A DNA stretch of 64,000 bases from Arthrobacter sp. PAMC25564 (GTDB taxonomy: Bacteria > Actinomycetota > Actinomycetes > Actinomycetales > Micrococcaceae). The first letter of the stretch is position 1; the number at the start of each line of letters is the position of its first letter. The DNA is taken from positions 3,162,001 through 3,226,000 of the forward strand of contig NZ_CP039290.1 of the NCBI RefSeq assembly GCF_004798705.1, in the 5' to 3' direction. Below, piece by piece: positions 1-64,000 of the stretch. A model generated the notes under the pieces. That model was not told the origin of the DNA. It ran no database searches and saw nothing but the letters and a program-made list of their open reading frames with translations. Made by a program: the position numbers and the translations under genes.

Positions 1-537
1 GGCAGCCTCTAAGGGCCCGCCAAGTGAGACCGAGCCAACGACCAGTCCGGCCGGCGTATATACGGGCGCAGCCGCACACGCCAGAGCGGTCAGGGCGTCA
101 TTGTAGTGTTGGCTCCCCTTGACGAAGACCGGACGCTTCTCGACCATCGACGTGCCTAAGCCGTTCGTGCCGATAGCTTCCTCGGAGTAGTCGAAGCCCT
201 CCGCCGCGTGCATGCTGTCGAGGCGCCGTCGCTCACTGTTGTCACTCGTGCGCCGGGCAACGATGCTGCCGCCCCGGTCGCTGAGGAACAGTGTCGTCCC
301 GGTATCAGCCAACTGGTGTTGCCAACGGTCAAGCACAGGAACGGCGGCCCGGCAGAGCAGTGAGTCCGTATCCACGTCCTGAAAACGCTGGGACGGGACC
401 GAGCTTTCGACGGCGCTACTGATCGATCGACGCCAGCTCCGCACAATCAGGTCCGGCACCGCATCGTTGACCCCATAGGCTCCAGTGAGGCCAACGCGAA
501 TCAGCTCCTCCCGCGCTTCCCGCACCGGATCGGACAT
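1..537 (-). CDS. GAF-domain transcriptional activator, AcoR-like (partial, runs off left edge)
   Basis: An open frame of 179 codons begins at the ATG complementary to 535-537 and is still open at base 1, so only the N-terminal part is visible. Around residues 125-150 it reads EAIGTNGLGTSMVEKRPVFV, the signature of the GAF sensor domain of AcoR-type activators (compare GTNxxGTxLxExRPV). In that family the GAF domain binds a small effector and a Fis-type helix-turn-helix at the C-terminus contacts DNA; those parts lie outside the window. The gene diverges from the BVMO at 754, and a near-perfect palindrome lies between them (651-671), so it is the likely local activator of the BVMO and dehydrogenase genes. 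Whether an AAA+ domain is present cannot be seen. Confidence 0.8.
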   Translation of the reverse strand, partial: MSDPVREAREELIRVGLTGAYGVNDAVPDLIVRSWRRSISSAVESSVPSQRFQDVDTDSLLCRAAVPVLDRWQHQLADTGTTLFLSDRGGSIVARRTSDNSERRRLDSMHAAEGFDYSEEAIGTNGLGTSMVEKRPVFVKGSQHYNDALTALACAAAPVYTPAGLVVGSVSLGGPLEAA

Positions 538-592
538 ATCTGCCCCTTTGCAATTTCGTCCGCCAGCCCGGATGTCGGCCAATCAACACTCA

Positions 593-615
593 TCAGCACT
601 CGCGATTAGTGCTGA
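593..615. promoter_or_regulatory. 8-bp inverted repeat in divergent intergenic region
   Basis: Perfect arms TCAGCACT (593-600) and AGTGCTGA (608-615) are separated by 7 nt. The repeat lies 56 bp upstream of the GAF-regulator start and 138 bp upstream of the BVMO start. It could be an operator or a short hairpin in the regulator leader. Function is inferred from position only. Confidence 0.4.
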
Positions 616-650
616 GAGGGTATCAATCGCGGATTTTCGGGCTCTACGGC

Positions 651-671
651 AGTGTCCCAAATTGAGACACT
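651..671. promoter_or_regulatory. 21-bp palindrome, candidate activator site for the BVMO gene
   Basis: The sequence has arms AGTGTC and GACACT around CCAAATTGA. Compared with its reverse complement only one arm pair and the centre base differ. It is centred about 93 bp upstream of the BVMO start codon, a distance typical of activator sites, and between two divergent genes of which one is a GAF/AcoR-type regulator. I infer that this regulator binds here. Confidence 0.55.
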
Positions 672-753
672 GAGTGCTTGTTGTGCCACCACAGACTGGT
701 AACTACAAAGTGAATTATCTCACAGAGCCCTATTAGTCGGAGGAAAAGACATC

Positions 754-2385
754 ATGGACAACGCCGTCCCCGAGAAGATCTACCAGCTCGACGCACTCGT
801 CGTCGGAGCAGGCTTCGGTGGCATCTACATGCTGCACAAGCTGCGCAACGAACTCGGTCTCAACGCCGTCGCCATTGACCGCGCAGGAGGAGTCGGCGGT
901 ACCTGGTACTGGAACAAGTATCCCGGTGCCCTCTCGGACTCTGAGAGCTTCGTCTACCAGTACTCGTTCGATCGCGATCTCTATCAGCAGACTCCGTGGA
1001 ACACCAAATATGTGCCCCAGCGCGAGATTCTGGCTTACTTGAATGGCGTTGTGGACCGTTACAGCCTCCGCGAACACATTCAACTCGGAACCGGCATGAC
1101 TGATGCTGAATTCGACGAGACCGCCGGCATCTGGACAGTGCGGACCGACCGGGGCGTCACGTTCCAGTCCCGGTTCCTCGTCACCGGTCTCGGCCTGCTC
1201 TCCGCAACAAACCTCCCCAAATTCCCCGGGATGGAAACGTTCAAGGGCCGGCTGGTGCACACGGGCGCCTGGCCCGAAGACCTGGACCTGTCTGGCAAGC
1301 GGGTAGGTGTAATCGGCAATGGTTCCACCGGCAACCAGGTGATCACGGCCAGCGCGCCCGTCGCGGCTCACCTGACCTCGTTCCAGCGCACCCCGCAGTA
1401 CAGCGTGCCTGCCGGCAACCGCGTACTTACCTCGCAGGAACAGCAGGGGCACCGGGATAACTTCGAGGCCAACTGGGATCAGGTCCGGAACTCGTCCGTC
1501 GCCATGGGCTTTGTGGAGAGCGCCGTTCCGACGTTCAGCGTCTCCCCGGAAGAACGCGAGCGCATTTACCAGCGGACCTGGGAGGAAGGCGGAGGGTTCC
1601 GCTTCATGTTCGAGACCTTCTCTGATATTGCCACTGACCCGGACGCCAACGAAGAGGCGGCGAAGTTCATCCGCCGGAAGATCGCCGAAATCGTGAAAGA
1701 TCCGGAAACCCGGCGAAAGTTGACGCCGACGGACCTGTACGCCCGCAGGCCGCTGTGCGATTCGGGCTTTTACGAAACGTTCAACCGTTCAAATGTCTCC
1801 CTCGTGAACGTCAAAGAGAACCCGATCGAGCGGGTGACGGAGCAAGGCATCGTTACGGCCGACGGAACCCTGCACGAACTGGACGTACTCATCTGCGCCA
1901 CCGGCTTCGACGCTGTGGACGGCAACTACGTCCGGGTCAATATTCGCGGCAGGGGTGGCGAAACGCTGAAGGAGCACTGGGCCGGCGGTCCGACCAGCTA
2001 TCTCGGCATGGCAACCAACGGCTTCCCGAACATGTTCATGATTCTCGGCCCCAACGGCCCCTTCACCAACCTTCCGCCGTCGATCGAGGCCCAGGTCGAG
2101 TGGATCAGCGAAACTATCGGCCACCTGTCGGCCTCCGGCACCGGCTGGATCGAAGCCAAGGCCGACACTGAGGCCGACTGGACGGAGACCTGCTCGGATA
2201 TCGCCCACCAGACCCTCTTCCCCCAGGCCGCCTCGTGGATCTTCGGGGCCAACATTCCGGGCAAGAAGCGGACTGTGATGTTCTACCTCGGCGGCATCAA
2301 GCAGTACCGTTCCATCCTCGCCGAGGAGGCCTCCAACAATTACCCCAATTTCATGACCGACAGCAACGCACTGACGCCGGCTTAA
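754..2385 (+). CDS. Type I Baeyer-Villiger monooxygenase, cyclohexanone-monooxygenase-like
   Basis: This 543-residue flavoprotein should insert one oxygen atom next to a ketone carbonyl, using FAD and NADPH, to give an ester or lactone. The FAD Rossmann motif GAGFGG is at 18-23. The BVMO fingerprint FxGxxxHxxxW is FKGRLVHTGAW at 163-173. A second dinucleotide motif GNGSTG is at 188-193. The length equals that of classical cyclohexanone monooxygenases. The start is fixed by GGAGG at 739-743, ten bases before the ATG. A dehydrogenase follows at 2510, so an alcohol-to-ketone-to-ester sequence is plausible. No lactonase is adjacent, though an alpha/beta hydrolase lies 4.6 kb on. The natural substrate cannot be told from sequence. 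Confidence 0.92.
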   Translation: MDNAVPEKIYQLDALVVGAGFGGIYMLHKLRNELGLNAVAIDRAGGVGGTWYWNKYPGALSDSESFVYQYSFDRDLYQQTPWNTKYVPQREILAYLNGVVDRYSLREHIQLGTGMTDAEFDETAGIWTVRTDRGVTFQSRFLVTGLGLLSATNLPKFPGMETFKGRLVHTGAWPEDLDLSGKRVGVIGNGSTGNQVITASAPVAAHLTSFQRTPQYSVPAGNRVLTSQEQQGHRDNFEANWDQVRNSSVAMGFVESAVPTFSVSPEERERIYQRTWEEGGGFRFMFETFSDIATDPDANEEAAKFIRRKIAEIVKDPETRRKLTPTDLYARRPLCDSGFYETFNRSNVSLVNVKENPIERVTEQGIVTADGTLHELDVLICATGFDAVDGNYVRVNIRGRGGETLKEHWAGGPTSYLGMATNGFPNMFMILGPNGPFTNLPPSIEAQVEWISETIGHLSASGTGWIEAKADTEADWTETCSDIAHQTLFPQAASWIFGANIPGKKRTVMFYLGGIKQYRSILAEEASNNYPNFMTDSNALTPA

Positions 2386-2397
2386 TCGGCACCGCAG

Positions 2398-2445
2398 GGA
2401 CAGCCCGGGACGGACAGCGGTCACGCCGCCCGTCCCGGGCTGTCC
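2398..2445 (+). terminator. Hairpin after the BVMO gene
   Basis: A perfect 16-bp inverted repeat (2398-2413 with 2430-2445, arms GGACAGCCCGGGACGG and its complement) with a 16-nt loop begins 12 bp after the BVMO stop. No T-run follows, so it may be an imperfect terminator or an mRNA-stabilising hairpin between the BVMO and dehydrogenase genes. Confidence 0.6.
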
Positions 2446-2509
2446 TGCGAGTTCGCAAACGAGATTCTCATCCGCATCATCTGATGCCCCCATACAACTA
2501 GGAGGCGCC

Positions 2510-3559
2510 ATGCGCGCAGCGGTCTACTACGGCAAGAACAAACTTGAGATCCTGGACGTTCAGGAACCTTCTCCCGGCGATGGTCAAGTGAAGATTAAAG
2601 TCAGCCGCAACGGGATCTGCGGTACCGACCTTCATGAGTACTACGATGGCCCGATCTTCATTCCGCCGACCGATCCGCACCCCCTCACGGGCCGATGCCT
2701 GCCCCTGACCCTGGGCCATGAATTCTCCGGCGTGGTGACGGAAGTCGGCAAGAACGTCACCAATGTCCGTGAGGGTGACCGGGTCACGGTGGAACCCATT
2801 TACCGGTGCGGCGAGTGCCGACCATGCAGGAGCGGCCACTACAACCTATGCAACGTGATCGGATTCCACGGCCTGATGGCGGACGGCGGAATGGCAGAAT
2901 ACACAGTCGTGCCGGGCAACCAGGTACACAAACTCCCCGACAATGTCTCGCTCGAAATGGGTGCGCTGGTAGAGCCGATGTCCGTCGCCTATCACGCCGC
3001 GACTATGGGCGAAGTCAATGACCAGAGCCGCGCCCTGATCTACGGCGCGGGGCCGATCGGAATCGGCCTGTGGTTCGCCCTCCGCGGCATGGGCCTGACC
3101 GAAATCGACGTGGTAGAACCGTCCGAGACACGCCGCAAGTCAATCGAGACACTCGGCGCACGGACGCTGGATCCAACGAGCCAGGACGTGACTGCTCTCA
3201 TCGCTGACCGGACCAACGGCGACGGTGTTGACGCTGCTTTCGACGCCGCCGGGGTTGCACCTGCCGTCCAATCAGCCCTTGAATGCCTCGGTGAGCGCCG
3301 GCCGCTGGTCAGCGTGGCGATTTATGAAAAGCCCCTCCCGACGCCGCTCATCAACCTCGTGCTGCGGGAGCGGCGCATCCAAGGAACCATCTGCTACACC
3401 GGCGCCGACTATTCAGCGGTGATCGACCTCATGGCCAAAGGCCACTACAAGACCACGGGATGGGTTGAGGACATCCCCCTCAGCGGAGTGGTCCAGGAAG
3501 GGTTCGAGAAGCTCCGGGCCGGCCAGAAGATGAAGCTGCTGGTCGACCCCTCGAGCTGA
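2510..3559 (+). CDS. Zinc-dependent medium-chain dehydrogenase, 2,3-butanediol dehydrogenase-like
   Basis: This 349-residue protein belongs to the zinc medium-chain dehydrogenase family and should oxidise a secondary alcohol or diol with NAD(+). Catalytic zinc ligands are visible at C37, H70 and E71 (GHE motif). The structural zinc cluster is C100, C103, C106 and C114. A Rossmann fold follows with YGAGPIGIG near residue 178. The insert HEYYDGPIFIPPTDPHPLTG before GHE is typical of the butanediol/sorbitol branch. GGAGG at 2501-2505 precedes the ATG by 4 bases. Placed behind the BVMO, it could supply the ketone that the monooxygenase uses. It may equally act on acetoin/butanediol. Confidence 0.88.
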   Translation: MRAAVYYGKNKLEILDVQEPSPGDGQVKIKVSRNGICGTDLHEYYDGPIFIPPTDPHPLTGRCLPLTLGHEFSGVVTEVGKNVTNVREGDRVTVEPIYRCGECRPCRSGHYNLCNVIGFHGLMADGGMAEYTVVPGNQVHKLPDNVSLEMGALVEPMSVAYHAATMGEVNDQSRALIYGAGPIGIGLWFALRGMGLTEIDVVEPSETRRKSIETLGARTLDPTSQDVTALIADRTNGDGVDAAFDAAGVAPAVQSALECLGERRPLVSVAIYEKPLPTPLINLVLRERRIQGTICYTGADYSAVIDLMAKGHYKTTGWVEDIPLSGVVQEGFEKLRAGQKMKLLVDPSS

Positions 3560-3593
3560 TCGCCTCAACAAGAGTGGAATCCAGGGAAGTATC

Positions 3594-3603
3594 TTCCATG
3601 GAA
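3594..3603. promoter_or_regulatory. Candidate MarR operator
   Basis: TTCCATGGAA is a perfect 10-bp palindrome 21 bp upstream of the marR-like start. TGGAATC occurs twice around it (3575-3581 and 3599-3605). The position between the dehydrogenase stop and the regulator start suggests autoregulation. Confidence 0.4.
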
Positions 3604-3624
3604 TCTATCTGCTAGTCTCGTTCC

Positions 3625-4128
3625 ATGAACTCCACAGACCACCAAGCTGACTTCTATCCGCTTTTCAGTGCGCTGACCCGGCTGGAAACGGAAATGTGGG
3701 ACGCGGTTGACGCCCGCCTGCGCCAGGAATGCGGCCTCCCCCTCGGCAGGTACGAGGCGATGATCGTGCTTGCATCCCTTGGCGCGTGCAGGGTGTTCGA
3801 TATTGCTGCGGCGCTGTCCATTACGGTGGGCGGCGCCAGCAAGCTCATTGATCGCGTGGAGGCGGCGGGGTACTGCTCGCGGAAGATGAACCCGGGCGAC
3901 CGGCGTTCCTCCCTCCTGGAACTCTCGGCGGCGGGGACCGCGGTGGTTGAGCAGTGCCGCCACGTGGTCGAGGACGAACTTGCGCGCTGGTTCACCCCGG
4001 CCCTGACAAGGCAGGAGGCAGGTACGCTTCTGGACCTTCTGGCTCGGGTCCGCAGCACACCCCGGCTTTCGCTGGACTCCAAGGCACTGGACTCCACGGC
4101 GCCTAGCTCCCGGAAGGCCATGCAGTGA
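3625..4128 (+). CDS. MarR-family transcriptional regulator
   Basis: A 167-residue protein with the winged helix-turn-helix of MarR regulators. The recognition region reads ITVGGASKLIDRVEAAGYCSRK, followed by the wing motif NPGDRRSSLLELSAAG, where the DR-S pattern is diagnostic. MarR proteins usually repress adjacent genes and let go on binding a phenolic or similar ligand. Its stop codon overlaps the GTG of the quinone oxidoreductase gene (GTGA), so the two are cotranscribed and translationally coupled. The last 15 or so residues are Ser/Lys-rich and lie outside the domain. Confidence 0.85.
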   Translation: MNSTDHQADFYPLFSALTRLETEMWDAVDARLRQECGLPLGRYEAMIVLASLGACRVFDIAAALSITVGGASKLIDRVEAAGYCSRKMNPGDRRSSLLELSAAGTAVVEQCRHVVEDELARWFTPALTRQEAGTLLDLLARVRSTPRLSLDSKALDSTAPSSRKAMQ

Positions 4129-5108
4129 GCGGCGGCACCATGCGGGCCGTTGTGCTGGACGGTCCGGGGCCGGCCGAGGCACTGGTGATTCGAGAACGGC
4201 CCATCCCGGTGCCCCGGCCCGGCCAAGTGCTCATCCGGGTCCGGGCCTTCGGGCTCAACCGCTCGGAACTGCATACACGCCTGGGCCTGGCCGAGGGCGT
4301 CACGTTCCCGCGCGTGCCCGGGATCGAAGCCGTAGGAGAAGTGGCGGACTCCCCCGGCGGCGAGTTCCGCGCCGGACAAAAGGTCGCCACCCTTATGGGC
4401 GGCATGGGCCGCGTGTTCGACGGCGGCTACGCCGAGTACACATGCGTGCCGGCCGGGCAGGTCATACCGTTCGAATCAGAGCTGCCCTGGTCCGTCATCG
4501 GCGCCATCCCGGAGATGCTTCAGACCGCACACGGCTCCCTCACTATCGGCCTCGACATCCGGCCCGGCCAAAGCCTGCTCATTCGCGGCGGAACCTCCTC
4601 CGTCGGCATGGCCGCCGCGATCCTTGCCAAACGCCGCGGGCTCACCGTCCTGGCCTCAACCCGCAACGAGGCCAAACGGGAAGCACTCCTCGCGATCGGC
4701 GTCGACCATGTCCTGATCGACGCCGGCGACCTCGCCGCCGCCGTGCGCCGCATCGCTCCCGACGGCGTGGACGCCGCCCTCGAGCTCGTCGGCACCCCGA
4801 CGCTTCGTGACACGTTGCGGGCCACCCGGATCCACGGCGTTGCCTGCTTTACCGGCATGCTCTCAAACCAGTGGACAATCCCCGATTTCTATCCCATCGA
4901 CTTCATTCCGCGGGGCGTCCGGCTCACCTCCTACACCGGCGGTGCTGCCGACCTTCCCGGCACCGTGCTCCAGGAATTCCTGCAGGCCGTCAGCGACGGC
5001 ACCGCAGTGGTCCCCATCGGCAAGGTCTATGCCCTGGATGACATCGTCCGGGCGCACACCGACATGGAGGAAAGCCGCGCCAGCGGCAAACTCGTCGTCA
5101 CCACGTAA
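4125..5108 (+). CDS. Quinone oxidoreductase-like zinc-independent medium-chain reductase
   Basis: A 327-residue medium-chain reductase of the NADPH:quinone oxidoreductase type. It lacks the catalytic and structural zinc cysteines seen in the nearby dehydrogenases. The cofactor motif GGTSSVGMAAA near residue 153 fits NADPH binding in this branch. The GTG at 4125 overlaps the marR stop and has GGAAGG 7 bases upstream. An ATG at 4140 would give the N-terminus MRAVVLDG that many homologues show, so the start is uncertain by 5 codons. It probably reduces a quinone or enone, and the MarR partner suggests induction by such an electrophile. Confidence 0.82.
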   Translation: MSGGTMRAVVLDGPGPAEALVIRERPIPVPRPGQVLIRVRAFGLNRSELHTRLGLAEGVTFPRVPGIEAVGEVADSPGGEFRAGQKVATLMGGMGRVFDGGYAEYTCVPAGQVIPFESELPWSVIGAIPEMLQTAHGSLTIGLDIRPGQSLLIRGGTSSVGMAAAILAKRRGLTVLASTRNEAKREALLAIGVDHVLIDAGDLAAAVRRIAPDGVDAALELVGTPTLRDTLRATRIHGVACFTGMLSNQWTIPDFYPIDFIPRGVRLTSYTGGAADLPGTVLQEFLQAVSDGTAVVPIGKVYALDDIVRAHTDMEESRASGKLVVTT

Positions 5109-5194
5109 GCGTCATCACCTAAAGAACCCCAACCGGCACGGCTCAACCTCATGGGGCCGGCCTCTGCCTTGCCTCCAAACCAGGAGTTGAACCC

Positions 5195-5706
5195 ATGCTC
5201 CTTTTCGCTGCCCTCCCCCGCCCACCGCGCCAGGCAGAACGCCCGGCAGGTGGCACCGCCGCCGGCGATTCCCTGCCGCGGACCTCGATCGCCGTCGCGG
5301 CCCTTTCCACCATCGTAGATATGGTACGACTTCACCCTGTACCTCTTGATGGCCACCATCCTGTCCCGGGTCATTTTCGGCGGCGGCACGGAATCCCTGC
5401 TGGCCACGCTCGCGGTGTTCGCCGTGTCCTACCTCTTGCGGCCTGCAGGCGCACTGGTGTTCGGTCGCTTCGGGGACCGCTTCGGCCGACGGCCCGTACT
5501 GCTGGCGAGCATGGCCCTCATGGCTGCGGCCATGTTCGCCACCACCCTGCTCCCCACGCACGCACAGGCGGGCCCCACGGCCGGGGCTGCCTTCCTCGCC
5601 CTGCGATGCCTGATGGCCTTCTCCGTCGGCGGGGAATACTCCTCCCGGAAGGGTCGACGCTGCACTCCGTCACCGCAACACCCGCACAGGCGTCCGGAAG
5701 AATGAC
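5195..5706 (+). pseudogene. Broken MFS transporter (metabolite:H+ symporter type)
   Basis: A good ribosome site (AGGAG before the ATG at 5195) starts a frame reading MLLFAALPRP...RTSIAVAALSTIV. The family sequence then continues in another frame as WYDFTLYLLMATILSRVIF from about 5319, so there is a one-base frameshift. The second frame keeps the hallmark loop FGRFGDRFGRRPVLLASM and reaches LRCLMAFSVGGEYSS near 5645, after which the match stops. Only about the first third of a normal 430-residue transporter is left. The remnant runs directly into the next broken gene at 5702. It shows that this catabolic segment has decayed, possibly leaving its substrates without a dedicated importer. Confidence 0.75.
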
Positions 5707-6252
5707 ACTGCGTGCTGAACTAACCGATGCGGTCACGCTTCATGGGGTGCCCCACATCGACTACGTCGACATGCCAACATTCGTGGCGCTTCCCGCGCCT
5801 TTTGAAAACGGCACCGAGGTGGACATTCTCAGCCGCCTCAACGGCAAAGGCCCCCCGACGCCCGGGCCTTCGCCGGCATCGCCTACCGCATCGCAGACGA
5901 TCATGAGCGTTTGGAAGCCGTGTACTTAGTGCCGCTGAACGGTTCGAAGGCCAGTCCGCCACCCCCGCGCGACCAGCGCGCCGTTCAATACTTCGCCTAC
6001 CCCGAGTGGAAATATGAGCGGCTTCGCGAGAAGCATCCCGACGGCCGTAACGAGTCCGGCGCCGACATCGGCCCCGACGAAGGGATCCATCTGAAGATCG
6101 ACGTCGACACTCAAGTGAAGGTGACGATCAAAGGAACTGAAGCCCTGGCAACTGCCCACACTAAGGGTAAGCAGGCCGCCGGCAATATCGGTCTCTTCGT
6201 GGATATCGGCACCGAAGCCTACTTCTCCAACCTCGTCCTCATTCCCCACTGA
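5702..6252 (+). pseudogene. Frameshifted concanavalin-A-like (laminarinase/DUF1080-type) domain protein
   Basis: Two frames together give one protein of about 180 residues. The first runs from the ATG at 5702 through VDMPTFVALPAPFENGTEVD. After a run of six C bases near 5850 the second frame carries RAFAGIAYRIADDHERLEAV and continues to ADIGPDEGIHLKIDVD and NIGLFVDIGTEAYFSNL. The pattern resembles stand-alone lectin/glucanase jelly-roll domains, recognised here by eye. The break at a homopolymer could be a real frameshift or a sequencing error. It begins inside the tail of the broken MFS gene. No function can be assigned beyond possible carbohydrate binding. Confidence 0.6.
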
Positions 6253-6340
6253 GCACTCCCCCACGGTGAGGGGAATAGAAACACAGCCGACTTAGTTGAA
6301 ACTTAAAGTAATTATTCGAAGGCCCCAATCAGGAGACTCC

Positions 6341-6949
6341 ATGCAGACCGCCCCACTCGACCTCACCAAGACTGCCCTAGTGCTGGTGGACCTTCAGAAC
6401 GACAACGTCCATTCTGACGGCGCATTCGCCTCGTCAGGTTCCGCGGGCCATGCTGTTCAGCAGGAACTGGTGCCGCACGTGAAGCAGTTACTCGAATGGG
6501 CGCGCAGCCAGTCGATGCCTATCATTCACAATCGCATTGTTTTCTACCCCGGGGGTGACTTCGGCGGCAGCAACGCCCCCATCTTCCGGATGATAGGACC
6601 CGAGTCACTCAAGCTCGGCTCATGGGGCGCCGACGCACTGGAAGGGCTGGAGGCTGTCGACGGAGAACCGGTTCTCCTCCGGAATCGAATGAGCGGCTTC
6701 AACGGCACCGGCCTCGATCTGCTGCTGCGGAACCTGGGCGTTACCACGATGGTGGTGGCAGGGGTCTGGACCAACATGGCTGTTGAACACACACTCCGGG
6801 ACGCAGCCGACCACGGCTACCGGCCCATCATCGTTACGGATGCGACATCGAGCATCAATGCCGACTGGCACGGCGCAGCGCTGACTTACGCCCTGACCAA
6901 CATCGCCGAGTTCACGACGACGGACGAACTCACCGGGGCAAACGCGTGA
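6341..6949 (+). CDS. Isochorismatase-fold hydrolase lacking the usual catalytic cysteine
   Basis: A 202-residue isochorismatase-like protein. AGGAG at 6331-6335 selects the ATG at 6341 rather than an upstream ATG at 6296. The fold is recognised by LVLVDLQND with the acidic residue D17, the central SGFNGTGLDLLLR, and VVAGVWTNMAVEHTLRDA. In cysteine hydrolases the last motif holds the nucleophile (GVxTxxCVxxT); here that position is A147, and the catalytic lysine position is R114. True isochorismatases such as EntB and PhzD also lack the cysteine, so a non-thiol chemistry or a binding role is possible. The gene overlaps the following hydrolase by 4 bases (GTGA). Confidence 0.82.
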   Translation: MQTAPLDLTKTALVLVDLQNDNVHSDGAFASSGSAGHAVQQELVPHVKQLLEWARSQSMPIIHNRIVFYPGGDFGGSNAPIFRMIGPESLKLGSWGADALEGLEAVDGEPVLLRNRMSGFNGTGLDLLLRNLGVTTMVVAGVWTNMAVEHTLRDAADHGYRPIIVTDATSSINADWHGAALTYALTNIAEFTTTDELTGANA

Positions 6950-7572
6950 ACCACCTCCCGGATCCCCTTGTCCAGTGGCACTCCACGGACGATCCCACGC
7001 AACCGCTCGTAGTCCTGCTCCATGGCCGCGGCTCCCGCGAAACTGAGATCATCGGACTGGCAGACTACCTGCCCGCCGTTGCAAGCTACGCGGCCGTCCG
7101 GGCCCCCATCGCCGAAGGCCGGGGGTTCGCCTGGTTCGCTAACCGCGGCATCGGCCGTCCGTTGCCGGATTCCCTTGCTCAGAACATGGCCTGGTTCAGG
7201 GAGTGGCTGGAAGGCGTCGCCCCGGCCGGGCGGCAAGTGATACTCATCGGATTCAGTGGTGGTGCCGCCTTCGCCGGAGGCCTCATCCTGGACGACCCGG
7301 GACGCTTTGCGGGTGCGGCAATCCTTTATGGAACGCTGCCATTCGACGCAGGAGTTCCAACCTCTCCGGACCGGCTGCAGGGCGTGCCGATGTTCGTCGC
7401 CCAGGGGGACGCCGACACGGTCATTCCGGCGAAACTGCTGGATGCCACGTGGCGCTATCTCGGCGCGGAGTCCGGCGCCGAGACCACGGCCGTCCGCTCC
7501 GTCGGCGGACACAGCCTTGATGCCGGCACTGCCGCAGCCCTTGCCGAGTGGGTTACGGGGCAGTTGGGCTGA
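6946..7572 (+). CDS. Alpha/beta hydrolase, carboxylesterase/phospholipase type
   Basis: A 208-residue serine hydrolase. The nucleophile elbow is GFSGG with S104, the acid is D157 in GDADTVIP, and the base is H189 in GGHSL. The oxyanion segment is LLHGRGS near residue 26. Size and motifs match the small cytosolic carboxylesterase family (PF02230-like). The GTG start overlaps the stop of the isochorismatase-like gene, so both come from one mRNA. In a cluster with a BVMO, an esterase that opens the ester product would be logical, but the distance of 4.6 kb and the intervening broken genes make that only a suggestion. Confidence 0.85.
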   Translation: MNHLPDPLVQWHSTDDPTQPLVVLLHGRGSRETEIIGLADYLPAVASYAAVRAPIAEGRGFAWFANRGIGRPLPDSLAQNMAWFREWLEGVAPAGRQVILIGFSGGAAFAGGLILDDPGRFAGAAILYGTLPFDAGVPTSPDRLQGVPMFVAQGDADTVIPAKLLDATWRYLGAESGAETTAVRSVGGHSLDAGTAAALAEWVTGQLG

Positions 7573-7612
7573 CCCCTTTTGGCCCGCGGTGCCTCAGGTC
7601 CGCAACCCTTAA

Positions 7613-7654
7613 GGCCCGCGACGCGTGGCGCTTCAACCACCGCCGTCGCGGGCC
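7613..7654 (+). terminator. Hairpin terminator after the hydrolase gene
   Basis: Arms GGCCCGCGACG (7613-7623) and CGTCGCGGGCC (7644-7654) pair perfectly across a 20-nt loop, 41 bp after the hydrolase stop. There is no clear T-run. The next 135 bp up to 7789 show no recognisable gene. Confidence 0.55.
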
Positions 7655-7788
7655 TGCCGCCGCCTATATTGCAGAGCCACCGCCAATTGCTGCGGCCGAT
7701 GTCCACGCCTGTCGCCAGCGCCTGCGCGGCGGCCAGGTGATCCGCGTGCCGACAGCGGGTCGACGTCGAACACACTCGCTGCGGATCA

Positions 7789-8046
7789 GTGGATGCGGAG
7801 CATCCCGCCAACGCATGGTTGCGGGGCCACCACCAGGCCTCCGCCGAGCGCATACGACGGGCCCTGGCGGAGGCCGCCGACGACAACGCCCTCAGGGGAG
7901 ACACCCCGGCGGAGTCTATTGCCCGCGGTCTCCTGGCCGCCATGGATGGCCTGCAACTCCAATGGCTCTCCGACCCCGTCTACACGGTCATGGCGGCGGA
8001 CTTCGCGACTTTGCTCGAAGCCGTGCGCTACCGCTGGGGACAGTAG
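7789..8046 (+). pseudogene. C-terminal remnant of a TetR-family regulator
   Basis: An 85-codon frame reads EHPANAWLRGHHQASAERIR, then TPAESIARGLLAAMDGLQLQ and WLSDPVYTVMAADF. This is the ligand-binding C-terminal half typical of TetR regulators. No N-terminal helix-turn-helix is found upstream in any frame, where the sequence between 7573 and 7788 is unrelated. I read it as the stump of a deleted regulator. It converges on the dehydrogenase gene at 8125. Confidence 0.5.
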
Positions 8047-8124
8047 CCACCACCCGGCAGCGGCGGTCAGGTGATCCCAAGACGGGAAATCCATGGCGAC
8101 CTGGGCCCACGGACCTTGCATCCG

Positions 8125-9225
8125 TCAGAAGACGATGACCGGTTTGATCGTCTTCCCGCTCTTGGAGTCTTCAAAGCCCTGGTTAATGTCGTCAAGAGCG
8201 TAGTCACTGACGAGTTTTTCGAAGGGGAATCTGCCGTCCTTCCAGAGCTGGATCAGCCGGGGGATGAAGACCTGCGGCACCGAGCTGCCTTGGACCACGG
8301 TCTTGAAAGTCCAGCCCTTCACAAGGGACGCGCCGATCTCGAAGCTGACCTCCGTGCCAGGTTTGGCCGCACCAACGAGGGCGAGTGTACCGCGCACTCC
8401 CAAGGCATCGGCCGCCTGACGAAGGAGTGAGGGCAGGCCCGTGGTGTCCACGACGTAGTCAACGCCTGCATCAGCCGTGATTTCACGAAGCCGCCCCGCG
8501 ACGTCTTCGGTCTCTGAATTGATCACGTGTGTAGCGCCGAGCTCTCGGGCGAGTTCCAACCGTGAGTCGTGGATGTCAACAGCGATGATGGTGGCACAGT
8601 CTGCGATGCGCGCAGCCATGACTGCGGCGCACCCGACGGCGCCGGTGCCGAAGACAACCAGCGAGGACCCGATTTCCGGCCTAAGTTCATTGAGGACGGT
8701 TCCCGCCCCTGTGTTGATGCCGCAGCCCAGGGGGCCAAGGTGCTCGAGCGGGACGTCCTTGTCGACACGGACGACCGACTCCTCGACGACGTTTGCGTAG
8801 GTCGCGAAGGATGACTGGCCGAAGAAGTGGGACGAGATGGCCTCTCCCTCCTTGCTTAGCGAGGTTTGACCGTCCAGACGTCGGCCGCCGAAGTCCGCCG
8901 CCATAAGGTTCTCGCAGTACGCCATCTGGCCGTTTCGGCAACGCTTGCAGTGACCGCAGTATGCGGCAGCGAGGACAACATGGTCGCCAGGCACCACTGA
9001 GACGACCGAGTCGCCGACCGCTTCGACAACACCGGCCCCCTCGTGACCCAGGACGGCCGGCAGGGGCGTCGGATAGACCCCGTCACGGACGAGCACGTCC
9101 GTGTGGCAGATCCCGGTTGCAACCATGCGGACCCTGACTTCATTGGGCCTCAGGGCATCCAGTTCAAGCTGTTCGATTGTGAATGGCGTGTTGTGCTCGC
9201 GCGCAACAGCGGCAGTTATCTGCAT
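8125..9225 (-). CDS. Zinc-dependent aryl-alcohol-type dehydrogenase (paralogue 1)
   Basis: A 366-residue class-III-like medium-chain dehydrogenase of the NAD-dependent benzyl/aryl-alcohol branch. Catalytic zinc ligands are C40, H61 and E62, with a third cysteine in PLGCGINTG. The structural zinc site is C90, C93, C96 and C104. The cofactor motif is FGTGAVGCAAV. The ATG complementary to 9223-9225 has GAGGAGT upstream. It should interconvert an aromatic or short alcohol and its aldehyde. It is closely similar to the gene at 11275-12375, roughly 70 percent by eye, so one arose by duplication or was acquired twice. It forms an operon with the small membrane protein 31 bp upstream. Confidence 0.9.
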   Translation of the reverse strand: MQITAAVAREHNTPFTIEQLELDALRPNEVRVRMVATGICHTDVLVRDGVYPTPLPAVLGHEGAGVVEAVGDSVVSVVPGDHVVLAAAYCGHCKRCRNGQMAYCENLMAADFGGRRLDGQTSLSKEGEAISSHFFGQSSFATYANVVEESVVRVDKDVPLEHLGPLGCGINTGAGTVLNELRPEIGSSLVVFGTGAVGCAAVMAARIADCATIIAVDIHDSRLELARELGATHVINSETEDVAGRLREITADAGVDYVVDTTGLPSLLRQAADALGVRGTLALVGAAKPGTEVSFEIGASLVKGWTFKTVVQGSSVPQVFIPRLIQLWKDGRFPFEKLVSDYALDDINQGFEDSKSGKTIKPVIVF

Positions 9226-9256
9226 GGCAAACTCCTCATCATCGTGGCCGGGATGA

Positions 9257-9598
9257 TCATGCACCCCGGCGTGGCTTGCGAACCCGCGTATTGCGTTTCG
9301 CACTGCGCCGCGCCTGGGTGCGCGTCGCAGCTTGGCCCAGCTGCGTCTGGAGCAGGAGAAGGCGGGGAACTGCGAAGTAGACAGCAATGGGAACGACCAC
9401 AAGAGTGAGCGTGAAAGCGCGCAGGACCGGAGGCCACCCCGGCGCCAATGCGGCCAAAATACTCATCCCTACTGCGGCAAGCGGAAAGATCGCCACCCAA
9501 GTGATAGCAGCCCTGACATGGACGGATGCCATACCGACGGTTCGGTGATGATGCGCATCCGTTTCATCGGCTGCAAGCGCTTTGCCTTCGTGTTCCAC
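9257..9598 (-). CDS. Small two-helix membrane protein, function unknown
   Basis: A 113-residue protein starting at a GTG preceded by GGAG at 5 bases. Two hydrophobic segments are clear: AAITWVAIFPLAAVGMSILA (about 30-49) and FTLTLVVVPIAVYFAVPRLL (about 62-81). The tail is strongly basic (RTQARRSAKRNTRVRKPRR), which should stay in the cytoplasm. I do not recognise a named family. It lies directly upstream of the alcohol dehydrogenase on the same strand and diverges from the TetR regulator, so it is probably controlled with the dehydrogenase. An internal ATG at 9532 would remove the first 22 residues. Confidence 0.6.
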   Translation of the reverse strand: MEHEGKALAADETDAHHHRTVGMASVHVRAAITWVAIFPLAAVGMSILAALAPGWPPVLRAFTLTLVVVPIAVYFAVPRLLLLQTQLGQAATRTQARRSAKRNTRVRKPRRGA

Positions 9599-9601
9599 TC
9601 A

Positions 9602-9672
9602 ATCTCCAAACGTCTGGTTGGAATTGATGCTACTGCGCTGCGTTTCGCAAAAGCAAACGAACGGTTGGAGAT
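9602..9672. promoter_or_regulatory. Divergent inverted repeat between TetR and its target operon
   Basis: ATCTCCAAACGT (9602-9613) and ACGGTTGGAGAT (9661-9672) are inverted copies with one mismatch, one next to each divergent start codon. They could be TetR half-operators. Caution: each also contains the GGAG ribosome site of its own gene, so part of the symmetry may come simply from two similar ribosome-binding sites. Confidence 0.4.
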
Positions 9673-9675
9673 ATG

Positions 9676-10275
9676 ATGGGGTCCATGGCCTGGGACACTG
9701 ACGCGACGCAGAAGAAGATCCTGGATGCCGCAATCACCGAGTTCTCTGAACGGGGCTTCTCCGGTGCGCGCATCCATCAGATTTCGCGCATCTCAGGGTG
9801 CAATCGCGAACGGATTTACTTCTACTTTGGCGGCAAGGCCGGACTCTTCGAAGCGGCGCTTACCCGCGAACTCGCCACCGCCCTGGATGACCTTCCGATC
9901 GTCGGTTCGGGTCCGGTTGCGATCGGAGATTTCGCGGGACGGTACTTTGATTTTTCCAGGAGCCGCCCAAGTCTCGCACGCCTCACCTTCTGGGAGGGGC
10001 TTGAGCAGGGACATCCGGTAGGAGCCGAGGCCCGCGCCCTCCGCTCGGCGAACAAGGTGACCGAGATCCGGGATGCCCTTCCGGCATTGAGCGAGGCGGC
10101 GGCGGAGGAGCTCCTGCTGACCATCGTCACGCTGTGCCACGCCTGGGTATCGAGCCCGAACGTCCCCCTCGTGATCACCGGGACGCCGGACGAAGAACGC
10201 AGACGCGCATCCATCATGCGCACCAGCGAACTGCTCGCTCAAGATGCCGTGGATGTGGCCCAGCGGCCGTCATAA
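9676..10275 (+). CDS. TetR-family transcriptional regulator
   Basis: A 199-residue regulator. The N-terminal helix-turn-helix reads KILDAAITEFSERGFSGARI, then ISRISGCNRERIYFYFGGKA, the classic TetR pattern with YFYF-GK-L. The C-terminal ligand domain resembles the TetR_C form with HAWVSSPNVP. Start codons are possible at 9673, 9676 and 9685; GGAG at 9667-9670 favours 9676. It is divergent from the membrane protein and alcohol dehydrogenase operon, which is the usual arrangement for a local repressor. The ligand is unknown, but an alcohol, aldehyde or aromatic acid is plausible from the neighbours. Confidence 0.85.
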   Translation: MGSMAWDTDATQKKILDAAITEFSERGFSGARIHQISRISGCNRERIYFYFGGKAGLFEAALTRELATALDDLPIVGSGPVAIGDFAGRYFDFSRSRPSLARLTFWEGLEQGHPVGAEARALRSANKVTEIRDALPALSEAAAEELLLTIVTLCHAWVSSPNVPLVITGTPDEERRRASIMRTSELLAQDAVDVAQRPS

Positions 10276-10395
10276 GCGCCAACCCGGCCTTCGCAGCTAC
10301 CACCCCCCGCACCAAACCCCGGGGGAACTCAGCCGGCCACACCCGCCCGCCCCGCGGCCATCAAACGCAAGTACACGTTCCGCTCAGAAAAATAC

Positions 10396-10439
10396 TTGAC
10401 GCTTCAACTTTAACGGCCTATATTTAGTTGTAGCTTCAA
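10396..10439 (+). promoter_or_regulatory. Strong sigma-70-type promoter embedded in a paired operator
   Basis: TTGACG (10396-10401) and TATATT (10419-10424) are spaced by 17 bp, close to consensus. The -35 box lies in TTGACGCTTCAACT (10396-10409). An inverted copy, AGTTGTAGCTTCAA (10426-10439), begins just after the -10 box; the two match at 12 of 14 positions. The first copy is itself a palindrome, TTGA-N4-TCAA. The geometry implies a repressor that masks both promoter boxes. It controls the reductase gene at 10469. Confidence 0.7.
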
Positions 10440-10468
10440 TCATCACTCCCCCGAGAGAACAGACTCTG

Positions 10469-11152
10469 ATGAACACCCTCCTGGCCCGCATATTCGGAAA
10501 GAAGACTCCCATGACGAACCTCACCATCATCGGCAACGGCAACATGGCCCGCGGCATCGCAACCCGCGCCCTCGCCGGCGGCCTGACCGTCGAAATCCTC
10601 GGACAGGATGCCACCAAGGCCAAGGAACTGGCCACCGAACTGGGCACCGGCGTCACCTTCGGCACCACCGCCGATGCCCCCCAGGGCGCCATCGTGGTCC
10701 TGGCCGTCCCCTTCGACGCCGCCAAGTCCGTGGTCAGCACCTACGGGGAGGCCCTGACCGGCAAGACCATCGTGGACATCACCAACCCGGTGAACTTCGA
10801 GACCTTCGATTCCCTGGTCGTTGACCCCGGCACCTCCGCCGCCGAAGAAATCGCACGGCTCGCCCCCGCCGGCGCCAACGTCGTCAAGGCGTTCAACACC
10901 ACCTTCGCCGGCACCCTCGTCGCCGGCGAGTCCGGCGGACAACCCCTGGACGTCTTCATCGCCGGCGACAACGCCGACGCCACCGCAGCCGTCAGCAGCC
11001 TGGTCAGCGCCGGCGGCATGCGCCCGCTGGTGGTCGGGCCGCTCAAGCGCTCCCGGGAACTCGAAGGCTTCCAGTTCGTCCTCATGACCATGCAGGCCAA
11101 CCCGGAGTTCGCCGACTTCAACTGGGACACCGGACTTCAGATCACCAAATAA
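10469..11152 (+). CDS. NADPH-dependent F420 reductase-like NAD(P)-binding protein
   Basis: A 227-residue protein of the NADP oxidoreductase coenzyme-F420-dependent family (F420 reductase/ferric reductase-like Rossmann fold). It shows LTIIGNGNMARGIATRAL near the N-terminus, VVLAVPF, DITNPVNFETFD and VVKAFNTTFAG, all typical of the family. Members without known F420 dependence are common, so the substrate is open. ATGs at 10469 and 10511 are both possible; the second gives the commonly seen N-terminus MTNLTIIG. It has its own strong promoter-operator upstream and a hairpin terminator downstream, so it is a single-gene unit, probably induced by a small-molecule stress. Confidence 0.82.
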   Translation: MNTLLARIFGKKTPMTNLTIIGNGNMARGIATRALAGGLTVEILGQDATKAKELATELGTGVTFGTTADAPQGAIVVLAVPFDAAKSVVSTYGEALTGKTIVDITNPVNFETFDSLVVDPGTSAAEEIARLAPAGANVVKAFNTTFAGTLVAGESGGQPLDVFIAGDNADATAAVSSLVSAGGMRPLVVGPLKRSRELEGFQFVLMTMQANPEFADFNWDTGLQITK

Positions 11153-11185
11153 CCCGGACACCGATAGGCATCAAAAACCAAACAC

Positions 11186-11225
11186 AAGAGGACGGCGGCG
11201 GGTAGCATCCCGCCGTCGTCCTCTT
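11186..11225. terminator. Bidirectional hairpin terminator
   Basis: A 17-bp stem with one mismatch (AAGAGGACGGCGGCGGG, 11186-11202, with 11209-11225) and a 6-nt loop separates two convergent genes. On the minus strand the hairpin is followed by the T-rich stretch TTGTGTTTGGTTTTTG, so it should stop transcription arriving from the alcohol dehydrogenase; the plus-strand side lacks a T-run. Confidence 0.8.
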
Positions 11226-11274
11226 GCGTACGAAGTAGTGAGCGCCATGGCCTCCCACCGAGACCAGGTGCTGG

Positions 11275-12375
11275 CTAGTACACGATGACGGGCTTGATGA
11301 CGGTGCCGTTGGCGGAGTCTTCGAAGCCTTGGTTGATCTCCCCCAGGCTGTAGTTGCGCATCAGCTTGTCCATGGGGAACCGGCCGTCCTTCCACAACTG
11401 GATGAGCTTGGGAATGAACACCTGGGGTACGGAGCTTCCCTGGATCACGGTTTTGAACGTCCATCCTTTGACCAGCGACAGGCCGATCTCGAACGAGACC
11501 TCTGTTCCGGGTGCGGCGGCACCGACCAGCGCCAGCGTGCCCCGGAGGGCCAGGGCGTCGGCTGCTTTGCGGAGCAGCTCCGGCCGGGCGGTCGTATCCA
11601 CCACGTAGTCAGCTCCGCGCCCGTTGGTCAGGCGGAGGATCTCCTCCGTCAGGTCGGTTTCCTTCGTGTTGATCACGTCCGTCGCTCCAAGTTCTTTCGC
11701 GAGGTCCAGCCGGGAAGTATGGATGTCGACGGCGATGATCCGGGCGCACCCCGCGATCCCGCCGGCCATGATGGCACCCGATCCGACGGCGCCGGTACCG
11801 ATGACCACGAGCGTGTTGTTCAGCGCGGGCTTAAGTTCGTTGAGGACGGCGCCGGCTCCGGTCTGGATGCCGCAGCCGAGCGGGGCCATGATCTCAAGGG
11901 GAACGTCGGAGTCGACCCGGACCACGCTTTCCTCGACGACGTTGGCGTAGGTCGCGAACGACGACTGGCCGAAGAAGTGGGACGAAATCACTTCCCCGTC
12001 CTTGCTCAATGCCGTGGTCCCGTCAGGCCGCCGGCCCCCGAAGTCAGCGGCGAAGAGGTTCTCGCAATACGCCATCTGGCCGGACCGGCAGTGGTCGCAC
12101 TTACCGCAATAGGCGGCCGCGAGCAGAACATGGTCGCCCGGCTGCACCGTGGTGACCGAAGCCCCGATCCGCTCCACTATCCCGGCTCCCTCGTGTCCCA
12201 GGACGGCCGGCAGCGGTGTGGGATAAACTTGGTCACGCACGATGGCGTCCGTGTGGCAAACACCGGAGGCCACCATCTTTACGAGAACCTCGTTAGGGCG
12301 GAGATCATCCAGCTCAAGTTCTTCAATTGTGAGGGGTTGCCGTGGCTCGCGGGCCACTGCTGCGGTTACCTGCAT
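11275..12375 (-). CDS. Zinc-dependent aryl-alcohol-type dehydrogenase (paralogue 2)
   Basis: A 366-residue paralogue of the protein at 8125-9225, with the same zinc residues C40, H61, E62 and C90, C93, C96, C104, and the cofactor motif IGTGAVGSGAI. It is the last gene of a minus-strand operon after the MFS transporter and the aldehyde dehydrogenase, starting 40 bp behind the latter. In this setting it most likely oxidises an aromatic alcohol such as salicyl or benzyl alcohol to the aldehyde, which the neighbouring enzyme would turn into the acid. The substrate is inferred from context only. Confidence 0.9.
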   Translation of the reverse strand: MQVTAAVAREPRQPLTIEELELDDLRPNEVLVKMVASGVCHTDAIVRDQVYPTPLPAVLGHEGAGIVERIGASVTTVQPGDHVLLAAAYCGKCDHCRSGQMAYCENLFAADFGGRRPDGTTALSKDGEVISSHFFGQSSFATYANVVEESVVRVDSDVPLEIMAPLGCGIQTGAGAVLNELKPALNNTLVVIGTGAVGSGAIMAGGIAGCARIIAVDIHTSRLDLAKELGATDVINTKETDLTEEILRLTNGRGADYVVDTTARPELLRKAADALALRGTLALVGAAAPGTEVSFEIGLSLVKGWTFKTVIQGSSVPQVFIPKLIQLWKDGRFPMDKLMRNYSLGEINQGFEDSANGTVIKPVIVY

Positions 12376-12415
12376 AGTCGTGTCATCCCTTTTCGGATTG
12401 GTCGGGCTTCTTGAT

Positions 12416-13867
12416 TCAGAACGGGTACTGCTGGTCGGACTGCTCCACGGTGATCCACTTCAGCTCGGTGAATTCGTTGATGACGGCCCTGCCGTCAAAC
12501 CTGCCGTAGCCACTGTTTTTCATGCCGCCATAGGGAGCCTGGGCTTCGTTCTGAACGGTTGCGCCGTTGACGTGCACGTGTCCTGCCTGAATTCGCATCG
12601 CAACCTGCAATGCCCGGGTGCTGTCGGCCCCGAATACGGCCGCGGCGAGACCGTACTCCGTATCGTTTGCCACCTGAACCGCCTCTTCGACGCCGGAAAC
12701 GCGGACAACGGTGGTGATCGGCCCGAATGTTTCCTGATCGTAGATGAACATCCCTGGCCGCACTTTGTCGATGATGGTGGCTGGCATCGATGCACCGTCG
12801 GCATGGGCACCGACGACGAGTTCCGCTCCCTTGGCGAGGGCATCATCGATGAGGCCGTTGATTCTGGGGCCCGACTCTTCGCGGATCATGGGGCCGACGA
12901 TGCAGGCTTCGTCAGTCAGTGGGTCTCCGGTGGCCAGCTGCGCTGCCCGTGCTGCGAACTTGGAGACGAACTGGTCGGCCACGCTCTCGTCAACCACGAA
13001 TCGTTCAGTCGACATGCAGATCTGGCCCTGGTAAAGGAAGGATCCGAAGACGGCCGCATTGACGGCGCCGTCGATGTCAGCGTCGTCGAGGACGACAAAC
13101 GGTGCCTTGCCGCCGAGCTCGAGCAGCACCGGCTTGAGGTAGCGGGCGGCTTTTTCGGCGATGATGCGCCCGACTGCCGTTGAGCCGGTGAAGTTGATCC
13201 GGCGGACCGCCGGGTGGGCGATGATGGATTCCACGACCCGGTCGGAGTCCTCCGGTGCGCTGGTCAGGAAGTTCAGCACACCGGCCGGAAGTCCGGCCTC
13301 GTGCAGGACCTCTGCAATGATCGCGTGGGTCTTCGGGCTGGTTTCCGAGGCCCGGAAGACCACCGTGTTGCCGCAAACGATGGGGTAGGCGATGGCCCGG
13401 GCCGCCAACACGCCCGCTCCATTCCAGGGGGCCATGCTGAGAACAACTCCGGCGGGCTGCCGGACAGTCATCGAGAGTGTGCCCGGTTTGTCCGTCGGGA
13501 GAGTCTCCCCCTGAATCTGAGTGGCGAGCCCGGCAGCTTCGCGGAAGAGCTGCGCAGTGAGGAACACGTTGAATCCGGCCCAGAGTTGTGCTGCACCCAC
13601 TTCTGACATCATCGTTTCGATGAACTCCGGTCCGCGCCGCTCCATGATGTCTGCGGCTTTGAGCATGACGGCCCGTCGTTCCGTAGGGCCGGTAGTTGAC
13701 CAGGTGCTAAAGGCCTGTGACGCCGACTCAACAGCGTCGAGCGCGTCGTCGACGCCGGCTGCCGCGCTTTCGGTCACGAGTACGCCCGTCACAGGGTTTC
13801 GACGCTCGAACGTCTTGCCTTCGCGGGCGCTTCGGGACTGGTTGTTGATGATGAGTTGCGTTTCCAA
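12416..13867 (-). CDS. Aldehyde dehydrogenase, salicylaldehyde/vanillin dehydrogenase-like
   Basis: A 483-residue NAD(P)-dependent aldehyde dehydrogenase. The nucleophile is C284 in YQGQICMST, the general base E250 is in LELGGK, and the cofactor motif NFTGSTAVG is at about 225-233. I chose a TTG start complementary to 13865-13867 because AAGGAG lies 6 bases upstream and the product then begins METQLIINNQ, the normal family length. A longer reading to 13912 lacks such support. The wide aromatic-aldehyde branch fits its position between an aromatic-acid transporter and an aryl-alcohol dehydrogenase, beside salicylate genes. Salicylaldehyde is the inferred substrate. Confidence 0.9.
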   Translation of the reverse strand: METQLIINNQSRSAREGKTFERRNPVTGVLVTESAAAGVDDALDAVESASQAFSTWSTTGPTERRAVMLKAADIMERRGPEFIETMMSEVGAAQLWAGFNVFLTAQLFREAAGLATQIQGETLPTDKPGTLSMTVRQPAGVVLSMAPWNGAGVLAARAIAYPIVCGNTVVFRASETSPKTHAIIAEVLHEAGLPAGVLNFLTSAPEDSDRVVESIIAHPAVRRINFTGSTAVGRIIAEKAARYLKPVLLELGGKAPFVVLDDADIDGAVNAAVFGSFLYQGQICMSTERFVVDESVADQFVSKFAARAAQLATGDPLTDEACIVGPMIREESGPRINGLIDDALAKGAELVVGAHADGASMPATIIDKVRPGMFIYDQETFGPITTVVRVSGVEEAVQVANDTEYGLAAAVFGADSTRALQVAMRIQAGHVHVNGATVQNEAQAPYGGMKNSGYGRFDGRAVINEFTELKWITVEQSDQQYPF

Positions 13868-13947
13868 AATGGACTCCTTAGTTGGGGTGCTGCCGGGGAC
13901 GACGACGCTCACGCGGGCGATGCGGTGCTAAATGTGCGAAGCCGTTC

Positions 13948-15306
13948 TTAGTGTTTGACGGTGCTGACGGACACGGGGAGCTGAGACGTTGCCGAAGCTG
14001 TCCTCATCGATTCGTTGTCGGGGAAACGCGGCACGGTCAGGACGGCGACTACGCCGATTGCTGCTGCTATGGCCCAGATGGAGAAGTTGATGAAGTTGCC
14101 CAGTGAGGCGGCCACCAGCACGCCGCCGCCCGAGATGGCCAGCACAGCCCCGATCCGTCCGACGCCGAGCGTGATGCCCAGGGCGGTAGCCCGGGTTGCG
14201 CCGGAGAAGTAGGTTGCGACAAATCCGTTGACCAGGATCTGGGCGCCCACTGACCCGAAGCCGACGACTGCTACGAGCAAGTACATAACCGGAAGCGGCA
14301 TGACTCCGGTACCCATGAGAACCAATGCCAGGCCGGAACTTGCGAATGCCGTTGCGGTCACCGGCCGGGGACCGAAGCGGTCCGCGAGTCTGGAGGAAAC
14401 GAGCACGCCGACGACGGCGCCGATGTTGACGGTCAGGAGGAATGTCAGGGAGGATGCCAGCGAGTATTTGGCGATGACCATGAGTTGCGGCAGCCAGGTG
14501 TTAAGCCCGTACACGAGGGTCTGGCCACAGACGCCGGCCAGGCTGAAGAGGATCATTGCAGTAAGCAGGCGCCCGGTCAGCAGGGTGCGGAAACGGCCGT
14601 GCACGAGTACGTCATCTTGTGCCGGTACTTCGGGCAGCGGTTCCAGCCCGTATTCGGAGATGATGCGTTCCGCCTGTAACCGGTCCCCCTTGGCAGCGAG
14701 GAATGCCGGGGATTCCGGGAGGAACTTGAACAGCAGAGGCACGACGGCGATGAGTGGAACGCCACCGAGTGCCAGCATGCCGCGGAACCCGAGCGCGGGC
14801 AGGAAGGCGAGGGCGAGAAGCGCGGCGAGGATCCCGCCGACTGCGTATCCGGAGAACATTAGGGCGTTGTTAAAGTTGCGGCGGTTCGACTTGGAGAACT
14901 CCACGGTCAGAGCGATCGCCGTCGGGATTACGCCGCCCAGGCCGAGTCCGGAGAGAAAACGGAATAAACCGAAGAGCTCGGGAGTCGGGGCCCAGGCGGT
15001 CAGGAGCATCAGCACTGAGAAGGATGCGATGGAAACCATCATGACTTTCCGGCGCCCGACGATGTCCGTCAGGTATCCGATCAGGATGGCGCCCATGAAC
15101 ATTCCGGCCAGCGCATAGCTGCCGATAGCGCCGGTCTGCACTGGGGTCAGGCCCCAGGGTTCGTAGGCCAGGAGTTTGGGGACGATTGCTCCGTAGACGA
15201 CCAGATCGTATCCGTCGAAGACGATGGCCAGGAAGCATAGGAAGATAACAGCGGCTGCCGATTTGCGATGGCGAACCGGAGGTGAGGCAGGCGATTGAAA
15301 AGCCAT
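13948..15306 (-). CDS. MFS transporter, aromatic acid:H+ symporter (AAHS) type
   Basis: A 452-residue inner-membrane protein with about 12 hydrophobic helices. The first helix carries IVFDGYDLVVYG, the DGYD motif of the AAHS group that imports benzoates and hydroxybenzoates. The loop 2-3 motif GYLTDIVGRRKVM and the loop 8-9 motif SSRLADRFGPRPV are both present. The ATG complementary to 15304-15306 has GGAG at 6 bases; an upstream in-frame start is less likely. It is first in the operon with the aldehyde and alcohol dehydrogenases and diverges from the PaaX-type regulator, so it probably imports salicylate or a precursor. Confidence 0.9.
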   Translation of the reverse strand: MAFQSPASPPVRHRKSAAAVIFLCFLAIVFDGYDLVVYGAIVPKLLAYEPWGLTPVQTGAIGSYALAGMFMGAILIGYLTDIVGRRKVMMVSIASFSVLMLLTAWAPTPELFGLFRFLSGLGLGGVIPTAIALTVEFSKSNRRNFNNALMFSGYAVGGILAALLALAFLPALGFRGMLALGGVPLIAVVPLLFKFLPESPAFLAAKGDRLQAERIISEYGLEPLPEVPAQDDVLVHGRFRTLLTGRLLTAMILFSLAGVCGQTLVYGLNTWLPQLMVIAKYSLASSLTFLLTVNIGAVVGVLVSSRLADRFGPRPVTATAFASSGLALVLMGTGVMPLPVMYLLVAVVGFGSVGAQILVNGFVATYFSGATRATALGITLGVGRIGAVLAISGGGVLVAASLGNFINFSIWAIAAAIGVVAVLTVPRFPDNESMRTASATSQLPVSVSTVKH

Positions 15307-15387
15307 TGGGGACTCCAGGTGATATACACGACGTTGTGGCTGTGCCAGAGATGAGGGGCCGTTCGGCTGTGATCTGACCCACAACCA

Positions 15388-15415
15388 AATGTAACATAAA
15401 TGTGTTGTGCGTCAA
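15388..15415 (-). promoter_or_regulatory. Promoter of the transporter-dehydrogenase operon with ATGTAACAT box
   Basis: On the minus strand TTGACG (15415-15410) and TACATT (15393-15388) are spaced by 16 bp. The palindrome ATGTAACAT (15389-15397) overlaps the -10 box. The same GTTACAT word overlaps the -10 box of the hydroxylase operon at 16424-16430, which points to one shared regulator. Confidence 0.6.
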
Positions 15416-15431
15416 CAGGTGTGTTGCACGT
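15402..15431. repeat. Two direct repeats between the divergent transporter and PaaX genes
   Basis: GTGTTGTGCGT (15402-15412) and GTGTTGCACGT (15421-15431) are 19 bp apart start to start, nearly two helical turns, and differ at two bases. They overlap the -35 region of the transporter promoter and could be a second regulatory site. Confidence 0.4.
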
Positions 15432-15477
15432 TTCCTGAATGACGCCCGCCCGGGCTTGCGAGTATTGGAGAAGTCTT

Positions 15478-16311
15478 ATGCAGTGGAAACCCAGAGCCCT
15501 GATCCTGGATCTTTTCGGGGACTACCTCCGGTATGCCGGGAACGAGGTCAGGCTGGCCGACATCACGGAGCTCCTCGCGGTCTTTGACATTGAGGCGGCC
15601 ACGGTTCGCGTCAACCTCTCACGCCTGCGCAAGGAGGGCTGGTTCACCACCCGGCGCGTCGGGCGGGAAACGGTCTACACCCTCACCCCCCATTTGTTGG
15701 AGATCCTCAACGAGGGGCGCGAACGGATCTTCCGGCGGCGGGACGAAAGCTGGGAGGGGCGCTGGACCATGGCCATTTACCAGGTTCCCGAATCCGAACG
15801 CGCCGTCCGTGAACAGCTCCGCAAGCAGCTCGCGTGGCATGGTTTCGGCCAGCTGTCACCATCGACCTGGTTGAGCCCGCACGACCTCATCTCCGAGGTC
15901 CGCGAAATTGCCGCCGAATATCCGCTGGCCAAAGTTGATGCCCTCTGGTGCGGGACCGGCGACCTCGAGGAGGACAGGAATCTTGCCGCACGATGCTGGG
16001 ACCTGGAGCAGCTCGGCGCGGACTATCAGGAATTTATCCGCACCTATGCCGCCTTGGACGACGAGGCAGTCAACGCCAGCAAGGACGGGCGAACGGCACT
16101 CATCGAACGGATGCGTATTATCCGCGATTTTCGTCGCTTCCCCTTCCGGGACCCGCACCTGCCGCTCGAGTTGCAGCCCAAGGGCTGGCCGAGCAGCGAG
16201 GCGTACGACCTGTTTGGTGCGATTCACCGACAGCTCGGGCCTGCCGCCACGGAATTCGTCTCCGGCATCATCGGCCAGCCCATCGGGCAGGGCCAGGAGG
16301 TCGTGGCGTAA
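15478..16311 (+). CDS. PaaX-family transcriptional regulator
   Basis: A 277-residue regulator. It begins MQWKPRALILDLFGDYLRY and carries the winged-helix segment LLAVFDIEAATVRVNLSRLR, typical of PaaX. The PaaX C-terminal region follows, with HLPLELQPKGWPSSEAYDLF. The ATG at 15478 has GGAG at 7 bases. The E. coli PaaX repressor responds to phenylacetyl-CoA, an aryl-CoA. The genes downstream build aryl-CoA intermediates, so salicylyl-CoA or gentisyl-CoA is a reasonable inducer here. The gene sits between the two operons that share the GTTACAT box. Confidence 0.88.
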   Translation: MQWKPRALILDLFGDYLRYAGNEVRLADITELLAVFDIEAATVRVNLSRLRKEGWFTTRRVGRETVYTLTPHLLEILNEGRERIFRRRDESWEGRWTMAIYQVPESERAVREQLRKQLAWHGFGQLSPSTWLSPHDLISEVREIAAEYPLAKVDALWCGTGDLEEDRNLAARCWDLEQLGADYQEFIRTYAALDDEAVNASKDGRTALIERMRIIRDFRRFPFRDPHLPLELQPKGWPSSEAYDLFGAIHRQLGPAATEFVSGIIGQPIGQGQEVVA

Positions 16312-16390
16312 CCCGGTCGGGGCGCGGAAGCTGGTCGTGGTTCGTTGAGGAAGTCATCGCAAGGTCCGTAAAGCGGTTCTCGAGGGTTAT

Positions 16391-16433
16391 ATGTAACAGA
16401 TACTTGACGATCAGCGGAGAAACGTTACATAAT
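16391..16433 (+). promoter_or_regulatory. Promoter-operator of the salicylate operon
   Basis: TTGACG (16404-16409) and CATAAT (16428-16433) are spaced by 18 bp. ATGTAAC (16391-16397) and its inverted copy GTTACAT (16424-16430) flank the -35 box with centres 33 bp apart, about three helical turns; the second copy overlaps the -10 box. This suits a dimeric repressor, probably the PaaX protein just upstream. The start codon at 16484 leaves a leader of about 45 nt. Confidence 0.65.
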
Positions 16434-16483
16434 GGGAGGAGACGTAGCACACGTCCTCCCCCAAATCTCTAAAGGTGGCATCG

Positions 16484-18061
16484 ATGGCACTTCGCGTAGC
16501 CTGCATTGGCGGCGGTCCCGGCGGACTGTTCTTCTCAACCCTGTTCAAGCAGACCGTTCCCGACGCCGACGTCGTGCTCTTTGAGCGCAACCAGGCCACT
16601 GACGCCTTCGGCTTTGGCGTGGTCTTCTCCGACGCAACGCTGAACCGGATCAACGACGCCGATCCCGTTGTCCGCAACGGCCTCCGGGACTTCGGCACCC
16701 ACTGGGACGACATCGAGGTCTGGCTCAAAGGCGAACAGAAGTCCTTTGCCGGCAACGGCATGGCCGCCATCTACCGCAAGACCCTCCTGAAGCTCATGCA
16801 GGACCGGGCGGCAGAAGTCGGCGTCGATATGCGCTTTGGCCAGTACGTCCCCGACCTGTCGCAGCTCGATGACTTCGATGTGATTGTCGGCGCTGACGGC
16901 GCCAACTCCTCCACCCGCGAACAGCTCGGCGACAGCTTGGGTCACACCGCCGAGACCGCGACTGCCAAGTTCATCTGGTTCGGCACTACCTACAAGTTCA
17001 ATGGGCTCACCTTCGTCCACCGGCAAAGTGAATTCGGCAACTTCGCGGTCCACGGTTACCCGATCAGCGATGAGCTGAGCACCTTTATCGTCGAAACCGA
17101 CGAAGACACCTGGCGGAAGGCCGGCCTCGATGAATTTGATGCCAGCCAGCCTCCGGGACCCTCCGACCTCAAGACCCAGCGCTTCCTCGAGAAGCTCTTC
17201 GCCGAGGACATCGCCGGTGAACCGCTCGTGGCCAACAACTCCCGGTGGGCGAATTTCCGCACCCGCCGCACCCGCTCCTGGCACAAGGGCAACGTCGTCC
17301 TGCTCGGCGACGCGGTCCACACTGCGCACTTCTCCGTCGGTTCGGGCACCAAAATGGCTATGGAGGACGCCATCGCCCTGGTCCGCGAAATCGCGGCACA
17401 CCAGGACGACCTCGAACTGGCCTTCACAAATTACGAAGCTGAACGCCAGCCACAGGTTGCCAAGATCCAGAACCAGGCCCGCGGGGGCCTGAGCTGGTGG
17501 GAACACTTCGCCCGGTACTACGACGCCTTCGACCCGACCCAGTTCACCTTCCACTTCTTCTCCCGCAGCATCGACATCGACAAGATCCGCCAGCGTGACG
17601 CCGGCCTGGTCGAGTCCGTTGAAGCGGACTGGCTGGCCAGGCACGGACACACGCCGCTGGAAACACCGCTCAGCGCCGGATCCGCCCGGTTCAGCGGGCG
17701 CCTGCTGTCCCTCACGCACCAGGACGGTCAGCCTGAGTTGACCGGGCCCGGCGGCAGCCTTGTCCTGGTCACCGACCCGGCCGACGCCGACGCCGGGACC
17801 GGCCTGCTGCTCACCGCACCGGACACCGAGGAGGGCCTCGCCGCGGCCTTCCGCCAGCTGCCCGCCCAGGCCGCAGCCATCGTGATCCAGGGCGGCAACC
17901 CCTTCACCCGCACCCTGCTCTCCGAGGAGGCCCGGCTCGGCCGCGGCCTGAGAAGCGTCGTCGTCGATGACCGTGGCCCCATTTCAGCCCTCACCCAGAT
18001 CCTTTCCGGCCGGGCCGACGCCGTCGCCACCGCAACAACCCCGGAGGCAACCGATGCATAA
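16484..18061 (+). CDS. FAD monooxygenase, salicylyl-CoA 5-hydroxylase-like
   Basis: A 525-residue aromatic hydroxylase of the anthraniloyl-CoA/salicylyl-CoA monooxygenase branch. The FAD motif GGGPGG is at 9-14, and the FAD ribityl motif reads GDAVHTAHFSVGSG, with TAHF where other hydroxylases have the PP pair. AGG at 16473 supports the ATG at 16484. In Streptomyces the homologue SdgC converts salicylyl-CoA to gentisyl-CoA. The bifunctional homologues carry a C-terminal old-yellow-enzyme domain; this protein does not and ends in about 120 residues of unassigned Ala-rich sequence. It leads an operon whose other members make salicylyl-CoA and degrade gentisate. Its last bases overlap the next gene. 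Confidence 0.85.
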   Translation: MALRVACIGGGPGGLFFSTLFKQTVPDADVVLFERNQATDAFGFGVVFSDATLNRINDADPVVRNGLRDFGTHWDDIEVWLKGEQKSFAGNGMAAIYRKTLLKLMQDRAAEVGVDMRFGQYVPDLSQLDDFDVIVGADGANSSTREQLGDSLGHTAETATAKFIWFGTTYKFNGLTFVHRQSEFGNFAVHGYPISDELSTFIVETDEDTWRKAGLDEFDASQPPGPSDLKTQRFLEKLFAEDIAGEPLVANNSRWANFRTRRTRSWHKGNVVLLGDAVHTAHFSVGSGTKMAMEDAIALVREIAAHQDDLELAFTNYEAERQPQVAKIQNQARGGLSWWEHFARYYDAFDPTQFTFHFFSRSIDIDKIRQRDAGLVESVEADWLARHGHTPLETPLSAGSARFSGRLLSLTHQDGQPELTGPGGSLVLVTDPADADAGTGLLLTAPDTEEGLAAAFRQLPAQAAAIVIQGGNPFTRTLLSEEARLGRGLRSVVVDDRGPISALTQILSGRADAVATATTPEATDA

Positions 18062-20093
18062 CCTAGCCCCGCTGTTCGCGCCCCGCGGCATCATCGTCGT
18101 CGGCGCCTCCTCCAGCCCGGAGAAGCTCGGCGCCGTTATGGCACAGTCGCTGTCCGCCTACCCGGCCTCCGTGGAACTCGTGAACAGCCGCGGCACCGAA
18201 AGCGGCATGCACACCGGCATCGCTGAGGCCGCCGCCGCAATTCCGGGAGGGCCTGATCTGGCCGTGCTCTGCGTGCCGGCTGCCGCCACTGCCCAGGCGC
18301 TTCGCGACAGTGCGGCCAACGGCGCCAGGGCCGCCCTGGTCTGCGCCGGCGGTTTCGCCGAAGCCGGCGGTCCCGGCATCGAATTCGCGCGCCAGGTCGA
18401 GGCAGCCGTCCGGGACACCGGCATCCGGCTGCTCGGCCCGAATACCTCCGGCTTCTTCGTCCCCCACCGCAAGCTGCGCGCCAGCTTCGTCCCCGGGGTG
18501 GCGGAGCTGGAGCCCGGCTCGGTGGCCGTCGTGGCGGCCAGCGGCGGAGTCAACCACGTGCTGGCATTCCACCTGCAGCGCGCCGGGGTGGGCGTCAGCC
18601 TCGCCGTCGGCATCGGCGCGGGCACGGACATCAGCGCGCCCGATGTCCTGGACTACCTGATCTCCGACGGGCAAACCAAGGCGGTGGCCCTGCACCTGGA
18701 AACGGTCAGCGACGGCCCGGCCCTCGTCGACGCCGTCTCACGCCTGAGTGCCGTCAAGCCCGTGGTCGCCCTGGTGGTCGGCCGGAATGACGTATCCGAA
18801 TTCGCCCAGTCCCACACCGGGGCATTGGCCACGTCCTGGCGCACCACCCGCGCGGTCCTCAAGCAGGCCGGTGCGGTGCTCGTGGACGACGAGAACCAGC
18901 TGGTTGCCGCCGTCACCGCCCTGGCCGGACGCCGCCTGGCACCGGCGGCCAACCCCGGCGTCGGACTCATCACCGGGCAGGCCGGCCCCGGCCTGCTGAT
19001 CGCCGATGCCCTCCACGGCGCCGGGGTGGCGCTGCCACGCCTGGCCCAGGCGAGCCAGGACAGAATCGGTGCGCTGCTGCCGCCGCTGACCTTCCAGGCC
19101 AACCCCGTGGACACCGGCCGGCCCGGCCCCGGGTACGAAAAAGTCGTGGCCGCAGTGGCCTCCGACCCGGCCATCGATGTCGTCGCCGTCTACGGGCTGA
19201 CCGAACCCGTCGCGGACCTTCCTCTCGCCGTCGCCAATTCCGGTGTAGCCGACACAATGCCGTTCCTGATCGGCGTGGACGGCCCCGACGGCGACCTGGA
19301 ACGCGCCCGGAAGTCAGCCCGCCAGCACGACCTGCCACTGATCAGCGGACCGACCTCCCTGGCCCACGGCATTACGGCTCTGGTCAACGACGCCCGCGGA
19401 CAATTCCAGCGCGCCGAAGCACCCGCTGGAGCCTTCACCTGGCCGGCACTGGAAGGGCCCTGGGACGAGAACCGCGCCAAGGAACTCCTTGGCGCACTCG
19501 GCATCGCCACCCCTGCCCGGCGAAGCTGCAGCACCCGCGCCGCAGCCCACGAGGCCCTGACCGAACTGGGCGGGCCTGTCGCGGTCAAGCTGCTCGACGC
19601 CGCCATCCTGCACAAAACCGAGATCGGAGGCGTGCACCTGGGAGTGAACTCCCCCGGGGCCATGGACCGGGCGCTGGACGGACTTGAAGCCGCCGGTGCC
19701 CGCGAATTCCTGGTCGAAGCAATGGCGCCATCCGGTATCGACCTCGTGGTCGGCGTCCGCCGTGATCCCGTCTTCGGACCGATCGCCGTTCTGGGCCTGG
19801 GTGGCACCACTGCAGAAGTCTTCGCCGATATTTCCATCCGCTCCGCTCCCCTTTCCGTCCGTGTGGCGGAGGGCATGCCCGGCGATCTCCAGGCGCGCGA
19901 ACTCTTGTACGGATTCCGTTCCGGGCCGATGCTGAAGACGGAGGAGCTGGCGGCCCTGCTGGTCAGGCTCGGCGATGCACTTGTTTCCAATGACGCAATC
20001 GCAGAAATCGAAATCAACCCCCTGCGCCTGACCCATGACGGGCTCGTGGCCCTTGATGCAGTAGTTATCAATGTCGAGGAGGACATGAAATGA
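18054..20093 (+). CDS. ADP-forming acyl-CoA ligase (acetate-CoA ligase family)
   Basis: A 679-residue single-chain NDP-forming acyl-CoA synthetase. The order is a CoA-binding Rossmann domain (about 1-130), succinyl-CoA-ligase-like domains (about 150-460) and an ATP-grasp domain (about 480-679). GPNTSG (128-133) is diagnostic, and SHTGALA places the phosphorylated histidine at H254. GGAGG at 18043-18047 selects the ATG at 18054, overlapping the hydroxylase stop. Feruloyl-CoA synthetases of this type are known, so an aryl substrate is plausible. It may convert salicylate to salicylyl-CoA alone, or act with the AMP ligase that follows. The stop overlaps the next start (ATGA). Confidence 0.85.
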   Translation: MHNLAPLFAPRGIIVVGASSSPEKLGAVMAQSLSAYPASVELVNSRGTESGMHTGIAEAAAAIPGGPDLAVLCVPAAATAQALRDSAANGARAALVCAGGFAEAGGPGIEFARQVEAAVRDTGIRLLGPNTSGFFVPHRKLRASFVPGVAELEPGSVAVVAASGGVNHVLAFHLQRAGVGVSLAVGIGAGTDISAPDVLDYLISDGQTKAVALHLETVSDGPALVDAVSRLSAVKPVVALVVGRNDVSEFAQSHTGALATSWRTTRAVLKQAGAVLVDDENQLVAAVTALAGRRLAPAANPGVGLITGQAGPGLLIADALHGAGVALPRLAQASQDRIGALLPPLTFQANPVDTGRPGPGYEKVVAAVASDPAIDVVAVYGLTEPVADLPLAVANSGVADTMPFLIGVDGPDGDLERARKSARQHDLPLISGPTSLAHGITALVNDARGQFQRAEAPAGAFTWPALEGPWDENRAKELLGALGIATPARRSCSTRAAAHEALTELGGPVAVKLLDAAILHKTEIGGVHLGVNSPGAMDRALDGLEAAGAREFLVEAMAPSGIDLVVGVRRDPVFGPIAVLGLGGTTAEVFADISIRSAPLSVRVAEGMPGDLQARELLYGFRSGPMLKTEELAALLVRLGDALVSNDAIAEIEINPLRLTHDGLVALDAVVINVEEDMK

Positions 20094-21763
20094 CCAGCCA
20101 CACCAGTGAAGGCACCGTCCCCTGGCCCGCGGACCTTGCGGCAGAATTCCGCAGCAAGGGCTACTGGGAAGACCGCCCCCTCGACGCCTACATCCTCGAA
20201 ACAGCCGACCGGCTGCCGGAAAAAATCGCGATCGTGGACGGTGACGTCCGGCTCAGCTACGCCGAGTTGGCCAACAGAATGGATGCGGCCGCGGAACGCC
20301 TCCTGCAGTCGGGCCTGAAAGCGGACGACCGCATCATGGTCCAGTTGCCCAACGGCTGGCAGTTCACGGTGCTGACCCTTGCGTGTTTCCGTGCCGGCAT
20401 CATCCCGGTGATGGCTCTGCCGGCACACCGGCAATACGAGCTATCGTTCCTCACAGAGCTCTCCGAATCACGGGCCATCGCCGTACCGGACGTGATCAAG
20501 GACTTTGATCACCAGGCCCTCGCCGAAGGACTGGCGTCAACCATTCCGTCCCTGGAGTATATCCTCGTTTCGGGAGCCGCGAAACCCGCCAACACACGCC
20601 TCGAAGACATCCTTGCCCCCGGAACCGACGTGGCAGGCGCCCGTGCCCGGCTGGACGCCGCTGCACCGTCGCCTGACTCGCCAGCCCTCTTTCTGCTCTC
20701 GGGCGGCACCACCGGGCTGCCCAAACTGATTACCAGGACCCACAACGACTACGCCTACAACATCAAAGCCACGTCAATTCCCACCGGAGTCACCGAGGAC
20801 ACTGTTTACCTCGGCACCCTGCCGGCCAGCCACAACTTCCCGCTGGCCTGCCCCGGCATCCTCGGCATCCTGTTCGCCGGCGGCCGGGCCGTCATGCTCC
20901 CCAGCCCCGAACCGCGCAAGGCATTCGCCACCATTGAACGCGAAAGAGTCACCCTGTCAACGGCCGTCCCCGCAGTGGCCCAGCGATGGATTGAGTACCA
21001 GCAGGAAACCGGTACTAAGCAGCTGGCCAGCCTCGAGGTGCTTCAGGTCGGCGGCTCGCGCCTTCCGGACGAGATTGCCCGGAAAGTGAAGCCAGTCCTG
21101 GGCGCGACCCTGCAGCAGGTCTTCGGCATGGCCGAGGGGCTCATCAACACCACCCGGCTGGATGATCCCGAGGAGGTCATCTGTACTACGCAGGGCCGCC
21201 CCGTATCCAAGGCCGACGAGGTCCGGATCGTCGATGAGACCGGCGAGGACCTGCCGGACGGAGTCCCCGGCTCCATCCTGACCCGCGGACCCTACACACC
21301 CAGGGGCTATTACCGCGCCCCGGAAGCCAACTCCCGGGCTTTCACCGCCGACGGCTGGTACGCCAGCGGTGACATTGTCGAGCGGCGCCCCGACGGAAAC
21401 CTGATCGTCCAGGGCCGCGACAAGGACATGATCAACCGCGGCGGAGAGAAAATCTCGGCCGAGGAAATCGAAAGCCTGGTTTACCGGATCGATGACGTGA
21501 CCATGGCAGCCGCGGTCGCAATGCCGGACCAGATGCTTGGTGAACGCCTGTGCCTCTACATCACGGTCAAACCCGGACGCGAAGTGACGCTTGAACAAAT
21601 CCAGGAGCTCCTGCGCCGGACCGGTGTTGCCGCCTTCAAAATCCCGGAACGCCTCGTAGTCGTCGACGAACTGCCCACCACCAAGGTCGGCAAGATCAAC
21701 AAAAAAGACCTCCGCGCCGACATCGCCGAACGCCTGGCTGCCGCCAGCGCCCGCGCACAGTAA
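20090..21763 (+). CDS. Aryl-AMP ligase, 2,3-dihydroxybenzoate/salicylate-AMP ligase-like
   Basis: A 557-residue adenylate-forming enzyme of the DhbE/EntE/SdgA group. The P-loop-like motif is LLSGGTTGLPKLITRTHNDY. The aryl-binding region PASHNFPLACPG and the helix FGMAEGLINTTRLDDPEEV are typical of stand-alone aryl-AMP ligases. The C-terminal domain keeps the catalytic lysine in TKVGKINKKDLR. In Streptomyces WA46, SdgA makes salicyl-AMP and a separate enzyme moves it to CoA. Here the neighbour is an ADP-forming ligase instead. The start ATG overlaps the stop of that gene, so both are translated together. No siderophore carrier or synthetase genes are near, so catabolism is favoured. Confidence 0.88.
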   Translation: MTSHTSEGTVPWPADLAAEFRSKGYWEDRPLDAYILETADRLPEKIAIVDGDVRLSYAELANRMDAAAERLLQSGLKADDRIMVQLPNGWQFTVLTLACFRAGIIPVMALPAHRQYELSFLTELSESRAIAVPDVIKDFDHQALAEGLASTIPSLEYILVSGAAKPANTRLEDILAPGTDVAGARARLDAAAPSPDSPALFLLSGGTTGLPKLITRTHNDYAYNIKATSIPTGVTEDTVYLGTLPASHNFPLACPGILGILFAGGRAVMLPSPEPRKAFATIERERVTLSTAVPAVAQRWIEYQQETGTKQLASLEVLQVGGSRLPDEIARKVKPVLGATLQQVFGMAEGLINTTRLDDPEEVICTTQGRPVSKADEVRIVDETGEDLPDGVPGSILTRGPYTPRGYYRAPEANSRAFTADGWYASGDIVERRPDGNLIVQGRDKDMINRGGEKISAEEIESLVYRIDDVTMAAAVAMPDQMLGERLCLYITVKPGREVTLEQIQELLRRTGVAAFKIPERLVVVDELPTTKVGKINKKDLRADIAERLAAASARAQ

Positions 21764-21772
21764 AGGATTGCC

Positions 21773-22909
21773 ATGATCGAGAACACCACGCATGAGTCAG
21801 TCGCCGCGCAGCACATCGCTGCGGAGCCGACGCCGGAGGAGGCTGCCCAGCTGGAGCAGCTGTACCAGGACTTTGAGTCCGAGAACCTGATCCCGCTGTG
21901 GACCGAGATCGCGGACCTGATGCCGATGGTCCCCACGCCCAAAGCCGTTCCGCACGTCTGGCGCTGGAACGATCTGTACCCGCTGGCCGCGCGCGCCGGT
22001 GACCTGGTGCCCGTGGGCCGCGGCGGGGAACGCCGTGCGATCGCCCTCGCGAATCCGGGCCTGGGCAAGACCCCGTACGCGACCCCCACGCTGTGGGCCG
22101 CGATCCAGTACCTCGGTGCCCGTGAGACCGCCCCGGAGCACCGCCACTCCCAGAACGCGTTCCGCTTCGTCGTCGAGGGCGAGGGCGTCTGGACCGTTGT
22201 GAACGGGGATCCGGTGCGGATGTCGCGCGGGGATTTCCTGCTGACCCCGGGCTGGAACTTCCACGGCCACCACAACGACACCGATGAGCCGATGGCGTGG
22301 ATCGACGGCCTGGACATCCCGTTCGTGCACTACGCCGACGCCGGGTTCTTCGAGTTCGGCACCGAGCGGGTCACCGACGAGGCGACCCCGGACATCTCCC
22401 GTTCCGAGCGGCTCTGGGCGCACCCGGGCCTGCGCCCGCTCTCGGGCCTGGATGACACCACGAGCTCCCCCATCGCGGCGTACCGCTGGGAATACACCGA
22501 CCGGGCCCTGGCCGAGCAGCTGCTGCTCGAGGACGAGGGCCACCCGGCCACGGTGTCCCAGGGCCACGCCGCGGTCCGCTACACCAACCCCACCACGGGC
22601 GGGGACGTGATGCCCACCATCCGGGCCGAGTTCCACCGCCTCCGCGCCGGGGCCGGCACCGAGACCGTCCGTGAGGTCGGTTCCAGTGTCTGGCAGGTCT
22701 TCGAAGGCACCGGCACGGTGGTCCTGAACGGGGAAACGAAGAACCTGGCCAAGGGTGACCTGTTCGTCGTCCCGTCCTGGGCCGCCTGGTCCCTTCAGGC
22801 GGACCTTCAGGCCGGGACGGAATTCGACCTGTTCCGCTTCAGCGACGCCCCCATTTTCGAACGCCTGAACTTCAACCGCACCTACATCGAAGGACGCAAC
22901 AACAAATGA
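21773..22909 (+). CDS. Gentisate 1,2-dioxygenase
   Basis: A 378-residue bicupin iron enzyme that opens gentisate to maleylpyruvate. Iron ligands are visible in the first cupin: H123 and H125 in PEHRHSQNAFRF, and H164 in GWNFHGHHND. The family strings MAWIDGLDIPFVHYAD and TVVLNGETKNLAKGDLFVVP support the call. AAAGGA precedes the ATG. It is followed by the two enzymes that complete the pathway, with the next start overlapping its stop (ATGA). Confidence 0.95.
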   Translation: MIENTTHESVAAQHIAAEPTPEEAAQLEQLYQDFESENLIPLWTEIADLMPMVPTPKAVPHVWRWNDLYPLAARAGDLVPVGRGGERRAIALANPGLGKTPYATPTLWAAIQYLGARETAPEHRHSQNAFRFVVEGEGVWTVVNGDPVRMSRGDFLLTPGWNFHGHHNDTDEPMAWIDGLDIPFVHYADAGFFEFGTERVTDEATPDISRSERLWAHPGLRPLSGLDDTTSSPIAAYRWEYTDRALAEQLLLEDEGHPATVSQGHAAVRYTNPTTGGDVMPTIRAEFHRLRAGAGTETVREVGSSVWQVFEGTGTVVLNGETKNLAKGDLFVVPSWAAWSLQADLQAGTEFDLFRFSDAPIFERLNFNRTYIEGRNNK

Positions 22910-23727
22910 GACTCCTCACCCTCCGCACCAAGAACGGAACCAAGGCAGTGCGCCAGGACGGGACCACCCTGACCGAGATCGACGGCTTCGCCAACGTCGG
23001 GGAACTGCTCAACACCGCCGGCTGGGAGGCCACCGCGAAGGCCGCGGCCGGTGCCACGCACCCGCTTGAGGGCGCGGACCTGGACGCCGTCGTCCCGTTC
23101 CCGGGCAAGATCATCTGCGTCGGGCACAACTACCGCAACCACATCAAGGAAATGGGCCGGGAAGTCCCGGAGTACCCCACCCTGTTCGCCAAGTACCAGG
23201 AATCCCTGATCGGCCCGAACGATGACCTGGCCCTGCCGCAGGAATCGTCCACGGTCGACTGGGAATCCGAACTCGCCGTCGTGATCGGCAAGAAGGGCCG
23301 CCGGATCGCCGAAGCCGACGCCGCGGACCACATCGCCGGCTACGCCGTCCTGAACGACGTGTCCATGCGCGACTACCAGTTCCGCACCATCCAGTGGCTG
23401 CAGGGCAAGACCTGGGAGAAGTCCACCCCGTTCGGCCCCGCCCTGGTCACCAAGGACGAATTCAGCGGCGGCCTGATGACCACCGCGGTCGACGGCGAGA
23501 TCCAGCAGCAGACCCCCACCAACGACGTCGTCTTCACCCCGGAATTCCTGGTCTCCTACATCTCCACCATCATCACCCTGAACCCCGGCGACGTCATCGC
23601 CACCGGCACCCCCGGAGGCGTGGGCCACGCCCAGGACCCCAAGCGCTACCTCCAGGAAGGCCAGCTCCTGGTCACCACCATCGAGGGACTGGGCCAGCTG
23701 AAGAACCGCGTCGTCAAGGAAGCCTGA
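22906..23727 (+). CDS. Fumarylacetoacetate hydrolase family protein (fumarylpyruvate hydrolase)
   Basis: A 273-residue FAH-fold hydrolase. Metal ligands are recognisable as E120 and E122 in DWESELAVVIGKKGR and D151 in LNDVSMRDYQ. GHNYRNHIKEMG and LNPGDVIATGTPGGVG are standard family motifs. In the gentisate route it cleaves fumarylpyruvate into fumarate and pyruvate. Its place between gentisate dioxygenase and maleylpyruvate isomerase makes this role near certain. Both ends overlap their neighbours by a few bases. Confidence 0.93.
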   Translation: MRLLTLRTKNGTKAVRQDGTTLTEIDGFANVGELLNTAGWEATAKAAAGATHPLEGADLDAVVPFPGKIICVGHNYRNHIKEMGREVPEYPTLFAKYQESLIGPNDDLALPQESSTVDWESELAVVIGKKGRRIAEADAADHIAGYAVLNDVSMRDYQFRTIQWLQGKTWEKSTPFGPALVTKDEFSGGLMTTAVDGEIQQQTPTNDVVFTPEFLVSYISTIITLNPGDVIATGTPGGVGHAQDPKRYLQEGQLLVTTIEGLGQLKNRVVKEA

Positions 23728-24491
23728 TGGTTGCACGCCACGACCAGACGACGGACCCCGAACTGCTCGCAGCCCTGCTGCAGGCACGCCGGGGCACCGC
23801 GTTCTTCGCCCGCAAGCTCAACGAACTCACCGACGCGGAGCTCGACGGCGATACGCTGCTGCCGGGCTGGACCCGCCGCCACATCACCGCGCACATCGGC
23901 TACAACGCCCGGGCCATCGCGCGCCTGGTCGAGTGGGCAGCCACCGGGGTGGAAACCCCGATGTACGCGTCCACGGACGTCCGGGACCACGAGATCAACT
24001 TCGGCGCCACCCTGTCCCCGATCGCGCTCCGGCACCTCTTCGACCACTCCGCCGTGCACCTGAACGTCGAATGGCGGGACCTGCCCGAGGACGCCTGGCA
24101 CCACAAAGTGCGCACCATCCAGGGCCGCGAAGTCCCCGCCAGCGAAACCGTCTGGATGCGCAGCCGGGAAGTCTGGATGCACGCCGTGGACCTGGACAAC
24201 GGCGCGAGGTTTGCCGACATCCCCGCCCCGGTCCTTGAACGCCTGCTCAAAGACATCACCGGCGCCTGGAAAACCCGCCGCACCGACACCGGGCTCGTGG
24301 TCAAGGTCACCGGCCAGGATCAGGAACTCACCTTCGGCGACACGACGGCCGAGTCCCCGACAGTGGTCTCCGGCCCGCTTCCCGCGGTCGTCGAATGGGC
24401 CGCCGGCCGGGGCAACGGCGGCGTAACCGCCGCCGGACCCGCCGCGGACGCGGCCCAGGGTGCGGTTCCGGCAGCACCGAAGTGGATCTGA
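23727..24491 (+). CDS. Mycothiol-dependent maleylpyruvate isomerase
   Basis: A 254-residue DinB-fold protein that isomerises maleylpyruvate to fumarylpyruvate with mycothiol as cofactor. The metal triad is H56, E148 and H152 (HITAHIG and SREVWMHAVDLD). The spacing matches that known for the Corynebacterium enzyme (52, 144, 148). The start overlaps the stop of the previous gene (TGATG), with AAGGAAG upstream. Mycothiol dependence fits an actinobacterium. It is the last gene of the salicylate operon; no clear terminator follows, and the next 215 bp hold an IS remnant. Confidence 0.93.
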   Translation: MVARHDQTTDPELLAALLQARRGTAFFARKLNELTDAELDGDTLLPGWTRRHITAHIGYNARAIARLVEWAATGVETPMYASTDVRDHEINFGATLSPIALRHLFDHSAVHLNVEWRDLPEDAWHHKVRTIQGREVPASETVWMRSREVWMHAVDLDNGARFADIPAPVLERLLKDITGAWKTRRTDTGLVVKVTGQDQELTFGDTTAESPTVVSGPLPAVVEWAAGRGNGGVTAAGPAADAAQGAVPAAPKWI

Positions 24492-24499
24492 ACAAGAAT

Positions 24500-24712
24500 C
24501 GCGCCCTCCTGGTGGCTCTCCGCTAACGCCTTCTGGTGCTCGTCCCACGGCACTGAGGGCCTCTCCTCGGTCAGGAACCGATCCGGATAACCCTCGCGGT
24601 ATTTTCGCACCCACGTCTCCCAGCGTGCCCTCGTTCACGCCGATTTCCGGCGCGAACTGGACTATCGGACGGCCCGAGGAAATCACCAGCTCCGCGACAT
24701 CGTCCTAGTACT
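24500..24712 (-). pseudogene. Degenerate IS3-family OrfA transposase fragment
   Basis: On the minus strand one frame gives DDVAELVISSGRPIVQFAPE and then IGVNEGTLG. A second frame continues RKYREGYPDRFLTEERPSVP and WDEHQKALAESH. Together they match the N-terminal OrfA region of IS3-type transposases (GTLGNWVRKYR...WDEHQKALAE). A frameshift splits it and no OrfB is left. It marks an old insertion or recombination point between the salicylate operon and the next cluster. Confidence 0.7.
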
Positions 24713-24727
24713 ACCTCTTACGGTCGG

Positions 24728-24945
24728 TCAATGCGAAGAATGGTTCCTGTCAAGGAGTCTCACAAAACCATACGGCACCCCGCCGTCATCCAAACCGCTT
24801 CGGACCCCTTGCCGTAGGTCATTGATGTCCGCTGCGGTCTCCCCCATTGCCTTGTGTCGTTCCGTAATGTGCTCGGCGAATGCCGGATTTCCGGGCCATT
24901 CCGCAGGTTTGATCCGGGCTTCGTGCTGGATCCGTCCGAGCCTCC
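24728..24945 (-). other. Coding-like stretch without a usable start codon
   Basis: The minus strand is open for about 60 codons, reading RIQHEARIKPAEWPGNPAFA and on to a stop at 24728. GAGGAGG sits at the stop of the DUF202 gene, an excellent ribosome site, but no ATG, GTG or TTG lies within 15 bases of it in this frame. It may be a gene remnant or, less likely, use a rare start. I do not recognise the protein. Confidence 0.3.
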
Positions 24946-25293
24946 TCAGCCGGCGAGGACCACGGTAACCCCCAGTCCTCCCAGTGCTATTCCCGCGACA
25001 GAGGTCCACAGAACCGCGGAGATGTCGGCGTCGATGTATTCCCGAGTGATCCCGCAGGCTCTGGCGCTGTACCGCCTCTGCTGAGTGAGGTAGATGGCGC
25101 CGGCAGCGGTTACTGAGACGCCGCAGAGCAGCAGGATAGGCAGGCCGTGATGAGGAAGCCAACGAAGGAAGATGGCGCTGACCGTGACGAGGGCCATCAT
25201 GGTCCGGCCCCAGGCCAGAGTGGTCCGTTCGGGCTGAAGGCCCGGATCGTCGTGCAGGCTTCGGCGGGGCTGGCTAGTTCGGACCACGGGCAC
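24946..25293 (-). CDS. DUF202-family small membrane protein
   Basis: A 115-residue protein starting at a GTG that directly abuts the stop of the gene upstream. It shows the DUF202 signature DPGLQPERTTLAWGRTMMAL, then three hydrophobic segments: the rest of the first helix with VTVSAIFLRW, LPILLLCGVSVTAAGAIYL and AVLWTSVAGIALGGLGVTVV. The family is of unknown function (YidG/YidH type) and commonly comes as a tandem pair, as here. It should lie in the cytoplasmic membrane. Confidence 0.8.
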   Translation of the reverse strand: MPVVRTSQPRRSLHDDPGLQPERTTLAWGRTMMALVTVSAIFLRWLPHHGLPILLLCGVSVTAAGAIYLTQQRRYSARACGITREYIDADISAVLWTSVAGIALGGLGVTVVLAG

Positions 25294-25698
25294 TCAGCGC
25301 CAGAGGATGAAAATGACGACGACAACGGCAGCCAGCGCCCCCGTTGCTGCCAGAAGGGGCACGATGAGCGGCAACGGCAACGGCGACTTATTCCTCATGC
25401 TCCGCTCCACCCGGATCCAGCGCACCGCGGCGCCCGCGCTCAGCATCATTCCGAGGAGCAGGAGCAGGACCGCGAGTCCCTTGCGCGCTGGCTCCACGAA
25501 GAGTCCCGAGGTGAAGGCCTCAATGGCGATTCCGCCGGCCACGAGCGCCAGGGAGGTGCGGATCCAGGCAAGGAAGGTGCGTTCGTTGGCCAGGGTGAAG
25601 CGTGGATCCGGTTCGTTGCCGCCGGGAAGCAGACGTTCAGTAATTTTCCCGCGCGACACCGGGATGGGCGCGGTAGGCGGTAGTTCGTTGCCTGGCAC
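25294..25698 (-). CDS. DUF202/YidH-family membrane protein
   Basis: A 134-residue protein. The signature DPRFTLANERTFLAWIRTSL is typical of YidH-like DUF202 proteins. Three membrane segments follow, ending in LLAATGALAAVVVVIFILW. I took the GTG complementary to 25696-25698 as start; the ribosome site is weak and an internal start is possible. It is paired with the DUF202 protein immediately downstream. Function is unknown. The pair lies between the salicylate operon and the BVMO operon and seems unrelated to either. Confidence 0.75.
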   Translation of the reverse strand: MPGNELPPTAPIPVSRGKITERLLPGGNEPDPRFTLANERTFLAWIRTSLALVAGGIAIEAFTSGLFVEPARKGLAVLLLLLGMMLSAGAAVRWIRVERSMRNKSPLPLPLIVPLLAATGALAAVVVVIFILWR

Positions 25699-25721
25699 AG
25701 TGAGGGCCCCGTTTCGTAGAT

Positions 25722-26639
25722 CTACGCCGAAGCAGTGCCAGAGACAGCCGGCGGGACGGAGACGACGTCGTTCTGCAGCAGCCGGTAGACGACTGCCATG
25801 TCGTCCCCGCCGTAGCCGGCTTCCTTGCACCGTTCGTAGAGCGTGTGGACGCGTTCGGCGACAGTCCAGCTTTGCTCGGGCGCAACCGAGCGGATATCTC
25901 CCATGGCGAGCCTGAGGTCCTTGAGGAGGATGTCGACCTTCGCGCCGCCAGAGTAGTCATCACGCAGCGCCGGCGGGAAAAGCCAATTGAGCGCGAAGGT
26001 GCTGGTCGATGATGAATCAAGGATCTCTACGGCTTTGTCCGGGTCGACGCCGAGCCGGTCGGCCAACACCAGAGCTTCAGCCGTCGCCGCAGTGATCCCC
26101 GCCAAGAGGAGGTTGTGGATGACTTTCATAACCTGGCCGGCGCCATCGCCACCGACGTGGTACGTCAGGGTGCTGAAACAGCGGAGAAGCGGATCGGCGG
26201 ACTGCACGGTTTCCTCATCCCCACCGGCGAGGATCTTGAGCCTGCTGTCCTCGGCAGCCTCTCGGCCGCCGCCGATAACTGGCGCATCCAGATACCGGAA
26301 ACCCCGCTCCCGCGCGACGCTGGCATGGGCGGCGGACGATTCGTGCCCGATGGTGCCCATCTCGATGATCATCGACGCGGGGTCTGCAGACGCCACGACG
26401 GAATCGAACACGTTGTGCGCGATCTCGACGGTGGGCAGCATCATGAGAATGAAGTCAGCGCCCGGAACGGCGTCTTCGACAGACTCGAAAGTCTCGAGTC
26501 CCGCCTCGGCGGCCCTCAGCCGTGCTGCCGGAAAAGCATCTACCGCGCGCACGGCGTATCCGCCGTCGCTGATGTGGCGGGCAATGGGCTGGCCCATGGC
26601 CCCGAGGCCGATGAATGTCACGGTCTGTTGCTTGGTCAT
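25722..26639 (-). CDS. NAD(P)-dependent beta-hydroxyacid dehydrogenase (3-hydroxyisobutyrate dehydrogenase family)
   Basis: A 305-residue beta-hydroxyacid dehydrogenase. The cofactor motif GLGAMG is at 11-16 in TFIGLGAMGQPIARH. The substrate loop is DAPVIGG at 118-124, and the catalytic lysine K172 is in GAGQVMKVIHNLL. GGAG lies 8 bases before the ATG. It is the last gene of the long minus-strand operon, 20 bp behind ABC permease copy 1. It could oxidise a hydroxyacid or reduce a semialdehyde formed in the ketone pathway. The exact substrate cannot be read from sequence. Confidence 0.88.
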   Translation of the reverse strand: MTKQQTVTFIGLGAMGQPIARHISDGGYAVRAVDAFPAARLRAAEAGLETFESVEDAVPGADFILMMLPTVEIAHNVFDSVVASADPASMIIEMGTIGHESSAAHASVARERGFRYLDAPVIGGGREAAEDSRLKILAGGDEETVQSADPLLRCFSTLTYHVGGDGAGQVMKVIHNLLLAGITAATAEALVLADRLGVDPDKAVEILDSSSTSTFALNWLFPPALRDDYSGGAKVDILLKDLRLAMGDIRSVAPEQSWTVAERVHTLYERCKEAGYGGDDMAVVYRLLQNDVVSVPPAVSGTASA

Positions 26640-26655
26640 ATGAGAATCTCCATTC

Positions 26656-28326
26656 AGTTTTAGTTGTCTTGCCAGCGGAGGAGTTTGGTGCGGATGGTCC
26701 GCAGGCCCCAGGAGATGAGCATGGTGCCGGCCACGAGGATGATCAGGGTCGCGAAGTACTGGTCCATGCGGAAGGCCGCGGCGAAGTATTGCAGCCGGAC
26801 ACCCAGGCCGCTCTGGCCTGCGATCATTTCCCCGGCCACGGTGGCGAGCATGCCGAAGATGAAGCCCAGTTCCAGGCCTGTGAAGATCCCCGGCACGGCA
26901 CCGGGAAGGATGAACTTGGTGAAGGTCTGGTGCTTCTTCGCGCCCAGTACCCGGGCCAGCAGCAACCGTTCCTCCTCGGCGCTCTGCACGCCGGCGAGGG
27001 TGTTGGAAAACACCACGAAGAACGCCAGGCTGAAGGCCAAGGCGATCTTGGATTCCACGCCGATCCCGAACCAGAGCAGGAAAATCGGAGCCAGGGCAAC
27101 ACGCGGCAGCGCGTTGATCGCCGTGAGGTAAGGCTCGATCACCCGGAGCATAAACGGCGAGGCCGCCAGGGCCAGGGCCGCGAGCACGCCGGCGACGGAG
27201 GCCAGCGCCCACCCGGCGATCGCCCCGGTAAACGTCGAAACGGCGTGGACCGTGATCAGATCGGTGCCCAGCGACTCCCCCAAGGCTTTCACGATGGCCG
27301 AGGGCTGGCCCACATAGATCGGGTTCAGGGTGCCGTTGAGCACCAGCAGCTCCCAGGAGCCGAACATCAGCACGCCCAGGACGATCCACCCCAGCGGCAC
27401 GGCCCACACATAATGCCGGCGCGGAACCAATATCTTCCGGAGCGAGGCCCCGGAGGACTTGGGCCGTTGCCCGGACCGTCCAGCCTGGGGCCGGTCTGGT
27501 CGAGTGCTCAGCGGCGTCATCGTCTGGGGCCCGGGTGCGTTCTTGACGGTCATGATGCCAACTCCTCGCGGAACACGGACCAGATGTCCTGGTAGTACTT
27601 GTGGTAGGTGCTGCTGGACTGCAGCTCGAGTACGTTGCGCGGCCGGGGCAGATCGATCCGGAACTCGGCAATGATCTTGCCCGGACGGGCCGAGAAAACC
27701 AGGATCCGGTCGGCCATCACGATCGCCTCGGCGAGATCGTGGGTTACGAACAAGACCGAACTCTTCTGCTCTTCCCACCGCTGCAGGAACACGCCCTGCA
27801 GCCGCATCCGTGTTTCCGCGTCCAGCGCCGAGAACGGCTCATCCATCAGGATCGTGCCCGGATGGCTGACCAGCGTCCGCGCCAACGCCGTACGCTGGCG
27901 CATCCCGTGTGAGAGCTGGGAGGGATAGGACTTCAGGAATTTGCCGAGCCCGACCGAATCGAGAACCTCCGCAGCACGGTCCCGAGCCTCGCGCTTGGCG
28001 ATTCCGCGCAACTCCAACGGCAACGCCACGTTCGCCACCGCAGTACGCCACGGCAACAAACCATCCCGGGCCAGCAGATACCCCACATCATGGTTCCCCT
28101 CCCGGATCGGCTCCCCGCCCAGGGACACCTCACCCTCCGTAGGACGCACCAGGCCGGCAACCATATTCAGCACCGTCGTCTTGCCACAGCCCGAAGGACC
28201 CACCAGACACACGAACTCACCCGGCGCAACCCTCAGGCTCGTCGTATCCAACGCCAACACCGAACCACCATCCGGCGACTGGAACGACTGCGACACCCGA
28301 TCCACCACGATCTCATCACCCGTAAG
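26656..28326. repeat. 1671-bp direct repeat, copy 1
   Basis: Bases 26656-28326 match 33175-34845 in the same orientation, offset 6519. I found one difference, C at 26668 against T at 33187. The repeat covers a complete permease gene and all but the first 14 codons of the ATPase gene. Flanking bases diverge at once on both sides (C/A on the left, G/C on the right). Confidence 0.92.
26660..27553 (-). CDS. ABC transporter permease, SsuC/TauC type (copy 1)
   Basis: A 297-residue binding-protein-dependent permease with about six membrane helices, the first being VPLGWIVLGVLMFGSWELLV. The EAA-like loop reads VQSAEEERLLLARVLGAKKH, followed by FTKFILPGAVPGIFTGLELG, typical of the nitrate/sulfonate/taurine permease family. 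It differs from copy 2 only at residue 296 (D here, N there). Its start overlaps the ATPase stop (ATGA). With the ATPase and binding protein upstream it should form an importer for an organic, perhaps aromatic, solute. Confidence 0.9.
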   Translation of the reverse strand: MTVKNAPGPQTMTPLSTRPDRPQAGRSGQRPKSSGASLRKILVPRRHYVWAVPLGWIVLGVLMFGSWELLVLNGTLNPIYVGQPSAIVKALGESLGTDLITVHAVSTFTGAIAGWALASVAGVLAALALAASPFMLRVIEPYLTAINALPRVALAPIFLLWFGIGVESKIALAFSLAFFVVFSNTLAGVQSAEEERLLLARVLGAKKHQTFTKFILPGAVPGIFTGLELGFIFGMLATVAGEMIAGQSGLGVRLQYFAAAFRMDQYFATLIILVAGTMLISWGLRTIRTKLLRWQDN

Positions 28327-28368
28327 GCTGGCGTTCTGGGCGGTGCTGGCTGTGAATGGCATGGTCAT
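27550..28368 (-). CDS. ABC transporter ATP-binding protein, SsuB/TauB type (copy 1)
   Basis: A 272-residue ATPase. Walker A is GPSGCGKT (57-64), Walker B ILMDEP (173-178), with the switch histidine in VTHDLAEAI. The signature loop is LSHGM, with histidine where most have glycine. Residues 1-14 (MTMPFTASTAQNAS) are unlike those of copy 2; from LTGDEIVVD onward the two are identical. The start overlaps the stop of the binding-protein gene (ATGA). It drives the importer formed with the adjacent permease. Confidence 0.92.
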   Translation of the reverse strand: MTMPFTASTAQNASLTGDEIVVDRVSQSFQSPDGGSVLALDTTSLRVAPGEFVCLVGPSGCGKTTVLNMVAGLVRPTEGEVSLGGEPIREGNHDVGYLLARDGLLPWRTAVANVALPLELRGIAKREARDRAAEVLDSVGLGKFLKSYPSQLSHGMRQRTALARTLVSHPGTILMDEPFSALDAETRMRLQGVFLQRWEEQKSSVLFVTHDLAEAIVMADRILVFSARPGKIIAEFRIDLPRPRNVLELQSSSTYHKYYQDIWSVFREELAS

Positions 28369-29450
28369 TTGACGGTTTCGGACCAGACCATGTCTTTGGC
28401 CTGCTCCGTGATCTTGGTGCCGCGGGTCTTGACCGTGAAGTCGACATAAGCCTGGAGCGCGGTCAGATCGACTTTCGTATCGACGTTCTGGGCGTAAATG
28501 TCGACGGAGGCCTTGTACACCTCGTCGGCGTTGGCCAGATCCGCGGGCACTGACACCTGGTTCCGCAGAATCTTGTAGAGCTCCTCGCGGTTCTTCGGAT
28601 CCCTGATCCATACGCTGGCCTCGTCCAGGGCGGCCTGGAATCGCTTGCCGGTTTCCGGGTTCTTCTGAAGGAAGCTGCCCTGTGCCGCCCACAGCAGCGA
28701 GGTTTTGCCGACCCCCTGGAGCGTCTTGGGGACCGGGTTCTCATTTGTCGCTGGTTTGCGCGAGTCTGAGATCATGATGCCGAATCCCTTGGCGACAGCG
28801 ACGTCCTGGGCCGTGCCGTAGAAGTAGACGGCGTCGACTTTCTTGTTTTCGAGCCCTGCCAGCATTGTCGATGTCTGTCCGAGCGCGACGAAGGTCTTGG
28901 TCCCGGGGTCTATTCCCGCGTCCTGAAAGTTGGTGTGGGAGTGGAATTCTGCGCTGCCCCCGAGTGCCACGACTCCGACCGTCTTGATGTTGTTCAGCGT
29001 TTCCTGATACGTGGCGCCAACTTTGTCCTTGAGGACCACCAGGCTGTAAATGGGCCGGGTGAGGATGTTTGTCACCACTTTCAGGTCGATACCTTGAGCG
29101 CGCGCGGGCGGGACGTTGTCCGGTCCGGTGTTGATGAAGTCGACCTGACCGCCGACCATGGCTGTGATCGACGCCGGCGTGGACGCGATACTCACCGGAG
29201 TTCCGGCGATGCAGTTTTTCGCGAAGAACCCCTTCTCCTTAGCCACGGCTGCCTGGATGTTGATGATGTTGCCGTCGTACCACTGGTACTTCGCCGGGTA
29301 GGCCTTCTCACAGCCAGGGTCTACGTCGCTGGCCGGAGCGCTGGCCGAGGTGGCGGCGCCGCCGCAGGCGGTTACGGCCAGTACTACGGATGCGGCGGAA
29401 GCGGTCATGAGGGCAATACGGCGGCTATGGTGCTTCTTTGCACGGAACAT
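28365..29450 (-). CDS. ABC substrate-binding lipoprotein (NMT1/SsuA-like)
   Basis: A 361-residue secreted lipoprotein. A basic N-terminus and hydrophobic stretch lead to the lipobox AVTAC with the lipidated cysteine C29. The mature part has the NMT1/THI5/SsuA fold, with AAVAKEKGFF, TAMVGGQVDFINTG and LVVLKDKVGATYQ. It is the only binding protein for the two ATPase-permease pairs in this operon. It lies between the SDR gene and ATPase copy 1. Given the BVMO and hydrolase in the same operon, the ligand may be an aromatic ketone or ester breakdown product, but this is inference. Confidence 0.9.
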   Translation of the reverse strand: MFRAKKHHSRRIALMTASAASVVLAVTACGGAATSASAPASDVDPGCEKAYPAKYQWYDGNIINIQAAVAKEKGFFAKNCIAGTPVSIASTPASITAMVGGQVDFINTGPDNVPPARAQGIDLKVVTNILTRPIYSLVVLKDKVGATYQETLNNIKTVGVVALGGSAEFHSHTNFQDAGIDPGTKTFVALGQTSTMLAGLENKKVDAVYFYGTAQDVAVAKGFGIMISDSRKPATNENPVPKTLQGVGKTSLLWAAQGSFLQKNPETGKRFQAALDEASVWIRDPKNREELYKILRNQVSVPADLANADEVYKASVDIYAQNVDTKVDLTALQAYVDFTVKTRGTKITEQAKDMVWSETVK

Positions 29451-29492
29451 GATGGTGCCTTTCGGAAATGGTTAGATAACTAGGACGGGCGA

Positions 29493-30308
29493 CTAGCTCG
29501 CGCTGCGGAGTATTCCGCCGTCGACGCAGATGACCTGGCCGGAAACGAAGTCGGACAGTGGACTAGCAAGGAACTCGACGACGTTGGTGCAATCCTCGGG
29601 CCGTCCCAGCCGGCGCAGAGCACTCATCTGGGTCCATTGCCTGAGGCGTTCGGGGTCAGCTGCGCCGAGTCGCTCCTTGAACTGGCCAGTGGCGATGAAA
29701 CCGGGAGCAATGGCGTTGGCATTGACACCGTGGGGCCCAAGTTCCTGGGCGAGACAGCGTGTGTAGTGTGCCACCGCTCCCTTGGCCACTGCGTAGTCGG
29801 CGCCGTGGCCCTCGCCCAGTGCCATCACACCGGTGAACGAGGAGATTGTGATGATTTTCCCGGCCTGCTGCTTCTTCATGTAGGGGGCCACTGCGGCTGC
29901 TGTGTAAACGGTGGAGTAGAAGTTCCGGGCGAACGTTGCCTTCATCGACTCGTCCACAATTTGTGTGGGTTGAGAGGCTGAAAAATCGCCGCCTCCTCCG
30001 GCGTTGCAGACGGCGACATCAATGCGCCCCCACTTCGCGTAGACGTCGTCGGCGAATGCCTTCGTCGCCTCTTCGTCAGTCGCGTCGACCTCCTTCATGA
30101 AGACCTCCGTACCGTACTGGGAGAGTGTCTTTTCCAGGCTGCCGTCCACCAACTGGCTCATTTCGGCCTCGTACTGCGACGCAGAGTCCAGGTTGATGTC
30201 ACTGATGGCGATGTTGGCGCCCATCTGGGCCAGGCGCTTGGCGTAGTCGAGGCCCAGCCCACGGGCTGCTCCGGTGACGACGGCAACTTTTCCCTCGAGA
30301 GGTTTCAA
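29493..30308 (-). CDS. Short-chain dehydrogenase/reductase
   Basis: A 271-residue classical SDR. The cofactor motif TGAARGLG is at 12-19, NAGG at 102-105, catalytic serine near S156/S157 in ISSFTG, and YxxxK is Y172-AVA-K176. D37 after the second strand favours NAD(H). The start codon overlaps the stop of the alpha/beta hydrolase (ATGA). In a ketone-degrading operon it could oxidise the secondary alcohol to the ketone that the BVMO uses. A 1-phenylethanol-type alcohol is possible but unproven. Confidence 0.9.
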   Translation of the reverse strand: MKPLEGKVAVVTGAARGLGLDYAKRLAQMGANIAISDINLDSASQYEAEMSQLVDGSLEKTLSQYGTEVFMKEVDATDEEATKAFADDVYAKWGRIDVAVCNAGGGGDFSASQPTQIVDESMKATFARNFYSTVYTAAAVAPYMKKQQAGKIITISSFTGVMALGEGHGADYAVAKGAVAHYTRCLAQELGPHGVNANAIAPGFIATGQFKERLGAADPERLRQWTQMSALRRLGRPEDCTNVVEFLASPLSDFVSGQVICVDGGILRSAS

Positions 30309-31168
30309 TGTCTTTCCAATCCTGATGTGACGTGATGAGTGGAGGTGGCGGTTCTGGCTGCAGTTTCTGCCAGGAACCGCTGTAAGACCGCGATGGAGGA
30401 TTCGGGATCCTCAACCGTCGGCCAGTGGGCGACGTTCTTCAGAACGACTGTCTCGGTGTGGGCCGGCCGCAGTGCTGCCTCGCATGCAGCGACTTCCTGG
30501 GTCGTAGAAATGGCGTCCTCCGCTCCGCGGACCAGGATCACCGAACAGTCAGGGGCTTCCGGGGGATTGGCTTCGCCGGCTTCGCCGATCGCCACGCAGC
30601 ACTCGGCGTAGCGATCAGCGTCCTGGCCCATGAGGAATTCGCGCACGAGTGTCACGGCCAGTGGACGGGTATTGAGCGTGTGCTGACTTAGGGCAGCAAG
30701 GCCAAAGTCGTGGGCGACCCTCACCATGCCGTGGGTACGTGCTGTGGCTGCCCTGGCTGCGAACGCTGGCCTCTGCGAGACGTCGGGACCTGCGATCGGG
30801 GCGAAAAGCACCATGCCCTTGACCCGCGGCTCCTGGGCTGCCACATGTCGGGCCACCAGCGTTCCCAGTGAGTGCCCGACGAGGATGACACTCTCGAATT
30901 CCCCAAGCTCCGCGATGGCGTTTTCGACGTCGATAATCCAGTCCCCGAACCCCTGCGGCCCAGTCCCGTTGCTTCGGCCAAGGCCGGTGAGGTCGATCGA
31001 GACTGTGGGATATTCGGACTGGATGGCGCTCCGCAGGGGAAAATAGACGTTGGAATTCCCGCCCAGCCCGTGGATGAAGACCACGCCAGTGGAAGGGCAA
31101 CCACCCGGTTTTGGCGTGCTGGTCTCGATGAAGTTCCCGCTGAGCACCGGGTTAGACATGGGCTGCAT
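30305..31168 (-). CDS. Alpha/beta hydrolase, candidate esterase for the BVMO product
   Basis: A 287-residue alpha/beta hydrolase. The oxyanion motif is FIHGLGG (31-37) and the nucleophile S100 is in GHSLG. The acid is probably the aspartate in VRGAEDAIS and the base the histidine in KNVAHWPTVEDPE. The gene starts inside the last codons of the BVMO gene, at ATG 31168 or 31159, so translation is coupled. A BVMO followed at once by a hydrolase is the expected pair: the monooxygenase makes an ester, the hydrolase splits it. No good ribosome site is seen for either start. Confidence 0.88.
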   Translation of the reverse strand: MQPMSNPVLSGNFIETSTPKPGGCPSTGVVFIHGLGGNSNVYFPLRSAIQSEYPTVSIDLTGLGRSNGTGPQGFGDWIIDVENAIAELGEFESVILVGHSLGTLVARHVAAQEPRVKGMVLFAPIAGPDVSQRPAFAARAATARTHGMVRVAHDFGLAALSQHTLNTRPLAVTLVREFLMGQDADRYAECCVAIGEAGEANPPEAPDCSVILVRGAEDAISTTQEVAACEAALRPAHTETVVLKNVAHWPTVEDPESSIAVLQRFLAETAARTATSTHHVTSGLERH

Positions 31169-33122
31169 TTGTCTCTGCCGTCTCACTGATCGGGACGGAC
31201 GGCAGTCCGATCAGCGACTTCTGGACTTCGTAGGTCTCGAGGCTGGCCTCCGTCGTCATCTGCCAGTAGTCTGCAGACGTCCACGGCATGTTCGCTGTTA
31301 CGCGTCCCTTCGAGTTCCGGTACCACGTGGACCCGGTCGGCACGGCCCAGATCATTTTCTCCAGCTCCGCATCCATCCGGGCGTTGTAGTCCTCAAATAC
31401 GTCGCGCTTCACCTCTGCGCTGCCGATACCGCGTTCGATCATGTCGCGAATAATGGTCGCGATATAGCTACTCTGGGCTTCGGCCTGGAAGAAGATGCTG
31501 CCGCCGACTCCCACGTTTGTATTGGGCCCGTACAGAACGAAGAGGTTCGGGAAATCCGGGACGGTAATACCCAGGTAGGCACGGGGGTCCTCCTCGCCCC
31601 AGACGTCGCGGATTGTGACGCCGCCCTTGCCGGTGAAATCGACGGAGGAGAGCATGCGTGCCGCCTTGAACCCGGTAGCGAAGACAACGATGTCGGCGTC
31701 GTGTTCCCGCCCGTCCCCGTCAATCACGCCTGTCTCGGTGAATTCCAGTGCCCGGAAGTTCACGAGCTCGACGTTCTCGCGCTGGAACATCCGGACCCAG
31801 CCGTTGTCCCGCAGCATCCGCTTCATCAGCGGAGGGAAACTGGGAACCAGGGACTCCAAGAGGTCCTGGCGTTCACCCAGCTCATCTGACATGTAGCCCA
31901 GGAGGCGTTCACGAAGAGCCTGGTTGGCTTGACTGATCGTGCCGTCGGGGTTGTTCCACGTGGGGTCCACCACGGCGGCCGGGCGCATCACGTCGTTCAT
32001 CGAGAGCATGGTCCGCGCACGGAACCAGCGTTCGTAGGCGGGAACATTGCCCAGGACCCATTTCTCGTCTTCCGGCACGTCTTCGAGGTAGCCCGGCACG
32101 CCGACTACCCACTGCGGGCTCCGCTGCAGAACGGTGAGTGTGTCTACGATCGGGGCAATGGCGGGGCCGATCTGGTTGGCGCTGGCACCGTTGCCTACGA
32201 GTACCACCTTTTTGCCGGTCAGGTCTGCGGAGTGGTCCCATTCTGCCGAATGGAACGCTTTGCCGAGGAAGTTTTCCCGGCCCGGGAGGTCCGGAACGGC
32301 CGGGACGCTGAGCTGGCCGATTCCGCTGACCAGAACGTTCGTGCGGATGGTCTGTCGGCTGGTCCCGGTGACGGTATCGAGGACCCACTCCGCGGTGGAC
32401 TCGTCGAAGGAAGCGGAGTCCACCCGGACACCGAAGCTGATGTGCTCCTCCAGTCCGAACATGCGGACGCATTCCTGGATGTAGGCGAGGATTTCGGGCT
32501 GCTTGGCGTAGTACCGGTTCCAGTCCTGCCGGCGGGCAAAGGAAAAGGAAAAATAGTGGCTTGCGATGTCAACGCCACAACCAGGGTAGGTATTGACCGC
32601 CCAGGTCCCGCCGGATTCGTTGTTGGAATCGTAGATGTGGAAGGGGATGCCCATGCGCTTGAGGTGGATCGCCGTCGCGATGCCGGACATGCCGGCTCCG
32701 ATGATGGCCACCGAGAAGCCAGCGGCCGACTCCGGTCGTACCGAACTCCAGTCGACGAAAGCGTCGCCCAGCCGACCCATCTCCTTCAGGATGACCCGTT
32801 TCTCGTGGTCTGCCATTTCCCGTCCGGCAACCGTGTTGGCGAGGGAATCAAAAACTTCTCCAGTAGCGGGGGCATCAGGGTACGCGCCACCGGTTTCGGT
32901 GAGGACACCCGCCATACGCTCGCGGAGACGGTTCAGGACGTGGTCCGGAAACTTCGCGTCCGCCGAAGTGGGTCCGGTGATGTAGCCCCGGCATTCATGG
33001 AGCAGGCCGAGGTCACCAGTCATCTCGACGAGTGCCAGAAGGAGTGCAGTTGGGTCGGTGTGTGAGAGCTTGCGCAGCAGCTCTTCGTGAGACAGGGCTT
33101 TGAAGTTTGCTTGGATGGTCAT
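31152..33122 (-). CDS. Baeyer-Villiger monooxygenase, 4-hydroxyacetophenone monooxygenase-like
   Basis: A 656-residue BVMO. The fingerprint FxGxxxHxxxW is FLGKAFHSAEW at 285-295. The FAD motif GAGMSG is at 142-147, and a second dinucleotide motif GNGASA at 310-315. About 135 residues precede the FAD domain, with ALSHEELLRKL and ALLLALVEMTGDLGLL. This N-terminal extension is the mark of the 4-hydroxyacetophenone monooxygenase branch (about 640 residues). Those enzymes turn aryl ketones into aryl esters using FAD and NADPH. AAGGA before the ATG at 33122 sets the start; the frame stays open upstream through the permease but only by chance. It leads into the hydrolase gene. Confidence 0.92.
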   Translation of the reverse strand: MTIQANFKALSHEELLRKLSHTDPTALLLALVEMTGDLGLLHECRGYITGPTSADAKFPDHVLNRLRERMAGVLTETGGAYPDAPATGEVFDSLANTVAGREMADHEKRVILKEMGRLGDAFVDWSSVRPESAAGFSVAIIGAGMSGIATAIHLKRMGIPFHIYDSNNESGGTWAVNTYPGCGVDIASHYFSFSFARRQDWNRYYAKQPEILAYIQECVRMFGLEEHISFGVRVDSASFDESTAEWVLDTVTGTSRQTIRTNVLVSGIGQLSVPAVPDLPGRENFLGKAFHSAEWDHSADLTGKKVVLVGNGASANQIGPAIAPIVDTLTVLQRSPQWVVGVPGYLEDVPEDEKWVLGNVPAYERWFRARTMLSMNDVMRPAAVVDPTWNNPDGTISQANQALRERLLGYMSDELGERQDLLESLVPSFPPLMKRMLRDNGWVRMFQRENVELVNFRALEFTETGVIDGDGREHDADIVVFATGFKAARMLSSVDFTGKGGVTIRDVWGEEDPRAYLGITVPDFPNLFVLYGPNTNVGVGGSIFFQAEAQSSYIATIIRDMIERGIGSAEVKRDVFEDYNARMDAELEKMIWAVPTGSTWYRNSKGRVTANMPWTSADYWQMTTEASLETYEVQKSLIGLPSVPISETAETNAAHV

Positions 33123-33174
33123 AGCCGTTCCTTCTCCGGGCACAGCGGTGCCCGGGTAGAGGGGATGTGGTGGA

Positions 33175-34845
33175 AGTTTTAGTTGTTTTGCCAGCGGAGG
33201 AGTTTGGTGCGGATGGTCCGCAGGCCCCAGGAGATGAGCATGGTGCCGGCCACGAGGATGATCAGGGTCGCGAAGTACTGGTCCATGCGGAAGGCCGCGG
33301 CGAAGTATTGCAGCCGGACACCCAGGCCGCTCTGGCCTGCGATCATTTCCCCGGCCACGGTGGCGAGCATGCCGAAGATGAAGCCCAGTTCCAGGCCTGT
33401 GAAGATCCCCGGCACGGCACCGGGAAGGATGAACTTGGTGAAGGTCTGGTGCTTCTTCGCGCCCAGTACCCGGGCCAGCAGCAACCGTTCCTCCTCGGCG
33501 CTCTGCACGCCGGCGAGGGTGTTGGAAAACACCACGAAGAACGCCAGGCTGAAGGCCAAGGCGATCTTGGATTCCACGCCGATCCCGAACCAGAGCAGGA
33601 AAATCGGAGCCAGGGCAACACGCGGCAGCGCGTTGATCGCCGTGAGGTAAGGCTCGATCACCCGGAGCATAAACGGCGAGGCCGCCAGGGCCAGGGCCGC
33701 GAGCACGCCGGCGACGGAGGCCAGCGCCCACCCGGCGATCGCCCCGGTAAACGTCGAAACGGCGTGGACCGTGATCAGATCGGTGCCCAGCGACTCCCCC
33801 AAGGCTTTCACGATGGCCGAGGGCTGGCCCACATAGATCGGGTTCAGGGTGCCGTTGAGCACCAGCAGCTCCCAGGAGCCGAACATCAGCACGCCCAGGA
33901 CGATCCACCCCAGCGGCACGGCCCACACATAATGCCGGCGCGGAACCAATATCTTCCGGAGCGAGGCCCCGGAGGACTTGGGCCGTTGCCCGGACCGTCC
34001 AGCCTGGGGCCGGTCTGGTCGAGTGCTCAGCGGCGTCATCGTCTGGGGCCCGGGTGCGTTCTTGACGGTCATGATGCCAACTCCTCGCGGAACACGGACC
34101 AGATGTCCTGGTAGTACTTGTGGTAGGTGCTGCTGGACTGCAGCTCGAGTACGTTGCGCGGCCGGGGCAGATCGATCCGGAACTCGGCAATGATCTTGCC
34201 CGGACGGGCCGAGAAAACCAGGATCCGGTCGGCCATCACGATCGCCTCGGCGAGATCGTGGGTTACGAACAAGACCGAACTCTTCTGCTCTTCCCACCGC
34301 TGCAGGAACACGCCCTGCAGCCGCATCCGTGTTTCCGCGTCCAGCGCCGAGAACGGCTCATCCATCAGGATCGTGCCCGGATGGCTGACCAGCGTCCGCG
34401 CCAACGCCGTACGCTGGCGCATCCCGTGTGAGAGCTGGGAGGGATAGGACTTCAGGAATTTGCCGAGCCCGACCGAATCGAGAACCTCCGCAGCACGGTC
34501 CCGAGCCTCGCGCTTGGCGATTCCGCGCAACTCCAACGGCAACGCCACGTTCGCCACCGCAGTACGCCACGGCAACAAACCATCCCGGGCCAGCAGATAC
34601 CCCACATCATGGTTCCCCTCCCGGATCGGCTCCCCGCCCAGGGACACCTCACCCTCCGTAGGACGCACCAGGCCGGCAACCATATTCAGCACCGTCGTCT
34701 TGCCACAGCCCGAAGGACCCACCAGACACACGAACTCACCCGGCGCAACCCTCAGGCTCGTCGTATCCAACGCCAACACCGAACCACCATCCGGCGACTG
34801 GAACGACTGCGACACCCGATCCACCACGATCTCATCACCCGTAAG
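33175..34845. repeat. 1671-bp direct repeat, copy 2
   Basis: This is the second copy of 26656-28326, same orientation, one base different (T at 33187). The 4848 bp between the copies hold the binding protein, SDR, hydrolase and BVMO genes. Recombination between the copies would delete or amplify exactly that 6519-bp unit. Confidence 0.92.
33179..34072 (-). CDS. ABC transporter permease, SsuC/TauC type (copy 2)
   Basis: A 297-residue permease identical to copy 1 except residue 296, which is N instead of D because of the single base change at 33187. It is followed after 56 bp by the BVMO gene, where AAGGA restarts translation. Its own start overlaps the stop of ATPase copy 2 (ATGA). With no binding protein directly beside it, it most likely shares the lipoprotein encoded at 28365-29450. 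Confidence 0.9.
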   Translation of the reverse strand: MTVKNAPGPQTMTPLSTRPDRPQAGRSGQRPKSSGASLRKILVPRRHYVWAVPLGWIVLGVLMFGSWELLVLNGTLNPIYVGQPSAIVKALGESLGTDLITVHAVSTFTGAIAGWALASVAGVLAALALAASPFMLRVIEPYLTAINALPRVALAPIFLLWFGIGVESKIALAFSLAFFVVFSNTLAGVQSAEEERLLLARVLGAKKHQTFTKFILPGAVPGIFTGLELGFIFGMLATVAGEMIAGQSGLGVRLQYFAAAFRMDQYFATLIILVAGTMLISWGLRTIRTKLLRWQNN

Positions 34846-34890
34846 CCGGCCGGTTACGGACGGTGCGGGTCGCTCAACTTGTAAAGACAC
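34069..34890 (-). CDS. ABC transporter ATP-binding protein, SsuB/TauB type (copy 2)
   Basis: A 273-residue ATPase, identical to copy 1 from LTGDEIVVD to the end. The first 15 residues differ (MSLQVERPAPSVTGR). I chose the GTG complementary to 34888-34890 because AAAGGAG lies 6 bases upstream; a longer frame to 35481 crosses the divergent IclR gene and is rejected. It is the first gene of the operon running left to 25722. The two N-termini show that the repeat was joined to two different 5' ends. Confidence 0.9.
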   Translation of the reverse strand: MSLQVERPAPSVTGRLTGDEIVVDRVSQSFQSPDGGSVLALDTTSLRVAPGEFVCLVGPSGCGKTTVLNMVAGLVRPTEGEVSLGGEPIREGNHDVGYLLARDGLLPWRTAVANVALPLELRGIAKREARDRAAEVLDSVGLGKFLKSYPSQLSHGMRQRTALARTLVSHPGTILMDEPFSALDAETRMRLQGVFLQRWEEQKSSVLFVTHDLAEAIVMADRILVFSARPGKIIAEFRIDLPRPRNVLELQSSSTYHKYYQDIWSVFREELAS

Positions 34891-34969
34891 GCTCAGCTCC
34901 TTTGCTGCGTTGCTTTTGACTTCCCCTGACTGTAATGCCGCAATTCGCTTCACAGGAACACCTTTGGGA

Positions 34970-34975
34970 TAGAAT
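34970..34975 (+). promoter_or_regulatory. -10 box of a leaderless iclR mRNA
   Basis: TAGAAT ends 6 nt before the ATG at 34982 and no ribosome site lies between, so transcription should begin at or next to the start codon. Leaderless mRNAs are common in actinobacteria. Confidence 0.55.
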
Positions 34976-34981
34976 TCCTCT

Positions 34982-35719
34982 ATGTCGAACAATTCATCGT
35001 CTGTGGGTAATGCACTGGTACTTCTTCGCCTCTTACAGGAGCGTGATGTCCTCCGGGTCAGTGACGCCGCCGGCGAACTGGGGGTGGCCCGTTCGACTGC
35101 GCATCGCCTGCTGGCGAGCCTGAAGGAGCATGGATTCGCTGTCCAGGACGGAGACAGGTCATACTCCCTTGACCCCCGCCAACGGCATGGGCACCGGGCG
35201 CTGACACCGGAATCACTTGTCCCGATTGCGCGTCCACACCTTGAGTGGCTAGTGGGCAAGACCAATGAAAGTGTGCACCTTATAGTGCCGGAAGGGCAGA
35301 TGGTTCGGGCCATTGACACCGTTGAGGGGACGCAAATGCTCCGCGTGGGAAGCCGTGTTGGCGTCCTGGTTCCAGCCCATACGGCTGCAGCGGGCCTGCT
35401 CTTCCTCAGCGGGATGCCCGTAGAAAGACTCGCCGCGATGTACTCCGATGGTCCTCCGCGCGATTCCGGCGCGAAGACCATCGAAGAATTTCATGCATCG
35501 CTTCAGCTCCACCGGCCCTACGCGGTGTCCCTTGGTCGAGCCGAGCGCGGAGTCAATGCACTGGCGATGCTGGTGACAGACCAGAACAACAATCGGGTGG
35601 CCGCGGTATCTCTGGTCGCTCCGGCGTTTCGCATGCCACCCCAGGGGATGCCGGAGGTAGCTGCGCTGGTCAAGGAATGCGTCCAAAGGATCCATGCGAA
35701 CATCCTCGACCGCGCTTAG
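34982..35719 (+). CDS. IclR-family transcriptional regulator
   Basis: A 245-residue regulator. The N-terminal winged helix reads GNALVLLRLLQERDVLRVSD, then AAGELGVARSTAHRLLASLK. The C-terminal effector domain includes RVGVLVPAHTAAAGLLFLSG. IclR proteins govern many aromatic-compound operons, as repressor or activator. This gene diverges from the ABC-BVMO operon across a 91-bp gap, so it is the prime candidate to control it. Its stop lies 23 bp from the end of the convergent old-yellow-enzyme gene. Confidence 0.88.
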   Translation: MSNNSSSVGNALVLLRLLQERDVLRVSDAAGELGVARSTAHRLLASLKEHGFAVQDGDRSYSLDPRQRHGHRALTPESLVPIARPHLEWLVGKTNESVHLIVPEGQMVRAIDTVEGTQMLRVGSRVGVLVPAHTAAAGLLFLSGMPVERLAAMYSDGPPRDSGAKTIEEFHASLQLHRPYAVSLGRAERGVNALAMLVTDQNNNRVAAVSLVAPAFRMPPQGMPEVAALVKECVQRIHANILDRA

Positions 35720-35742
35720 AGGGGACGTTTCACATAGCGGAA

Positions 35743-36873
35743 TCAATCAACAGATCGCTGGAAGACGCCGCGGCGGGTCTTGATCGCATAACCGTACTGG
35801 GTCGGCCATTCGCGCTCGTATCCAAGTGTCTCTGCGGCATGCCGGAGCCAATATGGGTTGCGGAGCATTTCACGCCCCAGAAAGACGGCGTCCGCCCTAC
35901 CCTCATCGAGGATGTCCTGGGCCTGCCGTGGCTCATTGATGAGCCCCACGGCAGCTGTAGGGATCCGCGCACCAGCCCTGATCGTCTCGGCAAACGGCAC
36001 CTGGTATCCCGGCCCTGCCGTGATGCGTGCATCGGGGACCAGCCCGCCGGACGACACATCGAGGAGGTCGACGCCATGCGCCCTGAGGATGACCGCCAGG
36101 CGCACGCTGTCAGCTACGGACCATCCTTCCCGCGGATCGCTTGGGTTTTCGGACAACCAATCCGTGGCGGAAAGACGGAAAAAGAGCGGGAATTCCGCAG
36201 GCCAAACCGCCCTGACGGCGTCCACTACCTGCAGTGCGAAGCGGGTTCGGTTCTCGAACGACCCGCCGTATTCATCGATACGAGCGTTCGTATGCGGTGA
36301 GAGGAATGAGCCGATGAGGTAGCCATGTGCTCCATGGATCTCCGCAACCTGGAAACCGGCATTGCGGGCGCGGGTGGCGGCCGCCGAAAAGTCCTCCACC
36401 AAGGCGAAGATCTCTTCCCGGCTCAATTCCGCCGGCGCGCGCCAGCGCCCATACGGTATCGCGCTGGGGCCCTTGACCGCCCACCCCCCGTTTTCCGGGG
36501 GCAACTGCGCCCCGGTCAACCAGGGCCGGTCTGATGAAGCCTTGCGCCCAGCATGGGCAAGCTGTATGGCCGGAACGGAGCCAAGTTCGCGGATCACTCG
36601 GGCTATCCGGCCGAACACCTTTTCCTGCTCAGCGTTCCACAACCCGAGATCCCACGGCGTAATGCGACCATCGGGCCGAACAGCCGTGGCCTCCACCATG
36701 ATCAGACCGGCTCCCCCCGCGGCTCTGCTGGCGAGATGGGCAAGATGCCAATCCGTCGGGCACCCTGTTTCCGGCCCGCGGCTCTCCGCCGAGTACATGC
36801 ACATAGGCGACATCCACACGCGATTGGGTATCTCCAAAGTCCTGAGGAGATATGGCTCAAAAAGAGAACTCAC
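35743..36873 (-). CDS. NADH:flavin oxidoreductase, old yellow enzyme (YqjM-like)
   Basis: A 376-residue FMN enzyme. It starts at a GTG (complement of 36871-36873) with GGAG at 7 bases, giving SSLFEPYLLRTLEIPNRVWM. The YqjM-type cysteine is C25 in SPMCMYSA. LAHAGRKAS holds the substrate-binding histidine and EIHGAHGYLIGSFLSPHTN is the family motif. It should reduce activated C=C bonds with NAD(P)H. It converges on the IclR gene and is not part of the BVMO operon, although a role in the same metabolism is possible. Confidence 0.9.
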   Translation of the reverse strand: MSSLFEPYLLRTLEIPNRVWMSPMCMYSAESRGPETGCPTDWHLAHLASRAAGGAGLIMVEATAVRPDGRITPWDLGLWNAEQEKVFGRIARVIRELGSVPAIQLAHAGRKASSDRPWLTGAQLPPENGGWAVKGPSAIPYGRWRAPAELSREEIFALVEDFSAAATRARNAGFQVAEIHGAHGYLIGSFLSPHTNARIDEYGGSFENRTRFALQVVDAVRAVWPAEFPLFFRLSATDWLSENPSDPREGWSVADSVRLAVILRAHGVDLLDVSSGGLVPDARITAGPGYQVPFAETIRAGARIPTAAVGLINEPRQAQDILDEGRADAVFLGREMLRNPYWLRHAAETLGYEREWPTQYGYAIKTRRGVFQRSVD

Positions 36874-37224
36874 TGATCGACTCCTAGTGTCTCGTAAGGT
36901 CCCCGGATGGCACAGAAAAGTGGTTGTGCCGGAACGCGGCGCGCTAGGGATTGCGCGAGGCTCATGGGGATTTCTGAGGACGAGGTCCCCCGTCGAACCA
37001 GCGTGCCATTCAGGTCCCCAGCCGTCCAATACTTAATGAGGGGACGACTTATGCACTCTTGAGAAGAATCTGGGGGAGACCAATGGTTGTGACAGAGCGA
37101 GCCAGGAAGGCCTCGGGTGATGGATGACCGTCCAAAATATGGAGCTCACAGGCGCACCTGCCCTGGCTCGATACTCTGGCTCGCGCCTGGAGGGCTTGCG
37201 TTGCGGTTTTGTCGGCCTCCGCAT
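36874..37224. other. Intergenic region without recognisable gene
   Basis: About 350 bp upstream of the old-yellow-enzyme gene, ending at the transposase remnant. I see no frame with a recognisable protein on either strand and no clear promoter. It probably holds the enzyme's promoter and eroded insertion-sequence DNA. Confidence 0.4.
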
Positions 37225-37400
37225 TTAGGCATAGTTGGTTTGCCTTGCCCGGGAGGGACGGTGTCCGCCGGCGGCGAGTAGGCATCTGAGCCGATAGTTG
37301 GTGAAGTTGCGGAAGCCTCTGGCGATCCGTCTGGTGGTTTCAATGACGCCCTTGATCGCTTCGATGGGCCCGTTGGAGGCACCACCATCGTCATGCGGCA
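37225..37400 (-). pseudogene. C-terminal remnant of an ISL3-family transposase
   Basis: The minus strand reads ASNGPIEAIKGVIETTRRIA, then RGFRNFTNYRLRCLLAAGG and ends TNYA-stop at 37225. This matches the last 50 residues of ISL3-type transposases (SNGPTEAxN...RGFRNFxNYRLRxLLAAGG). The catalytic core is missing. It lies just outside the BVMO segment, with the IS3 fragment (24500-24712) on the other side. Confidence 0.7.
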
Positions 37401-37540
37401 GAAAAGCCCTTTGTCCGGTCTCCCCTCAAGCATCGCTGCATCCTTCCACCGGATCGCTGACGGCGTGGCCCCAGGCCATCGAGTGGCACTTCGGTGGCCT
37501 CGTAATCAAACCTGTCGAGTTCGTTGATCAGCCCTAGAGC

Positions 37541-37893
37541 TGACCGTTGCAGCATGAAACCGGGAGTCTGTGACTCTGAATCTACATATCAGCCGCTCAG
37601 GGCCGGCTTCGCTCGTCCCGCCGTGGAACGGGAAAATTCCTCGGTCGTCCTGTTGTGCGTGCCGGCCCGTCTTGTTCCGGATGCGAAGCGGGCTGATACT
37701 GCTGCTGTGTTCCGGATACGACCCTGGTCTCCCTGTGGTGCCGTGAGCCTGTATGTCAGCCTGGTGGTGGAGAGCCTGTTTCCGCGGGGACCGTGGAATG
37801 TTGCCCATGAGCACGAGCGTCAGATTACTGTTTTTTGCTCTCCTTTCCGGTACACGCTCCCTACTCAACGGCGGCGAAACGGATGGTGAAGCG
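37541..37893 (+). other. Non-coding left end of the IS110-type element, candidate bridge-RNA region
   Basis: About 350 bp with no convincing gene precede the transposase start, while only about 60 bp separate its stop from interrupted host sequence. IS110-group elements have this layout, and their long left non-coding end encodes the bridge (seek) RNA that pairs with target and donor DNA. I cannot fold the region here. The exact left boundary of the element is not visible because the family often lacks terminal inverted repeats. Confidence 0.35.
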
Positions 37894-39135
37894 ATGGATG
37901 TTCTGTATCAACGGTGCGCGGGACTGGATGTGTCCAAGCGGGACGCGAAGGCCTGCGTGCGGATCACGGGCGACCGCGGGAAAACGAGCCAGGAGATCAC
38001 GACATGGGGGGCGATGACGAACGAGGTTAACCGGTTGGCCGACTACCTGCTGGCCCAGGATGTGGGCCTGGTGGTGATTGAGGCGACCGGGGATTACTGG
38101 CGCCAGTTCTACTTTCTGCTCGAAGACAAGGGGCTTAACGTTCAGCTGGTTCATGCCAAAGAGGCAAGGAACGTCCCGGGCCGGAAGACGGACGTTTCCG
38201 ACGCGGCCTGGCTCGCCCAGCTCGGCGCGCACGGCCTACTGCACGCCTGCCTGGTCCCGCCGGAGAACATCCGCCGGCTGCGTGATCTGACCCGGGCCCG
38301 GACCGCGATCACCGATGAACGTTCCCGCGAAGTCCAGCGGCTGGAGAAGATGCTGGAGGATTCCGGGATCAAGCTCTCCTCGATCGCAACAGACATCACC
38401 GGTGTCTCCGGCAGGGCGATGCTCCAGGCCCTGATCGAGGGCCAGAACGACCCTGCCGTGCTGGCCGATCTGGCGAAGAGGGGCATGCGCCGGAAGATCC
38501 CCGCACTGACGGAGGCCCTCACCGGCCGGTTCAACGAACACCACGCGTTCATGGCCCGGCTGTTCCTGGACCGGGTCGATGCCCACACCAAGGACCTCCA
38601 ACGCCTCGATGCCCGCATCGAGGAACAGATGAAGCCTTTTAGCGCCGCCCGGGAACTGCTGGCGACCGTCCCGGGCATCAGCACCCGCACCGCCGAGGTC
38701 ATCATCGCCGAAACCGGGGCCGACATGACCGTCTTTCCCACCGCCGGGCACTTCGCCTCCTGGGGCGGGACGGCGCCCGGGGCCAACGAATCCGCAGGAC
38801 GGGTCAAGTCAACCAAAACAAGACCCGGAAACCGCTACCTCAAACGGGCGCTGGGCACCGCGGCCCTGACGGTCTCCCGCTCCCAAACCACGTATCTCGG
38901 GGCGAAGTACCGGCGCATCAAGTCCCGCCGCGGGCTGATGAAAGCCCTCGTCGCGGTGGAGCATTCCATGCTCATCTCGATCTGGCACATGCTCACCACC
39001 GGAGAGTGCTACGTCGACCCGGGCCCCGACTATTACACCCGCCGCCAGCCGCTGCGCAGCAAAGAAAGAGCCGTTCAACAGCTCGAAAACCTCGGCTATC
39101 AGGTGATCCTCGAGCCTCTGCAACGGACCGGTTAG
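37894..39135 (+). mobile_element. IS110-family DEDD transposase, intact
   Basis: A 413-residue transposase. The N-terminal RuvC-like domain has the acidic residues in AGLDVSKRDAKA, VIEATGDYWR and GRKTDVSDAAWLAQLGAHGLL (D-E-D-D). The C-terminal Transposase_20 region reads LLATVPGISTRTAEVIIAET, then FASWGGTAPGANES and GNRYLKRALG with the essential serine in NES. The frame is complete, so the element may still be active. The ATG at 37894 is preferred to an upstream in-frame ATG because the family begins MDVLYQRCAGLDV-like. It has interrupted the integrase gene to its right. Confidence 0.9.
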
Positions 39136-39189
39136 GGCCATACCCGCACCGTCAACAACCTGCCCCGGGCGCACCCATCCCACGTCACC

Positions 39190-39596
39190 ACAATTTTCGC
39201 GTCAGTGGACCGGCCCTTGGTCTGCATGGCCTTGATCCAAAACGTCAGGTGCCGGTAATCAAGCTTGTCCACGGGAGGGTGCTCGATGACACCGGCGATG
39301 TGCAGCTTCAGCAGGGTCTGATATGAGTGCACTGTGCCAACTGAAGGCCGAACCAGAAGGTCGATGTGCTCTTGGATCACGGCCGCGACGGTGGGTGCTT
39401 TGGTCTGGTTCGCGATCATCGCATGCTGGGCAATCTCAAAGGATTGGTTGTTGGCGTCAAGGAGGCGCTTCAGCGTCTGGGCCTCAGCCGACGTCGCTTG
39501 GGTAATCCCCTCTTGCTTTCGCGTCTCGGGGTTCCGCCAGCGGACCGTATAGGACGTGGATCCATCTGATTTTTTTCGTTCCCAAATGCTGGCCAT
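39190..39596 (-). pseudogene. Tyrosine-type integrase, N-terminal fragment cut by the IS110 element
   Basis: From the ATG complementary to 39594-39596 the minus strand encodes MASIWERKKSDGSTSYTVRW and continues through RKQEGITQATSAEAQTLKRL to WIKAMQTKGRSTDAK. This is the Arm-type DNA-binding and SAM-like core-binding part of an actinobacterial phage/ICE integrase. The match ends near 39195, where IS-derived sequence takes over, and the catalytic domain is missing. The gene starts 89 bp from the 3' end of tRNA-Leu, the usual position for an integrase of an element inserted in that tRNA. Confidence 0.8.
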
Positions 39597-39684
39597 ACCG
39601 AAGATTCCAGGCTTCGTGTGCACACATTTCGAGTTTTTGTGCACACGCTGAGGCCTAAAACCGCGTTGACCTGCGGAAACACTG

Positions 39685-39766
39685 TGCCCGAGGTGGGACT
39701 CGAACCCACACACCTTTCGATACCGCATTTTGAGTGCGGCGCGTCTGCCAATTCCGCCACTCGGGC
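39685..39766 (-). tRNA. tRNA-Leu, anticodon CAA
   Basis: An 82-nt tRNA on the minus strand. The acceptor stem pairs GCCCGAG with CTCGGGC, followed by discriminator A. The anticodon stem CCGCA/TGCGG holds the loop CTCAAAA, so the anticodon is CAA (reads UUG). The T arm contains GGTTCGAGTCCC. A long variable arm is present, as expected for tRNA-Leu. CCA is not encoded. Its 3' end faces the integrase fragment, and it marks the border between accessory and core DNA. Confidence 0.95.
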
Positions 39767-39969
39767 GCGGAGTACACCGGTAACATTCGCGGCGCCACGG
39801 TGTTGTGAGCAACGCGATCGCTTCCAGTGCGCGGAATTACTCTACATGCAGATAGGCTGAATTCCAGAATCGCGCCAGTGACGCCGCATCGAACCAGACC
39901 GGCCAAAGTACACCAGCGGACAAAACCTATGATGGTCTAGTCCCGCCGTACCCTTACAAGGAGTTCCAC

Positions 39970-40575
39970 GTGTCAGATCAGACGGAGTCCAACCCCACGT
40001 CCAAGCCGGCGCGCCGCGTTGTCGTCGCCGAGGATGAAACCCTCATCCGGCTGGACATCATTGAAATCCTGCGGGGCGAGGGCTATGACGTCGTCGGCGA
40101 GGCCGACAACGGCGAGAAGGCCGTGCAGCTCGCCGAGGAACTCAAGCCGGACCTGGTCCTGATGGACGTCAAGATGCCCGTCATGGACGGCATCTCGGCC
40201 GCCGAGAAGATCGTCAAGGCCCGCATTGCCCCGGTGGTCCTGCTCACCGCCTTCAGCCAGAAGGAACTCGTGGAGCGTGCCCGCGACGCCGGCGCCATGG
40301 CCTACGTCGTCAAGCCGTTCACCCCCGCCGACCTCATCCCGGCACTCGAGATCGCGTTGTCCCGCCACGAGGAAATCAAGGCCCTCGAAAGCGAAGTCAC
40401 CGATCTGCAGGAGCAGTTCGCCACCCGGAAGCTCGTGGAGCGCGCCAAGAGCCTGCTCACCACCAAGATGGGCCTGACCGAGCCGGAAGCCTTCCGCTGG
40501 ATCCAGAAAACCTCGATGGACCGCCGCCTGAGCATGCGCGAGGTCGCGGAGACCATCATCAACCAGGTCAACTAG
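39970..40575 (+). CDS. pdtaR: ANTAR-domain response regulator, PdtaR-like
   Basis: A 201-residue response regulator. The receiver domain has VVVAEDETLIR, the phosphorylation site D66 in LVLMDVKMP, and the conserved lysine in AYVVKPF. A C-terminal ANTAR domain follows (LVERAKSLLTTKMGLTEPEA, then RWIQKTSMDRRLSMREVAE), which binds RNA hairpins to prevent transcription termination. It is the actinobacterial homologue of Mycobacterium Rv1626, whose partner kinase PdtaS is encoded elsewhere. AAGGAG at 7 bases supports the GTG start. It is the first core gene after the tRNA. Confidence 0.9.
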   Translation: MSDQTESNPTSKPARRVVVAEDETLIRLDIIEILRGEGYDVVGEADNGEKAVQLAEELKPDLVLMDVKMPVMDGISAAEKIVKARIAPVVLLTAFSQKELVERARDAGAMAYVVKPFTPADLIPALEIALSRHEEIKALESEVTDLQEQFATRKLVERAKSLLTTKMGLTEPEAFRWIQKTSMDRRLSMREVAETIINQVN

Positions 40576-40592
40576 CACCCGGCACCAGCAGC

Positions 40593-40633
40593 AAAAGGGA
40601 GGGTCCCCGCCAGCGGCGGGGACCCTCCCTTTT
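40593..40633. terminator. Strong bidirectional terminator between pdtaR and pyk
   Basis: A 19-bp stem (AAAAGGGAGGGTCCCCGCC, 40593-40611, with 40615-40633) around a 3-nt loop, with A-run and T-run ends so that it works in both directions. It lies between convergent genes. Confidence 0.92.
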
Positions 40634-40654
40634 CAGCGTGAAGCCAGGCTTGAA

Positions 40655-42178
40655 TCAGGCCTCGACACTGGGCAGCCGAAGCTCCGACACGTTCTTCTTC
40701 TTCTTTTCCGGCCACGGGCCGAGCTTGTCCTTGGTTACGGCTGCCCCGCCGTGACTGCCGGCGTCCGCCAGGTCGCCGACCTTGTGGACCTTGAGCATGT
40801 TCGTGGAACCGGCCTTTCCGGGAGGGGAACCGGCGGCGATGACGACCATGTCGCCGTCGTCCACCAGATCCATTTCCAGCAGGCTGCGGTCAACCTGGGC
40901 GGTCATTTCATCGGTGTGGTTGACCTGGGGCACCAGGACCGGCTGGATGCCCCAGGTCAGGGCGAGCTGGTTCCAGACGTGCTCCACCGGGGTGAAGGCG
41001 AACACCGGCTTGATCGGACGCAGCCGCGAGAGGCGGCGGGCGGAGTCACCGGACTGGGTGAAGGTACAGATGTACTTCGCGTCCAGCTGGTCGGCGATTT
41101 CGACTGCGGCCCGGGTGATGGCGCCGCCGCGGGTCTTGGGCTTCGTCCCCAGCGGAGGGACGCGCTCAAGGCCGTGGACCTCGGTGGATTCGATGATCCG
41201 GGCCATGACCTTGACCGTCTCGATCGGGTACTTGCCCACGCTGGTCTCGCCGGAGAGCATCACCGCGTCGGCGCCGTCGAGCACGGCGTTGGCGCAGTCG
41301 GACGCCTCGGCACGCGTCGGACGCGGGTTCTCGATCATGGACTCAAGCACCTGGGTGGCCACGATGACGGGCTTGGCCCAGCGACGTGCCAGTTCGATGG
41401 CGCGCTTCTGGACGATCGGCACTTCCTCCAGGGGAAGTTCCACGCCGAGGTCGCCACGGGCGACCATGATCGCGTCGAAGGCGTCGATGATCTCGTGCAG
41501 CTGCTCGACGGCCTGCGGCTTTTCAATCTTGGCGATTACCGGCACGCGGCGGCCTTCTTCGTCCATGATCTCGTGGACTCGCGTGATGTCCGAGGCATCG
41601 CGGACGAAGGAGAGGGCAACCATGTCCACGCCGCGGCGCATGGCCCAGCGCAGGTCGTCTTCATCTTTTTCGCTCAACGCCGGAACGTTGACGGCGACGC
41701 CGGGCAGGTTGATGCCCTTGTTGTTCGAGACCATGCCCCCGACCGTCACCTGGGTGACCACCTTGATGTCGTCGACTTCAAGGGCGCGCAGGGCGACCTT
41801 TCCGTCGTCGATCAGCAGGGCATCGCCGGGCTTGACGTCGTCGGTGAGGCTCTTCAGCGTCGTGGAGCAGATGTCCTTGGTGCCCGGAACGTCTTCGGTG
41901 GTGATGGTGAAGATGTCGCCGACAGCCAGCAGGTGAGGACCGTCAACGAAGCGGCCAAGACGGATCTTGGGCCCTTGCAGATCGGCCATGATGGCGACGG
42001 CCTTGCGGAGCTGTCCCGCGGCCTTCCGGACGTTCTCGTACGTGGTGTCATGCACGGCGTAATCGCCATGGCTCATGTTCATGCGGGCCACGTCGACACC
42101 CGCTTCGAGCACCGCGAGCGTGTTCTCGAAGCTCGCGATTGCCGGTCCAAAGGTGGCCACTATCTTAGCGCGTCTCAT
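40655..42178 (-). CDS. pyk: Pyruvate kinase
   Basis: A 507-residue glycolytic enzyme that converts phosphoenolpyruvate and ADP to pyruvate and ATP. It begins MRRAKIVATFGPA and has ARMNMSHG, DLQGPKIR, the metal/substrate segment MVARGDLGVELPLEEVPIVQ and MLSGETSVGKYP. The C-terminal allosteric domain includes TQSGDSARRLSRLRP. Length is slightly above the usual 475 because of a Lys-rich tail (EKKKKNVSELRL). It follows gltD on the same strand after 84 bp. Confidence 0.97.
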   Translation of the reverse strand: MRRAKIVATFGPAIASFENTLAVLEAGVDVARMNMSHGDYAVHDTTYENVRKAAGQLRKAVAIMADLQGPKIRLGRFVDGPHLLAVGDIFTITTEDVPGTKDICSTTLKSLTDDVKPGDALLIDDGKVALRALEVDDIKVVTQVTVGGMVSNNKGINLPGVAVNVPALSEKDEDDLRWAMRRGVDMVALSFVRDASDITRVHEIMDEEGRRVPVIAKIEKPQAVEQLHEIIDAFDAIMVARGDLGVELPLEEVPIVQKRAIELARRWAKPVIVATQVLESMIENPRPTRAEASDCANAVLDGADAVMLSGETSVGKYPIETVKVMARIIESTEVHGLERVPPLGTKPKTRGGAITRAAVEIADQLDAKYICTFTQSGDSARRLSRLRPIKPVFAFTPVEHVWNQLALTWGIQPVLVPQVNHTDEMTAQVDRSLLEMDLVDDGDMVVIAAGSPPGKAGSTNMLKVHKVGDLADAGSHGGAAVTKDKLGPWPEKKKKNVSELRLPSVEA

Positions 42179-42262
42179 ATACCTACCCTAGTAGTCTCGT
42201 GCATTGTTGAAGTTGGTGCAGGAGTGAACATCCGGGGCCCCGAAGGACCGTCTCGGCCCGGG

Positions 42263-43720
42263 CTACAGGACCGCCATCGCCCGATCGGTCGGGGCGACCG
42301 GAGCCGGAAGGATTGTGCTGCCCATCAGGAACTTGTCGACTGCAGCAGCGCAGGCGCGTCCCTCGGCGATGGCCCAGACAATGAGTGACTGGCCGCGGCC
42401 TGCGTCTCCGGCGACGAAGACACCTTCCGTGTTGGTCATGTAGTAACCGTCGCGTGCCACGTTCCCGCGGCCGTCGAAGTCGGCGCCGACTTGCTCGGTG
42501 ATCCCGGCCGCCTCAGGCCCGGTGAAGCCGAGGGACAGGAGGACCAGGTCCGCCGGGATGATCCGCTCGGTGCCGGCCTTCGGAAGGCGTTTGCCGTCAA
42601 CGAATTCGGTTTCCGCAACCTTCACGCCGGTGAGCTTGCCGTTCTCGCCGACGAACTCCACGGTGGAGGCGAGGTAGGTGCGTTCGCCGCCTTCCTCGTG
42701 GGCGCTGGCAACTTCGAACAGGGTGGGGAACGTCGGCCACGGCTGGTGGGCGGCGCGCTCCGCGGGCGGCTGCTTGCCGATAGCCAGCGTGGTCACGGAG
42801 GCGGCACCGTGGCGGTGGGCTGTACCGAGGCAGTCTGCTCCGGTATCGCCGCCGCCGAGGATCACGACGTGCTTGCCGGCGGCATTGATCGGGTTTTCCA
42901 CCGTCTCCCCCGCCACGGCACGGTTGGCCGGCACGAGGTAGTCCATCGCGAAGTCGACGCCCTCGAGCTCGCGTCCCGGGATGGCCAGGTCACGCGGGAC
43001 AGTGGCGCCGGTGGCGACCACGACGGCGTCGTAACGGCGGCGCAGTTGCTCCCAAGTCACGTCCGTGCCGACGGCGACGCCGGTCCGGAAGCGGGTGCCT
43101 TCGGCCTTCATCTGCTCCAGCCGGCGGTCCACGTGCTCTTTTTCCATCTTGAAGTCGGGGATCCCGTAGCGCAGGAGCCCGCCGATCTTGTCGTCGCGCT
43201 CGTACACGGCGACGGTGTGGCCCACCCGGGTCAGCTGCTGTGCGACGGCGAGCCCGGCCGGGCCGGATCCGACGACAGCGACCGTCTTGCCGGTGAGGCG
43301 GGCCGGCGGCAGCGGGGTGACCCAGCCGTTGTCGAAGGCCTGGTCGACGATCGAGACCTCGACCTGCTTGATGGTGACGGCGGGCTGGTTGATGCCCAGC
43401 ACGCAGGACGCCTCGCAGGGGGCCGGGCACAGCCGCCCGGTGAACTCGGGGAAGTTGTTGGTGGCGTGCAGCCGCTCCATGGCTTCCTCGCCCTTGTCCC
43501 GCCAGATGAGGTCATTCCATTCGGGAATGAGGTTGCCCAGCGGGCAGCCCTGGTGGCAGAACGGCACACCGCAGTCCATGCAGCGGCCGGCCTGGCTCTT
43601 CAGGACGCCCTTTTCCTGGGCCTCATAGACTTCCTTCCAGTCCATGATGCGGACCGGAACGGGGCGGCGTGGCTGTGTTTCACGCTGGCGTACTTTCAGA
43701 AATCCGCGTGGGTCAGCCAC
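42263..43720 (-). CDS. gltD: Glutamate synthase (NADPH) small subunit
   Basis: A 485-residue FAD/iron-sulfur subunit that passes electrons from NADPH to the large subunit. The N-terminal cysteine clusters are [17 protein letters not shown] and CPAPCEASC. The FAD motif is [15 protein letters not shown] and the NADPH motif [13 protein letters not shown]. It starts at a GTG eight bases inside the end of gltB, so translation is coupled. With GltB it makes two glutamates from glutamine and 2-oxoglutarate. Confidence 0.97.
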
Positions 43721-46700
43721 CGGTCACCTCCAGGATTCGAGACCAAACTTCTTCGCCGTCGGGGTCAAGGCCCTCTTCGATGGCGTCAAGACGGGTTTGC
43801 AGTACGGCCGCGTAGTCGCGCGGCAGCACCTTGGTTATGCGGGCCGCGGTGTCGTCGAAGTTCTCGAGCAGCCGCGCCGCGAGCAGCGACTCGGTCTCTT
43901 CGAGGTGCTTGACGAGCAGTCCGTGGACAATGTCGCGGTCCTCGGCGTCCAGTTCGCGCAACTGCAGCTCACCGGACTCCAGGGCCTGCTTGTTCACGCG
44001 GGCGGTCTGCAGGTCCAGCACATAGGCCGTGCCTCCGGACATGCCGGCGCCGAAGTTACGGCCGGTGCGCCCGATGATGAGCGTCTGGCCGCCGGTCATG
44101 TACTCGCAGCCGTGGTCGCCGATTCCTTCGACCACCGCGGTGGCGCCGGAGTTGCGGACCAGGAATCGTTCGCCCACCTGGCCGCGCAGGAACATCTCGC
44201 CGCTCGTGGCGCCGTAGCCGATCACGTTTCCGGCGATCACATTGCGCTCCGCAGGGAAGACGTTCGTGCGGTCCGGCCGGACGATGATGCGTCCGCCGGA
44301 GAGCCCCTTGCCCACGTAGTCGTTGGAGTCGCCGAACATGCGCAGCGTGATGCCGGCCGGCAGGAAGGCACCCAGCGACTGCCCGGCGGTGCCGGTCAGG
44401 GTGATGTCGATCGTGTCCGCCGCCAGCACGTCCGTGCTGAAGGTCTTGGTGACCACGTGCCCCAGCATGGTGCCGACGGAGCGGTCCGTGTTGATCACGT
44501 TCACCGCGATCTTCACCGGGGTGCGGTCGCTCAGGGCCTCGGCGGCCATCCCGATCAGGCGCTGGTCGAAGTGCTTGTCCAGCTCGTGGTTCTGCGTGGT
44601 CAGGTTGCGCAGCGGCGCGTCGTCGTCGAACTCGAGTCCGTGCAGGATCGGGTCCAGGTCCAGCCCTTCGGCCTTCCAGTGGTTGATCGCATCACGGGTA
44701 TCGAGCATTTCGGCGTGGCCGATCACTTCCTCGATGGTCCGGAAGCCCAGCTCGGCCAGGATCTCCCGGACTTCCTCGGCGAGGAATTCGAAGAAGTTGA
44801 CCACGTACTCGGCCTTGCCGCTGAAGCGGGACCGAAGTTCCGGGTTCTGCGTCGCGACGCCCACCGGGCAGGTGTCCAGGTGGCAGACACGCATCATGAT
44901 GCAGCCCGAGACCACCAGCGGGGCCGTGGCGAAACCGAATTCCTCGCCGCCCAGCAGCGCGGCGATCACGACATCGCGGCCGGTCTTGAGCTGGCCGTCC
45001 ACCTGCACCACGACGCGGTCGCGCAGGCCGTTGAGCATGAGGGTCTGCTGCGTCTCGGCGAGGCCCAGCTCCCAGGGGATGCCGGCGTGCTTGAGCGAGT
45101 TCAACGGAGAGGCGCCGGTGCCGCCGTCGTGCCCGGACACCAGGACGACGTCGGCCTTGGCCTTCGTGACGCCGGCGGCGACCGTGCCGATCCCCACCTC
45201 GGAGACGAGCTTGACGTGCACGCGTGCCGAGGGGTTGGCCCGCTTGGCATCGTAAATCAGCTGCGCGAGGTCCTCGATCGAGTAGATGTCGTGGTGCGGG
45301 GGCGGGGAGATCAGCCCGACGCCGGGCGTCGAGTGCCGCGTCCGGGCCACCCACGGGTAGACCTTCTGCGCCATCAACTGGCCGCCTTCACCGGGCTTGG
45401 CGCCCTGCGCCATCTTGATCTGGATGTCGTCGGCGTTGCTCAGGTACAGGCTCGTGACGCCGAAGCGTCCGGAGGCGATCTGCTTGACCGCCGAGCGGCG
45501 CTCCGGATCCAGCAGCCGGTCAACGTCCTCGCCGCCCTCGCCGGTGTTGGACTTGCCGCCCAGCCGGTTCATGGCGATCGCGAGGGTCTCGTGGGCCTCC
45601 TTGGAGATCGAGCCGTAGCTCATGGCGCCGGTGGAGAACCGCTTGACGATGCTGGAGACCGGCTCCACTTCCTCCAGCGGAACCGCCGGGCGGAGCCCGG
45701 ACTTGAACTTCAGCAGCCCGCGCAGGGTCATGAGGTTCTCGGACTGGTCGTCCACGCCCCGGGTGTAGGACTTGAAGATGTCATAGCGGCGCTCACGCGT
45801 GGCGTGCTGCAGCCGGAAGATCGTCTCCGGGTTGAACAGGTGCGGCTCGCCGTCGCGGCGCCACTGGTACTCGCCGCCGCCCAGCAGGGGGCGGTGCGGC
45901 TGTTCGATGCCCCCTTCGGGGTAGGCCATCTGGTGGCGTGCCGACACCTCGGCAGCGATCACGTCGAGGCCTACGCCGCCGAGCTGGGAGTGCGTGCCGG
46001 CGAAGAACTCGTCCACGAGTTCCTGGCCAAGGCCCAGGGCTTCGAAGGTCTGGGCTCCGGTGTAGGAGGCCACGGTGGAGATGCCCATCTTGGACATGAT
46101 CTTCAGGACGCCCTTGCCGAGGCCCTTGATCAGGTTGTAGACGCCGTCCTGCGGAGTCACCCCGACCACGTCGCCGGTGCTGATGAGCTGTTCCACGGAT
46201 TCCATGGCCAGGTACGGGTTCACGGCGGACGCGCCGTAGCCGATCAGCACGGCCACGTGGTGCGTCTCGCGGACGTCGCCGGCCTCGACCACCAGCGCGG
46301 TCTTGGTGCGGTTGGCGCTGCGGAGCAGGTGGTGGTGCACGGCGCTGACGAGCAGCAGGGACGGGATCGGCGCCCACTGCGCGTTCGAGTCACGGTCCGA
46401 GAGCACAACGTACTGCACGCCCCGGTTGATGGCGCCGGAGACCTGTTCGCAGATTTCGGTCAGCCGGGCACGCAGGGCGTTCTCGCCGCCTTCGGGGCGG
46501 TACAGGCCGCGGACCTTCATCGCGACCCTGTCGCCGTCGGCGTTCTCGATGTTCGCGATCTTGGCGAGCTGGTCGTTGTTGATCACGGGGAACGGCAGCG
46601 ACACCTGCGGCTGGCGGACCTGCTTGGTGTCGAGCAGGTTGCCGTTGGGGCCGATGGCACACGTCAGGGACGTGACCAGTTCCTCCCGGATGGCGTCCAG

Positions 46701-48329
46701 CGGCGGGTTGGTGACCTGCGCGAAGGACTGCACAAAGTAGTCGAACAGCAGGCGCGGGCGCTTGGAGAGCACAGCCACGGGGGTGTCCGAGCCCATCGCG
46801 CCGAGCGGCTCGGCGCCGGTCCGGGCCATCGGGCCGAGCAGGATCTTCAGTTCCTCGGTGGTGTAGCCGAAGGTCCGCTGGCGGATGTTGACCGACGCGG
46901 GGGTGTGCACAACGTGCTCACGTTCCGGCAGGTCCGCCAGCTCGATCAGGTTGTCCTTGACCCAGTCGGCCCAGGGGTTGGCGGCGGCCATCTCGGCCTT
47001 GACCTCGGCGTCGTCGATGATCCGGCCGGCCTCGGTGTCCACGAGGAACATCTTGCCCGGGGAAACCCGGCCCTTCTTGACCACCTTGGAGGGTTCGACG
47101 TCGATCACACCGACCTCGGAGGCGAAGATGATCAGTCCGTCTTCGGTGATCCAGTAGCGTCCGGGACGCAGACCGTTGCGGTCCAGGGTGGCGCCGACGA
47201 GGTTGCCGTCGGTGAAGGAGACGGCAGCAGGGCCGTCCCACGGTTCCATCAGCAGGGAGTGGTACTCGTAGAAAGCGCGGCGTGCCGGATCCATCGTGGC
47301 GTGGTTTTCCCAGGCCTCGGGGATCATCATCATGATCGAGTGCGTGATGGGGCGGCCGGAGAGCCAGAGCAATTCCGCCACCTCGTCGAACGACGCCGAG
47401 TCGGACGCGCCCGGGGTGCAGATCGGGTAGAGCTCTTCCGGTGACTCCCCCAGCAGCGGGTTGGCCAGCTGTGACTGGCGGGCGCGCATCCAGTTGCGGT
47501 TGCCCTTGACCGTGTTGATCTCGCCGTTGTGCGCGATGGTCCGGAAGGGCTGGGCCAGGGGCCAGGACGGGAAGGTGTTGGTGGAGAAGCGCGAGTGGAC
47601 AATCGCGAGCTTGGTCTTGAAGCGCTTGTCCGAGAGATCCGGGTAGAACGGCTCCAGCTGGGCGGTGGTCAGCATGCCCTTGTAGACGATGGTCCGTGAG
47701 GACAGCGAGGGGAAGTAGACGCCGAACTTGTTCTGGGCGCGCTTGCGGATCCGCCAGGCCCGGGAATCGAGTTCGTTGCGCTCGAGGACCTCGCCGGTGC
47801 TTGAGGCAAAGAAGGGCTGCGAGAAGTGCGGCATGCAGGCCCGGGCCATGGCGCCGACGAGGTCGGCCACGATGGGCAGTTCGCGCCAGCCGAGGACGGT
47901 GAGGCCCTCTTTCGCTGCGAGGCTTTCGATTCCGGCCTTGGCCGCGTCTGATTCCCGCTGTTCGGCGGGCAGGAAGGCGGTCCCGACGACGTACTGGCCG
48001 GGGGCGGGAAGTTCGAAGTCCGTGACCGCGCGGAAGAACTCGTCCGGCACCTGCATCAGCAGTCCGGCACCATCGCCGGTGCCTTCGTCCGCGCCCACGG
48101 CACCACGGTGTTCGAGGTTGCGTAGGGCCGTCAGCGCGGCGTCGACAATGTCATAGCCGGGTTCGCCGCGGAGGGTGGCGATGATGGCGAGGCCGCAGGC
48201 GTCCTTCTCCTGCTCGGGGTTGTAGAGACCCGCTGCTTCCGGCATCGCCGCGAAACGCTTAAAGGGTGACATGGCGGCCGCTGGCTCGTTAGGCTCGGAC
48301 CAACTGGGGCTGTGCAGGGTTTGGGTCAT
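43713..48329 (-). CDS. gltB: Glutamate synthase (NADPH) large subunit
   Basis: A 1538-residue enzyme with an N-terminal amidotransferase domain, central and FMN domains, and a C-terminal GXGXG beta-helix. The nucleophile after maturation is C45 in KDACGLA. The FMN/3Fe-4S part carries [20 protein letters not shown] and [13 protein letters not shown], which holds two cluster cysteines. AAGGA 8 bases before the ATG complementary to 48327-48329 sets the start; a longer frame exists but lacks a ribosome site. It forms an operon with gltD. Confidence 0.97.
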
Positions 48330-48428
48330 GGGAGACGTCCTTCCTCCTGATCGTGCGTATGGGAGGGACAACATTGGCCCCACTCCGCGCGCCGGCTTGA
48401 CGGGCACAACAAAGTGTTTCTAACTGGA

Positions 48429-48458
48429 ATTGTAGGCCAGCCCGGCCTGCTGCACGAA
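48429..48458 (-). promoter_or_regulatory. Possible gltB promoter
   Basis: On the minus strand TACAAT (48434-48429) is preceded by TTCGTG (48458-48453) at 18 bp. It lies about 100 nt upstream of the gltB start. The -35 box is a weak match. Confidence 0.3.
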
Positions 48459-48592
48459 CAGTTACGCGGGCCGCTGGCCTTGGCTTGCCCGGCTTGCAGC
48501 TGTGTGCAGTAGGGGATTTGCCATGGTGCCACGACGTTGTGGAAACGGGCTCTGGGAGCGGTAGCTCCGCGGGCCTGGGTGCCGGTGCTGTA

Positions 48593-49861
48593 TTACTTGG
48601 TGCGGTCAGCGTCCGGCGCGGTTCCGGTGGCCTGGTGGCCGGTGAGTCCGGCTGCCGGGGACCCGGCGGCGGGCTTAGTGCCACCAGTGGATTCCCTGGA
48701 CGCTTCAGCTGGGGCGGAAGCGTGCCCTGAACCGCTCTTGTTATCACGGAGATTATCACGGGATTCACTATCTGAGACAGCCGGGTCCGCATCGCGGATA
48801 GTTCCAGCCCCTGCCGGAACCGTTGCCGGCTCCCTGGTTTCGAGGCCGGAATCCGCCACGTCGGCCGTGGCGGCGCCGGTCTCAGCCGGCCCCGCGGCTG
48901 GCCCCGCCGGCTCTGCGTCCGACTCCGCTGCAGCCTCTGATCCGGGCTCCGCAGCCGCGGGTTCGCGGCCGGGCAGGTAGACGGTATCCGGTTCGGTCCG
49001 CTTCCGCAGCCCGAGGACGACGAAGAACACGAGTGCCGCCGCGAGGACGAAGATGCTGGTCCAGACGTTGAGCCTGGTGGTGACGCCGAAGAGCGTGATC
49101 TGCTCGGCGTCGTCGATCCGCATGGCCTCTATCCAGACCCGGCCCAGCGTGTAGTAGATGGCATAGAGCCAGAACAGCCGGCTGCGGCGGAAATTGAACT
49201 TCCGGTCCAGCGCCAGCAGGATGACCACGCCCACGAGGTTCCACAGGGACTCGTAGAGGAACGTCGGGTGGAAGAGGGTGTCCGCCGGCATCCCGGCAGG
49301 GAAGTTCGGGCTGTTGGGGTCAATCTGCAGCCCCCACGGCAGCGTGGTGGGGCCGCCGAAGAGCTCCTGGTTGAAGTAGTTCCCCCAGCGGCCGATCGCC
49401 TGTGCCAGCAGCAGTCCCGGCGCGGCGGCGTCCATGAAGGCGCTCAGCTTGACGCCCGCGCGGCGGCAGCCGATCCAGGCGCCCACAGCCCCGAGCAGCA
49501 CGGCACCCCAGATGCCCAGTCCGCCACGTTGGATCTGCGGGATCAGCGACAGGTCGCCCGTGCCGTCAAAACCGGGGCCGAAGTACGCGTCCGGCGAGGA
49601 CACCACATGGTAGAGACGTCCGCCGACGATGCCGAAGGGGACCGCCCAGATGGCGATGTCCCAGACGCTGCCCTCCGGGGCTCCGCGCCGTGCCCAGCGG
49701 GCGGACGTGAGCCAAAGACCGGCGATGATGCCGGCGAGGATGCACAGCGCGTAGGCATGGATACGCAGGGACCCCCACGGAAGCGGGATGTCGAATCCGG
49801 ACCAGACCGGGCTCGGAATGCTCGCGGGAATCATCGCCGCCACGTGGAGGACTGACTGCAT
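48593..49861 (-). CDS. lgt: Prolipoprotein diacylglyceryl transferase
   Basis: A 422-residue membrane enzyme that transfers diacylglyceryl from phosphatidylglycerol to the cysteine of prolipoproteins. The signature AQAIGRWGNYFNQELFGGPT is clear, as are GGLGIWGAVLLG and HPTFLYESLWN. About seven membrane helices fill residues 1-295. The last 120 residues are a low-complexity Ala/Pro/Glu/Asp tail not needed for the family fold and probably cytoplasmic. The gene begins 3 bp after the trpA stop, so it is the last member of the trp operon. Confidence 0.95.
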   Translation of the reverse strand: MQSVLHVAAMIPASIPSPVWSGFDIPLPWGSLRIHAYALCILAGIIAGLWLTSARWARRGAPEGSVWDIAIWAVPFGIVGGRLYHVVSSPDAYFGPGFDGTGDLSLIPQIQRGGLGIWGAVLLGAVGAWIGCRRAGVKLSAFMDAAAPGLLLAQAIGRWGNYFNQELFGGPTTLPWGLQIDPNSPNFPAGMPADTLFHPTFLYESLWNLVGVVILLALDRKFNFRRSRLFWLYAIYYTLGRVWIEAMRIDDAEQITLFGVTTRLNVWTSIFVLAAALVFFVVLGLRKRTEPDTVYLPGREPAAAEPGSEAAAESDAEPAGPAAGPAETGAATADVADSGLETREPATVPAGAGTIRDADPAVSDSESRDNLRDNKSGSGHASAPAEASRESTGGTKPAAGSPAAGLTGHQATGTAPDADRTK

Positions 49862-49864
49862 TGC

Positions 49865-50689
49865 TTACGCTTCTTCCTTGTGAAGGCCGCTGCTGAGGTC
49901 TTTCGTCAAGGACGCTACGGCATCCACACCGCCGTCGCGGATGGCCGCGACGAGGGCGGTGCCCACAATCACCCCGTCCGCGTAGGCAGCGATTTCGCGG
50001 ACTTGGTCCGCGTTGGAAACCCCGAGGCCCACGCAGACGCGCTCCGCGCCTGCCGCGTGCGCGGCGGCCACCACGTCCTTGGCCGCGGAGCTGACCGAGC
50101 TGCGGGCGCCGGTGACACCCATGATGGACACGGCATAGACGAAGCCGCGGCTCGCCTCGACCGTGCGCTTCATCCGTTCCGGCGAGGACGACGGCGCCAC
50201 GAGGAACACCCGGTCCAGTCCGTACTTGTCCGAGGCCGCCATCCACTCCGAGGCTTCGTCCGGGATCAGGTCCGGGGTGATCAGCCCGGCTCCCCCGGCT
50301 TCGGCCAGGCGCCGGGAGAACTCGTCCACGCCCATCCGGACCACGGGGTTCCAGTACGTCATGACCAGCACGGCTGCGTCGGTCTTGCTCGTGATGCCGG
50401 CGACGACGTCGAAGACCTGGCGGACGTGGAAGCCCTTGGCAAGGGCCTCGGTGGTGGCCGCCTGGATGACGTGGCCGTCCATCACCGGATCGGAATACGG
50501 GATGCCGATCTCGATCAGGTCGGCGCCGTTTTCGGCCAGGGCGATGCCTGCCGCGATGGTGTCTTCAACGCTTGGGTAGCCAGCGGGCAGGTAGCCGATC
50601 AGCGCGGACCGGCCCTGTCCCTTGGCACGGTCAATGGCCGCTGCCGACTTGCTGGCGGGCTGGCGGGTGGTGTCCGGGACGGTGCTCAC
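49865..50689 (-). CDS. trpA: Tryptophan synthase alpha chain
   Basis: A 274-residue TIM-barrel enzyme that cleaves indole-3-glycerol phosphate to indole and glyceraldehyde 3-phosphate. The segments [31 protein letters not shown] and [16 protein letters not shown] are characteristic; the catalytic glutamate is in LIEIGIP. The GTG start overlaps the trpB stop (GTGA). It works as a complex with TrpB. Confidence 0.96.
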
Positions 50690-52056
50690 AGCTGTTCCCC
50701 CTCTTGGGCGATCTCGGCTTCGGGCGAATCCTTCTCCAGCAGGTTGAACCATTCCGCGGCCGTGGCCACGTCCTTGTCGCCGCGGCCGGACAGGTTCACG
50801 ATCACGATCTTCTCTGACGCTTTTCCTGCGGCGTCGCCTGCGGCCGCCAGCCGCTGGCCGACCTTGATGGCGCCGGCGAGGGCGTGGGCGGACTCGATGG
50901 CGGGGATGATGCCCTCGGTCCGGCAGAGCAGGCGGAACGCCTCCATGGCCTCGCTGTCGGTGATGGGTTCATAGCTGACGCGGCCGATGTCGGCGAGGTA
51001 GGAGTGCTCGGGGCCGACCCCGGGGTAATCCAGGCCGGCCGAGATGGAGTGCGATTCGATGGTCTGGCCGTCGTCGTCCTGCATGAGGTAGGAGCGGGCG
51101 CCGTGCAGCACGCCGGGCTTGCCCAGGGTGATGGTGGCCGCGTGGCGTCCGGTTTCGACGCCGTCGCCGCCGGCCTCGAAGCCGTAGATCTTCACCGAGG
51201 GATCGTCGAGGAAGCCGTGGAAGATGCCGATCGCATTCGAGCCGCCGCCGATGCAGGCGCAGACGGCGTCCGGCAGCCGGCCGGTCTGCTCCAGGATCTG
51301 GGTGCGGGCCTCCTCGCCGATCACCTCGTGGAAGTACCGGACCATGGCCGGGAAGGGGTGCGCCCCCGCGGCGGTGCCGAGCAGGTAGTGGGTGTTGCCG
51401 ACGTTGGCTACCCAGTCGCGGAGCGCCTCGTTGATGGCGTCCTTGAGCGTCTGCGATCCGCTGGTCACCGGGATGACGGTGGCGCCGAGGAGCTCCATCC
51501 GGGCCACGTTCAGTGCCTGCCGGCGGCAGTCCTCGGCGCCCATGTAGACGACGCACTCCAGCCCCATCAGGGCGGCGGCGGTCGCGCTGGCAACACCATG
51601 CTGTCCGGCCCCGGTTTCCGCGATGATGCGGGTCTTGCCCATGCGCTTGGCGAGCAGGGCCTGGCCCAGCACGTTGTTGATCTTGTGCGATCCGGTGTGG
51701 TTCAGATCCTCGCGCTTGAGGAAGATCCGCACTCCCCCGGCGTGCTGGGCGAAGCGCTTCGCCTCGGTCAGCAGCGAGGGCCGGCCCGAGTAGTTCTTGT
51801 TCAGCTCGGCGATCTGCGCGATGAACTCAGGATCGGCCTTGGCCTTCTCGAAGGTGTCCTCGAGTTCGTCCAGGGCTGCGATCAGCGACTCGGGCATCCA
51901 TCGGCCGCCGTAGGAGCCGAAGTAGGGCCCAGGGGCATGCCGCAAGGACGGCGTGCCGTCCGGACGCTCACCGTCCGGCCGTCCACCGTGCAGAAACGCG
52001 TCCACGGCGCTGTCGTCTGAGCCGGCTGCTGGCGCATCGACCATCAGTCTCACCAT
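50686..52056 (-). CDS. trpB: Tryptophan synthase beta chain
   Basis: A 456-residue PLP enzyme that joins indole and serine. The PLP lysine is in [20 protein letters not shown], and GGGSNAIG binds the cofactor phosphate. The N-terminal 40 residues before [15 protein letters not shown] are longer than in E. coli; an internal ATG at 52044 would shorten it by 4 residues. It overlaps trpA and lies 143 bp after trpC, a gap with GC-rich inverted repeats but no gene. Confidence 0.96.
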
Positions 52057-52199
52057 CCTGTTCCACTGCTAGCTATAAGGATCTGCGGAATTGCTCCGCA
52101 AAATATCTAAGGTCTCCGCGGGCCTGACGGCACACCGGGCCCTGGCACTGGCGGCCGGGCGCCGGCAGCCGGGCCGGGCCTGCCACGCCTGCGTGCGGA

Positions 52200-53018
52200 T
52201 CAGGCGCGTGCGGCGATTGCTGCGGCTCCGGCGGCCGTGAATTCGGCGATCCGCTCGCGCGGCGTCGAGTCGCTGACCAGCGCCTCGCCGACCAGGACCG
52301 CGTTGGCGCCGCTGGCCGCGTAGTGCCGGACGTCCCCGACGTCACGCACCCCGGATTCGGCGACGACGAGCGCACCGGCCGGAATGCCGCCGGCGAGCCC
52401 CGCGAACACGGAGCGGTCGACGTCGAGCGTCTTGAGGTTGCGCACGTTCACGCCGATGATCCGCGCTTCCGCTGCGACGGCGCGCTCGATTTCCCCGGCC
52501 GTGTGCGTCTCCACCAGCACATTCATGCCGAGTTCGCGGCTCAGGGCGCTGAACTCGCGCAGCTGCGCGTCGGACAGCGAGGCAACGATCAGCAGGACCA
52601 GATCGGCCCCGTGGGCCCGGGCTTCCCAGATCTGGTACTCGTCGAGCATGAAGTCCTTGCGCAGCAGCGGGATGTCCACGGCGGCCCGGACGGCGTCGAG
52701 GTCGGCCAGCGAGCCGTTGAAGCGGCGCTGTTCGGTCAGGACGCTGATCACGGACGCTCCGCCGTCGGCGTACTGCACAGCCAGGGAAGCGGGATCCACG
52801 ATGCTCGCCAGCTGGCCCTTCGAGGGGCTGCGGCGCTTGATTTCCGCGATCACCTTCAGCTGGTCGCGGGGGGCAGACGGGCCTCCGAGGGCCACCCAGG
52901 CATCGCGCGCGGGTGCGGTCGCGGCGGCGCGTTCCTTCAGCTCCGCCAGCGTGACGAGACGCTGGCGCGCCTCCATATCCTCCCTGACACCGGCATTGAT
53001 GTCATCGAGAACAGTCAC
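52200..53018 (-). CDS. trpC: Indole-3-glycerol phosphate synthase
   Basis: A 272-residue TIM-barrel enzyme that closes the indole ring. Motifs are VIAEIKRRSPSKG, VLTEQRRFNGS, LLRKDFMLDEYQIWEARAHG, IGVNVRNLKT and VVAESGV. I took the GTG complementary to 53016-53018, two bases after the stop of the HGxxPAAW gene, giving MTVLDDINAGV. The close spacing suggests coupling. No trpF or trpD is next to it, as is usual in actinobacteria. Confidence 0.95.
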   Translation of the reverse strand: MTVLDDINAGVREDMEARQRLVTLAELKERAAATAPARDAWVALGGPSAPRDQLKVIAEIKRRSPSKGQLASIVDPASLAVQYADGGASVISVLTEQRRFNGSLADLDAVRAAVDIPLLRKDFMLDEYQIWEARAHGADLVLLIVASLSDAQLREFSALSRELGMNVLVETHTAGEIERAVAAEARIIGVNVRNLKTLDVDRSVFAGLAGGIPAGALVVAESGVRDVGDVRHYAASGANAVLVGEALVSDSTPRERIAEFTAAGAAAIAARA

Positions 53019-53020
53019 CC

Positions 53021-53305
53021 TTAGTGGCCGGAGTTCTTCAGCTTGCTGCCGCCGACGCCGTAGCCGGCCTTGCGCATGACCAGGCCGGCCAGCAGGCCCA
53101 CGAGCATGACAACCAAACCCGCGATGAAGATCGAGGTGTTGGCGATGACGAAGGCGATGGCCGCAATGAGGGCGCCGATCAGCATGATGATCACGCAGGT
53201 CCACGCGGCCGGGCTGTTGCCGTGGCCGGTCGGTTCGCTGTGGTCGACACCGTTGTGGATTTCTGCCCCGGCGGACTGCGATGCGGAAACAGTGGCTTTA
53301 CTCAT
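53021..53305 (-). CDS. HGxxPAAW-family small membrane protein
   Basis: A 94-residue protein with the motif HGNSPAAW at about 28-35, which gives the family its name. Two hydrophobic helices follow: VIIMLIGALIAAIAFVIA and IFIAGLVVMLVGLLAGLVM. A basic tail (MRKAGYGVGGSKLKNSGH) ends the protein. The family is found in actinobacterial trp operons, function unknown. GGAG 6 bases before the ATG sets the start. It lies between the Trp-associated membrane protein and trpC. Confidence 0.88.
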   Translation of the reverse strand: MSKATVSASQSAGAEIHNGVDHSEPTGHGNSPAAWTCVIIMLIGALIAAIAFVIANTSIFIAGLVVMLVGLLAGLVMRKAGYGVGGSKLKNSGH

Positions 53306-53384
53306 TGAAATCTCCTCAGGATGAATACTGCTTACATTCTGCCATTTTTTTGGCGGCGTTATTGGCCGCGGCCGCCGCATCGGC

Positions 53385-54110
53385 TCACGTGGGATCGTCA
53401 CCACGGGACAACCGGTCCCAGCTGTCGATCTCATCGGCCGGCTCATCAGGGGATCCCGCCGAAGCCGCGGCACCGCCCCGGGCAGAGCCGGCTCCAGCGG
53501 TGTCATATTTGGTGCGGCTCTTCCAGAACCGTCCCGCCGGCACGATCAGCAATGCGCTGAGGCCCAGCAATGCACCCGCGACGACGGCGAGGGCCGGGAA
53601 CACGGTGACGTCCACCTGGACGCTGCTTCCGCTGATTCCGGTGGCCGCGGCGATGGATCCCTGCGCCGCGGCCAGCGGATCCGCGAGCACGATCGCCGCT
53701 GCGCTGACGATTCCGGCGGCCCCGAGCAGGATGATCGCCGTAATGATCCAGCGTGCGGTCCTTCCGGCGATCGAGGCTGCGAGACCGCCGGCAAGGGCGA
53801 CGAGGGCGAGGGCTGTCACTGTGGTGGCCGCCTTACTGCCCTGGACCGGCAGGCCGCCCTGGCTGCTGACGGCCTGGCCCAACTGGGCGGGATCCAGGTG
53901 GACCGTGAGCCAGGTCTGCGTGGTGGTGCCAAACACGGCCATTGACAGCGCCGCAATGACCAGGACCAGGGTGGACTTCCGGGCCCAGCGGGGAACGGCG
54001 GCGCCGCTGCTGGACTTCACCGTGTTTCCCGGTGCTGTGTTCTCCGGGACTGTGTTCTCCGGGACTGTGCTCTCCGGGACTTCGTCCCGGTTGGTTTCCG
54101 GGGCAGCCAT
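53385..54110 (-). CDS. Trp biosynthesis-associated membrane protein
   Basis: A 241-residue membrane protein of the Trp-operon-associated family (TIGR02234-like). After a variable hydrophilic N-terminus, helices include TLVLVIAALSMAVFGTTTQTW, TVTALALVALAGGLAASIAG, WIITAIILLGAAGIVSAAAI and PALAVVAGALLGLSALLIV. The tail is Ser/Gly/Asp-rich. Its role is unknown; conservation with trpE suggests transport or membrane association of tryptophan metabolism. The start overlaps the trpE stop. The N-terminal segment contains a pentapeptide repeat coded by a 15-bp DNA repeat. Confidence 0.88.
   Translation of the reverse strand: MAAPETNRDEVPESTVPENTVPENTAPGNTVKSSSGAAVPRWARKSTLVLVIAALSMAVFGTTTQTWLTVHLDPAQLGQAVSSQGGLPVQGSKAATTVTALALVALAGGLAASIAGRTARWIITAIILLGAAGIVSAAAIVLADPLAAAQGSIAAATGISGSSVQVDVTVFPALAVVAGALLGLSALLIVPAGRFWKSRTKYDTAGAGSARGGAAASAGSPDEPADEIDSWDRLSRGDDPT
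54036..54080. repeat. Three tandem 15-bp units
   Basis: TGTGTTCTCCGGGAC occurs at 54036-54050 and 54051-54065, and with one change at 54066-54080. On the minus strand it codes VPENT-like pentapeptides at the start of the Trp-associated membrane protein. The in-frame period allows slippage without a frameshift. Confidence 0.85.
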
Positions 54111-55714
54111 CAGTGCTGCGTCCCGGCGGGCCGCGCGGTATCCGTACTTCCGGTCTCCGGGGCGCCCCCGGGAATGGAATCGGCCGTGATGTTGCGCAGC
54201 GACCCGGCCGTGTACACGGCGCGCATCGGTGCGGCGGCCTTGTTCACTGTTTCCTGGGCCTCGGTGGCGTTGACCGAGTCGGCCACGATTCCGCCGCCGG
54301 CCTGCACATAGGCGCGGCCCTCGCGGAGCAGGGCCGAACGGATGGCGATCGCCATGTCCATGTCGCCGGCGAAGTCCAGGTAGCCCACGACGCCGCCGTA
54401 GATGCCGCGGCGGTGGGGTTCGAGTTCGTCCAGGAGGCGCAGTGCCCGCGGCTTCGGGGCTCCCGAGAGCGTCCCGGCCGGGAAGGTGGCCTTCAGCACG
54501 TCGTAGGCTTTGGCCTCCGGTGCCAACTCTCCCACGACGGTCGAGACGAGGTGCATGATGTGGCTGAAGCGCTCCACCTCCATGAACTGGGTGACGTCCA
54601 CCGTCCCGGCCACGCAGACCTTGGACAGGTCGTTGCGGGAGAGGTCCACGAGCATCAGGTGCTCGGCGCGTTCCTTCTCATCCGCCAGCAGTTCCTCGGC
54701 CAGGGCCTTGTCCGCCTCGACGGTCTTGCCGCGGGGCCTGGACCCGGCGATCGGGTGGGTGATGACCTCTTCGCCCGTCACCGTCACCAGCGCTTCCGGG
54801 GAGGATCCGACGATCGAGTACTGCCGGCCGGCGGCGTCCTCGAGGCTGAAGATATACATGTAGGGGCTGGGGTTCATGTTCCGGAGCACCCGGTAGACGT
54901 CCAGCGGGTCGGCGCCGCACTCCATTTCGAAGCGGCGGGAAATCACCACCTGGAAGACTTCGCCGTCAACGATCGCTTCCTTGCCGCGGTCCAAGGCGGC
55001 AAGGTAGTCCGACTCGTCCCAGCGTTCCTGCACGCTCGAGGCGAAATCCAGCGCGGCAGTGTCCAGCACCGAGACGGGCTGTTCCACGGGCGTGCTGACC
55101 TTGGCCAGCAGCGTCTTCACACGGGCGACGGCGTCGTGCCACGCTTCGTCGACCCGCTCGGAGCTGTTGTCGAAGTTGATGGCGTTGGCGATCAGCAGCA
55201 CGGTGCCGTCCATGTTGTCGTGCACCGCCATGTCCGTGACCAGGTTCAGCGCCATCTCAGGGAGTTCCAGATCGTCTTCGGGCGGGCTGGTGAGCTTCTC
55301 CCAGTGCCGCACGCTTTCCCACCCGAGGAATCCGACGAGCCCGGAGGTAAAGGGCGGCAGGCCTTCGAAACGTTTGGTGCTGAGGGCCTCGATGGTGTCG
55401 CGGATGGCGTCCACCGGGCTGCCGGAGACGGGAACACCCGCCGGCGGCTCGCCGAGCCAGTACGCTTCGCCGTCCTTCGTGGTGAGCGTGGCCCGGGACC
55501 GTGCGCCGATGAAGGAGTAGCGGGACCAGGATCCGCCGACGGCCGCGGATTCCATCAGGAAGGTGCCCGGCTGGCCCTGTGCCAGCTTGCGGTACAGACC
55601 GATCGGAGTTTCGGCGTCAGCAAGCACCTTCAGCCGGACGGGGATAACACGGCTGTGGCCTGCGAGTTCACGGAACTCCTCCAGGCCCGGGCTGATGATT
55701 CCAAGGTCCTGCAT
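54110..55714 (-). CDS. trpE: Anthranilate synthase component I
   Basis: A 534-residue chorismate-utilising enzyme that makes anthranilate with TrpG. The feedback site resembles the LLES motif (FLMESA near residue 53). The catalytic C-terminal half has VFQVVISRRFE, IVGSSPEALV, PIAGSRPRGKT, DLSRNDLSKVC, PAGTLSGAPKPRAL and QAGGGIVADS. It lies 96 bp after hisI on the same strand. The leader shows no run of Trp codons, so there is no obvious attenuator. Confidence 0.96.
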   Translation of the reverse strand: MQDLGIISPGLEEFRELAGHSRVIPVRLKVLADAETPIGLYRKLAQGQPGTFLMESAAVGGSWSRYSFIGARSRATLTTKDGEAYWLGEPPAGVPVSGSPVDAIRDTIEALSTKRFEGLPPFTSGLVGFLGWESVRHWEKLTSPPEDDLELPEMALNLVTDMAVHDNMDGTVLLIANAINFDNSSERVDEAWHDAVARVKTLLAKVSTPVEQPVSVLDTAALDFASSVQERWDESDYLAALDRGKEAIVDGEVFQVVISRRFEMECGADPLDVYRVLRNMNPSPYMYIFSLEDAAGRQYSIVGSSPEALVTVTGEEVITHPIAGSRPRGKTVEADKALAEELLADEKERAEHLMLVDLSRNDLSKVCVAGTVDVTQFMEVERFSHIMHLVSTVVGELAPEAKAYDVLKATFPAGTLSGAPKPRALRLLDELEPHRRGIYGGVVGYLDFAGDMDMAIAIRSALLREGRAYVQAGGGIVADSVNATEAQETVNKAAAPMRAVYTAGSLRNITADSIPGGAPETGSTDTARPAGTQH

Positions 55715-55810
55715 GGCTGTTGTTTCCGCCTGTTCTTGTCTGCGTCCTTCAGTGTCTGCTGAAGTGTGGGTACGTGGAGCTTGAGGATGCTGGGGGCTGC
55801 GCCCGGCCGG

Positions 55811-56257
55811 CTAGTCCGCCTTGCCGACGACGACGTCGAGCCCGCGGCCGTCGAAGCAGGTCCTGGTTCCGGTGTGGCAGGCGGCGCCGACCTGGTCGAC
55901 GCGGACCAGCAGCGCGTCGCCGTCGCAGTCCATCGCGAGGGACTTCACCCACTGCACGTGTCCGGAGGTGTCCCCCTTGCGCCAGTATTCCTGGCGGGAA
56001 CGCGAGTAAAAGGTCACGCGTCCGGTGGTCATGGTGCGGTGCAGGGCCTCGTCATCCATCCAGCCGAGCATCAGCACCTCCTCGGTATCGAACTGCTGGA
56101 CGATCGCTGCCACCAGGCCGGCACTGTCGCGCTTCAACGCGGCCGCGAGTCCGGACGGAAGGGGACCCGGACGCGGGACAGCCGAATGCGACGCCGGGAT
56201 CGGCTCAGGGGTCGATTCGGGGTTCAACTCAGGGGCGGGGGCGGGCTGCTCAGACAT
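55811..56257 (-). CDS. hisI: Phosphoribosyl-AMP cyclohydrolase
   Basis: A 148-residue enzyme for the third step of histidine synthesis. Motifs are [32 protein letters not shown] and [21 protein letters not shown] with the zinc cysteine. The first 45 residues are a Pro/Glu-rich extension. The ATG complementary to 56255-56257 follows a -10 box by 7 nt, so the mRNA is probably leaderless. The gene heads the hisI-trp-lgt gene string. Confidence 0.94.
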
Positions 56258-56264
56258 CAGCTCA

Positions 56265-56270
56265 AGTCTA
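56265..56270 (-). promoter_or_regulatory. -10 box of a leaderless hisI-trpE mRNA
   Basis: TAGACT on the minus strand ends 7 nt before the hisI ATG. No ribosome site lies between. The same layout is seen for hisE (TAGGCT, 59220-59215) and for the gene at 56404 (TAGTTT, 56390-56395). Confidence 0.55.
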
Positions 56271-56403
56271 GTGCCTCCCGGCGGGGCCGCCATCAGCCCC
56301 CTGACGGCCCACGCTTAACATCCGTGCGATTTGCCGACGGGGATCAGAAACGACGGCGGTTCCCGTGCACGCGCACCCCCGTCTCGTGCTAGTTTCACAA
56401 GTG

Positions 56404-57048
56404 ATGCATTTCGTCGATCCATCCCGAGAAGTCCTGGCCGAGACCCTGCTGGCAGCCGGCCCTGATTCCCCCACGCTCTGCAAAGGGTGGCGCACCCGGG
56501 ATCTTGCCGCCCATCTTTACCTCCGCGAGCGGAAAGCCAGAGTCGGACTGGGGCTGCTGATCAAGCGGCTGTCCAAGGCTTCCGACGAGGCGACGGCCAG
56601 GCTCGCCGCCAAGCTCAAGACCCCGGAGGACTACACCAGGCTGGTCAATGTTTTCCGGGCAGGCCCCCCGGCGCTCTCCCCGTTGAAGATCAAGGCCCTG
56701 GATGAAAGCTCCAACCTGATCGAGTACTTCGTCCACACCGAGGACGTCCGCCGTGCCGTGGACCGCTGGGCGCCCAGGGCCCTCGACGAGGCATACTCCG
56801 ACGCCCTCTGGGACGATCTGATCAAGCGTGCGGCGATTCTCTACCGAGGGGTCGACCTGGGGATTGTGCTGGTGCGCCCGTCCGGACCGCGGCACGTGGC
56901 CAAGCGCGCCCCCGTCTCGGTGGCCATCGTGGGTGAGCCGGGCGAGCTGCTTATGCACGCCCACGGCCGGACCCACCATGCCCTCGTGACCTTCGAGGGC
57001 CAGCCGGACGCCGTCGCGCTCCTGCAGTCCGCCGAAGTCGGTCTCTGA
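56404..57048 (+). CDS. DinB-like metal-binding protein, TIGR03085 type
   Basis: A 214-residue protein of the mycothiol-dependent-enzyme/DinB superfamily. The N-terminal pattern CKGWRTRDLAAHLYLRERKA places a candidate metal histidine, and EYFVHTEDVRRA supplies the second part of the site (HTED in place of ExxxH). It is conserved beside his/trp genes in actinobacteria, with no known substrate. The ATG follows TAGTTT by 8 nt and is probably read from a leaderless mRNA. It runs opposite to hisI and hisF. Confidence 0.82.
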   Translation: MHFVDPSREVLAETLLAAGPDSPTLCKGWRTRDLAAHLYLRERKARVGLGLLIKRLSKASDEATARLAAKLKTPEDYTRLVNVFRAGPPALSPLKIKALDESSNLIEYFVHTEDVRRAVDRWAPRALDEAYSDALWDDLIKRAAILYRGVDLGIVLVRPSGPRHVAKRAPVSVAIVGEPGELLMHAHGRTHHALVTFEGQPDAVALLQSAEVGL

Positions 57049-57073
57049 CACCCACCCCCCTTAAACAAGCAAC

Positions 57074-57128
57074 GCGGGGTCACTTACGGCCCATAATCCG
57101 GGTCCGGATGGGCTGTACGTGACCCCGC
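57074..57128. terminator. Very long two-part hairpin between convergent genes
   Basis: The outer stem GCGGGGTCAC (57074-57083) pairs with GTGACCCCGC (57119-57128). The inner stem TACGGCCCAT pairs with ATGGGCTGTA with one G-T wobble. About 22 bp are paired in all, around a near-palindromic loop rich in CCGG. It lies between convergent genes and could be a bidirectional terminator or a copy of a dispersed palindromic repeat. Confidence 0.7.
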
Positions 57129-57156
57129 ATTGGTTTTGGCAGGGGGCGGTCGGGGA

Positions 57157-57933
57157 CTAGCGGACTTCGAAGCCAGCTTCGCGGATCGCGGCCTTGACCT
57201 GGGCAATCATGTCCAGCGGCCCGAAGTGGAAGACCGACGCCGCCAGAACGGCGTCCGCCCCCGCCGCCACGGCAGGCGGGAAATGCTCGGGCCTGCCGGC
57301 GCCGCCGGACGCGATAAGCGGGACCTTGACCGCTGCCCGCGCCAGCCGGATCAGCTCCAGGTCGAAACCGTCCTTGGTGCCGTCCGCGTCGATCGAGTTG
57401 AGCAGGATCTCCCCCACGCCACGGTCGGCCGCCTCGCGCGCCCAGGCGATGGCGTCGATGCCCGTGCCCTGGCGTCCGCCGTGAGTGGTCACCTCAAAGC
57501 CGGAGGCGGTGGGCTGGGATCCGGGGCGGGTGCGCCGTGCGTCGAGGGACAGCACGAGGACCTGGGAGCCGAAGTGCCGGGTGATTTCGTCAATCACGCC
57601 GGGACGGGCCACGGCCGCGGTGTTGATGGCCGCCTTGTCCGCGCCGTAGCGCAGGAGCTTGTCCACCTCTGCCACGCCACGGACTCCGCCGCCCACGGTC
57701 AGCGGGATGAAGACTTCCTCGGCAGTGCGCCGGACGACGTCGAACGTGGTTTCCCGGTTGCCCGAGGATGCCGTGACGTCGAGGAAGGTCAGCTCGTCGG
57801 CGCCGCCGTTGTCGTAACGGTGCGCCAGCTCCACCGGGTCTCCGGCGTCGCGCAGTCCTTCAAAGTTGATGCCCTTGACCACGCGGCCGGCATCGACGTC
57901 CAGGCACGGGATGACGCGCACGGCCACAGTCAT
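57157..57933 (-). CDS. hisF: Imidazole glycerol phosphate synthase cyclase subunit
   Basis: A 258-residue TIM barrel. [16 protein letters not shown] carries the first catalytic aspartate and [15 protein letters not shown] the second. [11 protein letters not shown] and [10 protein letters not shown] bind the two phosphates. AGGAG lies 7 bases before the ATG. It acts with HisH, which is not in the window. It is 45 bp downstream of hisG on the same strand. Confidence 0.96.
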
Positions 57934-57978
57934 GATTTCTCCTGGTATTCGCTCATGGGGTAATCACTCACCGCGGCA

Positions 57979-58839
57979 TCAGATCCGGCAGGCGTGGATG
58001 CTGCTGACGAGGATGGCGCGGGCGCCCATGTCGTAGAGCTCGTCCATGATCCGGTTGGTGTCCTTCTTGGGGACCATGGACCGGACGGCGACCCAGTCCG
58101 AGTCGCGCAGCGGCGAGACGGTGGGCGATTCCAGGCCCGGCGTCAGGGCGGCGGCCTCTTCCACCAACTCCTTGCGGATGTCGTAGTCCATCAGCACGTA
58201 CTGCCGTGCCACGAGGACACCCTGGAGCCGGCGGATCAGCACCTCGATCTCCTTGATGGTGCCGTTGGCGGCGCCGCCCTGGCCGGTACGGCGGATCAGC
58301 ACGGCTTCGGACTTGAGGATCGGTTCCCCGAAGATCTCCATTCCGGCGGCTTTGAGGGTGGTGCCGGTTTCGACGACGTCGGCGATCGCGTCCGCGACGC
58401 CGAGCCGCACGGAGGATTCGACGGCGCCGTCGAGCCGGACGACCTTGGCCTGGATGCCGCGCGCGGCGAGGTAGCCGCGGAGCAGCCCGTCGTAGCTGGT
58501 GGCGAGGCGCTTGCCGTCGAGCTGATCGATCGAGGTGAAGTCGCCGACCGGTCCCGCGAAGCGGAAGGTGGAGGCCGCGAACCCCAGTGCCAGCAGTTCC
58601 TCGGCCTCGACCTCTGCGTCCAGCAGCAGGTCCCTGCCGGTGATCCCGACGTCGAGCGTGCCCTGGCCGACGTAGACGGCGATGTCGCGCGGACGGAGGA
58701 AGAAGAACTCGATGTCGTTATCCGGGTCCACCATGACCAGCTCGCGGGTGTCGCGGCGCTGGCGGTAACCGGCCTCGGCAAGGATGGAGGAGGCGGCTTC
58801 GGACAGGGATCCCTTGTTCGGGACGGCAACTCTCAGCAT
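57979..58839 (-). CDS. hisG: ATP phosphoribosyltransferase, long form
   Basis: A 286-residue enzyme for the first committed step of histidine synthesis. It begins MLRVAVPNKGSLSEAASSIL. The phosphate loop is DAIADVVETGTTLKAAGMEI. The C-terminal third (about 210-286, VAVRSMVPKKDTNRIMDELY) is the regulatory domain that binds histidine. It follows hisE after 104 bp. Confidence 0.95.
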   Translation of the reverse strand: MLRVAVPNKGSLSEAASSILAEAGYRQRRDTRELVMVDPDNDIEFFFLRPRDIAVYVGQGTLDVGITGRDLLLDAEVEAEELLALGFAASTFRFAGPVGDFTSIDQLDGKRLATSYDGLLRGYLAARGIQAKVVRLDGAVESSVRLGVADAIADVVETGTTLKAAGMEIFGEPILKSEAVLIRRTGQGGAANGTIKEIEVLIRRLQGVLVARQYVLMDYDIRKELVEEAAALTPGLESPTVSPLRDSDWVAVRSMVPKKDTNRIMDELYDMGARAILVSSIHACRI

Positions 58840-58943
58840 TGGGGGTCTCTCTTGGGTTGGGAAGTCTCTGTACAGGCAAGCGGGCCACGCAAATGCACCG
58901 GCCCCAGCGGAAAAATTCCACGCTGGTTCCGGTGCGGACGCGG

Positions 58944-59207
58944 CTAGAGATGCTTGTAGACGTCTTCCAGGCTGAGTCCTTTGGCCAGCATCAGAACCTG
59001 CAGGTGATAGAGCAGCTGCGAAATTTCCTCCGCGGCGGCCTCATCGGATTCATACTCGGCAGCCATCCAGACCTCGGCTGCTTCCTCCACGACTTTCTTA
59101 CCGATGCCGTGGACCCCGGAATCCAGTTCAGCGACGGTGCGGGAGCCTTCGGGGCGTGCGGCTGCCTTTTCACTCAGTTCTGCGAACAGCGACTCGAAAT
59201 TCTTCAC
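58944..59207 (-). CDS. hisE: Phosphoribosyl-ATP pyrophosphatase
   Basis: An 87-residue all-alpha pyrophosphatase. The motif [20 protein letters not shown], with [13 protein letters not shown], gives the metal-binding glutamates. The GTG complementary to 59205-59207 lies 7 nt after TAGGCT, so the mRNA is probably leaderless; GGAGG nearby is too close to serve as a normal ribosome site. It begins the hisE-hisG-hisF operon. A short hairpin (59291-59307, GCGCGG/CCGCGC) lies between ribH and hisE. Confidence 0.93.
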
Positions 59208-59345
59208 ACCCTCCAGCCTACTTGCTTGCGGCCGGACCGCGCCTGCCGGGCCCTTGCATGACGGGCACGATGTGAGTGAAGACACAAGCGGCGCGGTTTT
59301 GCCGCGCTGCTTCCGGCCGCACTTTCGCCGCCGTCCTGGTGCCGG

Positions 59346-59849
<504 letters not shown>

Positions 59850-59922
59850 CTAAGTCTGGTTGGTAAAAAGTCTGGTCGGCAAAAGTCTTGGTCTGCCAAG
59901 GCGTGCTGTAGCGCAGGGGCAG

Positions 59923-60621
59923 TCAGTCTTGTTTGTGCTCGAAGCCGGCCTGGGCCGGGACCGGCGCTGCCGGCTCGACGTCGAGGACCAGCCGGTGGTC
60001 CATCCGGTCCTTCTTGGTCTGCAGGTAGCGGATGTTCTGTTCCCGCGAGGGGACCTCGGTGGGAACCATCTCCACCACCCGGACGCCGGCCTGGGCCAGG
60101 CGGTCCTGCTTGTCCGGGTTGTTGCTCAAGAGGCGCACCTCGTGAAGTCCCATTTCCGCGAGGATCTGGGCCGCGGCCTTGTAGCAGCGGGCGTCGACGG
60201 GCAGGCCCAGCTGCTCATTGGCCTCGACGGTGTCGAAGCCGGCTTCCTGCAGGGCATAGGCCTTGATCTTGTTCGCCAGACCGATGCCGCGGCCTTCCTG
60301 GCCGCGCAGGTAGAGCAGCGTGCCGCCGAATTCGTTGATCATCTCAAGGGCATAGGCCAGCTGTTCGCCGCAGTCGCAGCGGTAGGAACCGAACACATCT
60401 CCCGTGAGGCACTCGGAGTGCAGGCGGACCAGCGGGGCAAGCCCGTCGACCGGCGGCAGGGGCGAGCTGACCGCGAGGTGCTCGGCCCCCGTGGCCAGGT
60501 CGGTCCAGGCCTGCGCGACAAAGTCCCCGAAGGCCGTGGGCAGCTGGACGACCGGTCCCCCGCTGACCGGGTGCGGCCGGCGGTCCGAGGTCATCCCGTC
60601 CCGTGCTTCTGTAGTCGTCAT
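59923..60621 (-). CDS. ribA: GTP cyclohydrolase II
   Basis: A 232-residue enzyme that opens GTP at the start of riboflavin synthesis. The zinc site is in LTGDVFGSYRCDCGEQL, and YLRGQEGRGIGLANKIKAYA is the substrate loop. It is separate from RibB here, whereas many bacteria fuse the two. It follows ribB after 24 bp. Confidence 0.96.
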   Translation of the reverse strand: MTTTEARDGMTSDRRPHPVSGGPVVQLPTAFGDFVAQAWTDLATGAEHLAVSSPLPPVDGLAPLVRLHSECLTGDVFGSYRCDCGEQLAYALEMINEFGGTLLYLRGQEGRGIGLANKIKAYALQEAGFDTVEANEQLGLPVDARCYKAAAQILAEMGLHEVRLLSNNPDKQDRLAQAGVRVVEMVPTEVPSREQNIRYLQTKKDRMDHRLVLDVEPAAPVPAQAGFEHKQD

Positions 60622-60645
60622 CGTCTCTCCTCCATCAAACGTGAT

Positions 60646-61374
60646 TCAGACAGGATCCGCGACGCGGCAGCCCTGCGGTGCCGCCCCGAGGTAGGCCACC
60701 AGATCCGCAATCGAGATCAGGGGGCAGCCATGTTCAAGGGCGAAGCCGCGAAGTCCGTCCAGCCGCATCATTTCTCCGTTGTCGTACACCAATTCTGCGA
60801 TCACCCCCACGGGTTCCAGGCCGGCAAGCCGGCACAGCTCCACGGCGGCCTCGGTGTGGCCGGGACGTTCCCGCACTCCCCCCTTAACGGCGCGCAAGGG
60901 AAAAACATGCCCGGGACGGGTAAGCGCCGCCGGCTGGCTCCCGGGATCGGCCAGGACTCGGGCGGTCAGGGCCCGGTCCGTGGCGGAAATTCCGGTGCTG
61001 ACACCCACGGCCGCGTCGCAGGACACGGTATAGGCGGTGCCCTTGGCATCCTCGTTGACTTCGACCATCGGAGGCAGCGCCAGCGCGTCTGCCCGCTCGG
61101 CGGAGAGCGGCACGCAGATGACGCCGGAGCTGTAGCGCACCGTCCAGCCCATCAGGGCCGGGGTGGCATGCTGGGCGGCGAAAATGATGTCGCCTTCGTT
61201 TTCACGGTCCTCGTTGTCGACGACAAGGACCGGCCGGCCCGCGGCCATGGCGCGGATGGCGTCCTCAATCGGATCCAGGCCCACCCGGGCGGTGTCCGGC
61301 GCGGCGGGCGCGGCAGGCTTGTCCGCGGGCGCCATGCCGTGCTGCTGATCTGAAATGTCCTTGACGTGGTTCAC
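60646..61374 (-). CDS. ribB: 3,4-dihydroxy-2-butanone 4-phosphate synthase
   Basis: A 242-residue enzyme. The catalytic motif is [15 protein letters not shown], with [15 protein letters not shown] and [10 protein letters not shown](V)KGG further on. The GTG start overlaps the ribE stop, preceded by GGAGGG. About 30 N-terminal residues rich in Ala/Pro precede the domain. Confidence 0.94.
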
Positions 61375-62024
61375 AGCGCCGCCCCCTCCCGGTGTGCTGC
61401 TGCCCCGGTTGTTCCCTTGGAAAAGGCGAGGAGCCGCTCCGTGTACTTTGCGAGTACATCGACTTCGATGTTTACCCGGCTGCCGACGGCTTTCGCGCCC
61501 AGCCCGGTGTCCGCGAGGGTGGTGGGGATGAGTCCCACTTCGAACCACGGTGCCTGCTCGGCGGCCGGGCTCACCGCGGTCACGGTCAGGGAGACGCCGT
61601 CGACGGCGATGGATCCCTTTTCGGCGATGTACCGGGCCAGCCCGGCCGGCACACCGAAGCGGAGCCGGTCCCAGTTGCCCAGCGGCTCGCGCTCGAGCAG
61701 CCCGCCGACACCGTCGACGTGGCCCTGGACGACGTGGCCGTCCAGCCGGCCGCCGGCCGGCACGCAGCGCTCCAGGTTGACGGGGTCACCCGCGGCGAGT
61801 TCTCCGATGGTGCTGCGGCTGAGGGTCTCGCCCATGACGTCGACGCTGAAGTCTTTGCCGTCGATTTCCGTGGCCGTGAGGCAGACGCCGTTGACGGCGA
61901 TCGAACCGCCCAGGGCCAGCCCCTCGGTGGTTCCGGGGGCGTGAAGCCTGACGGTGGCGCTGACGTCGCCATTGCGTTCAACGGACAACACCTTTCCCTG
62001 CTCGGCGATAATTCCGGTGAACAT
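61371..62024 (-). CDS. ribE: Riboflavin synthase, alpha subunit
   Basis: A 217-residue protein with two lumazine-binding repeats, the first beginning [12 protein letters not shown], each with a GVCLTA/GVSLTV-type strand. [10 protein letters not shown] lies between them. It dismutates two lumazines to riboflavin. Its start overlaps the ribD stop and its stop overlaps the ribB start. Confidence 0.96.
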
Positions 62025-63187
62025 CAGTTGCCTCCTGCTGCGGTTGCCGCACCAGTGCGGTGCGGGGTCGTATCGGATGAAGTTGTGCTGAGGGCCGCCG
62101 GGGCGGTGGCCGCCCCGGCGGTGGTGGCCGGGCGAAGGTGCAGCCGCAGGTCGCGGCCGAACAGTTGGACCGCTCCGCCCGACGCCGGATCCCAGTCCCA
62201 GAGCTGGGCGTCCGCGAGGGTAGTGATGCCGAGGTCGTCCAGGGCCGGGGTGCCGGCGCCGAGGAGCGTCGGCGCCAGGTAGATGATCAGTTCGTCCACC
62301 AGGCCGGCGGAGAGGAAGGCGCTCAGGATCCGGGAGCCGCCCTCGACCATGAGGTGCCTGACACCGGCGTCGAACAGTTGGTCCAGCGCCTCGCGGGGGT
62401 CCCGGGTCGCGAGGTGCAGGACGTTGCCGTCGTCGCCGTTGATCGCGGCACCCTGGGGGATTCCGCGGTACCCCATCACCGCCCGTAGCGGCTGCCTGCC
62501 GGCCGGTTCGCCGTCAGCGTTCCGCGCGGTGAGCCGCGGGTTGTCCACGATCACGGTCTGGGTCCCCACCAGGATGGCGTCGATGCGGCCGCGCAGGGCG
62601 TGGTTGTCGGCGAGGGATTCCGGGCTGGAAATCCACTGGCTGGTGCCGTCGCTGGCGGCGATCCGGCTGTCGAGGGTCTGCGCAATGTGCAGGGTTACGA
62701 AGGGCCGTCTGGCGTCTACGGCGTCGAACCAGCGGCGGTTCAGTTCCAGTGCGGGGGCCGCAGCCAGGCCGGAACGGACGCGGACGCCGGCGGCGCGCAG
62801 CGTTGCGGCGCCGCCGGCCGCGGGATCGTGGGGGTCGTCGATGGCGTAGATGACGTCGGCGATACCGGCGTCGATGATCGCCTGCGCACAGGGACCGGTG
62901 CGCCCGCAATGGTTGCAGGGCTCCAGGCTGACCACCATCGTGGTGCCACCGAGCTCAAGCCCGGCGGCTATCGCCTGGGCAATGGCGTCGGCTTCCGCAT
63001 GCGCCGTGCCCGCTCCCCGGTGGTAGCCGGTGACGAGCTGCTCCCCCTCGGGAGCCAGGATGACGGCGCCGACCAGCGGGTTCGCGCCCCGCGGGCCCTG
63101 GGCTGCTGCCGCCAGTGCCGCGTCCATCGCCGCCACTTCGGCGGGGGTAAACCCGGAGACTGCGGCGGAGGCTTCGCCTGATGCCAC
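62024..63187 (-). CDS. ribD: Bifunctional pyrimidine deaminase/reductase
   Basis: A 387-residue fusion. The N-terminal deaminase zinc site is in GTAHAEADAI and SLEPCNHCGRTGPC. The C-terminal reductase has TLHIAQTLDSRIAASDGTSQ, and HLMVEGGSRILSAFLSAGLV. A Thr/Ala-rich tail of about 35 residues ends the protein. It is the first gene after the FMN riboswitch. Confidence 0.95.
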   Translation of the reverse strand: MASGEASAAVSGFTPAEVAAMDAALAAAAQGPRGANPLVGAVILAPEGEQLVTGYHRGAGTAHAEADAIAQAIAAGLELGGTTMVVSLEPCNHCGRTGPCAQAIIDAGIADVIYAIDDPHDPAAGGAATLRAAGVRVRSGLAAAPALELNRRWFDAVDARRPFVTLHIAQTLDSRIAASDGTSQWISSPESLADNHALRGRIDAILVGTQTVIVDNPRLTARNADGEPAGRQPLRAVMGYRGIPQGAAINGDDGNVLHLATRDPREALDQLFDAGVRHLMVEGGSRILSAFLSAGLVDELIIYLAPTLLGAGTPALDDLGITTLADAQLWDWDPASGGAVQLFGRDLRLHLRPATTAGAATAPAALSTTSSDTTPHRTGAATAAGGN

Positions 63188-63280
63188 GATGTGTCGTTCC
63201 TTCCCTCAAAAAGCCGCGGGGCTCCGGGGGTATACGACAGCAAAATCATGCGGCGCCGGTAGGGCTCCGCAGTAACGGCC

Positions 63281-63430
63281 GTACGTGCTTCTCTCATCCA
63301 GACTTTAACTGTCGGTACCGGAATTCCACCGGTTCAACCGTCTGCCGGCATCCTTCCGGGGAAGGGACCGGCTCGCGGGTCGCGGACTGTAACCGCCGGT
63401 TCGGACTTACACCGACCCCGGAGCACGTAT
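63281..63430 (-). ncRNA. FMN riboswitch (RFN element)
   Basis: On the minus strand the closing stem ACGTGCT (63428-63422) pairs with AGCACGT (63289-63283). Between them the conserved RFN strings appear in order: CGGGGTCGGTG, AGTCCGAACCGGCGGTTACAG, GGTTGAACCGGTGGAATTCC, GGTACCGACAGTTAAAGTC and GGATGAGAGAAG. FMN binding lowers expression of the rib genes. It lies 94 bp upstream of ribD. Confidence 0.96.
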
Positions 63431-63529
63431 GTGTGTTGCTATTCTGACACAACTGTGCGGCAGCCCAGACTATTCCCGCGGCGTACATTACGACGCGCGT
63501 CACAGTTGGAGGCAAGTTGGTCCAAAACC

Positions 63530-64000
63530 TCAACGGCGGCCGACGGCCCGGAGCCGCTCAATGGCCGCCGCCGGATCATCGGCACCGTAGACGGCGGACC
63601 CTGCCACGAAGACGTTGGCACCGGCCTCCGCGGCACGCCAGATCGTGTCCTCGGTGATGCCGCCGTCGACCTGCAGCGCCACGTCAAGGCCGGAAGCGTC
63701 GATCGCCGCGCGGGCCCGGCGGATTTTGGGCAACGTGAGGTCCAGAAACTCCTGGCCGCCGAATCCCGGCTCCACCGTCATGATCAGCAGCAGATCCAGT
63801 TCGCCGAGCATGTCCAGGAACGGCTCCACGGCACTGCCCGGCCGGAGCGCCAGGCCCGCCTTGGCACCGCGGGCCCGCAATTCGCGGGCCAGCTTGATCG
63901 GCGCAATCGACGCCTCGGCGTGGAACGTCACCGAGGCCACGCCGGCGTCGGCGTAGGCGGGCGCCCAGCGGTCGGCATGTTCGATCATGAGGTGCGCATC
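63530..64000 (-). CDS. rpe: Ribulose-phosphate 3-epimerase (partial, runs off right edge)
   Basis: 157 codons of the C-terminal part are visible, open to the right edge (reads [12 protein letters not shown] at the edge). The motifs [13 protein letters not shown] and LQVDGGI with the catalytic aspartate are diagnostic. It interconverts ribulose 5-phosphate and xylulose 5-phosphate; ribulose 5-phosphate is also the RibB substrate. It lies 100 bp upstream of the riboswitch on the same strand. Confidence 0.94.

Follow-up and report, generated by a model that had tools for sequence, protein, structure and literature searches.

An operon with two nearly identical ATPase-permease gene pairs lies in the window, the 64,000-nucleotide stretch of the Arthrobacter sp. 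PAMC25564 genome that was analysed. Its genes follow one another in the order ATPase A, permease A, Baeyer-Villiger-type monooxygenase (BVMO), alpha/beta hydrolase, short-chain dehydrogenase/reductase (SDR), substrate-binding protein, ATPase B, permease B and a 3-hydroxyisobutyrate dehydrogenase-like protein (HIBADH). The gene of an IclR-family regulator stands in front of the operon and is read divergently. The coordinates are collected in Table 1.

Table 1. Features of the operon and of the repeat within it; positions count from the first letter of the window.
Feature	Coordinates	Strand	Length	Description
HIBADH-like protein	25722..26642	-		Pfam
Repeat copy B	26656..28326	-	1671 bp	ATPase codon 15 on, entire permease, 4 nt 3' of stop
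Permease B	26660..27553	-	297 aa	D296
ATPase B	27550..28368	-	272 aa	ATG start at 28368; private 14-codon N-terminus
Substrate-binding protein	28365..29450	-		NMT1/SsuA-like
SDR	29493..30308	-		Pfam
Alpha/beta hydrolase	30305..31165	-		Pfam
BVMO	31152..33122	-	656 aa	Baeyer-Villiger-type flavin monooxygenase; Pfam FMO-like; ~135-aa N-terminal extension
BVMO leader	33123..33174	-	52 nt	8-bp hairpin, z -2.9, 2/200 shuffles as good
Repeat copy A	33175..34845	-	1671 bp	ATPase codon 16 on, entire permease, 4 nt 3' of stop
Permease A	33179..34072	-	297 aa	N296
ATPase A	34069..34890	-	273 aa	GTG start at 34890; private 15-codon N-terminus; ABC importer ATPase (NCBIfam models)
17-nt block	34973..34989		17 nt	IclR start codon and 9 nt before; identical in window, L132 and L133
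IclR-family regulator	34982..35719	+		Pfam

The operon brings together a permease with a BPD_transp_1 domain (scanned in the copy-B protein), an ABC ATPase and an NMT1/SsuA-like binding protein, which is the composition of a NitT/TauT-type importer. The NCBIfam models shown for these three proteins all scored below their cut-offs. As in the SsuABC, TauABC and NitT-type ABC importers, binding protein, ATPase and permease come in order and the families match, but here the operon has a second, identical ATPase-permease pair. A second binding protein of this kind was not found in the genome at E ≤ 1e-20. Among the enzymes, the 656-residue protein fits a type I Baeyer-Villiger monooxygenase, as judged from its FMO-like family and its similarity to solved enzymes. 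The best solved relatives were phenylacetone (E 5.8e-60), cyclohexanone and steroid monooxygenases, matched from about residue 135 on. The extension that precedes this point presumably resembles that of 4-hydroxyacetophenone monooxygenase. Taken together, the operon probably encodes a NitT/TauT-type ABC importer, and its enzymes point to a ketone-like or aromatic substrate.

The original prediction described a near-perfect direct repeat of 1671 bp with one differing base, and base-by-base comparison agreed with it. The copies have the same orientation and are identical at 1670 of 1671 positions; the sole mismatch is C at 26668 in copy B against T at 33187 in copy A. The further claims about the proteins were also borne out. 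The permeases differ at residue 296 alone, with N in copy A and D in copy B, and the difference between the ATPases is limited to the 15 (A) and 14 (B) codons outside the repeat. The fusions at the repeat ends are in frame, with starts and stops in place in all four genes. Both private N-termini end on a codon boundary. In each copy the ATPase stop and the permease start overlap, and the permease stop lies 4 nt before the repeat end, while the start of ATPase B overlaps the stop of the binding protein (ATGA). Beyond the repeat ends the similarity stops abruptly, with ungapped matches at only 20/100 and 27/100 of the adjoining bases. The near-identity is confined to the homologous part and the flanks are unrelated, as is expected of gene pairs under gene conversion.

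The copies are spaced 6519 bp apart, with a unique spacer of 4848 bp between them. In a scan of the window for exact repeats of at least 20 bp, the runner-up direct repeat measured 23 bp. Within the genome, assembled as one contig of 4,170,970 bases, there are two near-identical sites; a third close copy was absent, and the four other matches in the genome were short (35-229 bp, 67-89% identity).

Relatives with a single pair indicated which of the two positions is older. When 395 genomes of the family were searched with the BVMO, 40 had matches, and the neighbours of the gene were checked at the best loci (L117-L131), 14 of which belong to other genomes. The SDR and hydrolase genes adjoin the BVMO gene at 2 of these 14, and the regions of both were analysed: L132 (genome G341; its ATPase, P0123, is labelled Arthrobacter sp. 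I2-34) and L133 (genome G338; its permease, P0005, is labelled Citricoccus sp.). L132 reads, behind a divergent IclR gene, BVMO, hydrolase, SDR, binding protein, ATPase, permease, HIBADH and an OYE gene. L133 has the same order from BVMO on, up to the contig end inside OYE; its other contig end lies a few bases into the IclR region, where the IclR start was recognised by alignment alone. From BVMO to HIBADH the order is thus that of the window in both loci, but each has one ATPase-permease pair only, located at the position of copy B. The OYE gene lies 3' of HIBADH in L132 and L133, whereas in the window it lies beyond IclR. This OYE-family gene of the window (35743-36903) shares 43-45% identity with its counterparts in the two loci.

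No pair was found at position A in L132 or L133, where the stretch before BVMO is contiguous. Both genomes are drafts, of 70 and 430 contigs, and a search of them at E ≤ 1e-25 gave one close permease each (66%), all others being at most 35% identical. The two loci are fairly distant from the window operon, with 55-58% identity in BVMO and 66-71% in the permease. In L132 the ATPase is 69% identical to that of the window and IclR 37%, and the BVMO is split over two frames. Position B is shared and old, because the pair of the relatives also stands behind the binding protein, with the same ATGA overlap in L132 as in copy B of the window. Position A, seen only in the window genome, is probably a gain. 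L132 and L133 are close to each other and therefore count as one lineage, in which position A may instead have been lost.

The 17-nt block common to the window, L132 and L133 partly codes for IclR, so it marks a homologous operon head and not an operator. The leader of copy A resembles that of L132 (0/200 shuffles as good) and shows weak similarity to that of L133 (12/200). By sequence comparison, the BVMO leader of the window is not significantly similar to its counterparts in L132 and L133.

The N-termini of ATPases A and B are unrelated, with 1/14 residues identical. Such different N-termini in front of an identical body point to two distinct genes. The best ATPase match, P0121, has 95% identity and comes from another dataset, in which it sits on a 1273-bp contig. 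Its N-terminus shares 13/15 residues with copy A, and none of 20,000 shuffles was as good. In total, 13 sites separate P0121 from copy A; of these, 11 lie beyond codon 15, a stretch in which A and B have no differences. With about 11 differences expected, the Poisson chance of finding none between A and B is 1.7e-5, a figure which assumes equal rates and a separation of A from B that preceded the P0121 split. The A-type N-terminus recurs in a protein with 11 further differences, and so probably did not originate together with the present copy. However, P0121 may occupy position B in its own genome, and if so its N-terminus would be uninformative about an old copy A.

The ATPase search gave 1500 matches, of which 120 were listed and 9 fetched. 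Among these nine, the A-type N-terminus was present in one (P0121) and the B-type in none; because the database is clustered at 90% identity, a B-type relative may be hidden within the same cluster. P0122, from a Glutamicibacter genome, was considered as a second carrier of the A-type N-terminus and rejected (3/15 residues, 26% of shuffles as good). Another relative, P0125, a 200-residue ATPase with 95% identity over 70% of the query, has no comparable N-terminus. About ten foreign residues replace its first ~80, so it is without the Walker A region, and it may represent a further rearranged copy or an artefact of assembly. Among the permeases, P0001 (91%) and P0002 (90%) carry N296 like copy A. 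The contig of P0002 measures 1673, near-equal to the 1671 of the repeat; this was not used as evidence.

We favour, with reasonable confidence, the reading that two older ATPase-permease pairs were later homogenised by gene conversion over that of one fresh duplication. P0121 has the A-type N-terminus and yet diverges where A and B are the same, which argues for homogenisation. The extent of the repeat supports it as well, because the repeat spans what two paralogous pairs would share, namely the ATPase body, the permease and 4 bases. This assessment is independent of whether position A is a gain. The second pair would be of some age and would have had a ribosome site and an N-terminus of its own. 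Both pairs would later have been homogenised, by RecA-type gene conversion or by unequal crossing-over. The rewritten stretch would run from ATPase codon 15/16 to 4 nt past the permease stop, ending where the homology between the two sites ends. Because P0001 and P0002 agree with A at residue 296, D296 of copy B is most simply explained as a mutation that B acquired later. The likely effect would be two equal doses of ATPase and permease, served by one binding protein. Searches of genus, family and order found no second two-copy genome with DNA, so we argue for at most one homogenisation event. Of the earlier wording, "very recent duplication or continuing gene conversion", gene conversion is thereby favoured in the form of homogenised older pairs, while the notion that it continues is not.

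Gene conversion is known to drive the concerted evolution of duplicated genes in bacteria, as in tuf genes and rRNA operons. These are likewise near-identical inside, have unrelated flanks, and lose identity where the homology ends. The present copies differ from them in being metabolic genes and in sharing one operon, where they form direct repeats at a distance of 6.5 kb that enclose parts of a pathway. The process would be ordinary recombination, of which the operon offers an unusually clean example: a duplicated metabolic gene pair at a promoter-proximal and a distal site, identical in the body and distinct at the N-termini. If homogenisation is confirmed, the locus would make it possible to measure, in an actinobacterium, how gene conversion compares with deletion when direct repeats lie close together, since cells that lose the unit are expected to grow poorly on the substrate.

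The alternative of one recent duplication appears rather unlikely, although it has evidence on its side. A copy of pair B might have been placed behind the operon head, its frame preserved by chance or by selection, or the stretch from BVMO to the permease might have been duplicated in tandem and its front part then deleted. One mismatch in 1671 bp and the empty position A in both L132 and L133 are what such an event would leave, and the tandem form would account for the BVMO leader directly after permease A. However, the join would have had to be in frame with a ready start codon and ribosome site, and the recurrence of the A N-terminus in P0121, with its 11 further differences, fits poorly with a fresh copy. 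The leader of copy A also lacks significant similarity to the BVMO leader (19/200 shuffles as good), and its derivation from that leader was rejected.

The geometry of the repeat makes loop-out or amplification of the 6519-bp unit mechanically possible, as the original prediction had stated, but the assembly shows one state only. Exchange between sister chromosomes would add one 6519-bp unit with the frames intact. One could suppose that unequal exchange, by amplifying or restoring the unit in this way, is what keeps the pairs identical, in which case the private N-termini would mark the fixed limits of an operon that can expand and is selected for dosage; we hold this to be improbable. Still less probable is a copy-number device, in which the repeats would serve reversible amplification of the unit to tune ketone catabolism. 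The direct orientation, the near-identity over 1.67 kb and the survival of the frames in unequal exchange, everything being shared from codon 15/16 on, would suit such a device. However, this geometry is common to any direct repeat of such size, and no sign of control was seen in the assembly. Exchange between the copies would permanently remove the BVMO, hydrolase, SDR and the sole binding protein of this kind; a loop-out of this kind is one-way, so the proposed "simple dose switch" is not a switch. An assembly artefact behind the repeat is hardly credible, given one contig with four distinct junctions and one base difference, and since another dataset also has an ATPase of this family with the A-type N-terminus; the concern raised by a single assembly is weakened, not removed.

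Close relatives of the operon are scarce. In a DNA search of 198 genomes of the genus, own genome included, 180 had matches, but those outside the own genome were weak and partial, the best being 69% over 296 bp. The ATPase at E ≤ 1e-90 matched the own genome alone among 206 genomes of the genus, own included, and likewise when 59 relatives were searched at E ≤ 1e-80. Nor was there a match at E ≤ 1e-70 among 29 and 18 genomes from two other genera of the family, in a search without a positive control. An order-wide BVMO search of 396 genomes at E ≤ 1e-145 again returned the own genome alone. In plasmids there was one 74-bp DNA match, and the best ATPase reached 53%; viral contigs gave no match. 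A GTDB scan with the BVMO had a best match of 41% (best 80 of 590). Among the matches listed, the nearest named sequences came from Glutamicibacter, Arthrobacter and Citricoccus.

A horizontal arrival of the operon is likely. The region 2-4 kb beyond IclR contains a tRNA-Leu gene, an integrase-like frame and an IS110 element. An IS110-family transposase (Pfam) abuts an open frame beside tRNA-Leu (37753-39135 / 39132-39812; tRNA-Leu at 39684-39766). The start of this frame looks, in our view, like that of a tyrosine integrase, and Pfam and NCBIfam gave no match to it; it is perhaps an integrase cut by the IS110 element. When the 3' end of tRNA-Leu was used to look for an island end, a second site was absent from the window. 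The matches to this 3' end elsewhere in the genome, one of 27 bp about 586 kb away and one of 74%, were not taken as island ends.

Elsewhere in the window, frames at 16475-24491 presumably belong to a salicylyl-CoA/gentisate pathway, with a flavin hydroxylase, CoA ligases, gentisate dioxygenase and fumarylpyruvate hydrolase, and the 543-residue frame at 754-2385, near the left window end, is taken to be a second BVMO-like protein. A 23-bp exact repeat occurs at 8813 and 11963, inside two frames which we assume to be paralogous alcohol dehydrogenases.
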